From positions 1-38,494 of IMG/VR virus record IMGVR_UViG_3300046714_000392: 38,494 nucleotides of DNA; one strand, 5' to 3'. Positions 1 to 38,494 of this stretch are shown here, one piece after another (within the stretch, counting starts at the first letter, position 1; every line of letters starts with the position of its first letter). The notes beneath the pieces are model-generated. The model saw only the letters and a list, made by a program, of their open reading frames with translations. It did not search any database and had not been told where the DNA came from. The DNA is from a virus. A program made the translations under genes and the position numbers.

Positions 1-934
1 TCTTCGCGCCCGTTCTCGCGGCTTGGGCGACCACGCGACCGTTGAAAAACGCGCCGTCAGTCGCAACTACAGGCGTGCCTATGCCAGCCAGCACGCGCCC
101 GCCGATGTAGTCAGTCCACGACGCAGCGCTGCAGTTGATCTCCGAGTGCCACGCTGCAACGGCTGAAGCTGGCAGCGGCGGCGTCTGCGGCGGGAACCAA
201 TACGCCTGTGCCCACGCGTCGAGCGCGGCTTCTTCGGGCGCGGTGGGCTGGGCGGAGCACAGGAGCACGTAGGCGATGGAGCCATCGCTGGGGAAGTCGT
301 TGGACGGGTTAGCGTACCCGCCAATGCGGGCCTCTGTGATGGTGGTAACCGTTGATGCGGCATCGGCCGTAGACACCGCGGCATTGTTATCGAGTTTTAT
401 GTTCCGGTTGGTCCCATCTCGCCAACCTTTGAAACGATGCACAGATGTATCCGGAGTCCCGGTGGTCTGGTTTACTCCTGAGAACCCAGCCAACCAGGAT
501 GCAGCAGTGGCTCCCATGCCCGACTCAACCTGCCCGTTGGATACACTCGTAAACCCCGCGAATCCTTCGGCCGATGGAATGGTCAGGTCGCGAAGCCGCG
601 CTACGACAAACAGCCATGGACGCGTGCCCGCCAGAGGCAGTCCGGCCAGGCCGATCCCCCGCCAATAGCTGCCGGTGGAAACAGACTTGGCTACCGTTTT
701 GCCATTGAAAAACCCGACATCAGCGCCAACCGTCGGCGTGCCGATTGCGGCCAACACGCGCCCGCCGATGTAGTCAGTCCACGACGCAGCCGTGCACGTA
801 ATCTCCGAATGCCACGCCGCGACCGCAGTGCTGGGCAATGCTGGCAGCTGGCTGACTCCGCCGCCGCCCGTGCCGCCGCTTGCAAACCCGCCGCCGCCGC
901 CGCCCGGTCGCCTATTTCTTCGACCGCGGCCCAT
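1..934 (-). CDS. Tail fibre with tandem lectin-like domains, 5' part (gene crosses the contig ends)
   Basis: Likely receptor-binding fibre. The gene starts at the ATG at 934, runs to base 1, continues at 38367 and stops at 37895, giving 468 residues. The first ~30 residues are Arg- then Gly-rich (a flexible arm), followed by two tandem domains of about 220 residues, each opening with AVAAWHSEI and the identical AASWTDYIGGRV (residues 49-60 and 270-281). Each domain ends in CSAQPTAPE..ALDAWAQAY. The pattern WTD..GG..L..IGTP....FFNG with a late LDAWA helix fits a concanavalin/LamG-like beta-sandwich, inferred by eye. The start overlaps the stop of the preceding gene (TAATG), so it is translationally coupled and last in the late operon. 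There is no obvious N-terminal virion-attachment domain, so it may dock on the two small proteins encoded just upstream. Confidence 0.85.
   Translation of the reverse strand, partial: MGRGRRNRRPGGGGGGFASGGTGGGGVSQLPALPSTAVAAWHSEITCTAASWTDYIGGRVLAAIGTPTVGADVGFFNGKTVAKSVSTGSYWRGIGLAGLPLAGTRPWLFVVARLRDLTIPSAEGFAGFTSVSNGQVESGMGATAASWLAGFSGVNQTTGTPDTSVHRFKGWRDGTNRNIKLDNNAAVSTADAASTVTTITEARIGGYANPSNDFPSDGSIAYVLLCSAQPTAPEEAALDAWAQAYWFPPQTPPLPASAVAAWHSEINCSAASWTDYIGGRVLAGIGTPVVATDGAFFNGRVVAQAARTGAK
92..127. repeat. 36-bp direct repeat, copy 2 (fibre domain 2)
   Basis: Identical over 36 bp to 755-790 and in the same codon phase (twelve codons encoding AASWTDYIGGRV). The copies are 663 bp (221 codons) apart, so recombination between them would remove one domain in frame. 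The copies diverge at exactly base 128 versus 791, which is also where the contig's other end (38494) stops. Confidence 0.95.
755..790. repeat. 36-bp direct repeat, copy 1 (fibre domain 1)
   Basis: Partner of the copy at 92-127, with no mismatches. It codes for residues 49-60 of the fibre. The rest of the two domains has drifted at the DNA level, so this block looks conserved or recently homogenised. Confidence 0.95.
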
Positions 935-1266
935 TAGCGCCCGCTAAACCAGATGTAGAGGCTACCCGCGCCGGTGTCGCCCTTGGCTCGTACGTGCGTC
1001 TGCTCGGGCCGCAGCACCATATCTTGCCAGCCGTCCGCAGCCTCGAACAGCGGATCCGTATTCGTCGGAGCTCCGACCGTCGCATCCCCGAACGCGAGAT
1101 GCACTGCGCCGGTCGTTTTGACGCTGATATAGAGCGCGTAGCCGTTGGCCGCGCGTACCAGCGTTGCGGCGCCTGCTGCGCTCGTGAACGCCAACGCGGC
1201 GGGCGATGAGGCGGGGCCGCCTGGGGCCATGCGGTCGGCTGCGGATGCTAGGTCAGATGCTGACAT
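934..1266 (-). CDS. Small virion protein, probably fibre-associated
   Basis: A 110-residue protein between a structural gene and the fibre. The ATG at 1266 has a strong GGAGGG site about nine bases upstream. The N-terminus is Ala/Ser-rich. The rest alternates beta-type segments (ANGYALYISV, GAVHLAFGDA, MVLRPEQTHVRA) and ends GSLYIWFSGR, consistent with a compact beta-sandwich. Its stop overlaps the fibre start. I do not recognise the family. Size, position and fold type suggest a baseplate, fibre-base or head-decoration protein. Confidence 0.7.
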   Translation of the reverse strand: MSASDLASAADRMAPGGPASSPAALAFTSAAGAATLVRAANGYALYISVKTTGAVHLAFGDATVGAPTNTDPLFEAADGWQDMVLRPEQTHVRAKGDTGAGSLYIWFSGR

Positions 1267-1281
1267 TTGATTACCCTCCGA

Positions 1282-1911
1282 TTACAACGCGAACACATGT
1301 GCCCAGGATCCAACGCGAGCTGCGACCTGCTGAGCGCCGCCCGTTTCCGATCGCATCTGGCATGACAGCGTGCCGATAGCGGTCACGTCGCACGAGCCGC
1401 TGATATAGGCGCAAGCATCAGTGCCAGCCGGCCCGACCGCCTGGGGCGCTACGCCTGCGCCGAATGCGACCTGGCCGACCAGCGCTGCGCGCGTCGCCGG
1501 ATCGGTGAACATATCGATCGTATACGCAACGCCTACGGCCGTACCCGTGAACGCCAGCTGTAGGCCGATGCCCTCGGTAACGTTGCTAGTGATGTAGAAA
1601 ACCCAGTATTCGAATACGATCTGGCCCGTGCGATTGATCGCGACGTTCAATGCCGTGATATCCACGTAGGCCGTACTGTTAGTGTTTTGGCTTATGATGG
1701 GCTGGCGCCGCGCAGAGGTTTGCTTAGGCGCAAAGGTTGAGCCATTCCAGACAGGCACATCGCCCGATGCGAAGCCGCTGCTAAACGCTGGCCCGCCTTT
1801 GAGCAGCTGATTAGCCTGGTCATATTGCACGACCTGGCCATCGGTAAACGCGCCCATCGTGGCATCAGTGCCAACGCCCGCAACCTGGATTCGTAGGCCG
1901 TTGAAAAACAC
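1282..1911 (-). CDS. Putative tail/receptor-binding structural protein
   Basis: 209 residues, starting at a GTG directly abutting the upstream TAA. Residues 1-70 (DGQVVQYDQANQLLKGGP, VWNGSTFAPKQ) have the repetitive turn-rich style of phage fibre shafts. The C-terminal ~130 residues look like a jelly-roll-type head domain (FEYWVFYITSNVTEGIGLQLAFTG). It sits between the ejection proteins and the fibre, as expected for a second fibre or a fibre-anchoring subunit. No enzymatic motif is visible. Confidence 0.7.
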   Translation of the reverse strand: MFFNGLRIQVAGVGTDATMGAFTDGQVVQYDQANQLLKGGPAFSSGFASGDVPVWNGSTFAPKQTSARRQPIISQNTNSTAYVDITALNVAINRTGQIVFEYWVFYITSNVTEGIGLQLAFTGTAVGVAYTIDMFTDPATRAALVGQVAFGAGVAPQAVGPAGTDACAYISGSCDVTAIGTLSCQMRSETGGAQQVAARVGSWAHVFAL

Positions 1912-3906
1912 TTACATACCCGCCGTGAGCCGCTGCAGCTCAGGCAAAACGGTTTGCTTGAACTTGGGATCGGTCTGCGACAAGCGTGCGATGAGATTTG
2001 CGACCGCGTTGGGGCCGTTTGCGCCCTCTTTACCCTGGGCCTCTGCAATCTGGCTGGCGTACTCGCCCAGGATCGCGCGATTACTGTTGAGCGCCTGAAT
2101 CGCGGCTTGCGGCAACAAGTGCCCGCGACCGCCCGCGACCGCCGCGGCTGGCGATGGCGGCGGCGCCGCTAGGTCATCAATACGCGGCGCATCAGATGGC
2201 TGTTCACGCCATGGAGCAACCCAGGTAGGCCCCGATTGCCCAGCACGGATCGCGGCGTTTACGACCGCTGGCGTAGCGGCATCCCGCACGAAGTTGCCGG
2301 CGCTACGCAACGCCTTGGATCCAACGTTGGCCAGGCCCGCCGTAGCTGCATGGCCCCGCGACTTGAGCAACGCGCCAGTGGCCATTGCGCCGGCTACCGG
2401 AATCGCTGCGCCAATCGATGTTGATTGCGTATCGCCGCCCAAAGCATGCCCAGCAACGCCGCCGCCCGCTGTTGCAGCGAGCCCGCCGCCAGCCAGTATC
2501 GCGGTCGGCAGTGACATCAGCTGGTTGCCAGTTTCCTTGGCCTCGCGAGCGTTGGCCAGGCGCTCGATATCGAGGCCCTTGGATAGGTCGCCCTGGGCCG
2601 CAGCAAATCGCGGCGCGATGTCCGGCGCTTGCTGATCTAGCGATGTCCTGAGCGCGCCGCGGAACTGATCGCCCGCCAGCCGATTGTTTTCCTCGCGCAA
2701 GTCATCTGTGAGAGTGCCACCCAGCTTACGACGGTTGACTAGCTTATCGAGCGATTGGCGTTGTTTGAGCGCCTCAGGGAATTCCATCGTGCTAACGCCT
2801 GGGCCAGGGCGCGATTTGGACGCGATACGCTCAGCGAGATCGACCGCATGGCCTGCCTGTTTCTCGTACTCATCCGCGGCCAGGTCGCTCAACTCGCTCG
2901 CCCCTTGGCGCAGCTTGCTCGTAACCGGCAATGTATCGACCAGCACAGGCGTACGCTGTGCTAGCTCGCCCAGGACAGCCTTTTGCTCGCCCAGCGCGGC
3001 CTTGTTCACGGCATTGGCATTCTTGCCATATGTCTCAGCGGTCTGCGGCAATAGCTTGCCCAGCCAGCCCTCACCCTGATGGATGCCGCGCTGTTGCATC
3101 CATTCGCCCAGCTTCTTTAGGCCCTCTTCGCCGCCGATGTTTTCAGCGAGCTTACGAATGTCGGATCCATACGCGCCCGATGCGGCAACGCGCTGCATGA
3201 GGCCGGAGTCGCGCCAAGCATCCGCAAGCTTGCCGCCCGCCCAGCCGCCCGCCTGACCTACCTTTTGGCCGATCTTACCGAACAGCGCGCCAGCGCCAGC
3301 GCCGCCCGTAAGCGCCTCTAGCCGCTCGCCCCAATCCTCAGTGTCAGCATTGCCCAGCGCCGACAGGCCGCCTTGGATCGCGCCGCCCAGCACAGGCTTG
3401 GCCAGTTGCTTTGCCGCCGATGTGCCGCCCGTAGCAATCGCCAGCGGGGCTATTTCGCCTACTAGCTGCGCAGCTGGCGCAGCCCTGGGCGAGCGCTTAT
3501 TCGCCAACGCCAGCCGCTCGCGTACTGCGAATTCGCGGTCATCGCCGCCAACTGCGCCAGCCGCTTGCGCTGGGTTTATGCCCAGGCCCGACAGCACGCC
3601 GCCAGCGCCGGCATAGAGCGCATCGCTAGCCGTGCTGGCCGGCGCGTACTCATCCAGCGCCGCCAAGAAACGCTGGCCAGGGTCAGGCTCGGTAGGCATT
3701 CCGACCGGCCGCTCAGCACCCGTCCATGGCTTGAATCCTTCGGCATCCGCGGGCACGGATGCCATTTCTGCATCAATGCCCTCTAAGGAGCCGCCACCGA
3801 ATTCGGCCATGCCTGGATTGCCAGACGTAACATCATCCGGCAGATCGTCGGCGGCCTCATCATCTGGCAACCCATCCAGCCCAAGCTTTTCCGCTGGATC
3901 GCTCAT
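1912..3906 (-). CDS. Large internal (DNA-ejection-type) protein
   Basis: 664 residues. The N-terminus is acidic (LPDDEAADDLPDDV). Several Gly/Ala-rich stretches could insert in membrane (GGAGAGALFGKIGQKVGQAGG; LPTAILAGGGLAATAGGG; IPVAGAMATGALL), separated by long charged helices. Such glycine-zipper plus helical architecture is typical of podovirus proteins that are packaged in the head and expelled ahead of the DNA to form a channel. The start overlaps the previous stop (ATGA at 3903-3906). No transglycosylase motif was found. The exact homologue is unknown; the role is inferred from composition and position. Confidence 0.7.
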   Translation of the reverse strand: MSDPAEKLGLDGLPDDEAADDLPDDVTSGNPGMAEFGGGSLEGIDAEMASVPADAEGFKPWTGAERPVGMPTEPDPGQRFLAALDEYAPASTASDALYAGAGGVLSGLGINPAQAAGAVGGDDREFAVRERLALANKRSPRAAPAAQLVGEIAPLAIATGGTSAAKQLAKPVLGGAIQGGLSALGNADTEDWGERLEALTGGAGAGALFGKIGQKVGQAGGWAGGKLADAWRDSGLMQRVAASGAYGSDIRKLAENIGGEEGLKKLGEWMQQRGIHQGEGWLGKLLPQTAETYGKNANAVNKAALGEQKAVLGELAQRTPVLVDTLPVTSKLRQGASELSDLAADEYEKQAGHAVDLAERIASKSRPGPGVSTMEFPEALKQRQSLDKLVNRRKLGGTLTDDLREENNRLAGDQFRGALRTSLDQQAPDIAPRFAAAQGDLSKGLDIERLANAREAKETGNQLMSLPTAILAGGGLAATAGGGVAGHALGGDTQSTSIGAAIPVAGAMATGALLKSRGHAATAGLANVGSKALRSAGNFVRDAATPAVVNAAIRAGQSGPTWVAPWREQPSDAPRIDDLAAPPPSPAAAVAGGRGHLLPQAAIQALNSNRAILGEYASQIAEAQGKEGANGPNAVANLIARLSQTDPKFKQTVLPELQRLTAGM

Positions 3907-5513
3907 CGCACAACACCGCCGCCATCAGTGAAGATCGGCAATCCACGCGCGGGCATCGATTTGCGAGTAACGTTGCCATTGCCGTCAACAATCTTGTAAG
4001 TCCCATCCGGATTCTTAGATGCCGTCCAGCCCTTATATGCCCGAGGCGATCGCGCCTTATTCGTCGCTGGCCGCCCACTAGATCCTGGTGGCGCGTTGGG
4101 CATTGGGCCGCCCTGCTGCGGCGCTGACGCTGTCGGCGTTGGCCCTTCCATGCCGATGCCGTACACATGCAACTTGCTGTTCGCGACATTCTCGAATGCC
4201 TGCAGCGCGCCCTTCAATTGTTCGCGCCGGATATTGCGCCCGCCCAACTTGGCCAGATCCTTTACGCCCGGCTCAATGCTCGGAATCATGCTCATGTAGT
4301 ACGCGCGCTCGCTATCCGTTAGCGTGCCAGTAGATCCGGCTTGCGTGAGGCCAGTGTTTACTAAAACCTGCGCCATGTCGTACATGGTCTTAGCTTCGCC
4401 AGCGAGCGCTGTCCCGTATTTCTCCTCTAGCTGGGCCATCGTGCGCAGCGAATCCAGCGCTGTTTTGAATCCGCCAACATCCGTTTGCATTTTAGTAAAC
4501 GCGGCTGGGTTCGCGGCGTTTTGCGCGTAGGCCGCTTCGTCCTTAATCACTGCGCCCGGCAGGATCTTACCAGCGCCGCGTGTAGCCTCGGCGCTGCGTT
4601 GCTGTTGCTCCGCGGCTTCACCCGTTGCCGTAGTCGTAGCCCGCGCCCGCTCGGCGGCGATTCCGGTCATCACTGGTGCGTTCGCAATCTCGGTAGCGCT
4701 GCGCCCAGCCTCACCCTGCGCGCCGCGCGTATAGGCCTCTTGCCCGACCAGGCCCAGATTCTGCTGGCGCATCCACGTGTCAACCCGCGGCCCCAGCGTC
4801 CGATCCTGTCGAATCGTAAGCAGGTTCATCTTATCCAACGAGCCGCGCGGTGTGCCAGTCTGATAAAACTGTTCTTTCAGCGCGACGACACTCGGGTCGT
4901 TAGGGTCATTCAAAATCTTGGATTCGGCCTCACGCAATGCAGCACTGCGTTCACGCTGCGCTAACCCGCCCCTAGCAGCGTCCTCCTGCGCGCCCCAGTG
5001 CCGCTGCAGCGCGGCCTTATACGCCTGGTCACGATCCGCGGCATCCATGCCCTTCGCAGCGTCCGCGCGTTGCTTCTGCGCCTGCAGCTGAAACGCCAGC
5101 GAACGATCCTCATCGGCGCGGCGCTGATCGATAGCCTGGTTTTGCGCGGCGGCGTTTTGCGTCAAGATCTGAGGGATGTTGCGGCCCTTATTCAAGCCGG
5201 CATCCAGCAGCGTGCCCAGGATGCCTACCGCGTTATCGCCCAGGAACTGGCCGATCTTACCGCCAACATCGGGGCTCGATTCGGTCGGGCTAGCAGCCGA
5301 CTGCAGGTATTGGTTGTAGGCCGAGTCGCGGCGGCCTTGCAGCGAATCGCCGTAGTCAGTAGCAGCGGCCATCTCCTCAGGCGCGATCGTGGATGGCGCA
5401 GCATCGGACGCGGGCGCGTAGTCCAGTTGCGGCCTGGCATCGGTCGCATACGAATCCAGATAGCTGCTTAGCAGCTTGTCCTCGTCGTCATCGTTGGGAT
5501 CATCGTAGGCCAT
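3903..5513 (-). CDS. Internal (DNA-ejection-type) coiled-coil protein
   Basis: 536 residues, rich in Ala, Gln, Arg and Glu. A long helical core spans about residues 115-320 (QNQAIDQRRADEDRSLAFQL and similar), with a Gly/Pro linker and a short C-terminal beta module (GWTASKNPDGTYKIVDGNG). The N-terminus MAYDDPNDDDEDK closely resembles that of the 93-residue neighbour (MPYNDPADIDKRK), suggesting a common targeting or packaging signal. It overlaps the next gene by ATGA. Likely carried inside the capsid and ejected; not recognised by name. Confidence 0.7.
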   Translation of the reverse strand: MAYDDPNDDDEDKLLSSYLDSYATDARPQLDYAPASDAAPSTIAPEEMAAATDYGDSLQGRRDSAYNQYLQSAASPTESSPDVGGKIGQFLGDNAVGILGTLLDAGLNKGRNIPQILTQNAAAQNQAIDQRRADEDRSLAFQLQAQKQRADAAKGMDAADRDQAYKAALQRHWGAQEDAARGGLAQRERSAALREAESKILNDPNDPSVVALKEQFYQTGTPRGSLDKMNLLTIRQDRTLGPRVDTWMRQQNLGLVGQEAYTRGAQGEAGRSATEIANAPVMTGIAAERARATTTATGEAAEQQQRSAEATRGAGKILPGAVIKDEAAYAQNAANPAAFTKMQTDVGGFKTALDSLRTMAQLEEKYGTALAGEAKTMYDMAQVLVNTGLTQAGSTGTLTDSERAYYMSMIPSIEPGVKDLAKLGGRNIRREQLKGALQAFENVANSKLHVYGIGMEGPTPTASAPQQGGPMPNAPPGSSGRPATNKARSPRAYKGWTASKNPDGTYKIVDGNGNVTRKSMPARGLPIFTDGGGVVR

Positions 5514-5515
5514 AG

Positions 5516-5797
5516 CTAGCGGGTGAATTTGGGTGCGTACTTATTGACTATGGGCGCGCCGCCCAGCGGCGAGATGCCGCCCAGGATCTCTCGCATGATG
5601 GCCTCTTTCTGCGCGTCCTCATCGCCATCAGGCTCGCCGGCCATCGGCGCTTGCGGCGGCATAGCTGAGGGCGCGGCCGGTGCGCGCGGCGCTGCAGGCG
5701 CTTGGGGCGCAGCAACAGGGCCCGCGAAGTCGGCTAGGTAATCGCGCAAGATGCTTTCCTTGCGCTTATCGATGTCAGCTGGATCGTTATATGGCAT
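5516..5797 (-). CDS. Small internal protein with repeated helical motif
   Basis: 93 residues. It has two copies of a short helix, DKRKESILRDYL near residue 10 and DAQKEAIMREIL near residue 61, joined by an Ala/Pro-rich linker (residues 27-52). The N-terminal copy resembles the start of the 536-residue ejection protein encoded 2 bp downstream. It sits among ejection-type genes in tight coupling, so it is probably a minor virion or assembly factor. Family unknown. Confidence 0.65.
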   Translation of the reverse strand: MPYNDPADIDKRKESILRDYLADFAGPVAAPQAPAAPRAPAAPSAMPPQAPMAGEPDGDEDAQKEAIMREILGGISPLGGAPIVNKYAPKFTR

Positions 5798-5799
5798 GG

Positions 5800-7323
5800 T
5801 CAGACACTCTTTGCCGCGCCTACGGCCCGCTCGCCCTCGTTGTAGCCCAGCGCGATTTTCAGCGCCTCATTCTCATCGTCAGGATTATTGGTGCCAGCGC
5901 GTGTACCAGCAGCCGCCGTAGTCGCGCCTGTTACGCCCGCCTGGTTTTGGAAACCTTGCTGGCCGCCCTCGTTGACCGCGCCGGCATAGGCCGTCTCGGT
6001 GTCGTAACCAACATCGCCGGCCCTAGTATCAGCGCCTACCACGTCCTGGGTCCGGCCATAGTTGCCGGTCAACATGTCCTGGCTTTCCTGCTGGACGCCT
6101 GTAGCGCGGTCGCCCGCGGTCTTATTGGTCTGTTGCGCGGTAGTGTTACGCTCGCCAGCGAGGTTACCAACGCGACCTGCTTCGTTCTGGGCGTAGGTGT
6201 TCTGATACTGCTGGGCGACTTGCGATCCGGTCTTATTGAACGTGTTGATCGCATCGTTGGCCGTGCGGATGTCACCGGCCTGGTTGCCGACCAGGCCGAT
6301 CGCGCTCTGATTCTGCCCGCGCAGTAGGCCCGCCGCTTCGCCATACCCCGCAAGGCCCTGCATGCCGCGATTGACCGCATTCGACTGCAGCCCCAGTTCC
6401 GCCTGAGTGCGTTCCTGGCCAAGGCGCTCCTGCGCGGCCAGATTGTTCGCGATTTGCAACGTGCCGCTGTTCAGGCCGCGCTGGCTAAGGTTCTGCATCA
6501 CAGCCTCGCGATTGCCACGGTCCTGGCCCTCGAAATTCCGGCGGGCCATCTCTGCAATGTAACGTTCCTGCGCGCCAGCCTCCGGCGAGCTCAGTTCGCG
6601 GTAGCGGTTCATCACGTCGCGCTGGTCTGCTGCGCCTTGCTCGGCATCGGTCAACGCGAGGCCCATCGCCTTACGCTGCGCAGCCAGGCCCTCAGGATCG
6701 GCCGTAACATCCGCGCCGTAGTCCCCAGCTTTGAGCTGGGTCATCAGCGGATCGGTTTCACCTAGATACTTCTGCAGCGCATCGCGATCGGACGCGCTGA
6801 GGTTTTCCATCTGGCCCGAATACTTATCGAGCGCATCCGCCGAGTACCTGTTGATTGCGTTCGCGTTGTTGGCGGTATCTTCGGCGGCTTTGTTGTAGAC
6901 ACCCTGGACCTTATCGCCCGCTACGCCCAGCTGGCGCGTTGCCTCCGCGTTGGTAGCTGCGGCCGTGTCGGCTGCGCCGCCGAGCTTATCGAGCTGGGGC
7001 GCTACGGTTTGGTCGAAGTAGCCAAGGTTCTCAGTGCGCGCGTTATCGCTCTGGTCAAGCAAGCGATCAATGTAGCCCTGGCTTTTGTCGCCAAGCTGAG
7101 TGTCCTTTATGGCTGCATCGGCAGACTTGGTGTCGCGATCGAATGCCTCAATCGATTTCTGATACTCATCTATGCCAGGGTTACGCTTCTGCTCTGTTTC
7201 TAGGTACGACCGGAAGTCGGTCTTGAATTTCGCCAGCTGATCAGCCGACATGTCAGCGACCGGAATAGGCTTACCGAAAAGCTTATTCGCATAGGCCAGC
7301 TGCATTGTCTGATAGTTGGTCAT
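5800..7323 (-). CDS. Internal coiled-coil virion protein
   Basis: 507 residues from the ATG at 7323, which follows the upstream stop by two bases. An upstream in-frame extension exists but lies inside the preceding gene. The protein is almost wholly helical and very rich in Gln, Asn, Ala and Asp, with repeated patterns such as QQYQNTYAQNEAGRVGNLAG and ERNTTAQQTNKTAGDRATG. This fits a long fibrous internal or ejection protein. No catalytic motif is visible. Confidence 0.7.
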   Translation of the reverse strand: MTNYQTMQLAYANKLFGKPIPVADMSADQLAKFKTDFRSYLETEQKRNPGIDEYQKSIEAFDRDTKSADAAIKDTQLGDKSQGYIDRLLDQSDNARTENLGYFDQTVAPQLDKLGGAADTAAATNAEATRQLGVAGDKVQGVYNKAAEDTANNANAINRYSADALDKYSGQMENLSASDRDALQKYLGETDPLMTQLKAGDYGADVTADPEGLAAQRKAMGLALTDAEQGAADQRDVMNRYRELSSPEAGAQERYIAEMARRNFEGQDRGNREAVMQNLSQRGLNSGTLQIANNLAAQERLGQERTQAELGLQSNAVNRGMQGLAGYGEAAGLLRGQNQSAIGLVGNQAGDIRTANDAINTFNKTGSQVAQQYQNTYAQNEAGRVGNLAGERNTTAQQTNKTAGDRATGVQQESQDMLTGNYGRTQDVVGADTRAGDVGYDTETAYAGAVNEGGQQGFQNQAGVTGATTAAAGTRAGTNNPDDENEALKIALGYNEGERAVGAAKSV

Positions 7324-7325
7324 GG

Positions 7326-7697
7326 CTAGATCGCAGCCTCGAATGTCAGGCGGAACGTAAACCGATACTTGACCGTAGTGCTGGGTGTCAGGCCATTGAT
7401 GCTGAGGATCTGCAGGCCGCCCAGCTGCGGCTTCCATACGAAGCTGCAGCCCGTGCTAGTGATGACGGCTTGCTCAGGCGCGGCCAGGCTGATGACGCGC
7501 AGGCATTCGACGCCTGCAGGTTCGCGGATGATCTGGCCTACCACTAGCGGCTCGCTGTAATACTCCTCTAGCGTGCGCAACACGACCAGCGGCATGCGAT
7601 CCAGCGCTTGCTGGATATCGCCTGACTGCTCCTTTTGGCCGCGGTCGGGCCAGACATTGCGCCGCAGCTTTGGGTCGTTAGTGATGACGCTGGTCAT
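7326..7697 (-). CDS. Conserved-type tail protein, unknown function
   Basis: 123 residues, starting in an ATGA overlap with the nozzle-like gene. The N-terminal half is helical and charged. The C-terminal half is beta-rich (QAVITSTGCSFVWKPQLGGL ... VKYRFTFRLTFE). Position between the nozzle-like gene and the internal proteins suggests a small tail-tip or plug component; I do not recognise the family. Confidence 0.6.
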   Translation of the reverse strand: MTSVITNDPKLRRNVWPDRGQKEQSGDIQQALDRMPLVVLRTLEEYYSEPLVVGQIIREPAGVECLRVISLAAPEQAVITSTGCSFVWKPQLGGLQILSINGLTPSTTVKYRFTFRLTFEAAI

Positions 7698-10264
7698 CGG
7701 TAGACCTGCTGTTCAGTGAGCGGCGAGAAGCGCACGCTGAGGCCCTTGCATGTCGGCGGTGTAAACACGCCGCCGCCCGGGATGGTGAGGCCTGGGGATA
7801 GCGTTGGCGCGATGGCCGCGCTGCGCGGGATGCCGAACGTTGCGCGGGCATCGCCGTTCAGCCATGCGACCAGCGTTGCTGAGCCATCGGCTACGCCCAA
7901 CCAACTCGAGTTGATGGTACGCGTCGCATCTACCAGCGCGAACAGCCAGGTCGCGTCAATCCAGTGCCGTAGCACGAGCGGATCATCCTCGTAGAATGGC
8001 TGATACTGGATGACCGCGGTCAGGTTGGCGGCTGTAACCGCCTGATCGAACAGCCATACGTTGACTCCGTTCGGCACGCCCGATCCGTCACTGGTGCCGA
8101 CTACGACCCAGCCGTTGGGTTGCGTTACCGGATTCGTCGGAATGCGCTGGTAGGCCAGCGCGGTAACGTTCGCGAACGTGAGCTTAGACCAGCACTTATG
8201 AACGGTGTTGTAGAGGTAGTACGCTGGCGGCTCAGGCTCACCGGGCGGCGGCTCTTCGCTGCTACCCGTGAAATCGGGGCCAGCTGTAATCAGGTGAATT
8301 TCATCGAACGTTTCGTCGCGCTCAACGATCAGCGACGCTGTCTCTACGTACGCCGGCCCAGGCAAGATATCGCCTACAGTCAGATCCGAAACTTCATCAA
8401 AGCCGTCATCCGCGATATGTACTAGGCCACGATTCGTGTAGGCATAGACGCTATCGCGCAAAACGGTCGCGCACTGGGGCGCGCTCAGGATCAGCGTCGT
8501 ATCGAGCTGGTCAATGCGCCACTGGCCGCCGTCGCCGCTTAGGCGGAACAGGCCATCAGTGCAAAAGATCCAAAGCGCATCGCGCGTAGCCGATGCGCCG
8601 ACCAGATCGGCCAGGCCGACGAACGCCGTGTTGCTTACCGGTCCATGCTCGGGCTGTTGCTCATGCGTCCACTGCAGGAAATTGGGCCGCGGCGTTTGCG
8701 TGAATGTCTGGACGGCTGCGCCAATCTCCGGGATGGGCGGGCTAAAGTTCGCACCATTGGTGCCACGGATCGTAATCGTGGTCGCAAAGTTCGGGCGCGC
8801 TGGCTCAACAGTCAGCGTAAAGCCGCTGGCGGGCTGGGTTGCCGCGGGGATGGTCTGATCGCAAGTCAGCTCGTACTCGCCTGTTCCCAGGCTCGCGGTT
8901 AGCTGCGACAGGCTGCCGATCGGCACCGATGCGCCGCCCGCGATCTGGATCTGATCCGCGATGTGCAATGTGGCAGGGATGACCGTCGCAGTTGCCGCGC
9001 CGCTAAACGTGATATCCGTTGGCCCCGGCCCTATCGATGCCACAGTGAATACGTTGTTGGGAAACGCGCCGCCGCCATTGGTAAGCAACTGGCCCACTTT
9101 GATCCCGATGAGATGCGTGGCGCTTACGCCCGATACGACGGATGCTCCAATGCTTGCGTTAGCCGTAATAACTCGAGTGCCTACCCCAAACGTGCGCTCA
9201 TAATCCGTACTGAGGCCAGGCGCGCCACCGTTAGACATCCCAGCGGGCACCTTGACCGTCCAGATCGGGCGCTCGGTAACGTTTGCGAAAAACGCGAATC
9301 CCTTGTAGCTCGCTTGTACTTTGCAGATGTTGGGCTGGCGGTTTCCAGACAGCGCGCCGCCTTGGCCGGGATTCGTATAGAGCTCGCGGCCAAAGGTTAC
9401 GCCCAGCGGGCCTGGGACCTGGGTATCCGTAACCGTTGTGTTCGTCGCGATGATGTCCGCGGCAGTCAGCGTGTAAGTCAGCACCAGCTTGCACGTCGTG
9501 CCTGGATCGGTCGTAGCCGTCACTGCGGCAATCGCGTCCGTACGGTAAATTTCGATGATATCGCCCGCGGCCATGCCCGCGTTTACGCTCCAATCGACGC
9601 GCATCGATACGTTGACCGCGCCGCCTAACGTGTTCTGGAAACGGTAGATCAGGCTGGGCGTGCTGATGACTTCGTAGCCCTTAGGAAACACCCGCTTGAA
9701 CAGGGCGCAGTAGCCTACGGTTGTGTTGTTAGCGACTGCGCCGCCCGCTGTGGCAACGGCCGTAAACAGGTTAATCTGTGCCTGAGGCAAGCCCGCCATG
9801 CGGAACGTGCCCTGCGCGCCTGTCGCTGGCGCCATGTAGTCAGCGACAATGACGCCTTGCTGGCTGTTGACCACGAAATGATCGCGCATCCGTATCGGCG
9901 CGATAAACCCAGTGTCCGAAAAAAACCCATTTGCCGATGTCAGCGTCGGGCGTGTCGCCGCCAATGTGATGTCATTGGCGACATCCAGGAAACTCATAGA
10001 CCAGTTGACGTTACTACCGGACAGCAGCCGATAGGCCAACCAGATAAACCCATCATCCAGTACAAATAGCTTGCGTACGACCGATGCATCGGCGCCGAAG
10101 TCGCCGGTATGCGCTGGGGTTAGCGCCTTAGACACAACACACTGGCCCGAGTCGCGAAACAGGATGTTTTCAGCGACCGCCATCGCACCAGGCGGATACG
10201 CGCCGAGCTCATTCGGGCGCGTAATCAGGCCCAGCGGTTTCAGCACTGTTTGACGCGGCGGCAT
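7694..10264 (-). CDS. Tail nozzle/hub-like protein (T7 gp12 / P22 gp10-type, tentative)
   Basis: 856 residues from the ATG at 10264, which overlaps the upstream stop (TAATG); a start five codons earlier is possible. It is entirely beta-rich with short repeated blades (LFVLDDGFIWLAYRL, DALWIFCTDGLFRLSGDG, SVYAYTNRGLVHIADDG). The opening PPRQTVLKPLGLITRPNE and the sensor-like blades are what I expect of propeller-type nozzle proteins that close the tail and stabilise packaged DNA. It follows the adaptor-like gene, the usual order in short-tailed phages. The length is nearer T7 gp12 than P22 gp10. Confidence 0.65.
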   Translation of the reverse strand: MPPRQTVLKPLGLITRPNELGAYPPGAMAVAENILFRDSGQCVVSKALTPAHTGDFGADASVVRKLFVLDDGFIWLAYRLLSGSNVNWSMSFLDVANDITLAATRPTLTSANGFFSDTGFIAPIRMRDHFVVNSQQGVIVADYMAPATGAQGTFRMAGLPQAQINLFTAVATAGGAVANNTTVGYCALFKRVFPKGYEVISTPSLIYRFQNTLGGAVNVSMRVDWSVNAGMAAGDIIEIYRTDAIAAVTATTDPGTTCKLVLTYTLTAADIIATNTTVTDTQVPGPLGVTFGRELYTNPGQGGALSGNRQPNICKVQASYKGFAFFANVTERPIWTVKVPAGMSNGGAPGLSTDYERTFGVGTRVITANASIGASVVSGVSATHLIGIKVGQLLTNGGGAFPNNVFTVASIGPGPTDITFSGAATATVIPATLHIADQIQIAGGASVPIGSLSQLTASLGTGEYELTCDQTIPAATQPASGFTLTVEPARPNFATTITIRGTNGANFSPPIPEIGAAVQTFTQTPRPNFLQWTHEQQPEHGPVSNTAFVGLADLVGASATRDALWIFCTDGLFRLSGDGGQWRIDQLDTTLILSAPQCATVLRDSVYAYTNRGLVHIADDGFDEVSDLTVGDILPGPAYVETASLIVERDETFDEIHLITAGPDFTGSSEEPPPGEPEPPAYYLYNTVHKCWSKLTFANVTALAYQRIPTNPVTQPNGWVVVGTSDGSGVPNGVNVWLFDQAVTAANLTAVIQYQPFYEDDPLVLRHWIDATWLFALVDATRTINSSWLGVADGSATLVAWLNGDARATFGIPRSAAIAPTLSPGLTIPGGGVFTPPTCKGLSVRFSPLTEQQVYR

Positions 10265-11238
10265 TAGAACCGCACCCAATTCGAGCGCGAGTAGCCGCGA
10301 GTTTTCAGGCTGACAGGGATGGTCTTAGGCTCTGCCTTGACGCGAGGCAAAAGCAGCGAGCGGAACCGCGTCAGGTCGTTAGTTACGTTGGCCTCTACGG
10401 CATCGGTAGGGCGCGATTGCTCGATCATCACTTTGATCGCAGCTACATCGGCCAGCGCCCGGTGATAGTCATCGGGTAGGCATGGCCAATCGGTCTGGTC
10501 GGCGGCGCGCACGAAGTCGCCTACCTCGATATCGCTCAGGTCTGCAGTGCCGCCGACAGTGATCGTAAACGGCCCTACGCCCGCGATCGTTTGCTGCGCG
10601 TTGACCAGGCCCAACTCGTGCCAGCCGTTGGGATGAACCACGTCAATCAGCTGCAAGGCGCTGGTGATCGCGCTGGGCACAGCGAGCGATTGATCAAACG
10701 GCAATGCCGCGACCGTCATCGTGCGCAGCGTTGGGTTGACCGCCGTAACCAGCCCGCGCACAGTGCCGCTCGATTGCTGCGGCACCAGCTTTGAGGGCCT
10801 CAGGTAGTACGTAAAGCGCAGCGGCAGCACGCTGTCAGGCGTAGGCATCAGGACGATCTGGTCGCCCTCAATCGTGTAGACGCGAGGCTGGCCAGGGTTG
10901 CCGCTGATCGGACCCGCGTAGACCTGTGCCTCAGACTCCGGCACTTCGCGCACGCGGTAGAACGCGCCGTTAGTGCTGTCGGCGACTTCGATTTTCTCAA
11001 GACCGCCCACACAGGCGCGGTAGGGGATGCGGTAGCGGCTACGGCCGATGACCGTGCTGGTAACCAGCTGCTTTGCCCAGTAGCCGTTGCGCGCTTTGAT
11101 GATGATGTCGCCGAAAACGCTGTTGAGCTTGTCATCCAGCTCTAAGAGCAGCCGCGCATCGGTGTAGGCGGTGTACGCGCTCGCATCGCCAATCCAGGCG
11201 GTGTAACGCAGCGCGGCCAGCAGCTCGGTGGTGTTCAT
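10264..11238 (-). CDS. Head-tail adaptor-like protein
   Basis: 324 residues. The N-terminal third (to about residue 65) is helical (TTELLAALRYTAWIGDASAY). The middle carries beta segments ending FTYYLRPSKLVPQ, and a helical C-terminal region (LPDDYHRALADVAAIKVMIE) resembles the adaptor fold common below portals. The gene lies immediately upstream of the nozzle-like gene. The start overlaps the previous stop by ATGA. The assignment rests on gene order and fold impression, not on a decisive motif. Confidence 0.55.
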   Translation of the reverse strand: MNTTELLAALRYTAWIGDASAYTAYTDARLLLELDDKLNSVFGDIIIKARNGYWAKQLVTSTVIGRSRYRIPYRACVGGLEKIEVADSTNGAFYRVREVPESEAQVYAGPISGNPGQPRVYTIEGDQIVLMPTPDSVLPLRFTYYLRPSKLVPQQSSGTVRGLVTAVNPTLRTMTVAALPFDQSLAVPSAITSALQLIDVVHPNGWHELGLVNAQQTIAGVGPFTITVGGTADLSDIEVGDFVRAADQTDWPCLPDDYHRALADVAAIKVMIEQSRPTDAVEANVTNDLTRFRSLLLPRVKAEPKTIPVSLKTRGYSRSNWVRF

Positions 11239-11804
11239 CGGCGCCGCGCCTTGGGATCTTGCAGTTCCTCATTTGCGAACGTGAGCCCAGCGCCGCCCAG
11301 CGGGCCGTATGGGTCATCACTCTCGCGCAGGCCAGTCGTGCCCGCGTTACCATACAGATCGGAGTTGCGCACAGGCGCGCCAGCAGCGGCTTGCTTCGCG
11401 CCGCCCATCCAGTTCCCTTTGCTCGCTGCGCCTCCGACGCTGGCCAGATTCTGGATCAGCGGCATGAAGTCCTGAGCGCCGACATTGTTTATGTCCTTCA
11501 TGCCCTGGTCGTATTGCTGATTGATGCCCTGCTGGGTCATTTCCATGTCAACGCGATCGGTCGGCGCGCCAAGGCTGGATGCGCGATTGCGTAGCGCCTG
11601 GACTACGGCCATTTTCCGCGCCTGGTCGCGTTTGCGTTTGAGCTCTTCCTCATCCTCGCCGGCCTGACCTGCGCCAATCAGGCCTAAGAGGCCGCCTACG
11701 CCCGCGCCGATGCCCGCGCCGATAGGCCCAAACGCCGCGCCGGTAGCCGCGCCGCCCGCGATCGATGTGCCGATTCCGAGGCCAGTCTTTGCGGCTGAGG
11801 GCAT
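11235..11804 (-). CDS. Glycine-zipper internal/ejection protein
   Basis: 189 residues. Residues 5-48 form an extended Gly/Ala zipper (GLGIGTSIAGGAATGAAFGP then IGAGIGAGVGGLLGLIGAG) able to insert in membrane, followed by a charged helix (EDEEELKRKRDQARK) and a Gln/Asn-rich region. This is typical of small injected virion proteins. It follows the coat gene after a strong hairpin, so its level may be reduced relative to coat. Confidence 0.65.
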   Translation of the reverse strand: MPSAAKTGLGIGTSIAGGAATGAAFGPIGAGIGAGVGGLLGLIGAGQAGEDEEELKRKRDQARKMAVVQALRNRASSLGAPTDRVDMEMTQQGINQQYDQGMKDINNVGAQDFMPLIQNLASVGGAASKGNWMGGAKQAAAGAPVRNSDLYGNAGTTGLRESDDPYGPLGGAGLTFANEELQDPKARRR

Positions 11805-11829
11805 GCATTACCTTTCACGAAACTGCAGC

Positions 11830-11862
11830 GGCGGCGGCCCATTGGGGGAACAGGCCGCCGCC
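11830..11862 (-). terminator. GC-rich hairpin downstream of the coat gene
   Basis: GGCGGCGGCC (11830-11839) and GGCCGCCGCC (11853-11862) form a perfect 10-bp stem with a 13-base loop, in the short gap between the coat gene and the next gene. The bases after it in the direction of transcription (GCTGCAGTTTCG) are not a clean T-run, so it is better seen as an attenuator or mRNA-stabilising hairpin than a full terminator. Confidence 0.5.
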
Positions 11863-11870
11863 GTAGTTCA

Positions 11871-13211
11871 TCAGCTGCCGCTCGTGTCATCACCCGTATT
11901 GGTGATGCCGGTCGCGATCGCGTTGCGGTAGGGCTGCAGGAGCAGCGGCGCTTGCTGTGAGATGCATCGGAGCTCAGAGCCAGCGTTGTTGGGCAACTCC
12001 AGGAACAGCTCGCCGCGACCATCGGCGCCGCGGAAGTTGATGTCTGATGCCCCGACGCGGACGGACATGTCCGGTTCAAGGAAAAACATCGCCCCCTGCT
12101 TCATGAATTCATGAACGCGGACTTCGATCTGGCCTACTGGGCTGATGTAAGTCAGCTTGGTCGTGCCCTGGACCTTAGTCTCTACGCCCTGGCCGCTAGA
12201 CTCATTCCAGCGAGTCAGCGTGTGCGTTTCCTCAGCCAGGTCTGCAAAGGTCTGGCTGTTAGCAAACGCGACCAGCCCCTTTTTCAGGCCGTTGGGAAAC
12301 AGCTTGGCGGCGATTTGCAGCACGCGTGCACGCGTCATCGCGCCAGCGATGGGGAACTGCCGCGCGCGCCAGATCGGGTTAGTCGCGGCGCTGATGCCCG
12401 CAAAGGTTCCCGTGTTTTGCAGGATGCCTTGCGTGCCCAGGCAACATTTGTTGTACCAGCCAGCAGGCAGGATGCGTTGACCCGCCGCGACTGCGACCGC
12501 AGAGCCGGTCTTGAACATCTGAACTTGGCACAGCTGAGGATCGACTACGCCCTCGACCTGCACGTTCGTTTCAACCGTCGCTGTCCCTGCGGCGTTGAGG
12601 ATATCAACGAGCATGCCGCCCGTGGCATTGCCGCCTGAGCCGCTGTTATTCCAGAGGCCGCTTGCCCAGGAGGCGCGCGTAATCTGGACGATTGGGTGCG
12701 TCGCACTGCCGAAGTTCGGGCCTGTGCCCGCAAATACGGCCGTAGTCGCGATCACACCGATGTCACTGGCGATCGTCGCGCCTGGCCCTGGGCCGTACAT
12801 CAGCGCCAGCTCGTTGTAATGCTCGGCGCCGCGGAGCAGCGTCATCATTATATAGTCAAACGGTTGCCAGTACGCGGCGGAGTCGCCCGACTTGGATGCG
12901 CCGTTGTTGCCTTTGAGCATCGCGCTGTAAGGCAGCGTTTCGCGCAACGCGATATCGCAGCCGTCCAGCACAGCTTCGAGCTGAGCGGGCGAGCGCGCCG
13001 CGTTCAACGCGTACGCCGTGCCTGTGATGTCCAGCGTTTGGCCGTGCGAGATGGCCGACTGGATCGGGTAGTGAAACTCTTTACCTGCCCGATCGGTCGG
13101 CGGCACCAGCCGCATGAATTCCCGGAAGGAATTCACTTCGGGCATGGGATTCAAATAATCCCCGTAACGGATCGTAAAATTCGCCGCGAATGCGGGATCG
13201 ATTGCTGACAT
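11871..13211 (-). CDS. Major capsid (coat) protein
   Basis: 446 residues, close to the 430 of P22 coat, directly after the scaffold gene and in the portal-scaffold-coat order. The start at 13211 has an AGGG site about nine bases upstream. Features fitting an HK97-fold coat are an N-terminal arm (to about residue 50), a long mixed alpha/beta region with an inserted Gly/Asn-rich segment (WNNSGSGGNATGGM), and a C-terminal beta region with VRVHEFMKQGAMFFLEPDMS. Recognition is by context and size, with no single decisive motif. Confidence 0.8.
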   Translation of the reverse strand: MSAIDPAFAANFTIRYGDYLNPMPEVNSFREFMRLVPPTDRAGKEFHYPIQSAISHGQTLDITGTAYALNAARSPAQLEAVLDGCDIALRETLPYSAMLKGNNGASKSGDSAAYWQPFDYIMMTLLRGAEHYNELALMYGPGPGATIASDIGVIATTAVFAGTGPNFGSATHPIVQITRASWASGLWNNSGSGGNATGGMLVDILNAAGTATVETNVQVEGVVDPQLCQVQMFKTGSAVAVAAGQRILPAGWYNKCCLGTQGILQNTGTFAGISAATNPIWRARQFPIAGAMTRARVLQIAAKLFPNGLKKGLVAFANSQTFADLAEETHTLTRWNESSGQGVETKVQGTTKLTYISPVGQIEVRVHEFMKQGAMFFLEPDMSVRVGASDINFRGADGRGELFLELPNNAGSELRCISQQAPLLLQPYRNAIATGITNTGDDTSGS

Positions 13212-13379
13212 GTCGTGACCCTGTGAAGTTGCGAGACACTTGAATCCCGGCTTCTGCAGAGTCAGACACTGCCAACGGCGCTAGGTGTGCTGGGCGCTAT
13301 GGCCAATCAGGACCTATCACGACGTTGCAGGCATTCCGCGTTGCGCGTGCTGGTAGGTTTCTACCTTGCTACTGACCTG
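13212..13379 (-). other. Scaffold-coat intergenic region with small hairpin
   Basis: The longest gap within the late operon (168 bp). It contains a GGTAG-gttt-CTACC hairpin (13352-13365) just after the scaffold stop. I see no convincing promoter. A processing site or attenuator that raises coat over scaffold expression is plausible but unproven. Confidence 0.35.
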
Positions 13380-14621
13380 TCAAGGCTTACCGAACAAATC
13401 GGACATCAGATCGGAGGGCCGCTTGCGCTGGCGTGTAGCTCCGTTAGCTACGCTACGACCCGCAATCTGTGAGGTAGGAGATAGCGGACGCTGGACGGGC
13501 CTACCATTGGCCTGTGGCGCCGCTGGTCGCCGGCTATCCTCAAGTTCCTCGGATAATGTACGCGCCGCATTCATGACCGCATCTCGCGTTACCTCGTAGC
13601 TACCCGCGACTTCCATCTGGGCCAACAGGTGACGCGCGAAGTCCTTTTGCGTAGCCGGGTTGTCATGGATGCGATGCGCGCGGAAAGCCATCGGGCGGAG
13701 CTGGTCAAGTTGTTTGCGCATGCTCACGGCCATCTCGCGCACGCCGCCATCGTGATCCTCGCGCTTGCGCTGGCTTGCCAGCTGGTCGCGTTCGGCTGCA
13801 ACGCGACGCAACTCGAGCGCATGCTCGCGGGATTCCGCAATCTGCCGCTCAGCGCGTTGCATGGCGTCGAATACGCGGCGATCGTTCTGGTCGCAGCCAA
13901 ACTTGTGCATGGCCGCAATGCCCGCGGCGTTCACATGTTCGCGCTCAGCGACGCGCCGCTCAGCGATGCGGATCGCCACGTTCTCTAAAACCTGGCCGTA
14001 GCCGCGATTCTCGTACTCGGCCAGAAACGTATCTGGATCCTGGATGCGCTCGAAATGGGCGCGCACGTTCGTATCGCGGGCCTGCATCTGCTGGCGCTCA
14101 TGATGGATGCGCGTTTGGGCCCGGCTGAGCGCCGATTGCCGGATGTACCCGTCTTTCATTTCCTTGGCAGTGACCAGCTGCGTGCGCTTCGTGCCGTCAT
14201 CCAGTTTGATCTCTACCTCGACCAGCTTGTTGAGAAACTCATCGGGTAGGTAGTCGTTTGCTTGCCATTCGCGCGCCTTGGCTAAGAGCTCGCCATCTGC
14301 GATAGCCGGCGCTTCTGGCGCTGGCTCAGCGCTAGGGTCTGCAGGCGCCTCAGGCTCTGTAGCGGGGGATGGATCTACACCGCCAGCATCAGGCGCAGCG
14401 TCAGGGGGCGGCTCACCTAGCAGGCCTGGTTGCGTTTGCGTCGATTGAGCGGCGGGCGGCGCTGGTTGGCCCGTGGCGTTGTTGTTGGCCGGCGCGTTCA
14501 TCAGCGCCCGGTTCTTCGACTCCATGACCTGGGCGAAGTTGCTGATCGTCGGCGTTACTGACGGCGTGCTGGGCGCTGGTGCTGCAGGCGCGGCGGCTGG
14601 TGCTATGGCGTTATCTGGCAT
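13380..14621 (-). CDS. Scaffolding protein
   Basis: 413 residues between portal and coat. The first ~110 residues are Ala/Pro-rich and disordered. Residues ~110-340 are charged helices (HHERQQMQARDTNVRAHFER; ERQIAESREHALELRRVAAE). The tail is strongly basic (RQRKRPSDLMSDLFGKP), matching the basic helix-loop-helix that binds coat in P22-type scaffolds. It directs procapsid assembly and leaves before DNA packaging. It has no protease motif of its own. Confidence 0.8.
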   Translation of the reverse strand: MPDNAIAPAAAPAAPAPSTPSVTPTISNFAQVMESKNRALMNAPANNNATGQPAPPAAQSTQTQPGLLGEPPPDAAPDAGGVDPSPATEPEAPADPSAEPAPEAPAIADGELLAKAREWQANDYLPDEFLNKLVEVEIKLDDGTKRTQLVTAKEMKDGYIRQSALSRAQTRIHHERQQMQARDTNVRAHFERIQDPDTFLAEYENRGYGQVLENVAIRIAERRVAEREHVNAAGIAAMHKFGCDQNDRRVFDAMQRAERQIAESREHALELRRVAAERDQLASQRKREDHDGGVREMAVSMRKQLDQLRPMAFRAHRIHDNPATQKDFARHLLAQMEVAGSYEVTRDAVMNAARTLSEELEDSRRPAAPQANGRPVQRPLSPTSQIAGRSVANGATRQRKRPSDLMSDLFGKP

Positions 14622-14633
14622 GGCGAAACTCGG

Positions 14634-16814
14634 TTAGGTCGCTGGCGCCATCGGCGGCGCGGGCTGCCGCATCGCGTTGGGCGGCGGCGCAGGAGGTTTG
14701 GGCATCGTAGGCATGTCGGAGCCTGGTGCGGCTGGCGATCCGCCGCCGCCGTTATCATTCGCTGGCGCTCCGCCCGCGTTGGGCGCGCCTTTGGGCTGCG
14801 GCTCAGGCCCGACAGGCTTGTTACCCGCCATCGGGCTATTAGGAATCACAGGCGGATGCGGCAAGCCAATCATCGCGGCCAGCACTGGGTCAACGCCCGC
14901 CCACAGCAGGCCGTGTTTGCTGATGTGCTCTTGCAACATCTGCAGGCCCTTTACGTCCGGCTGTTCCATCGCGCGCAGGCGATCAAGCATGCTCTTATGC
15001 TTTTCGCAGTGAAGGATCGGATCATCGGTCGCGGCGGGCTCGCACCATTGGCCTTTCATCAGCTGCTCATTTTCGTACTGGATGAGCAGCGAGCACGATT
15101 GATCCAAATCGACGAATGCGTCCGCGTTGCCGGTCGTAATCAGCTGGTAGGCGGCTTGGCGTTGCTCTTTACTGAGGCCCTGCAGCGCCTGGAAAACCTC
15201 TAGCCGGCCTGGGATCGTCCGCATCAGCGGCGATGATGTAGCGACCTGGACGCGGCGCACGCCCGACAGATCTTGCTTCGTGAATTGCTTGATGTACGGC
15301 GCTTGATTCGCGCCGGCTACCTCAGCGAGGAATGGCGCCTCGCTGTTGGCGCGCACCAGGTCCAGCAGCATGTTTGCGGCTTCATTGCGCATGTCATCGT
15401 TAGAGGCCTCGGTAGCGCTAACGAACTTTTGCGCGATATTGAGCATCAGCGCCGCGAACGTACCGGACTGGATGTTGGCATCGGGCGCGCCGCGGGCGAC
15501 GCTATTCATGCCGGAGATATCGTTCATGCGCTCGATCAGAAACTCGAGCATCCACTTACCGGCGTCGGGCATCTTTGCCCATTCAACCGTGCGCGGCGGC
15601 TGTTGGCCTGGCTTATGGGTGAAAAACCCGCCGCCCTCAGCGAGTTTCCGCATGTCGACTTCGACGCCATCCTCGGCCCAGAGGCTCTGATTGCCAAAAC
15701 GCATCAGATTGTTGGCGCCTTGCGTCAGCAGCTCATCGATCATTTCCTGCATGCTCAGCAGGTCGGCGGCTTCTGGGTAGCCGAAACTCGTACCGAAATA
15801 CCGCCCAGTGCATACGAACTTGACCGGGTTGCCCGATGGCAACGGGTTAGGTAGATCCCACAGCGCAGTTCCGTTTACGACGCCTACGTAACGGCCGCCC
15901 GGTAGTGCGCCGGAGTCGCGATGGTAGAAGTGCCGAACGATCACAATGTCATCGCTGGCGCCGGCCAGGTCGTAGCCGAACATCTCAGCGATACCCAGCT
16001 CGCTCATCAGGTTAGAGGCGCTGAGAATGGCTTCGCGCTGCTCGGGATAGAGCGCGGCGAGCTCCCATTTATTGCGCTTCTCGCGCACCATGACCCAAGG
16101 CGATGCCTCGGTATTGGGCTCGCGCACGATTTGCCAGGGATAGAGGGCCGTGAGCGTTGGCATGCCGCTTTTGACCGTCTGCGGCTGCGGCTTCATGACC
16201 GTTTCGCCATCCGGCCATTGCAGCGGCTGACCAGCCTCGTCCAGCGCAGCTTGCGGCTTCATGACCGTTACGTCATCGCCGCCGTCCGCATCCCAGCGGC
16301 CCCAGAGCGCGCCCTCTCCGAAGTAGCCATCTGACTCCAGCGCTTTCCAGCCCGCTTGCTCGCCCTTCGCGGCGCGGAACAGGTAATCGACAACGCTCTG
16401 AGCCATCGGAATCTGGCTCAGCGTTTGGAAATCGTCGTTAATCGCTAGGCACTGAAACGCTGGGCGCTCGCCTTGCGCGAGAATGTTCCTCTGTTTGATG
16501 TGCCCGCGTGTCAGGTTGACGCGGAAGCGCACAATCGAGGCGCCTGGCCCGCTGAACTGCAGCTGTTGCGTCGTATTCGCCGCGCCGGTAGCCGGATCCA
16601 TCCCATACGCCTGCGCGTAACACAGGCGTAGGAGCTGCCAGTAGCCGCGCCGCGCGCCCGCGGACCACCATACGCGCTCGTGACGGTCTAGCTCGCTAAT
16701 CAGCTCCTGCGCTGGGCCTGCAGCCCAATAGATAGGCCCTGGCCCCACTGTTTCCGGCACAGGCTTGGCGAAGCCGCCCTCAGAAAACTCACCGCCGAGC
16801 GCCATGGATCCCAT
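14634..16814 (-). CDS. Portal protein
   Basis: 726 residues, the same length as P22 portal (725). The start at 16814 has a GAGAGG site. The central part has portal-like features: a helical stem region (EAADLLSMQEMIDELLTQGA), the tunnel-region wording ERMNDISGMNSVARG, and SGTFAALMLNIAQKFV. The final ~110 residues are Pro/Gly-rich and low complexity. It forms the dodecameric DNA channel at one capsid vertex and binds the terminase during packaging. It is encoded three genes after large terminase and just before scaffold. Confidence 0.85.
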   Translation of the reverse strand: MGSMALGGEFSEGGFAKPVPETVGPGPIYWAAGPAQELISELDRHERVWWSAGARRGYWQLLRLCYAQAYGMDPATGAANTTQQLQFSGPGASIVRFRVNLTRGHIKQRNILAQGERPAFQCLAINDDFQTLSQIPMAQSVVDYLFRAAKGEQAGWKALESDGYFGEGALWGRWDADGGDDVTVMKPQAALDEAGQPLQWPDGETVMKPQPQTVKSGMPTLTALYPWQIVREPNTEASPWVMVREKRNKWELAALYPEQREAILSASNLMSELGIAEMFGYDLAGASDDIVIVRHFYHRDSGALPGGRYVGVVNGTALWDLPNPLPSGNPVKFVCTGRYFGTSFGYPEAADLLSMQEMIDELLTQGANNLMRFGNQSLWAEDGVEVDMRKLAEGGGFFTHKPGQQPPRTVEWAKMPDAGKWMLEFLIERMNDISGMNSVARGAPDANIQSGTFAALMLNIAQKFVSATEASNDDMRNEAANMLLDLVRANSEAPFLAEVAGANQAPYIKQFTKQDLSGVRRVQVATSSPLMRTIPGRLEVFQALQGLSKEQRQAAYQLITTGNADAFVDLDQSCSLLIQYENEQLMKGQWCEPAATDDPILHCEKHKSMLDRLRAMEQPDVKGLQMLQEHISKHGLLWAGVDPVLAAMIGLPHPPVIPNSPMAGNKPVGPEPQPKGAPNAGGAPANDNGGGGSPAAPGSDMPTMPKPPAPPPNAMRQPAPPMAPAT

Positions 16815-16825
16815 TAGCTAACCTC

Positions 16826-17323
16826 TCAGATGGCGTAGACCATCGTGCACATACTGTCGGGCGCGTTCTGCGGCTTGATGCGGTAGGGCGCGGCGTACTC
16901 GGCCAGCGTATCGATCAATTTCGTTAGGTCGGGCTTGGTAGGCCGGAACATCTGCGCCGCGACCATATGCACCAGGTCGGCAACGCGCAGAATGGGCGAC
17001 TCGCGCACCCATTGCACATGCTCAGACTCCGGAATCGGAATCTCGAACTTTACGCCATGCGCATCGGTGCCAACATCCCATTGCTTACGCACCGTATGCT
17101 CGGGCGGGCGGATAGACATCACTACGATCGCCATGTCGCGCACGTAAGGGACGGCATCCATGTTGAAACTCGCCTGGATTACGCCGCGGTCTACCACGTC
17201 GTACTTATCGGCCAGGTAGAGCTCGATAACCTTGCGGTCGTACGGGATGTCAGGCACCAGAAACAGGGTGTTCGCGGGAAACTTGATCTTTGCTTTGGGC
17301 TGGTCGGCCATGTTCATCGCCAT
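16826..17323 (-). CDS. Unknown late protein between terminase and portal
   Basis: 165 residues, mixed alpha/beta, opening MAMNMADQPKAKIKF with alternative starts at residues 4 and 5. It contains LFLVPDIPYDRKVIELYLAD and DMAIVVMSIRPPEH. No family is recognised. Overlapping gene ends on one side and an 11-bp gap to the portal on the other place it firmly in the packaging operon. Confidence 0.65.
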   Translation of the reverse strand: MAMNMADQPKAKIKFPANTLFLVPDIPYDRKVIELYLADKYDVVDRGVIQASFNMDAVPYVRDMAIVVMSIRPPEHTVRKQWDVGTDAHGVKFEIPIPESEHVQWVRESPILRVADLVHMVAAQMFRPTKPDLTKLIDTLAEYAAPYRIKPQNAPDSMCTMVYAI

Positions 17324-17649
17324 TGTTTGGGCGCGCTAGGAAGCGCACCGATTGCCGCTACGGTGCCCGCGACTTTCGAGTCAATCGCGTGCGGTAGCTG
17401 CTCTACTTTCTTATCGAGCTCATCAAAGCGGCTGCGCCAATCCAGCAACGTTGCCTTGAATGCGCGCTCGTTAGTCTCTACGCGCTCCGCCAGCGCATCG
17501 ATGCGACCGTAGATAGCCAAGCTGATGGGCGGCGGCGAGGATGGCCGCAGCTGGCGCAAGGCTTTGCGGGCCAGGTCGTAGGCCGCGGCCATCGCGCCAG
17601 CAATCAATATTGTGTGAATCCATTCCATGATCACGATTGCCTTTTGCAT
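17314..17649 (-). CDS. Membrane-anchored coiled-coil protein
   Basis: 111 residues from the ATG at 17649, one base after the terminase TGA. A longer upstream frame overlaps terminase and is less likely. One membrane helix near the N-terminus (IHTILIAGAMAAAYDLA) is followed by a charged coiled coil (RIDALAERVETNERAFK ... RFDELDKKVEQL). This is a spanin/Rz-like or holin-accessory topology, but the position beside terminase makes that uncertain. Family unknown. Confidence 0.6.
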   Translation of the reverse strand: MQKAIVIMEWIHTILIAGAMAAAYDLARKALRQLRPSSPPPISLAIYGRIDALAERVETNERAFKATLLDWRSRFDELDKKVEQLPHAIDSKVAGTVAAIGALPSAPKQWR

Positions 17650-17650
17650 C

Positions 17651-19297
17651 TCATCGCCACGCGCGCACAGGCGCGCCGCGGAATTGCTTCGCATGCACCA
17701 TCTCGTGCGGGCGCAGGATGGTGTCGGGAACGATCTTGTCCGCGGGATGCAGGTCGATCAGCGCGGGCGGATTCGGGTTGAGATGGCGCCGAAGGTTGCG
17801 CCAGAGATACATGAGCGCTGCTACGGCATCGCCGTGACCCAGCACAGATGAGCGTTGCCAATCGGTGCGCGAATCGTTCCACTGACAGCTGCGCAGTTGC
17901 GCGATGAGGGGTCCGGAGTCATCCCAGATCTCAATCTTGTTCTGCTGGAAAGCAAACCGTAGGGCGTTTAGCGCGGCCTCCGCATCGTCCTTGGCCGTTG
18001 GCGAAAACTGCAGGCCGTACAGAACGCTCATATCCAGGATGACCTGGGCGGCCGTGTCACTGACACGCAAATACGGGTTAGGGCGAAACGTGCGCTCGAT
18101 ATCGTCCCAATAGGTGAGCGTATCGGGCGGCGTTTCCCATATCAGGCCGCCGCGAGTACGCACAGCGTCCAGGATCGTCATCGTAGGCACGAGCGGGTTG
18201 TGTTCGCGCCGGCCGTGCGCTGTACCCCAGAGTTCCTGCTCTACGCGCTTGCAGACATCGGCTGACTCGGCGGTAGAAGCGTTGGCCTTGGCCCAGCTGC
18301 GCTGGATGACCAGCTTGTCGCGCGCCCAATCGACATAGCCCCAGATCATCCCGAACGGATCGCGCGTGCCTGGGTCCGCGGCCGTGTAGCAGTGCGCGTA
18401 CTGCGGCACGATGCCCGGCTTTACGACGTGCTTTGCCTCGTTGAATTCGGGCACGACGCTGTCTTCGGGATCGCGTTCGCAGATGCAAAAGAGCTCGCGC
18501 TTGCAGGTCGGGTGATCGCGCCCGCCCGCGCGGGCAATCTCTGTTTCGATATCGTCCTGGGTGAGCTCGGTATTGTCTTCGATCGTATGCAGCGAGTAGC
18601 AGCCGCGGGCGCGGGCATCCTCGCGAAACACCGTGTTGAATTCGTGATCGGGCTGCTTCGCGGTAGACGACTCCAGGGCTATCCATGCCCAGGGCCTACG
18701 ACTGAATTGCGGATAGATGTTGGCGCGTACCGTTTCCTCTAGATCCGTAACGAAGCCCGCCTCGGTTACGATGCAGAAGTCGAGATAGCTACCGCGCAGC
18801 GCGTCCGCGTGCTTATCGAGGCCTACCAGCTTAATGGAGCTGTCTACGGCCGACAGATAAAGGCACTCATGGTCGCCGGTCGCGGCGTTGGTGCCCTTGT
18901 ATTCGGGATAGTAGCCCGCGGGCGCATCGGCAAAGAGGAGCTTGGTAAGCGGCACGATGATGCCGCCGATGCTCTTCTGCAGCGGCGTAGCGATCATGCC
19001 GCGCGCGCCTGGGCGGCGCAGGCATTCGCGCGCGCCCAGGATGAGCCACTTGGCGGTCTTACCCCAGCGCCGGCCTTTTTCGTCACACCAAAGGTTATCG
19101 AATTGATGGCCCGCGTCTCGGATGCGCTTGCGGTAGCCATCCTGCTGGCGCTCGTGATTCCAGGCTTCAAAGCGCTCGAAGTCCGATAGCTGATGGCGCT
19201 GCAGCTTGTAGGCGAGCCGGCCGGTCTGATACAGGATGCGTATGCGCTCAGACTCGCTGAGCGCCGCTGGGTCATCTATCTCGTGCGGCCCGCTCAC
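17651..19297 (-). CDS. terL: Terminase large subunit (DNA-packaging ATPase/nuclease)
   Basis: 548 residues from a GTG at 19297 (GGAG eight bases upstream, overlapping the previous stop as GTGA). ATPase domain: Walker A-like GRRWGKT (residues 75-81), Walker B with catalytic Glu in LDFCIVTEA (E179), and the coupling motif ALESST (207-212). RNase H-like nuclease domain: acidic residues D308 (TAADPGT), D377 (TILDAV) and D490 (GHGDAVAAL). It translocates DNA through the portal and cuts the concatemer. All key residues are present. Headful packaging would fit the absence of visible defined ends, but this is inference. Confidence 0.95.
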   Translation of the reverse strand: MSGPHEIDDPAALSESERIRILYQTGRLAYKLQRHQLSDFERFEAWNHERQQDGYRKRIRDAGHQFDNLWCDEKGRRWGKTAKWLILGARECLRRPGARGMIATPLQKSIGGIIVPLTKLLFADAPAGYYPEYKGTNAATGDHECLYLSAVDSSIKLVGLDKHADALRGSYLDFCIVTEAGFVTDLEETVRANIYPQFSRRPWAWIALESSTAKQPDHEFNTVFREDARARGCYSLHTIEDNTELTQDDIETEIARAGGRDHPTCKRELFCICERDPEDSVVPEFNEAKHVVKPGIVPQYAHCYTAADPGTRDPFGMIWGYVDWARDKLVIQRSWAKANASTAESADVCKRVEQELWGTAHGRREHNPLVPTMTILDAVRTRGGLIWETPPDTLTYWDDIERTFRPNPYLRVSDTAAQVILDMSVLYGLQFSPTAKDDAEAALNALRFAFQQNKIEIWDDSGPLIAQLRSCQWNDSRTDWQRSSVLGHGDAVAALMYLWRNLRRHLNPNPPALIDLHPADKIVPDTILRPHEMVHAKQFRGAPVRAWR

Positions 19298-19491
19298 CTT
19301 GCTAGCTCCGCCTCCTGGGCGCGATGCACATCCTCGATTGCGATGCGCAGGGCCGCGCTCAGGTTATGCAGGCGCGTCAGGTTCTTCGGCGAAAACTTCG
19401 CAAGGTAGGGCGCCGCGTCATAGCGCTTGAGCTCTACCGCGGCATCGCCCGCAAGGCCCAGCAGCACTAAGAGCGCACCGTCGCGATCCAT
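19294..19491 (-). CDS. Small helical protein of the terminase operon
   Basis: 65 residues, mostly helical (RLHNLSAALRIAIEDVHRAQ). The start forms TAATG with the preceding stop and the stop overlaps the terminase GTG, so all three are coupled. Family not recognised. It could be a packaging accessory. Confidence 0.6.
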   Translation of the reverse strand: MDRDGALLVLLGLAGDAAVELKRYDAAPYLAKFSPKNLTRLHNLSAALRIAIEDVHRAQEAELAR

Positions 19492-19814
19492 TACGCGGCA
19501 TCCTTGGGCGGCTGGGGATCGTCTTCGTAGGCGCTACCAGGTAGCGAGTACGCCACGCCCGCCAGCACGTCCTGATAGGCTGGGATGAGCAACTCGGAAA
19601 CGTACCGGTCGAAATACGGGTCGCCGGCAAAGCGGCGGCGGTAGCGATTGGCTAGCCCGCGCACGGGCATCGGCAACTTCGCCCAATGCTTCGCGCACAC
19701 GACGTGATCGATGCCTATAGCCGCGCCGCAATCGGGGATAGCGCAATGCCGCTGCTTAGGCGGCGCTACCTCGCACTTGGGCAAGCTCATCCGAGGCTTG
19801 ATCAGCCTACTCAT
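19491..19814 (-). CDS. Zinc-finger-like protein of the terminase operon
   Basis: 107 residues. CAIPDCG and CAKHW (about residues 24-42) form a C-x4-C ... C-x2-H arrangement suggestive of one zinc site. The rest is basic then Pro/Asp-rich. Proteins of this kind often precede terminase genes in proteobacterial phages. A DNA-binding role in packaging or late regulation is possible. Confidence 0.6.
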   Translation of the reverse strand: MSRLIKPRMSLPKCEVAPPKQRHCAIPDCGAAIGIDHVVCAKHWAKLPMPVRGLANRYRRRFAGDPYFDRYVSELLIPAYQDVLAGVAYSLPGSAYEDDPQPPKDAA

Positions 19815-20149
19815 TGCGCCCCCTTGCGCTTAGAGGGCCAGGGCTCGGGGTAGGCCTTATCGGTCGCGACCCAGATCGCTGCGCGCATGCCGCTACGGGT
19901 TTTACGCGTGCGACCCGAATCCTTTACCAGGCCCGCCTGCTCTAGCTCGATACGCCGCGGGCGCTGGCTAGATGGATTCATGCTCAGCACGTTCTGGATC
20001 TCTTCGTCGGTAAGGCCGTCTGACCAGCGCTGGATGAGCGTATAGACGCGCAGGCGGGCGTTGGGTGCCTTATCCGCGTAGCCGACCGCGGCGGCCTTGG
20101 ACGTGGCGGAGTGCGCTTGAAACGCTAGATCGGTTTGCTCGAATGGCAT
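19811..20149 (-). CDS. Winged-helix DNA-binding protein, possible small terminase or late regulator
   Basis: 112 residues. Residues ~34-95 read as a winged helix: LRVYTLIQRWSDGLTDEEIQ, then a recognition helix (NPSSQRPRRIELEQAGLV), then a beta wing (KTRSGMRAAIWVAT). The same type of domain detects promoter or pac DNA in many phages. It lies two genes before large terminase, the usual position of the small subunit. No diagnostic TerS motif is visible. Confidence 0.6.
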   Translation of the reverse strand: MPFEQTDLAFQAHSATSKAAAVGYADKAPNARLRVYTLIQRWSDGLTDEEIQNVLSMNPSSQRPRRIELEQAGLVKDSGRTRKTRSGMRAAIWVATDKAYPEPWPSKRKGAQ

Positions 20150-20512
20150 TTAGAGCTCCGCGCTTAGCTTTGGTAGCTGCCCGCGCTGCAGGGCCTCGAC
20201 TTCGTCCAGCGTCTGCGACTGGATAACGACTACGCGCCCGCCGCCGTTCTTATCGCTGTCGGCCTTTTGCTGCTGGCCCGCGGCGATGAGATGCAGTTCG
20301 ATAATCCTGGATGCAGCCTTTTCGCGCATGTTGTCGCGGCGGCTGTCGCGGGCCAGGCGAGCCAGAATCGCGACCATGTCAGCGAGGTGCGGGCTGGTCA
20401 GATCCAGCAGATTGGTAAGCGCGGCCTTGACCTGCTCGTTAGAGACGCCTGGGGCCATTAACCGGACTCGGGAACCTGAGGCCATTACACGCTGTGTAAC
20501 GAGCGCCCCCAT
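20150..20512 (-). CDS. First gene of the late operon, possible packaging-recognition protein
   Basis: 120 residues. Residues ~20-80 are helical (NEQVKAALTNLLDLTSPHLA; MREKAASRIIELHLIAAGQQ) with an armadillo-like feel, followed by a short C-terminal tail. An alternative candidate for the small terminase. The annotated ATG at 20512 has GAGGA only one base upstream, so starts at residue 11 or 20 are possible. The palindrome at 20485-20499 lies in its first codons. Confidence 0.6.
   Translation of the reverse strand: MGALVTQRVMASGSRVRLMAPGVSNEQVKAALTNLLDLTSPHLADMVAILARLARDSRRDNMREKAASRIIELHLIAAGQQQKADSDKNGGGRVVVIQSQTLDEVEALQRGQLPKLSAEL
20485..20499. promoter_or_regulatory. Palindrome TTACAC-gct-GTGTAA
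   Basis: Perfect six-base arms with a three-base centre, at the very start of the late operon's first gene. A possible operator or translation-blocking hairpin. A related pair, TTACACC...GGTGTAA, lies at 22314-22336 across the far end of the adjacent small operon. Confidence 0.35.
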
Positions 20513-20554
20513 TCCTCACAAACGGGGCCATCAGATACGTGGTAGATTACCCGC

Positions 20555-20605
20555 GGCGGCTGGCTGGCATACACCCAAGCACACAACCCGAGTCAGCTAG
20601 CCGCC
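20555..20605. other. Long hairpin in divergent intergenic region (1)
   Basis: GGCGGCTGGCTG (20555-20566) pairs over 12 bp, with one G-T pair, with CAGCTAGCCGCC (20594-20605). It lies in the 235-bp gap (20513-20747) between the late operon (minus) and the small plus operon. In either direction it would form in the 5' leader, so a leader-RNA or antitermination role is possible. No convincing -35/-10 pair is visible in the gap. Confidence 0.45.
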
Positions 20606-20693
20606 AGTAACTATTGCGGACGGCGGGCGCGCCTGTGATAGGCTCTGGCCTGCGTTCTGACTCTCCTCAAGGCTGATTGGTTTCACGGGGCAT

Positions 20694-20735
20694 GGCCCGC
20701 CAGCAGGTTTGGATGGCTCCTATCGCTGGCGGGCC
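20694..20735. other. Long hairpin in divergent intergenic region (2)
   Basis: GGCCCGCCAGC (20694-20704) and GCTGGCGGGCC (20725-20735) form a perfect 11-bp stem with a 20-base loop, ending 12 bases before the ATG at 20748. It could occlude the ribosome site of that gene or act as a leader element. Confidence 0.5.
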
Positions 20736-20747
20736 TTGTAGTTAGCG

Positions 20748-20945
20748 ATGGATGCGGCTCACACACATTGGCAATTCATTACGCCGATCGGCACGCTGAA
20801 AGTGCACGTCGATAAGCCGCTCAGCCGTAGTGAGTTGGCCCTGGCTCTACGCGCCGCGGCAAAGGGCGCTGAGTCGCCCCTCGTGCCCTGGCAGAGCACT
20901 ACCCGCTGGCAGCGCATGCAGCGCTGGCTGCGGGGCCTGGTGTGA
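20748..20945 (+). CDS. Small unknown protein, first gene of plus operon
   Basis: 65 residues. The N-terminus is beta-type (HWQFITPIGTLKVHV) and the C-terminus is basic and amphipathic (RWQRMQRWLRGLV). The ATG is shortly downstream of a strong hairpin. The stop overlaps the GTG of the next gene. Family unknown. Confidence 0.55.
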   Translation: MDAAHTHWQFITPIGTLKVHVDKPLSRSELALALRAAAKGAESPLVPWQSTTRWQRMQRWLRGLV

Positions 20946-21163
20946 AACAGCGTAAGGGCGGTAACCGCACATCCCATGCGAGGCATGCGCTCTTGTTCAC
21001 GTTCCTGTGCGAGATTTGCGGCAAGCGCATAGAGCGCCTCGTGCCGCCGCGAATCGGGCTATGTTACGCGTGTAGAGACGCCGCGCCTGGGCGGCCGGCA
21101 CAGGATCTCAGAATCGATGGCCTGGACATGGAAATGGTCCAAAGGAGCTCCGATGGCTACTAA
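20942..21163 (+). CDS. Zinc-ribbon protein
   Basis: 73 residues from a GTG overlapping the previous stop (GTGA). CEICGK and CYACRD form two CxxC knuckles about 19 residues apart, a classic zinc ribbon, preceded by a basic N-terminus (KQRKGGNRTSHARHA). Likely a nucleic-acid or protein-binding regulator of the small plus operon. Confidence 0.6.
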   Translation: MKQRKGGNRTSHARHALLFTFLCEICGKRIERLVPPRIGLCYACRDAAPGRPAQDLRIDGLDMEMVQRSSDGY

Positions 21164-21482
21164 GCAGAGTCACCATCATCACCACCACGATCCCGACTGC
21201 GACCCGCCGCCCGAGCCGTGCGATCCGCCGCCGCCTGTGTTCACGCCGATCCCGGTGCCTACGGGCTTTCCGCCGGAGCTGAATACGAACCTCGCTGCAA
21301 CGCCCGAGGACGCTGGCGAATTTATGTATTTCGCCTACTTCAACTACGTAAAGCTGTACTTCGCAGTGCCGCCGCCAAGCTGGATCCAGCTGGATGAGGT
21401 TACGCGCGGAGGTTGGCTGCAGGCTGCGACCAATGTGCTGAGCGCAATCGAGTCGCTATTGCCGCCGCCGCCTGAGCCCTGA
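21153..21482 (+). CDS. Proline-rich protein with a natural six-histidine run
   Basis: 109 residues from the ATG at 21153, chosen because AAAGGAG precedes it; an earlier in-frame ATG (21117) has no site. The N-terminus reads MATKQSHHHHHHDPD, followed by a Cys/Pro/Asp stretch with DCDPPPEPCDPPPP. A folded part comes after residue ~55 (FMYFAYFNYVKLYFAVPPP) and the end is a helix and prolines. The His run and acidic/Cys stretch could bind metal, as in phage tail tips, but the role is unknown. Confidence 0.6.
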   Translation: MATKQSHHHHHHDPDCDPPPEPCDPPPPVFTPIPVPTGFPPELNTNLAATPEDAGEFMYFAYFNYVKLYFAVPPPSWIQLDEVTRGGWLQAATNVLSAIESLLPPPPEP

Positions 21483-21492
21483 GGAATAAGCC

Positions 21493-21774
21493 ATGCCTAG
21501 CGCAACAGATACAGACCAGATGCAGGTAAGGGTGCGCAATACCTTTGCCGGCTTTGAAGCGCTCAAAACGCTGGCGGAAGTAGGCGCAGCACTCAGCGCA
21601 TCCAGCGGCCCGATCACGTTCGCGACTGGCCCGAGCATCCAGACAGGCACCGGTGACCCTACCAACGTTGTACAGGCCGCGCAGGGCTCGCTATTTCTAC
21701 GTACGGATGGCGGCGCTGCGACAACGCTGTATGTCAAAACCGGCCCGCTGATTACCAACTGGACGGCGAAGTGA
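21493..21774 (+). CDS. Tail-fibre-type small protein
   Basis: 93 residues, preceded by GAGGAA. The C-terminal GSLFLRTDGGAATTLYVKTG followed by TNWTAK is the module commonly found at the end of trimeric tail fibres and neck proteins. The N-terminal half is helical. Possibly a short free-standing fibre or collar component made from its own operon. Confidence 0.65.
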   Translation: MPSATDTDQMQVRVRNTFAGFEALKTLAEVGAALSASSGPITFATGPSIQTGTGDPTNVVQAAQGSLFLRTDGGAATTLYVKTGPLITNWTAK

Positions 21775-21780
21775 CAGCGG

Positions 21781-22041
21781 ATGCGGCTGCTAGATCCGGT
21801 CGAGATGTCATCGGGCGCTGGCTATCAGGTACGCGCCTACGATGACGCGTCAGACATGTATTGCTGCGAATGCGTGCCCAGGAGCACATGGCGTCTGGGC
21901 GGGCGCGAGTACGCGGAGCATCATGCGATGTTGATGCTGCGCGCTGTCGCCTGGGCGATGCGCAAATACGACATACCGCCTAGCTGGCAGACGGCTTACT
22001 ACCGCGTAGCCGGTAAATGGCCCGAGGGAATGCAGATATGA
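21781..22041 (+). CDS. Unknown protein
   Basis: 86 residues. DMYCCECVPRSTW gives a Cys cluster, followed by a helical region (EHHAMLMLRAVAWAMRKYDI). It starts shortly after the previous stop, and its own stop overlaps the next ATG (ATGA), tying it to the membrane protein downstream. Not recognised. Confidence 0.55.
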   Translation: MRLLDPVEMSSGAGYQVRAYDDASDMYCCECVPRSTWRLGGREYAEHHAMLMLRAVAWAMRKYDIPPSWQTAYYRVAGKWPEGMQI

Positions 22042-22178
22042 TTACGGCGGCGTTTATCATCCTGTGCGTGGCCGTGCTGGTGCTGGCATCGCTCAGCCCT
22101 TCATGGCCTGGCTACGCGGCGCTGGCCCTCGCGCTGATAGCGCTTCTGCTAGCGGTCGTGCCCGGGTTTCTGCGCTAG
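22038..22178 (+). CDS. Two-helix small membrane protein, holin candidate
   Basis: 46 residues, starting in an ATGA overlap with the previous gene and ending at a TAG at 22176. It consists almost wholly of two hydrophobic helices (residues 2-19, ITAAFIILCVAVLVLASL; residues 26-44, YAALALALIALLLAVVPGF) split by SPSWPG. The layout of a minimal class-II holin or pinholin, last in a late-looking operon. No endolysin lies beside it, so a membrane role other than lysis is possible. Confidence 0.55.
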   Translation: MITAAFIILCVAVLVLASLSPSWPGYAALALALIALLLAVVPGFLR

Positions 22179-22227
22179 GCGTGTTTTGAAGTACCGGCTG
22201 GCTTCATATGCGGTTAAGCTCGCGCCG

Positions 22228-22287
22228 GTGAAAACCCGAATCGCAAAAACCTTCGACTTTGACGCGGCGCACCATCTACCGACCGTT
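22228..22287 (+). pseudogene. QueD/PTPS-like N-terminal remnant
   Basis: From a GTG at 22228, twenty codons read VKTRIAKTFDFDAAHHLPTV, matching the signature start of 6-carboxy-tetrahydropterin synthase (QueD) and PTPS enzymes (F-x-F-D-A-A-H-x-L-P, with the zinc-ligand His). Right after it the resemblance stops in all three frames: the expected EGHKC...LHGH is absent and the frame runs into an opposing gene, ending at 22410. Probably the scar of a lost 7-deazaguanine gene at a module boundary. No other pathway gene is seen here. Confidence 0.6.
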
Positions 22288-22345
22288 GGCCTCGGAGTTT
22301 GCGTATGGGCATATTACACCTGTATGCGGGGTGTAAGCGTAGCGA

Positions 22346-22843
22346 TTACGGCTCGAATGGCTTCAATGCGGCCTCTAGCGCGTCGATCGCAGCCTGACAG
22401 ATTGGCGTAGGCGATAGCGTCGCATTGTAGGCGTCTGTAGCGGCGGAGGCGGCCTGGATAAGGGCGTTATGCGCCTGTGCATCTACGGTGTACATGAAGC
22501 GCCCGCCCTGCGCCCAGACCTTCGGGTCAACGGCGATGCCGGCCTCGGCTACGAGAGGGCGCACTAGCGGGCCGTGGGCGCGATCGGCATGAGATGCACA
22601 GGTCTCGTGCACAATTTCGCGCTGCTGGCGAGTAGGTTCAGCCTCGATAATCATCGCTTTCAGCGCGGCGTTATAGGTCGCCCACCACCGATCTTGGCGC
22701 AGGGCCTCTACAAGGCTGGCATCGGCGCTGTTGGCGGCGAGCTCTAGCGCCTCGACACGGGCGACCAGCTCCAGCCGCTCGTTAGAAAGCGCCTCAAGCA
22801 TGCTCTGCAGCGCGGCGTAAGAGACTTCAACAGAGTCGCTCAT
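22346..22843 (-). CDS. Unknown protein, last gene of early region
   Basis: 165 residues from the ATG at 22843 (GGAAGG upstream). A longer reading would run into the tRNA gene. The N-terminal half is a coiled coil (ALQSMLEALSNERLELVARV) and the remainder is helical. Its 3' end meets the plus-strand QueD-like remnant frame head-on. Family unknown. Confidence 0.6.
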   Translation of the reverse strand: MSDSVEVSYAALQSMLEALSNERLELVARVEALELAANSADASLVEALRQDRWWATYNAALKAMIIEAEPTRQQREIVHETCASHADRAHGPLVRPLVAEAGIAVDPKVWAQGGRFMYTVDAQAHNALIQAASAATDAYNATLSPTPICQAAIDALEAALKPFEP

Positions 22844-22870
22844 AGCGCCAGTACCTTCCATCGGACGTAG

Positions 22871-22951
22871 TGCGGGCGGCTGGAATCGAACCAGCCATGC
22901 GATAAACGCAACGGGTTTACAGCCCATCCAGAGCCCAGCTCTATCGCCCGC
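22871..22951 (-). tRNA. tRNA-Tyr (GTA anticodon), short D-arm
   Basis: Found by folding the minus strand (81 nt). The acceptor stem is GCGGGCG/CGCCCGC with discriminator A. The anticodon stem is ATGGG/CCCGT (one T-G) with loop CTGTAAA, giving anticodon GTA. The long variable arm is TGCG-tttat-CGCA, as expected for bacterial tRNA-Tyr, and the T-arm is GCTGG-TTCGATT-CCAGC. The D-arm is unusually small (AGAG-ctggg-CTCT). CCA is not encoded. It may supplement Tyr decoding or resist host anticodon nucleases. The reduced D-loop leaves full function uncertain. Confidence 0.85.
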
Positions 22952-22964
22952 GAAAACAGTACCT

Positions 22965-23007
22965 ACCGCAAAAGCAAAGCGCCGGCTAGGGTTGAGCTGG
23001 CCGGCGC
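22965..23007 (-). terminator. Hairpin terminator of the minus early transcript
   Basis: GCGCCGGC (22979-22986) pairs with GCCGGCGC (23000-23007). Read on the minus strand the hairpin is followed by TTTGCTTTTG. It lies after the gene ending at 23039 and before the tRNA, so it could reduce read-through or set a 5' end for tRNA processing. Confidence 0.55.
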
Positions 23008-23038
23008 GAGCGGGCTTTGTAGAGACTGCAGCGAGGCG

Positions 23039-23227
23039 CTAGCCAGGCTCGATACCGGCGAACACGCGGGCGCACTTGCTGACGCTGGCGGCCAATCGCT
23101 GGCTATCTACGGCGTAGCGGAGCGACAGCGCGCTCTGGACGTGCGCAGCCTCGACTACGTGCTGGCGGGCGTTGGCGTACAAGTCCGCGGCGGCAGCCTG
23201 CAGCTCCAGCTCGGCGGGCTTGGCCAT
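23039..23227 (-). CDS. Small unknown helical protein
   Basis: 62 residues, mostly helical, with many Ala and Val (ELELQAAAADLYANARQHVV). The start forms TAATG with the preceding stop. A terminator follows. Not recognised. Confidence 0.5.
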   Translation of the reverse strand: MAKPAELELQAAAADLYANARQHVVEAAHVQSALSLRYAVDSQRLAASVSKCARVFAGIEPG

Positions 23228-23424
23228 TAGCGGCGCACCCAGTGACAGCCAGTGGCGTCACAGCGCTGCTCGGGCGCGTCGGGCTGCGTAACCGATGCGG
23301 CGAGCTCTGAGGCGCCATGGATAGCGCGGTCCACGGTGTGGGTCACGGCGCGGTGAATGCCGGGTAGAGCGCTACCAAAGGCGTAGCAGGCGTAGATGAA
23401 CAGAGCGTTGCGGAGAACTTCCAT
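23227..23424 (-). CDS. Small membrane protein
   Basis: 65 residues from the ATG at 23424, chosen for AAGGA nine bases upstream. The N-terminal 20 residues (EVLRNALFIYACYAFGSAL) can form a signal anchor, and the C-terminus carries CDATGCHWVRR. Function unknown. Confidence 0.5.
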   Translation of the reverse strand: MEVLRNALFIYACYAFGSALPGIHRAVTHTVDRAIHGASELAASVTQPDAPEQRCDATGCHWVRR

Positions 23425-23436
23425 TAGCAAAAATCC

Positions 23437-23634
23437 TTAGAGTGCGTCTTCGCCATTTTCAAGAATGATGTGTCGCAAGATGTCGTTACCATCCCACAGC
23501 TGAACGATCCTATCGCGTTGTTGGGCGAACGCGACGGCTTCAGCCAGCGTTCCCCGCCCATCCTCCGCATGGTCAAACCCATGCCTCAGGATGAGCCATT
23601 TATATACCTCGGAGTTAGCGAGCAAAGATGCCAC
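23437..23634 (-). CDS. Small unknown protein
   Basis: 65 residues, no recognised domain; contains DGRGTLAEAVAFAQQRDRIV. Its start lies inside the 3' end of the upstream gene (20-bp overlap), which supports coupled translation. Confidence 0.5.
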   Translation of the reverse strand: MASLLANSEVYKWLILRHGFDHAEDGRGTLAEAVAFAQQRDRIVQLWDGNDILRHIILENGEDAL

Positions 23635-23839
23635 TGGCCTCGGCGCTGAGCGCCTCGTAATCCAGCGCGCTCAGGTCAAGCCCGCCCATCGTTGCGCTGT
23701 ACCCGTTTTCAACCAGGCGCGTAACTTCGGGGCCGCCGCGCCCGGCTTTGAGCTCTGCCAATAACTTGGCCAAACGCCGCCCGCCAAACGCATGATTCGC
23801 GCCACTCTCGTGCAGAAGATAAACAACCTTGTTCACCAT
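23615..23839 (-). CDS. Small unknown protein
   Basis: 74 residues, basic centre (FGGRRLAKLLAELKAGRG) and acidic C-terminus (LSALDYEALSAEASG). Overlaps the next gene by 20 bp. Not recognised. Confidence 0.5.
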   Translation of the reverse strand: MVNKVVYLLHESGANHAFGGRRLAKLLAELKAGRGGPEVTRLVENGYSATMGGLDLSALDYEALSAEASGIFAR

Positions 23840-23905
23840 CCAAGCATGACGCAGCCAGTACTAAGAATCAATCAGGGCGTGGATGTGTGATAAAAAATCA
23901 GGGGG

Positions 23906-24154
23906 CTACTTGCTCAGGATAGGCTTGAAAACGCCGCAGTAGGCGCACATGAGCAGCCGCACTAGCTTACCGCGGCAGAAGGGGAAGAATGCGCCTGGGT
24001 TGCCATCAGGGTGCACCATGCGGATGACGCGCTTGTCCTCATCGTGCAGGTCGTAGCGTACCTCCTGGTGCCAGCAGCGGCGACAGCGATAGGCGTCACT
24101 GGGTATCCAGCGATGGGCTGTAGGGTCGGTGTCGCAGGGGAAGTCGGGGGGCAT
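23906..24154 (-). CDS. Small zinc-binding protein
   Basis: 82 residues. YRCRRCWHQE and CAYCGVF supply two CxxC pairs about 46 residues apart, with a further Cys at FPFCRGK. This suggests a treble-clef or ribbon zinc fold. The region before the start carries no good ribosome-binding site, so the start is uncertain. Not identified further. Confidence 0.5.
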   Translation of the reverse strand: MPPDFPCDTDPTAHRWIPSDAYRCRRCWHQEVRYDLHDEDKRVIRMVHPDGNPGAFFPFCRGKLVRLLMCAYCGVFKPILSK

Positions 24155-24358
24155 AAACGATCTGAAGGAGATTTAGGGAAAGAGTGGTTGAGTCCCATTG
24201 ACCCCTGATCCGGTGCCCGAAAGGCGAGAATTCTAGGTCTGCGGCCCCGGATGCCATTTCTAGGCTCTGCCTATTCTTCCCAGGCATGTCGGAATTGCCA
24301 GAGCTAGGCCTTGAATGCCTACACGTAGACTCATAGGCTTGGCGACGGAACGGACGTG

Positions 24359-24364
24359 TGTAAT
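24359..24364 (+). promoter_or_regulatory. Putative -10 box for the hairpin RNA
   Basis: TGTAAT matches five of six consensus bases and would start transcription near 24371, at the edge of the hairpin block. The -35 region is poor: TTGGCG lies only 14 bases upstream. An activator may be needed, or the call may be wrong. Confidence 0.35.
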
Positions 24365-24370
24365 CTAGCC

Positions 24371-24668
24371 TGGAGAACTCCCTCCGGGAGTCCAGAGGGA
24401 CGAAGACTCCCGGATCCTCCGGAGCGAGGGACGAGCCCGGATCCCACCCTCAGGGTGGCGAGCCCAGAGCGAGCCGCGACCGTCGTCGGAGACGACACCG
24501 TCGGAGACGCGATCCTGGTGCGAGGGACGAGCGCGATCTTCCTCTGCTGGCGGAGACAGGGTCGGAGACAGCTAGAGCTGGTGCAGCGCAACAGCGCGGA
24601 TTTTCTCGAGAGAGATATCGCTGCGCGTAGGGACAGGCCCTAGAAATGCCTTGAAACAAGGCGTTTTT
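24371..24668 (+). ncRNA. Candidate structured small RNA with repeated GAGGGACGA hairpin loops
   Basis: A likely non-coding block of about 300 bases inside a 417-bp gene-free stretch (24155-24571). H1: a 10-bp stem TCCGGGAGTC/GACTCCCGGA (24383-24414). H2: TCCGG-a-GC/GC-CCGGA (24418-24441). H3: GATC...GTGC/GCGC...GATC (24511-24538). All three expose the same nine-base loop GAGGGACGA on unrelated stems. Further hairpins are CCACCC-tca-GGGTGG (24444-24458), GTCGTC-gga-GACGAC (24482-24496) and CGTC-gga-GACG (24499-24509). I count 13 GGA triplets on this strand. The loops contain A-N-GGA, the core seen in CsrA/RsmA sponge RNAs. A terminator ends it at 24648-24668. The 3' part is antisense to a small minus gene. 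Confidence 0.55.
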
Positions 24669-24814
24669 GCTTCACATACGAGGCCGTATGTCACCCCTAC
24701 CCTCCCGAAACGGGTAGGGTAATACTTAATGGGACGCGCCTTAGCCTGCCAGCGGAACGCGGGATCGGCGTTGGGGGCTGCTGGAGCGTTAGCGCCGTTA
24801 TCGCTGTCATCCAT
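24572..24814 (-). CDS. Small unknown protein antisense to RNA 3' end
   Basis: 80 residues. The ATG at 24814 follows the upstream stop closely, with an AGG-rich stretch before it, which supports the start. The N-terminus is disordered (DDSDNGANAPAAPNADP), then comes KYYPTRFGRVGVTYGLVCEA. The last third overlaps the hairpin and terminator region of the opposite strand, where codon choice would be constrained. Uncertain. Confidence 0.45.
   Translation of the reverse strand: MDDSDNGANAPAAPNADPAFRWQAKARPIKYYPTRFGRVGVTYGLVCEAKTPCFKAFLGPVPTRSDISLEKIRAVALHQL
24648..24668 (+). terminator. Rho-independent terminator
   Basis: GCCTTG-aaa-CAAGGC (24648-24662) followed by GTTTTT. It is oriented to end the plus-strand hairpin RNA. 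On the minus strand the tail would be ATTTCT, much weaker. Confidence 0.65.
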
Positions 24815-24821
24815 ACATAAC

Positions 24822-24995
24822 CTACCTGCCTACGGATAACGCGGGCGCCGTGTGCGCATATGCATACGCAAGCCGCATACTAGCGCTGCAGTCCTCGGTC
24901 ATACACCAAAGGGTGAGTACGCCGATGGTAGCGAGTACGACTAGCAAACAGCCGAGGTCGAGCCGGGTGTCAGCGTTAGGGTGATGTGTAGTCAT
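24822..24995 (-). CDS. Small membrane protein (57 residues)
   Basis: Starts in an ATGA overlap with the upstream zinc protein's stop and ends at a TAG at 24822. Residues 12-30 form one membrane helix (LDLGCLLVVLATIGVLTLW), followed by a short tail with AYAYAHTAPA. The DNA for that tail carries the GCATACG-type motif found near the regulators. Unknown function. Confidence 0.5.
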   Translation of the reverse strand: MTTHHPNADTRLDLGCLLVVLATIGVLTLWCMTEDCSASMRLAYAYAHTAPALSVGR

Positions 24996-25249
24996 GAGCG
25001 TAGCCTCGTCATGATGATGGCCTGCACGATACGCATCAGCTCGGGCGGCGCCTCGCTACGCTCTGCCAGCGAGGCGCTACGAAGCTTCAAGGCGTCATCG
25101 AAGCGCAGGATAGCGCCGCAGCCGATACAGACAGAGAAGTCACCAGGGATAGGGCCTTTGATGCCCTCAGGGTCGCTGGCGCAATCGAGCAGCTGGCCGC
25201 ATTCGGGACAATAGTCAGCGCTTAGGCGCGTTTCTAGCCATTCAGTCAT
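24992..25249 (-). CDS. Zinc-ribbon protein of phage type
   Basis: 85 residues. CPECGQLLDC and CIGCGAIL (about residues 14-48) form a four-Cys zinc ribbon, followed by the conserved-looking LRFDDALKLRSAS. This family is common in phage early regions, role unknown. It is coupled by overlaps to genes on both sides. Confidence 0.65.
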   Translation of the reverse strand: MTEWLETRLSADYCPECGQLLDCASDPEGIKGPIPGDFSVCIGCGAILRFDDALKLRSASLAERSEAPPELMRIVQAIIMTRLRS

Positions 25250-25509
25250 GCGGCATTACCTCCGTGCTGGCTTTGCCGCTGGGCGGCATGCTCCTCAGCA
25301 TCGGCGCCTACCATGGCGTCCGCGAGCGCTGCGAGCGCGGTCCAATTGCGAGCGTCCCGTAGGCGCTCTAGGCCCCGATTGAACCAATCACAATGACAGT
25401 GATAGCCGGCTCTAAAGCCGCGTACGTAGGCCGTGTAATACGCTGCGCCTACCGTTGTAATCCAGATGACTACGGCTGCAATTGCCGCATAGGCCATGGC
25501 ATCACTCAT
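25246..25509 (-). CDS. Single-pass membrane protein
   Basis: 87 residues from the ATG at 25509, which lies inside the end of the upstream gene. One membrane helix (MAYAAIAAVVIWITTVGAAYY), then HCHCDW and a helical tail. Function unknown. Confidence 0.55.
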   Translation of the reverse strand: MSDAMAYAAIAAVVIWITTVGAAYYTAYVRGFRAGYHCHCDWFNRGLERLRDARNWTALAALADAMVGADAEEHAAQRQSQHGGNAA

Positions 25510-25702
25510 CGCCCCTAGGCGGCTGAACCTCATCATTTAGCTGCATGACGCGTCCGACGCGCTCGGCCAGCCACTCGTAGTCCTCTTCGCGCGTCCAATC
25601 GTTGGCATCCTGCAGCCGCCGCCGCAAGTCCATGATCATGCCAACCGCAAACCCCAGGGCCAGCATTGCTGTGGTGTAACGCTCGCGATCAATCTCAGTC
25701 AT
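25502..25702 (-). CDS. Small unknown protein with hydrophobic helix
   Basis: 66 residues from the ATG at 25702 (ATGA overlap with the upstream stop). TAMLALGFAVGMIMDLRR may be membrane-inserted. The remainder is charged and helical. Not recognised. Confidence 0.5.
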   Translation of the reverse strand: MTEIDRERYTTAMLALGFAVGMIMDLRRRLQDANDWTREEDYEWLAERVGRVMQLNDEVQPPRGDE

Positions 25703-26025
25703 AGCCACACACCCACGATAGCGGGCACGTCGTCGCGTGAGCGGCCCATGAAGAACAGACCGGGATAGATCAGCTGGATCCATTCGGAAGCCTCAGCCTC
25801 AGAGACAAACATCAGCCGGATAGGGCTCGTGGTAGGCCCAGGTTCGCCCCCGCCGATGTAACTAGCCTGCAGCTCGTAGTCGGTGCTCGTGCTGTGCACG
25901 TTGGCGTATAGCGTGAGCATGAATAGCTCATCGTGTCTGGGCCAGCGCCAGGGCGATGCCGCGGGCAACTGTAAGAGCTCTACCTCAACCTGAGACTCCT
26001 GCTGGTTATTAGCTTGGCTTGCCAT
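25699..26025 (-). CDS. Unknown protein
   Basis: 108 residues from the ATG at 26025 (purine-rich GGGGGGAAA upstream). An earlier in-frame start lies within the upstream gene and would give an unusual Arg/Trp-rich leader. Mixed alpha/beta with LFMLTLYANVHSTSTDYELQ and SEWIQLIYPGLFFMG. Family unknown. Confidence 0.5.
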   Translation of the reverse strand: MASQANNQQESQVEVELLQLPAASPWRWPRHDELFMLTLYANVHSTSTDYELQASYIGGGEPGPTTSPIRLMFVSEAEASEWIQLIYPGLFFMGRSRDDVPAIVGVWL

Positions 26026-26425
26026 CGTTTCCCCCCGTTTTCGTCGTTTGCGCGTCCAGTGCCATCCCCGCCATGCCGCCGCTCGGAAACAGCTTGCAGC
26101 GCATGGCCTGCGCCAGCGTCCAGCCCTGCGCGCTACGCATGAGATCGATAGCGCCGTCATCCAGCGCTACGAAATCGCACAGCGCCTTGACCGCCAGCAT
26201 GTCAGCGACCATCAAGAGCTCCGCCAGGTTCATGCCTCCGGGTACCTGACGCATCATGTCTACCAGCGCTACGCGCATGAGCCTCTTGAGCATGTGTATA
26301 CGCGCCGGGTCGGCATTCAAGTGCGCCATGGCCTCGACCATGCTCTCAGCGATGTCCACTACAGAGCGCTCGATAGGTCCGCTCTCAAACTCCACTACGA
26401 TACGGCCGCTGCTAGGACTTGCCAT
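26009..26425 (-). CDS. Unknown helical protein
   Basis: 138 residues, many Met/Leu/Ala helices (MLKRLMRVALVDMMRQVPGG; NLAELLMVADMLAVKALCDF). Overlaps both neighbours. No recognised domain. Confidence 0.55.
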   Translation of the reverse strand: MASPSSGRIVVEFESGPIERSVVDIAESMVEAMAHLNADPARIHMLKRLMRVALVDMMRQVPGGMNLAELLMVADMLAVKALCDFVALDDGAIDLMRSAQGWTLAQAMRCKLFPSGGMAGMALDAQTTKTGGNDGKPS

Positions 26426-26684
26426 GTTCGTCCTTTTCCTTGGTCAACTCCAGCCCGACAACCCAATCCTGGGTGTGCTCGTACGCACGTATCCGGTCTA
26501 TCAACTGCCGATGCTCGCGCTTCACGTCTACCAAGTCCATCTGCGTGTCGAACAGCTCACGGCATGTAGCCATGTACTTCGCATGCAGCTCCGAGCGCGA
26601 TTGCCGGATGCGCTCTGTAACCGAGACCGTATACGCAAACGACAGTATCGCTATCAGTACGGCGATGAAGCCTAGCCAGGCCAT
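26412..26684 (-). CDS. Membrane-anchored coiled-coil protein, spanin-like topology
   Basis: 90 residues. One N-terminal membrane helix (WLGFIAVLIAILSFAYTV), then a charged periplasm-type coiled coil (LHAKYMATCRELFDTQMDLV and beyond). Inner-membrane spanins (Rz) look like this, but there is no overlapping Rz1 lipoprotein or endolysin here, so lysis is only one option. The start forms TAATG with the upstream stop. Confidence 0.55.
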   Translation of the reverse strand: MAWLGFIAVLIAILSFAYTVSVTERIRQSRSELHAKYMATCRELFDTQMDLVDVKREHRQLIDRIRAYEHTQDWVVGLELTKEKDEHGKS

Positions 26685-27070
26685 TACCGCATCCGCTCGG
26701 AGATGAGCCGAAACTCATCGAAGATCTTCTGTGCCTGCTCCAGCCCGATGTCTAAGATCAGGCGCCTCAGGGCGGTATGCTTGGCCGGAGGCCCTTCGTC
26801 CTCATCGAACTGCACTCGCACTTCGCTATCGCTCAGTAGCTCTACCTGCGCATTGCGTCCGTTCGACTTACTGGCCTTGGCTTTCTTGCCGCGCTTGAGC
26901 GGCTTCATGCCCGACCGCCTACGCGCATTGAAGCGCGCCTGAGTGATTTGCTTACGCGTAGCGCCTTTGCGCTCCGTAGCCGCAAGCGTAATCAGCTCAT
27001 CTAGCGACTTATCGAAGCCTTGCTTCGTTATCCACTCAACTAAGCTACCCTCGTACGGTGTTCCGCCCAT
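26684..27070 (-). CDS. Basic, probably DNA-binding protein
   Basis: 128 residues. A highly basic centre (RFNARRRSGMKPLKRGKKAK) separates an N-terminal helical domain (KSLDELITLAATERKGATRK) from a C-terminal helical domain. It may act on DNA in the early region. Family unknown. An 86-bp gap without visible features follows upstream (27071-27156). Confidence 0.55.
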   Translation of the reverse strand: MGGTPYEGSLVEWITKQGFDKSLDELITLAATERKGATRKQITQARFNARRRSGMKPLKRGKKAKASKSNGRNAQVELLSDSEVRVQFDEDEGPPAKHTALRRLILDIGLEQAQKIFDEFRLISERMR

Positions 27071-27156
27071 GTCTTAGATGGCTCCCTATCCCTCACAGAA
27101 ACTCAAAGCCTTTGCGCTCCGCCGCCTTAGGCTCCTCAGCGGTAAGCGCCGGCCAA

Positions 27157-27624
27157 TCATTGCAGCGCCCCTAGCCATGCGTAGAGCTGGCGTTGCGTAG
27201 CGAACTCCGCCGCAGCGAATACCTCCACGAAGTCAGCGGTAAGCACTTCGCGATAGGCCACAATGGCGCGCACCAGGCGCTTAGGCGCGACTGCGCAGCC
27301 GTCATCGCTCACAAACCAGGCTTCGTAGCGCCATGCAGCCGCGCCCACAGGCCAGCCATCGGCGAGCTTGCGACCATGCGGCATGAACACAAACAGCCGC
27401 ACATCGGGGCTAGGCGCAGCCCAGGCTACTAAGCCAGCGCGGGCGAATGCGTCATGACCCAGCACATCCAGCCGCGAGATGGCGTTGCACTTGCCGCGCT
27501 TGCTTACGGTCCACTCCAGGCGCGCAGGCTCCTTAGGTGGCGCGTTCTCGTAGCCGCGGCCAACACAGATGTAGCGGTCAAAGGGCGGGGCGACAGTTAG
27601 GTATTCATGTGCGATCTGCGACAT
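27157..27624 (-). CDS. Unknown early protein
   Basis: 155 residues. The ATG at 27624 has an excellent GGAGGG site. Alpha/beta with DVRLFVFMPHGRKLADGWPV and AAWRYEAWFVSDDGC. No catalytic motif is recognised. Well-formed start and length make it a secure gene. Confidence 0.6.
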   Translation of the reverse strand: MSQIAHEYLTVAPPFDRYICVGRGYENAPPKEPARLEWTVSKRGKCNAISRLDVLGHDAFARAGLVAWAAPSPDVRLFVFMPHGRKLADGWPVGAAAWRYEAWFVSDDGCAVAPKRLVRAIVAYREVLTADFVEVFAAAEFATQRQLYAWLGALQ

Positions 27625-27636
27625 AGACCCTCCGAG

Positions 27637-27954
27637 TCAGCGTAAGAATTCCTTGATGCGCGCCGCGGTCTTGACCGCCAGCCGATGCCCGAAGCCGCTG
27701 GTAACCAGCAGTAGCGTCACGGGCGAGATGCCCAGCTCCGCCGCGACCGGGCACGCGCCCTTTTCATCGATCATGTTTCGCAGCCGATCGATCTCCGACT
27801 TCGTGATCTCGTTGCGATCAAAGCGCCCGCCCAGGTCGAACAGCTCGGTAATGTTGCTGGCGCCTCGAATGCGCCTTACCGGCGCCTCATCGCGGATGCC
27901 GCGCACGGTAGGGCGGCCGGCGCGAGGGATAGTGCGAGCTGCGGAACGTGGCAT
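27637..27954 (-). CDS. Helix-turn-helix-like protein
   Basis: 105 residues from the ATG at 27954 (CGGAG seven bases upstream). The N-terminus is basic and unstructured. C-terminal residues ~62-100 read as a helix-turn-helix (ACPVAAELGISPVTLLLVTS). Probably a regulator acting within the early operon; the motif-bearing DNA at 28039-28120 lies just upstream. Confidence 0.55.
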   Translation of the reverse strand: MPRSAARTIPRAGRPTVRGIRDEAPVRRIRGASNITELFDLGGRFDRNEITKSEIDRLRNMIDEKGACPVAAELGISPVTLLLVTSGFGHRLAVKTAARIKEFLR

Positions 27955-28038
27955 GTGGTGTCTCCGTTGTTGAACTGCGACGTTGAAGCGCACGCTAGCG
28001 CCGCTCGGAACTGAAAATCAAGCTTGTTTACACGCCGC

Positions 28039-28120
28039 GCATACGATTCATGCATACGCATTGCGTGAGCTAGCCGACGTTCCCGTCGCTTTGCGCGCGA
28101 GCCATACGCTTACGCATACG
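28039..28120. promoter_or_regulatory. Cluster of GCATACG motifs
   Basis: GCATACG occurs at 28039, 28052 and 28114, with a related CATACG at 28103. The first two are direct repeats 13 bp apart. They cover the end of the upstream gene and its junction with the next. The same core recurs at 24862, 32870, 33764-33784 and 33797. Likely sites for one of the phage's regulators. Confidence 0.45.
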
Positions 28121-28269
28121 CCCGCTTCGCGAGCCTCGCGCCTGAGCGCGTCATACTCTGACCTGGTGAGACTAGCCTTGACCGCATATGCGCGTAGGCG
28201 GTCTGGGTCTTTCGGCTTACGGCCAGCACCCGCGCGCCGGCCTCCATGCTGTTTCGGTTCTCTCGCCAT
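28048..28269 (-). CDS. Ribbon-helix-helix-like DNA-binding protein
   Basis: 73 residues. A basic Gly-rich start (GGRRAGAGRKPKDPDRLR), then a beta strand (YAVKASLTRSEYDALRREAR) with the ribbon-helix-helix spacing and a second helix (VSVWLARKATG). Typical of small phage repressors or mobilisation regulators. The start codon itself lies in a GCGTATGG sequence resembling the operator-like motif, so self-regulation is conceivable. Confidence 0.55.
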   Translation of the reverse strand: MAREPKQHGGRRAGAGRKPKDPDRLRAYAVKASLTRSEYDALRREAREAGVCVSVWLARKATGTSASSRNAYA

Positions 28270-28765
28270 ACGCGCTACATGCCAGCGTCAGCACTGAGAA
28301 TCAACATGGCGGCAACAGGCGTCCCTAGCCGGCGCTAGTGTCCAAACGAAATCGTCGATCGGGCATGATAAATTACGCCAGCGTTCCTCGTTGATCGGTA
28401 TCGTTTGCTGGGGCGGATGAGGATCAAGATCTCTCTTGTGTTAAGAAGAGACCTCTCTTAGAGTCTGAGGCGGTTGGGTGGGGCGGGGGAGATCACAGAT
28501 GTTAACGTTAGTGATCGCGCGCGCGCCCGGGGGTAGTCAAAAGCGTTTGCGATAGACCGCTCAGTTCCGTCACTTGCGCACGCCGCTGCGAAAAATCTCT
28601 GAGCCCTAGCAGGGGCCTCGAACCCGACACGCAGTGCCGCCAGGACGTTACGCGTTGCACCGTCCACTCGGATAAGAGCCCAGAGAATTGCCGTGTGTCA
28701 CATAACGTGACCGCTTGTCAACTGACACCTTTTCACTAGGAAACGGCGCAGGCGCTATGAGGCTC
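28270..28765. other. Gene-free 496-bp region, possible origin or promoter region
   Basis: No credible gene on either strand. It holds GTCAC-ataac-GTGAC (28697-28711), TGTCA-ac-TGACA (28716-28727), a pyrimidine/purine-rich hairpin-forming stretch around 28430-28465, an alternating GC run (28517-28528), and on the minus strand a consensus TTGACA (inside the second palindrome) without a well-spaced -10. It may hold the replication origin or the promoter for the downstream minus genes; neither is shown. Confidence 0.35.
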
Positions 28766-29116
28766 TCAGCGGCCAGGATGCCAGGATGCTTGGATTGATA
28801 GCCGCGCGGCGTTTGCGGGCTTCCAGGGAGCTCCAGCGAGGCGCAACTCGTATTCCCTGAGGTAGTAGGCCTGCGCCGCGGCAATGTACTTCGCCTGCGT
28901 GGGCGCATCCTCCTGGGGATAGCGTGTAATGGCTATAAGAGCGGCGCTAACCTGGACGTAAGCCGCCCAGGCGTCTACCAGATCATCTCGCTGGCGCTCG
29001 CACCTATACGGCGGGCTACCAATGCGCAGCATGCTACCGCAGCCGCTACTCGTGACAGCTGCTATGACGGCGGCCAGCGCCGCCGCGTAGAGTGAACGCC
29101 ATCGGGGCCTGGGCAT
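28766..29116 (-). CDS. Secreted or lipoprotein-like protein
   Basis: 116 residues. Arg-rich start, hydrophobic helix (LYAAALAAVIAAVTSSGC) ending in a Cys at a possible signal-peptidase II site. The box is imperfect, with Ser at -3. The mature part is helical (AAAQAYYLREYELRLAGAPW). Likely exported to the periplasm or outer membrane; superinfection exclusion is one possible role. Overlaps the upstream gene by 55 bp. Confidence 0.55.
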   Translation of the reverse strand: MPRPRWRSLYAAALAAVIAAVTSSGCGSMLRIGSPPYRCERQRDDLVDAWAAYVQVSAALIAITRYPQEDAPTQAKYIAAAQAYYLREYELRLAGAPWKPANAARLSIQASWHPGR

Positions 29117-29301
29117 GGTGGCCTAGTATACAACCTACGGTGGTGATCCTTGTGTAGGCACCAGATGCAGCGGTCGCGGCCGTACTTCCACTCCTCAGGC
29201 GTTTTGGGCGTGCTGTAGACATGGCTGCGCCCTCGCTGGCGTAGGCGTCTAGCGCGCCACAGGGCCAGCCAGATCACGGCCAGGCGCAGGAGCGCTTTCA
29301 C
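29062..29301 (-). CDS. Small basic protein with Cys/His pair
   Basis: 79 residues from a GTG overlapping the methyltransferase stop (GTGA). Hydrophobic N-terminus (LLRLAVIWLALWRARRL), then RCIWCLHKDHH, a possible metal site. The substantial overlap with the next gene makes the C-terminus less certain. Confidence 0.45.
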   Translation of the reverse strand: MKALLRLAVIWLALWRARRLRQRGRSHVYSTPKTPEEWKYGRDRCIWCLHKDHHRRLYTRPPCPGPDGVHSTRRRWPPS

Positions 29302-30074
29302 TTGTCAGCCTCGAACATCGGGACCTGTTCGGCGCGGGCTTCATGCTGCGCCCACATGTTGACCGTGTAGCCCTTGGCGATGCGCGCCTGCGCCTTGCGA
29401 TACGTGGTCGGGTCAAGCTCCGCGCCTACCGCCCGCCTACCTTCGATAGCTGCAGCGATCAGCGTCGTAGCGCCGCCCGCGCAGGGATCGCAGACCAGAT
29501 CCCCAGGGCGCGAGTAGTCGCGCACTAGTTGCTGCATGAGCCAGAGGGGTTTGCCGCCCTTGATTGGCCGCCCGCCACGCATTCCGACAATGGATGGCGG
29601 CGGCACATACCCGCCCGGCAATGAGCCCCAGGTCTGAAACCGACGCTCGCGAGGCCTTGCTACCATGATCCAGCAAGTCCAACTAGCAGGGCCATCCCCA
29701 GCTAGTCGGGGCTGTTTTCCGATTTCTACGAATGGCAACGGCTGAAAGACATACCTGTTGGCCTCTAGTAATGCGGCCTCAAAGGCCGGCGCTAATACAT
29801 GATCTGTTATCGCAACGAACCAGCCGCGAACACGAGGCATCCAACCAGATACAAACGCCTTCACATCAGCGACGGTCCAGCTTGGGTATTCGATGGCGGC
29901 GCGTTGGCGCGGTCCACCACCGGCGTATCGATTGGATTTCGCCGAATCAAACACGTTTACGCGCACGCCCTCATGCGTACGCTCTGAGTACGGCGGATCG
30001 CAAATAAGACAATCAACCTGGGTTATGTCAGCGAGGGCTACCCTCCAATCGCCACAGCGGAGATCTATGCTCAT
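29298..30074 (-). CDS. DNA methyltransferase (adenine- or cytosine-N4-type, beta order)
   Basis: 258 residues from the ATG at 30074 (ATGA overlap). The catalytic DPPY is at residues 26-29 (LICDPPYSERT) and the AdoMet-binding DPCAGGATT at 196-204, followed by GAELDPTTY. Catalytic motif before the AdoMet motif is the beta-class order typical of phage N6-adenine and N4-cytosine methylases. It probably protects phage DNA from host restriction or marks it for regulation. No partner restriction gene is visible, so it is an orphan. Confidence 0.85.
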   Translation of the reverse strand: MSIDLRCGDWRVALADITQVDCLICDPPYSERTHEGVRVNVFDSAKSNRYAGGGPRQRAAIEYPSWTVADVKAFVSGWMPRVRGWFVAITDHVLAPAFEAALLEANRYVFQPLPFVEIGKQPRLAGDGPASWTCWIMVARPRERRFQTWGSLPGGYVPPPSIVGMRGGRPIKGGKPLWLMQQLVRDYSRPGDLVCDPCAGGATTLIAAAIEGRRAVGAELDPTTYRKAQARIAKGYTVNMWAQHEARAEQVPMFEADK

Positions 30075-30535
30075 GCCGCCAACTCCAAACGCACGCCATA
30101 CAGGCGTTGCTGTTGCTGGTAGTACGAAAACGTGTAGCCGCTGCGCATGCCATCGTTGGCGCGCGCATTCACTGTCGTGTAGCCGGCGAGCCATGCGACT
30201 ACCTGGTCTCTGACGGCCTTTGCGGCTGTGCGCAAATTGTCATCGTCTAACATCCGCGGCGCGAGGCGCGTAAAGCCGATTTGCTGGACAGGCGCGCCTA
30301 GATGCTTCTGCACGGCTGCAGGCGTTAGGACGCTGAGCGCTAACATCGTGCGTTCACGCAGCTGTCGGCTGCGGCCTGCAGCTGCGCGCCAGTTGTTAGA
30401 CCATCGCCCCTGGCTCTTGAGCTCGATACCGATCGTAATCACTACGGCGCGCGTAGCGGGGATGAGGATCGATCCTTCGGTCGCGATCCAGTGAACCGCA
30501 TCCTGCTCTAGCCTGCGCTTTGCAACGCGAATCAT
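30071..30535 (-). CDS. RusA-like Holliday-junction resolvase (putative)
   Basis: 154 residues from the ATG at 30535. The key stretch LDDDNLRTAAKAVRDQVVAW has the acidic Asp-rich motif with following Lys and Asp seen in RusA-like endonucleases, then a beta-rich end (SGYTFSYYQQQQRLYGVRLE). RusA cleaves four-way junctions, resolving recombination and replication intermediates before packaging, and would complement the Bet recombinase. Recognition is by motif only. Confidence 0.6.
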   Translation of the reverse strand: MIRVAKRRLEQDAVHWIATEGSILIPATRAVVITIGIELKSQGRWSNNWRAAAGRSRQLRERTMLALSVLTPAAVQKHLGAPVQQIGFTRLAPRMLDDDNLRTAAKAVRDQVVAWLAGYTTVNARANDGMRSGYTFSYYQQQQRLYGVRLELAA

Positions 30536-30765
30536 GGCCGCCTCCTGCGCCGCGCGCGCGCCCAGAGTAAGACGGCATCGCTCAGGCACACGGTAGCCAT
30601 CGTGTAGAGCCAGAGCTCAATGAAGCTAAGATCCACGGTCGCGAATAGCAGATCGGTCATCGCCGATACGCCCAGCGCAGAAGATCGCTCAGCCATATCG
30701 AGCCCAGCGTACAGATCAACAGATGCCACGCTGGCATAATGATGGGTTGCGTAAGGAAGTCGCAT
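30532..30765 (-). CDS. Small membrane protein
   Basis: 77 residues from the ATG at 30765 (GAGG close upstream); an internal ATG at 30660 would give 42. A membrane helix (SFIELWLYTMATVCLSDAVL) is followed by a basic end (RARRRRRP), so the C-terminus would be inside. Overlaps the next gene by ATGA. Confidence 0.45.
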   Translation of the reverse strand: MRLPYATHHYASVASVDLYAGLDMAERSSALGVSAMTDLLFATVDLSFIELWLYTMATVCLSDAVLLWARARRRRRP

Positions 30766-30783
30766 ATCCTCACACCCCAGAGA

Positions 30784-31077
30784 CTACACATGGCGGCACT
30801 CCAGACACGCCCGCGCCCAGGTACGAGGGCCCAGCGCGATCAGCGTAAAGACATGCGATGTCTCAGTGCCGCAGCGCCGGCAATCGTCCCATCTGACTAC
30901 CCTCAGCCCTATCTCGAGATGGCGGCGAGGTATCCAAATCAACTCACCGAAACCAAGGCCAGCAACAGCCCGCGGGTTATCAGCTCCGCGCACTGGCCTC
31001 GGTTCCGGGCAATGGCGTTTGGGCCCAGTAGGGGGGGCTACCGGGTTAGCGCCAAAGATTTCTGTCTGGGTGCTCAC
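30784..31077 (-). CDS. Zinc-binding protein
   Basis: 97 residues from a GTG at 31077 overlapping the previous stop (GTGA). A TTG start 14 codons upstream is also open. C-terminal CRRC ... CLEC (about residues 71-95) forms a zinc ribbon. The N-terminal half is Pro-rich. Not identified further. Confidence 0.5.
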   Translation of the reverse strand: MSTQTEIFGANPVAPPTGPKRHCPEPRPVRGADNPRAVAGLGFGELIWIPRRHLEIGLRVVRWDDCRRCGTETSHVFTLIALGPRTWARACLECRHV

Positions 31078-31487
31078 GGCTGCGAATCCCGCGCTTGCGC
31101 CCAGCGTTCGGCGCAACACTCGCTAGCTTCATCGCGCACGCCCCAGTGCCGCTGGGTAAAGGCGCGCACGAATTCATGCTCGGCGTTGCCGTGCGCGCGT
31201 AGGCACTGTTCCGCCCATAGCAGCGTATCGAGCCGGCGCCTGTTTTCGCTGCGCGTGTAGTAGCGCCTGCTGATGGCGTCCGCGTAGGCCGTAAACTCGG
31301 CGCGCATGTGCTCAGGCACAGTGCCCGGATCGCGCCGGTCTAGTAGCTGGGCGAGCTCATCCGATGGCACAGGCATCGGCGGCACGTGCAAGGGCCGCTG
31401 CGTATCGAGCGCCTCCGCGACCTGCAGCGCGATAGCCAGCGTGTCGCGCGGGTCGATGCCAGGTACTTCGGGCGCTAGGCGTTCCAT
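31074..31487 (-). CDS. Unknown protein downstream of replication initiator
   Basis: 137 residues, helical and charged (PEHMRAEFTAYADAISRRYY; RRLDTLLWAEQCLRAHGNAE). Its start overlaps the end of the replication gene by 13 bp. It occupies the place of a helicase loader in lambdoid phages, but I see no P-loop or other loader motif. Confidence 0.55.
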   Translation of the reverse strand: MERLAPEVPGIDPRDTLAIALQVAEALDTQRPLHVPPMPVPSDELAQLLDRRDPGTVPEHMRAEFTAYADAISRRYYTRSENRRRLDTLLWAEQCLRAHGNAEHEFVRAFTQRHWGVRDEASECCAERWAQARDSQP

Positions 31488-32410
31488 CCCGTTTTGTCCT
31501 TTGCGGCTTTCAGTTTGCGGTCGGCCTCTAGCCAGCGAGCCTGGGCGGCTTCGCGCTCATGCGGCGCCGTGGCGCGCTCGTACGCCTTGCGCCAGCGATC
31601 GGACTCCGCCCGCGCACTCTCAACTTCTGGGGCGGTTGGCGGCGCGCTGTGACCATTGGTGCCATTCGGACGCTGACCAGGCGCGCCGCCAATCCTATAC
31701 AGATGCCAGTAATCGATAACGTGGCGCGGCGTGAGCTTGGCCAGGGCATCGGGTAGCTGGGCCTGACGGCGCAGCGCCCGCGCCGCTACGGCCAACTCGC
31801 TCGCCGGCTTCGCAGCCAGCTCCGCCAGCGGGCCCGCCCACTTGCCGCCTATCGAGTACGGTTCGAGGCCCGTAGCCTTAGATAGCCATGCCGCGCCCTT
31901 GGCAGATGGCCCAGGCTCACTAGTACCTGAGACATTCCGGCGCGCGCCAAAGACAGGATCCCATACTACAGGGGCATCAGCCGTCACGTTTTGTGACGTG
32001 TCAGGTGGTTCGGGCTCAGCTGCGATGGCTTTACGCGCCCTGGATTCCTGCTGGCGTAGCGCTGCAGTCGCCGCCGCGGTCTGGGCCGCCTGATAGCGAG
32101 GGAACACGAGCCGCCCGCCGTCTATCAGCGCACAGCCCAACTCGAGTAGCTTCGCCGCGCCTGCTTTGGCTATCTCTTCGGGCACGCCACAGAACAAGGC
32201 CGCCGCTTGCCAGGGCTCACAGGTTCCGAGATGAATGCATCCGGCCAGGTTGGCGCGCCGCAGCAGATGCATCAGGACTGTTTGGCCGCAGAAGCCTAGC
32301 GCCGCCCATGTGTCCGAGTCGCGGACATACAGGCGCACATAGGGCTCGCTGGCAAAGTCCAAACGCTCACCCGTGCTGGTAGTTGCGGCGTTGATGGCGG
32401 CGAGCTGCAT
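31475..32410 (-). CDS. Replication initiator-like protein (winged helix N-terminus)
   Basis: 311 residues from the ATG at 32410. An upstream extension reads through a different gene. Residues ~20-125 resemble the winged-helix domain of phage O-type replication proteins (PYVRLYVRDSDTWAALGFCG ... CGVPEEIAKAGAAKLLELGC), with ALIDGGRLVFPRYQAAQ before a charged helix. The C-terminal half has a helical region (PRHVIDYWHLYRIGG) and a coiled tail. It would bind the origin and recruit host helicase. No ATPase motif, so replication must rely on the host. Confidence 0.6.
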   Translation of the reverse strand: MQLAAINAATTSTGERLDFASEPYVRLYVRDSDTWAALGFCGQTVLMHLLRRANLAGCIHLGTCEPWQAAALFCGVPEEIAKAGAAKLLELGCALIDGGRLVFPRYQAAQTAAATAALRQQESRARKAIAAEPEPPDTSQNVTADAPVVWDPVFGARRNVSGTSEPGPSAKGAAWLSKATGLEPYSIGGKWAGPLAELAAKPASELAVAARALRRQAQLPDALAKLTPRHVIDYWHLYRIGGAPGQRPNGTNGHSAPPTAPEVESARAESDRWRKAYERATAPHEREAAQARWLEADRKLKAAKDKTGWNA

Positions 32411-32570
32411 TGCGTGCCCGGTATTTGCAAAGGAGGCTGGCGAACATCGCGTGTCGGCGCTTGCCCGCCAGCAGCTGGCCGCAGCCGCATGCACAGCGCT
32501 CGCGCGCCTTTTGCTCACGGCGGGCGATGCAGTCCGCGCATTCGGCGCCGCAGATTTGACAATGGGCCAC
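32367..32570 (-). CDS. Cys-rich zinc protein overlapping replication gene start
   Basis: 67 residues from a GTG at 32570 (GGGGGA upstream). It carries CQICGAECADC (residues 4-14) and CACGCGQLL, giving up to seven Cys in two clusters, followed by a basic tail. Its end overlaps the next gene by 44 bp. It lies directly after the Cro-like regulator, so it could be a regulator or replication accessory. Confidence 0.5.
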   Translation of the reverse strand: MAHCQICGAECADCIARREQKARERCACGCGQLLAGKRRHAMFASLLCKYRARNAARRHQRRNYQHG

Positions 32571-32610
32571 ACGATCCCCCGATAGCGCCCCAGGGCGGCG
32601 CCGCTGTGGA

Positions 32611-32820
32611 TTACGAATCGCCTACAACCAGCCGTGACAGATGGATGCCCAGCACATCAGCAACGGCCTGCAGGCGCCTCAGGGACGGCACTATGCGGCC
32701 GGTCTCCCATCGCCACGCGCTAACAGGTTTCACGCCGCACAGGCGCGCCAGCGTGGCCTGGGATACATCCTTGGCCTTGCGCTCTTCTCGGATTCGCGCG
32801 CCTATCGAGCCAGCATCCAT
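32611..32820 (-). CDS. Cro-like helix-turn-helix regulator
   Basis: 69 residues consisting only of a Cro/C1-type domain: IREERKAKDVSQATLARLCG with the turn and recognition helix VKPVSAWRWETGRIVPS. First gene of the minus early operon and transcribed away from a repressor-like gene. A -35 TTGCAA and -10 TATTCT 17 bp apart end 12 bases before its ATG, so the message may be almost leaderless. Probably shuts down the opposing regulator. Confidence 0.7.
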   Translation of the reverse strand: MDAGSIGARIREERKAKDVSQATLARLCGVKPVSAWRWETGRIVPSLRRLQAVADVLGIHLSRLVVGDS

Positions 32821-32952
32821 TACGCGGCGAGAATATGCGTGCCACGCAATGGTTGCAATGCTTGCGACGCGTATGCGCGGTTATTCCAGTTGCGGCGCAT
32901 ATACACAGAATGATATGGCTAGGCGCGCATGACTACTGCAGGAGTACCAGCC
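32821..32952. promoter_or_regulatory. Divergent control region of the regulator pair
   Basis: Minus promoter: TTGCAA and TATTCT with 17-bp spacing. Plus promoter: TTGCGG (32890-32895) and TATGGC (32914-32919) with 18-bp spacing, preceded by TGA as in extended -10 sites. Operator-like elements: GTATGCGC (32871) mirrored by GCGCATA (32895), and TGCGT-gcc-ACGCA near 32836-32848. Operators lying between and over both promoters are the layout of a bistable lysis-lysogeny switch. Confidence 0.5.
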
Positions 32953-33333
32953 GTGAACAAGCTAGCTGGCGCCAACGGTTCGGCACAGGCCCGTATTGGC
33001 CAGCGCATCCGCGAGGCCCGCGAGGCTGCGGAGATTGACCAGATTGAGCTCGCTCGGCGCCTGGGCCTGAGCGCAACTACCATGTGGCGCTACGAAGCCG
33101 GCAAGCTGCATATCCCCACCGATCGCCTGTCAAAGATAGCGGATGAGCTGCGCCTGTCGGTAGACGACCTGCTGGGGCGCGAGGATACCCAGGCGACCGC
33201 GCTGGCCCTGCAGCGTGAGATCCTGGCCATCGCCCAGCTTGGCCTCGCCGCCGCGCACGAGATGACGCCCGATGCCATTGAGCGCTTCCATGCCGCGTGC
33301 TCAGACCACTATCGACGGACGAAACGCCGCTAG
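32953..33333 (+). CDS. Repressor-like helix-turn-helix protein
   Basis: 126 residues from a GTG at 32953, chosen because CAGGAG lies about nine bases upstream; an in-frame ATG at 32929 would fit a leaderless message. Cro/C1-type domain at about residues 16-72 (AREAAEIDQIELARRLGLSA, then TTMWRYEAGKLHIPTDRLSK). The helical C-terminus has no LexA-type self-cleavage domain, so induction would not be by classical RecA cleavage. Its last 33 bp overlap the opposing gene. Confidence 0.65.
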   Translation: MNKLAGANGSAQARIGQRIREAREAAEIDQIELARRLGLSATTMWRYEAGKLHIPTDRLSKIADELRLSVDDLLGREDTQATALALQREILAIAQLGLAAAHEMTPDAIERFHAACSDHYRRTKRR

Positions 33334-33630
33334 CGGCCCCAGCGTCTCGAGACACTGCATCAGCATGATCGTGGTCAGGATGGTCCGCGCCAGCTTGTTC
33401 CGCGGATGCCGGTCGTGCGCTAGCAGCGTGCACACCGCCCGCGCCTGGTTGCCTAGCGTTGCGCTGGCGTCATAGAACAGGTCGCGACCCAGCATGTGCG
33501 CCGGCCCCAGGCTGGGCCGCAGAGACACGCCCCGTTCCGCGGCCAGGCCGTAGATGGTCGTGCCTGGATTGGCTATCTGAACCGAGGGCCAACCGTCTGC
33601 AAAGTAGTGATTGCTGAGCGCAGCGGGCAT
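33301..33630 (-). CDS. Unknown protein convergent with repressor
   Basis: 109 residues from the ATG at 33630, chosen for GGAGG eight bases upstream. The frame is open to a GTG at 33738, and that extension is strikingly Cys-rich (CVVC, CTAC, CRC), so a zinc-ribbon longer form is possible. Body: SNHYFADGWPSVQIANPGTT and TILTTIMLMQCLETLG. It converges on and overlaps the repressor gene by 33 bp. Possible role in lysogeny control, by location only. Confidence 0.5.
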   Translation of the reverse strand: MPAALSNHYFADGWPSVQIANPGTTIYGLAAERGVSLRPSLGPAHMLGRDLFYDASATLGNQARAVCTLLAHDRHPRNKLARTILTTIMLMQCLETLGPLAAFRPSIVV

Positions 33631-33763
33631 CAGGGTAACCTCCGCATCGGGGTCGGGTGTAGCGCATCTGCATGCGTGGCGATCGCGCTGTTTGCAAGCC
33701 GTGCAACGTTTGGTGTCAGCCCGACACACAACGCACACCTAACGCATGGCTGGCGCCCACAAT

Positions 33764-33850
33764 CGTATGCATTTCACGCATACGCCTGTTGAAAAACGTA
33801 TGCATCGGGTGAATGCTCCGCGCATACCTCAGACCGCTTACGCATGTAAG
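33764..33850. promoter_or_regulatory. Operator-like palindrome cluster upstream of the recombination operon
   Basis: CGTATGC-atttcac-GCATACG (33764-33784) is a perfect 21-bp palindrome. A second CGTATGC (33797-33803) faces GCATACC (33822-33828), and CTTAC-gcat-GTAAG (33837-33850) follows. They sit in the 273-bp gap before the plus operon that starts at 33904. The same core recurs at the regulator switch, making this a likely second set of operators. Confidence 0.55.
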
Positions 33851-33903
33851 GCGGCTGACAACACACGGTCTAGCTAACAGCTGGCCGAGATAGGTCACCC
33901 ATC

Positions 33904-34281
33904 ATGGACACGACCGTACGCGCATTGTTGGCCGTCAGCATTGCCGACAGCGGCCAGCGGCTGAAATGTTGGATCGGTGTGCTGGATGAGCTGGCGCTGG
34001 CCGAAGTCATCGCTAGCAAGCTGGGCGAGCGCGGCCAGATAGGCGGCTATCAGATCCACGCCATCACACTGGAACTGGCCCTATCGGTCGCCCAGGCCTA
34101 CGCCAAGGCGTTCAATCGGCTGATTGAGTTTGCGATCCTGATTGAGATGCCCGGCATCCAGCCGCAGCTAAACGCGGTCGCTCGCTACCGGGACATCATC
34201 AGCGATCCGACCGGGATGTTTCGCCAGATGTGCGAAGAGAAACAGGCGGCCGTTGATGCCGCGAACGCGGAGCTCCACTGA
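33904..34281 (+). CDS. Unknown protein leading the recombination operon
   Basis: 125 residues, mostly helical (LALSVAQAYAKAFNRLIEFA). AGG nine bases before the ATG. The stop overlaps the Bet start (TGATG). It occupies the position of a Gam- or exonuclease-type partner, but shows neither motif. Not recognised. Confidence 0.6.
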   Translation: MDTTVRALLAVSIADSGQRLKCWIGVLDELALAEVIASKLGERGQIGGYQIHAITLELALSVAQAYAKAFNRLIEFAILIEMPGIQPQLNAVARYRDIISDPTGMFRQMCEEKQAAVDAANAELH

Positions 34282-35255
34282 TGACTAACGAAATCGTCCA
34301 GGCGCCTACGGTGCCCGAATCCAAGCTGCAGCTCCTACGCGACACCTACGCCAAAGGCGCAACGCCCAGCGAGTTTGAGCTCTTCGTCGCAGTCTCGAAC
34401 AAGCTGCGACTGGACCCATTCGCGCGCCAGATCTATGCCGTCAAGCGCTACGACAGCACGCTAAAGCGCGAAGTGATGCAGGCCCAGGTATCGATCGATG
34501 GCATGAGGCTCACAGCTGAGCGCACGGGTAAGTACGGCGGCCAGGGCGCGCCGCAATGGTGCGGCTACGATGGCCAGTGGCTGGACGTTTGGCTATCCGA
34601 TGATGAGCCGCCCGTCGCCGCGCGCGTTGCCGTGTACCGTACCGACTTCGTCCAGCCGATCGTAGCGGTCGCATTGTTCCGCGAGTACGCGCAGCGCAAG
34701 CAAGGCGGCGAGCTAACCCGCTTCTGGCAAATGATGCCCGCGAACCAAATCGCCAAATGCGCCGAGTCGCTGGCGCTACGCAAGGCGTTTCCGAATGAGC
34801 TCAGCGGCGTGTACTCGGATGCGGAGATGAGCCAGGCGGAAAACGATAACGCACGGCCAACGCATAAGCCGCAGCCGCCAGCTGCGAAGACCGTGGCCCC
34901 CGATAAAGCCAAGCCTGCACGGTTCCATGCCGCATGGAGCAATCCAACCTGGGCTGGCAAGGCATTGGCCGATGCGCCGCAACATGTGCTGGCCGAGTAT
35001 CTAGAGGCCCTCGACCGCGTGCTGGCGGATGACCGGCGCAAGCGATTGCATCCCGACCTTGCCAAGGCCAAGGCGGAGGCGGAAGTGGTTTACGATGCGA
35101 TCGTAGCTGCAGCTGTGGACGCTGCGATGCGCGCGGAGTCGGATGCTGCGCTGGACGTTGCCGACCCGATTGCCGCGTCGATCCAGACAGAACACGACCG
35201 GCTCAACATGCCGGCCGGCGATGACAAAAATTCTAGCTGGGGACTCGAACCATGA
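34281..35255 (+). CDS. bet: Bet/RecT-type single-strand annealing recombinase
   Basis: 324 residues. Residues ~15-180 match the Bet family closely: FELFVAVSNKLRLDPFARQI, then KREVMQAQVSIDGMRLTAER, TGKYGGQGAPQWCGYDGQW, FWQMMPANQIAKCAESLALR and KAFPNELSGVYSDAEM. The long C-terminal extension is Ala/Lys-rich. It anneals complementary single strands in phage recombination and replication. Lambda-type systems pair it with an exonuclease; none is recognised beside it, so host nucleases may serve. Confidence 0.9.
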   Translation: MTNEIVQAPTVPESKLQLLRDTYAKGATPSEFELFVAVSNKLRLDPFARQIYAVKRYDSTLKREVMQAQVSIDGMRLTAERTGKYGGQGAPQWCGYDGQWLDVWLSDDEPPVAARVAVYRTDFVQPIVAVALFREYAQRKQGGELTRFWQMMPANQIAKCAESLALRKAFPNELSGVYSDAEMSQAENDNARPTHKPQPPAAKTVAPDKAKPARFHAAWSNPTWAGKALADAPQHVLAEYLEALDRVLADDRRKRLHPDLAKAKAEAEVVYDAIVAAAVDAAMRAESDAALDVADPIAASIQTEHDRLNMPAGDDKNSSWGLEP

Positions 35256-35509
35256 TGCCCGCGTTGCCATCAGCGCGGGCCAGCATGGCCGCCGATTGGG
35301 AGGTCTGCTCCGACGCATTGCTGCGAACAGGTAGCGAGTCGCTAGAGCTCGCCGCAACGCGTGCCATGAAGCGCGCCCGCCGTTTCGGCCTCAGCACTCG
35401 GCGCACCCAAGTCGCGCGCATCATCCTGGGTGAGGGCGACGGTGCCGGCTCCGAGCCAATGATGCGCATCCGCCGCGCGGCGGCCTATTGGCGGAGCGGC
35501 GAGCCATGA
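35252..35509 (+). CDS. Small basic unknown protein
   Basis: 85 residues starting in an ATGA overlap with bet. Arg/Ala-rich with a basic centre (ATRAMKRARRFGLSTRRTQV), suggesting nucleic-acid binding. Not recognised. Confidence 0.5.
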   Translation: MMPALPSARASMAADWEVCSDALLRTGSESLELAATRAMKRARRFGLSTRRTQVARIILGEGDGAGSEPMMRIRRAAAYWRSGEP

Positions 35510-35694
35510 CCAAAAACGAAGACTGGCGTAAGCCGTACGAATGCCTGGGCAACGTATTGACAGCGCTAGAACCGCTCAGCTGTTCGGAGCAAGCCCGAGT
35601 TTTGCTGATGGCGATTTTACGCTTCGCCCCGAACGCATTCAGCGACGCTGACCTGCTACAGCTCGTGCATATCGGCAAGGAGCCGCAGCCATGA
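35506..35694 (+). CDS. Small unknown protein
   Basis: 62 residues from the ATG at 35506 (ATGA overlap). Helical, with CLGNVLTALEPLSCSEQARV and a short acidic end. It sits between bet and the Gp157-like gene. Unknown. Confidence 0.5.
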   Translation: MTKNEDWRKPYECLGNVLTALEPLSCSEQARVLLMAILRFAPNAFSDADLLQLVHIGKEPQP

Positions 35695-36185
35695 CCGATG
35701 CGCGCCAACGCCGCCCGCTATTCGAAATCGTCCAGGCGCTGCTAGTTCAGATCGCCGATGCCGATGGCGAGATAAACGCCAGCGTCGATACGCTAGAGCT
35801 AGAGCTGCAGGATAAATGCGAGGCCTACATCGCGGTCATCCGGCAACTCGAGTCGGAGGCACAGGCGCTAGAGGAACTCGCGCATAGCTACCGCGTTCGC
35901 AGCGCAACGCGGCTCAAGAGCGCCGAAGGTCTGCGCCAGCGGCTGGCGATGGGCCTGTCCGCGGCGGGCGTTGACCGGATGAACACGCCAACGGCAAAGG
36001 CATACTTCGCAACCAGCACACTAGTTGAGCTGGACGATCCAGAGCGCTTTCTAGTCGAATGCGAGGATCGCTTCTGCAAGCGGCAGCTCACGGTCAATCG
36101 CGCCGAAGTGAAAGCGGCGCTTGAGGCCGGCGAGCAAATCGCGGGCGCTTCGCTCACTACACGGCGGCACTTGCGCATAGGGTAG
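35691..36185 (+). CDS. Gp157-like phage protein
   Basis: 164 residues, start in an ATGA overlap. The pattern LELELQDKCEAYIAVIRQLE, then SEAQALEELAHSYRVRSATR, then a beta-rich C-terminal part with YFATSTLVELDD fits the siphovirus Gp157 family: a coiled N-terminal half with Glu/Lys clusters and a small domain after. Such genes usually lie next to annealing recombinases, as here. One member is linked to phage resistance; the biochemical role is not settled. Confidence 0.7.
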   Translation: MTDARQRRPLFEIVQALLVQIADADGEINASVDTLELELQDKCEAYIAVIRQLESEAQALEELAHSYRVRSATRLKSAEGLRQRLAMGLSAAGVDRMNTPTAKAYFATSTLVELDDPERFLVECEDRFCKRQLTVNRAEVKAALEAGEQIAGASLTTRRHLRIG

Positions 36186-36187
36186 CC

Positions 36188-36403
36188 ATGGCAAAAACGG
36201 ATTTGCCGGAGTTGCTGTCTATCGAAGACATCGCGATATGGCTGCGGAAAACGCCCAAAGCTGTACGCGCAATGCGCGCGCGCGGCCAACTTCCGCCTGC
36301 GATTGAGCATTCCCAGCTGAAGTGTCTCCGTTGGAGACGCATCGATCTGGCACAATGGTTCGTACAGAACGAATCGCGGGCCCGTAGGAGCCGCAGCCAA
36401 TGA
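36188..36403 (+). CDS. Excisionase-type helix-turn-helix protein
   Basis: 71 residues. LLSIEDIAIWLRKTPKAVRA followed by a short recognition part and a wing (LKCLRWRRIDLAQWF) is the MerR-like/AlpA winged fold of small excisionases. It overlaps the integrase start by ATGA, the classic xis-int order. It would bend attachment-site DNA to favour excision. A perfect hairpin GTCTCC-gtt-GGAGAC (36324-36338) lies within the coding DNA. Confidence 0.7.
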   Translation: MAKTDLPELLSIEDIAIWLRKTPKAVRAMRARGQLPPAIEHSQLKCLRWRRIDLAQWFVQNESRARRSRSQ

Positions 36404-37704
36404 TCATCAGCGTGAACGAATACAAGCCATCCAGACGCGACGCAAAGGTCGCGAAACTAGTCGCGAAAGGCATGGAGCAGAAGCAAGCCGAGAAGAAAGT
36501 AGCCAAGCGCTACGAGTGCATCATCCGGATGACCATGCCAGGAGGTAAGGCCATCATCGAACGCAAGCTCACCCCTGCGCGCACGCCATCGGGCGCGCGC
36601 GAATGGGCGGAAGCGCACGGCCGGGCGTTGCTGGCGGAAGCCATCAACCCAACGCCAGTAGTTGTAACCAAGGCACGCGTGCCAACGCTGGCCGAATACT
36701 GGCCCGAGTACATGAACTCGTGCCTGTCATCGGGCGGGCCCAAAGGCGAGGGCCTATCGGTCAAAACGATCGCACTCAAACAGTCCGCGTTCGATGCGCA
36801 TCTGAGCAAGCATTTGGGTAACGTGCCGCTTGACCAGATCGATAACAAGAAGCGGTCGGCGCTGCAGCTCGCCCTGAAGCTGCTGGGCATCGGCCAAACG
36901 AACATCCTGCAAGCGCTGTCGCGATGCCTGCACAAGGCAATCGAGGATGACGTGATCGCGGTCATGCCCTGCAAGTTCGGCGAGACAGCCAAGCTCAAAA
37001 ACACGACCGCTCAAATCGATGCGCCGTTCTACCTGCAGCCCCAGTACGAAGCGCTGCTAGCAGCCGCGCCGGACCTTGAGACCGAAGTAGCCATCCTGCT
37101 CGGCGGCGACGCTGGCCTACGCGCTGGCGAGATCCTTGGCGTGGAACGGTCCGCGATCTCATTCGATCGCATGGAGATCACGGTCTGCAAATCGATCGTC
37201 TACATCATGCCAGCGGCCGAATTCCTGGCCTGGATCGCCGCTGGTCGCCCAGAAGACGCACGGCCGCCGTGCGAGTACATCGAAAAGCTTCCGAAGCACG
37301 ACAAGATCCGCCGCGTACCGATGTCGCGCCGGCTAGCTAGCGCGCTACGCAAGCTACTCATCCGTACGCGCGGCGAGCGCGTGTTCACCCAGCCCGATGG
37401 GCAATGGCTCAACTACAACATGCTGTCAGACATGCTGGCCGTAGCCGAGCAGCGCGCCCAGCTGGGGCGCGAAAGCGAGGGCTGCGTTCACGTGCTGCGG
37501 CATACGTTCTGCAGTCACCTAGCGCTCGCTGGCACGCCTGCGCGGGTCATCATGGAGCTAGCCGGCCATCACTCGCTACTCGTGACGCAGCGCTACATGC
37601 ATCTGGCGCCCAACTCCGCAGCCAACGCTATAGCCAATCTGGAAACGGCTCGCGACGCGGAGACACGTCCGGCGACCAAACGCGACGAAGTTGTAACTGG
37701 CTGA
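36400..37704 (+). CDS. int: Tyrosine-recombinase integrase
   Basis: 434 residues. N-terminal basic arm-binding region, a core-binding domain at about 95-190, then the catalytic domain with R241 (GDAGLRAGEI), a Lys in KHDKIRRV (K302), H364-x-x-R367 (HVLRHTF), H390 (AGHHS) and the nucleophile Y399 (QRYMHL). All residues needed for strand exchange are present. It inserts the circular phage genome at a host site; the long structured element after its stop is the likely attachment region. Confidence 0.95.
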   Translation: MIISVNEYKPSRRDAKVAKLVAKGMEQKQAEKKVAKRYECIIRMTMPGGKAIIERKLTPARTPSGAREWAEAHGRALLAEAINPTPVVVTKARVPTLAEYWPEYMNSCLSSGGPKGEGLSVKTIALKQSAFDAHLSKHLGNVPLDQIDNKKRSALQLALKLLGIGQTNILQALSRCLHKAIEDDVIAVMPCKFGETAKLKNTTAQIDAPFYLQPQYEALLAAAPDLETEVAILLGGDAGLRAGEILGVERSAISFDRMEITVCKSIVYIMPAAEFLAWIAAGRPEDARPPCEYIEKLPKHDKIRRVPMSRRLASALRKLLIRTRGERVFTQPDGQWLNYNMLSDMLAVAEQRAQLGRESEGCVHVLRHTFCSHLALAGTPARVIMELAGHHSLLVTQRYMHLAPNSAANAIANLETARDAETRPATKRDEVVTG

Positions 37705-37717
37705 AACGATTGACGAA

Positions 37718-37828
37718 GCCCGCCCCGAAATCAGGGACAGCCCCTGTATCCTAGCCTTTGTATGCCCGCGATTCTGTTCTGCATTTCACGGCTAGGTCAC
37801 CAGGATCCCTGCATTATTCGGGGCGGGC
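37718..37828. other. Nested palindrome between int and fibre; candidate attP or bidirectional terminator
   Basis: Three nested stems: GCCCGCCCCGAA (37718-37729) with TTCGGGGCGGGC (37817-37828), CAGGGA (37732-37737) with TCCCTG (37806-37811), and CCTAGCC (37750-37756) with GGCTAGG (37790-37796), around a 33-base loop. All pairs are perfect. It starts 13 bases after the integrase stop, exactly where two converging operons meet. That fits a two-way terminator, an attachment site or a structured RNA. Confidence 0.55.
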
Positions 37829-37863
37829 GTTCCACAATCTGATTCTGCGTTCCACTGCGTTCC
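37827..37863. repeat. Three GCGTTCC direct repeats near int
   Basis: GCGTTCC starts at 37827, 37847 and 37857, spaced 20 and 10 bases (two and one helical turns). Same-face direct repeats beside int suggest arm-type integrase or excisionase sites, though this is inference from spacing alone. Confidence 0.4.
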
Positions 37864-37894
37864 CCGCTGGCCGCGGAGACAGGCGCGGAGACGG

Positions 37895-38494
37895 CTACGG
37901 CGCTCCGAAGTAGGCCTGCGCCCACGCGTCGAGCGCGGCGATCTCGGGCGCCGTGGGCTGCGCGGAGCAAACCAAAAAAAACGCGATGCTCACGTCACAC
38001 TGATTTATGTCCGACCCGGCCGCGGCTCCTAGCGCGATCGCGGTCACGGCCCCGCCAATGGTCGCCGCCGTGGCCACGGGAAAGTTGGTGTTGTCAACCG
38101 TTAGGTTGCCGTTGGTGCCGTCCAGCCAAAGCTTGTGGCGATGCACTGCAAGATCGGCGAGTGGGCCCGGTATGCCGAGCGCACCATCGTTTATGTATCC
38201 GGTGACCCTCGGCGTGGTTTCAGCGTAAACAGATTGGTAGTCGTGGGTTGCTGCGCCAAACCCAAACATCATCTGAATGACGCCCGTTGCGCGGAGTCGC
38301 CATACGCCATACAGCCACGGCCGAGTACCGGATGCCACGACTGTCGGCAGCGTGCGGTTGGCCCAGGTCTTCGCGCCCGTTCTCGCGGCTTGGGCGACCA
38401 CGCGACCGTTGAAAAACGCGCCGTCAGTCGCAACTACAGGCGTGCCTATGCCAGCCAGCACGCGCCCGCCGATGTAGTCAGTCCACGACGCAGC
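37895..38494 (-). CDS. Tail fibre with tandem lectin-like domains, 3' part
   Basis: Continuation of the fibre that starts at 934: bases 38494-38368 duplicate 127-1, and the frame continues without break (ANRTLPTVVASGTRPWLYGV onward) to a TAG at 37895. This part holds most of the second lectin-like domain, ending CSAQPTAPEIAALDAWAQAY and FGAP. The repeat unit differs from the first mainly in the central strands (GYINDGALGIPGPLADLAVH), where ligand-binding loops might lie. Confidence 0.85.
   Translation of the reverse strand, partial: AASWTDYIGGRVLAGIGTPVVATDGAFFNGRVVAQAARTGAKTWANRTLPTVVASGTRPWLYGVWRLRATGVIQMMFGFGAATHDYQSVYAETTPRVTGYINDGALGIPGPLADLAVHRHKLWLDGTNGNLTVDNTNFPVATAATIGGAVTAIALGAAAGSDINQCDVSIAFFLVCSAQPTAPEIAALDAWAQAYFGAP
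38368..38494. repeat. Terminal 127-bp overlap identical to 1-127
   Basis: Every base matches 1-127. 127 is the largest k-mer commonly used by de Bruijn assemblers, so this is best read as an assembly overlap proving a circular map, not as a biological terminal repeat. Confidence 0.9.

Follow-up and report, generated by a model that had tools for sequence, protein, structure and literature searches.

The block at positions 24371-24668 of the phage genome IMGVR_UViG_3300046714_000392 is tentatively best read, among the single explanations considered, as a lineage-specific noncoding RNA of approximately 300 nt, which is encoded on the plus strand and built from short repeats. The block harbors repeats, an intrinsic terminator, a stable hairpin (H1), a modest second one (H2) and no convincing gene. 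Since it is gene-free and contains two kinds of repeats as well as a good terminator, it may make a small RNA. This RNA would run rightward, antisense to the surrounding leftward genes, and would end at 24648-24668. Its sequence would be composed of local copies of GAGGGACGA with flanks and of GTCGGAGAC. Transcription, its start site, protein binding and the resulting effect are what we infer.

The window, i.e. the whole stretch of DNA that was analysed, is the entire virus record of 38,494 bases. It contains a direct terminal repeat of 127 nt, as expected for a complete, circularly assembled genome. The phage is temperate and possesses genes for a tyrosine integrase (36400-37704, +), a RecT-like annealing protein (34281-35255, +) and an HTH regulator (32929-33333, +). 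Its leftward structural module comprises the portal (16814-14634, -) and capsid (13211-11871, -) genes, both of which matched PHROGs head families, and an ORF (19297-17651, -) assigned to terL on the basis of its alignment with terminase-like ORFs in relatives. Every database match of the integrase, RecT, terL, portal and capsid was distant, and no host was assigned from these. The phage group is sparsely sampled; terL and portal matched only one of 50,697 phage records, with identities of 24-26%. At 22870-22951 (-), ARAGORN called a tRNA-Tyr with the anticodon GTA. The best Rfam match of this segment was tRNA-Sec (43 bits, threshold 47), and no tRNA family reached its threshold. A short group of rightward genes at 21.1-22.2 kb includes ORF 21117-21482 (+), which showed coding-like codon use and naturally encodes six consecutive histidines (KQSHHHHHHDPDC). 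The block itself is surrounded by small leftward genes, the finding reported here being located on the opposite (+) strand.

Three exact copies of the nonamer GAGGGACGA are present at 24395-24403, 24426-24434 and 24522-24530, all on the plus strand and within 136 nt. No other exact copy exists on either strand of the 38.5-kb genome, 0.21 copies are expected, and none of 100 shuffles reached three. A second repeat, GTCGGAGAC, which had been overlooked in the sequence-only reading, also occurs three times in the block (24485-24493, 24500-24508 and 24561-24569, all +) and once more with one mismatch (GGCGGAGAC, 24549-24557, +). Its first copy lies inside a 6-bp hairpin, GTCGTC-GGA-GACGAC (P 0.02 against random flanks), and the hairpins at the second and third copies are at chance level. 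TRF detected no tandem array. The three nonamers had been assigned to hairpins (H1, H2 and H3) with unrelated stems. This did not hold, as H2 and H3 are identical at 17 of 19 nt around the loop, and the outer-stem sequence TCCGG...CCGGATCC is common to H1 and H2. Because of this common flanking sequence, H1, H2 and H3 resemble copies of a single short repeat that have decayed to three different degrees.

H1 (24383-24414, +) consists of a perfect 10-bp stem, TCCGGGAGTC/GACTCCCGGA, and a 12-nt loop, CAGAGGGACGAA. Folded alone, it gave -17.6 kcal/mol (z -3.17 against shuffles; P 0.0025 against random flanks drawn from the shuffled block), and most of its pair probabilities in the block ensemble were at least 0.9. 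H2 (24418-24441, +), which indeed starts three bases after H1, has seven base pairs, a bulged A and the 9-nt loop GAGGGACGA. Alone it yielded -9.7 kcal/mol (z -1.59; P 0.033 against random flanks), and its outer pairs showed probabilities of 0.7-0.8 in the block ensemble and about 0.4 in a wider transcript. The claimed H3 (24511-24538, +) includes the third copy of GAGGGACGA, but alone it was no more stable than shuffles (z +0.42; P 0.25 against random flanks). Its pair probability in the block ensemble did not exceed 0.05, and its loop pairs with a downstream UUCCUC instead. A G-T pair within H3 is compatible with the plus strand only. Jointly, the three hairpins gave a P of 0.0008 against random flanks, though the copies are not independent. 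Of the three proposed hairpins, H1 is strong and H2 modest, whereas H3 does not exceed chance and should not form according to the prediction. The nonamer is shared by all three, but the loop of H1 comprises 12 rather than nine bases. H1 and H2 combine an identical loop with arms that differ correspondingly on both sides (GAGTC/GACTC added in H1), which, judged from the sequence, is a single event in favour of pairing.

The high GGA density reported earlier was borne out, the recount giving 14 instead of 13 GGA in 24371-24668 (3.3 expected). Neither the rest of the genome nor the relatives checked contain a 300-nt stretch that equals the block in GGA density. AGGGA occurs four times (0.11 expected); the fourth of these ANGGA sites (24629-24633, +) had a predicted exposure of only 0.29. 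Exposed ANGGA amounted to 2.3 versus 0.8 in shuffles, none of 60 shuffles being as high. Well-exposed sites were confined to the oversized loops of H1 (12 nt) and H2 (9 nt). Exposed ANGGA as predicted by folding, contributed by these two hairpins alone, is the best point for a sponge. The summed GGA exposure of the block was 6.3, compared to 4.2 for shuffles, 17.6 for Escherichia coli CsrB and 8.6 for CsrC. Comparison of the minimum-free-energy fold with shuffled controls, as proposed in the sequence-only reading, revealed an ordinary structure (-124.9 kcal/mol, z about -1 [-1.14]), 34 of 200 shuffles folding as well. Among 120-nt windows, only the terminator region was off background (starts 24551-24641, z -2.8 to -5.1). 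Two 15-nt arms with 87% complementarity (24255-24269 and 24634-24648) bracket the block; long-range pairing between them had zero probability in the ensemble and was rejected.

As previously noted, an intrinsic terminator, GCCTTG-AAA-CAAGGC-G-TTTTT (24648-24668, +), resides at the 3' end of the block. By a strict definition the genome has no other terminator, none being present on the minus strand, and 0.575 are expected per shuffled genome. Folding of 24641-24668 gave a z of -5.18. The position of the terminator at the block end renders a coincidence less probable. A simpler scan did not list it, probably because an extension of the stem absorbs the T run. Directly past the terminator, the segment 24674-24719 contains the inverted repeats ACATACG-AGGC-CGTATGT and CCCTACCC...GGGTAGGG, and in windows over this segment the plus strand folded far better than shuffles. 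At the other end, the suggested -10 box (TGTAAT, 24359-24364, +) is present but lacks an acceptable -35 hexamer, and the promoter scan disclosed no plus-strand sigma-70 promoter for the block. ORFs over the block scored non-coding with the exception of 24814-24572 (-), which was ambiguous. This ORF overlaps the terminator and the block's 3' end; its first approximately 25 codons are coding-like and its middle is not, and no convincing protein match was found among phages or in Pfam. A protein-coding reading was discarded, as the plus-strand ORF 24356-24643 scored non-coding and the repeats lie in different frames.

The search for relatives covered viral contigs, for which terL, portal, capsid, two-phage terL and portal alignments, the neighbouring 82-aa protein and two DNA patterns served as queries, and genome contigs, for which terL and an alignment of capsids were used. 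A capsid relative with 59% identity (L054, IMGVR_UViG_3300048939_000020), four portal relatives (L065-L068) and a distant Silvanigrella phage (CP017838.1) were obtained. The structural module is common to the phage and the relatives found. One relative with this module (L055) contains a tRNA-Asn (4857-4933, -) upstream of its terL among small genes. None of the relatives found harbors GAGGGACGA and blastn of the block disclosed only chance matches there, an absence that is incomplete proof because some are fragments and three are short. Blastn of the block gave nothing among phages and only chance-level matches of 31-32 nt among plasmids. Two nonamer copies were found in 51 viral stretches, mostly simple repeats or unrelated sequence. 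None of these searches identified a relative carrying the block. No Rfam family matched the block at its gathering score.

Nearly as likely as the noncoding RNA is a repeat-rich intergenic spacer without RNA function, in which short local duplications decay, H1 represents a palindrome that is left over or arose by chance, and the terminator is a coincidence or a stop for stray plus-strand transcription. This would fit the copies with common flanks, the lost stem of H3, a local folding of 24341-24580 at or above the shuffled mean, the missing conservation of the block and the about half a strict terminator expected per shuffled genome. Less easily explained by a spacer are the terminator, which coincides exactly with the end of a block that makes up little of the genome, and the pairing kept in H1 and H2 despite differing stem sequences. 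The noncoding RNA is favoured by the three clustered nonamers, the sole strict terminator at the block end, H1 and H2 exceeding random flanks, their matched arms, the exposed ANGGA and the G-T pair of H3; the ordinary whole-block fold, the failure of H3, the lack of a promoter, the ambiguous minus-strand ORF over the terminator and the absence of the block from the relatives found speak against it. It is rather improbable that both repeats act at the DNA level and are recognized by a DNA-binding protein of the phage or the host, for instance upstream of the leftward promoter-like site 24257-24230 (-) that precedes the gene 24154-23906. The sites are indeed repeated, non-palindromic and palindromic, and the sole promoter-like match in 18501-38494 reads leftward from 24257, but one match is fewer than the 6.1 in shuffles. 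Since there is neither a DnaA box anywhere nor an AT-rich tract, no sign of an origin was seen, and the lack of DnaA boxes led us to reject a replication origin. Least probable is a leftward (-) sRNA of the alphaproteobacterial ar7 type (RF02342), whose C-rich loops UCGUCCCUC would pair with Shine-Dalgarno sequences. The minus strand of the block resembles ar7 in its two neighbouring hairpins with CGUCCC loops, and a full-length match was obtained at 24463-24332 (-). However, its 22.2 bits fell short of the gathering threshold of 60 (E 1.9 for the window), and the minus strand has no terminator. We rejected this match as noise because a second one of 21.3 bits overlaps the capsid coding sequence.

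In the noncoding RNA, the tandem H1-H2 would present AGGGAC loops and might lure an RNA-binding protein as a decoy or offer it a landing site. If the host has CsrA/RsmA, this would be one candidate binder. A decoy is possible; the more specific proposal that the phage encodes an RNA decoy which arose by copying of a short hairpin unit, targets CsrA/RsmA or some other RNA-binding protein and has no counterpart among known RNA families appears unlikely. Equally doubtful is a CsrB/RsmZ-type sponge proper, which would bind several CsrA/RsmA dimers and free host mRNAs during infection or lysogeny. The sequence weakly favours a CsrA sponge by its 14 GGA, by four ANGGA with an exposure above all 60 shuffles, and by a non-coding block with a 3' intrinsic terminator. 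On the other hand, ANGGA is well exposed at two sites only, one of the three claimed hairpins is unsupported, and neither a strong structure of the whole RNA nor a curated Rfam match was found; by one method the block gave a z of about -1 (-1.0), compared to -4.9 for E. coli CsrB and -5.6 for CsrC. Rules published for RsmE assign high affinity to an ANGGAX hexaloop that sits directly on a stem, and additional bases in the loop reduce affinity (PMC4005645). AGGGAC of the block lies in loops of 9 and 12 nt with extra bases on both sides. A lower affinity for CsrA/RsmA than that of a hexaloop is expected.

At present, the block ranks as a noncoding RNA candidate from a phage group with poor sampling. 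Should this RNA exist and bind CsrA/RsmA, the phage would have a simple route to change host translation. In the literature searched, with partial coverage, we found no report of a phage RNA sequestering CsrA. Like CsrB/CsrC and RsmX/Y/Z, the block is non-coding and GGA-rich, shows some ANGGA in hairpin loops and has an intrinsic terminator. Unlike these RNAs, it exposes far fewer GGA well, folds ordinarily, has oversized loops and lacks an Rfam match. Phages and plasmids are known to carry csrA genes (reviewed in PMC7366521). The likeness is that mobile elements do interfere with the Csr/Rsm pathway; those elements carry the protein, and no CsrA match was found in the genome of the present phage.
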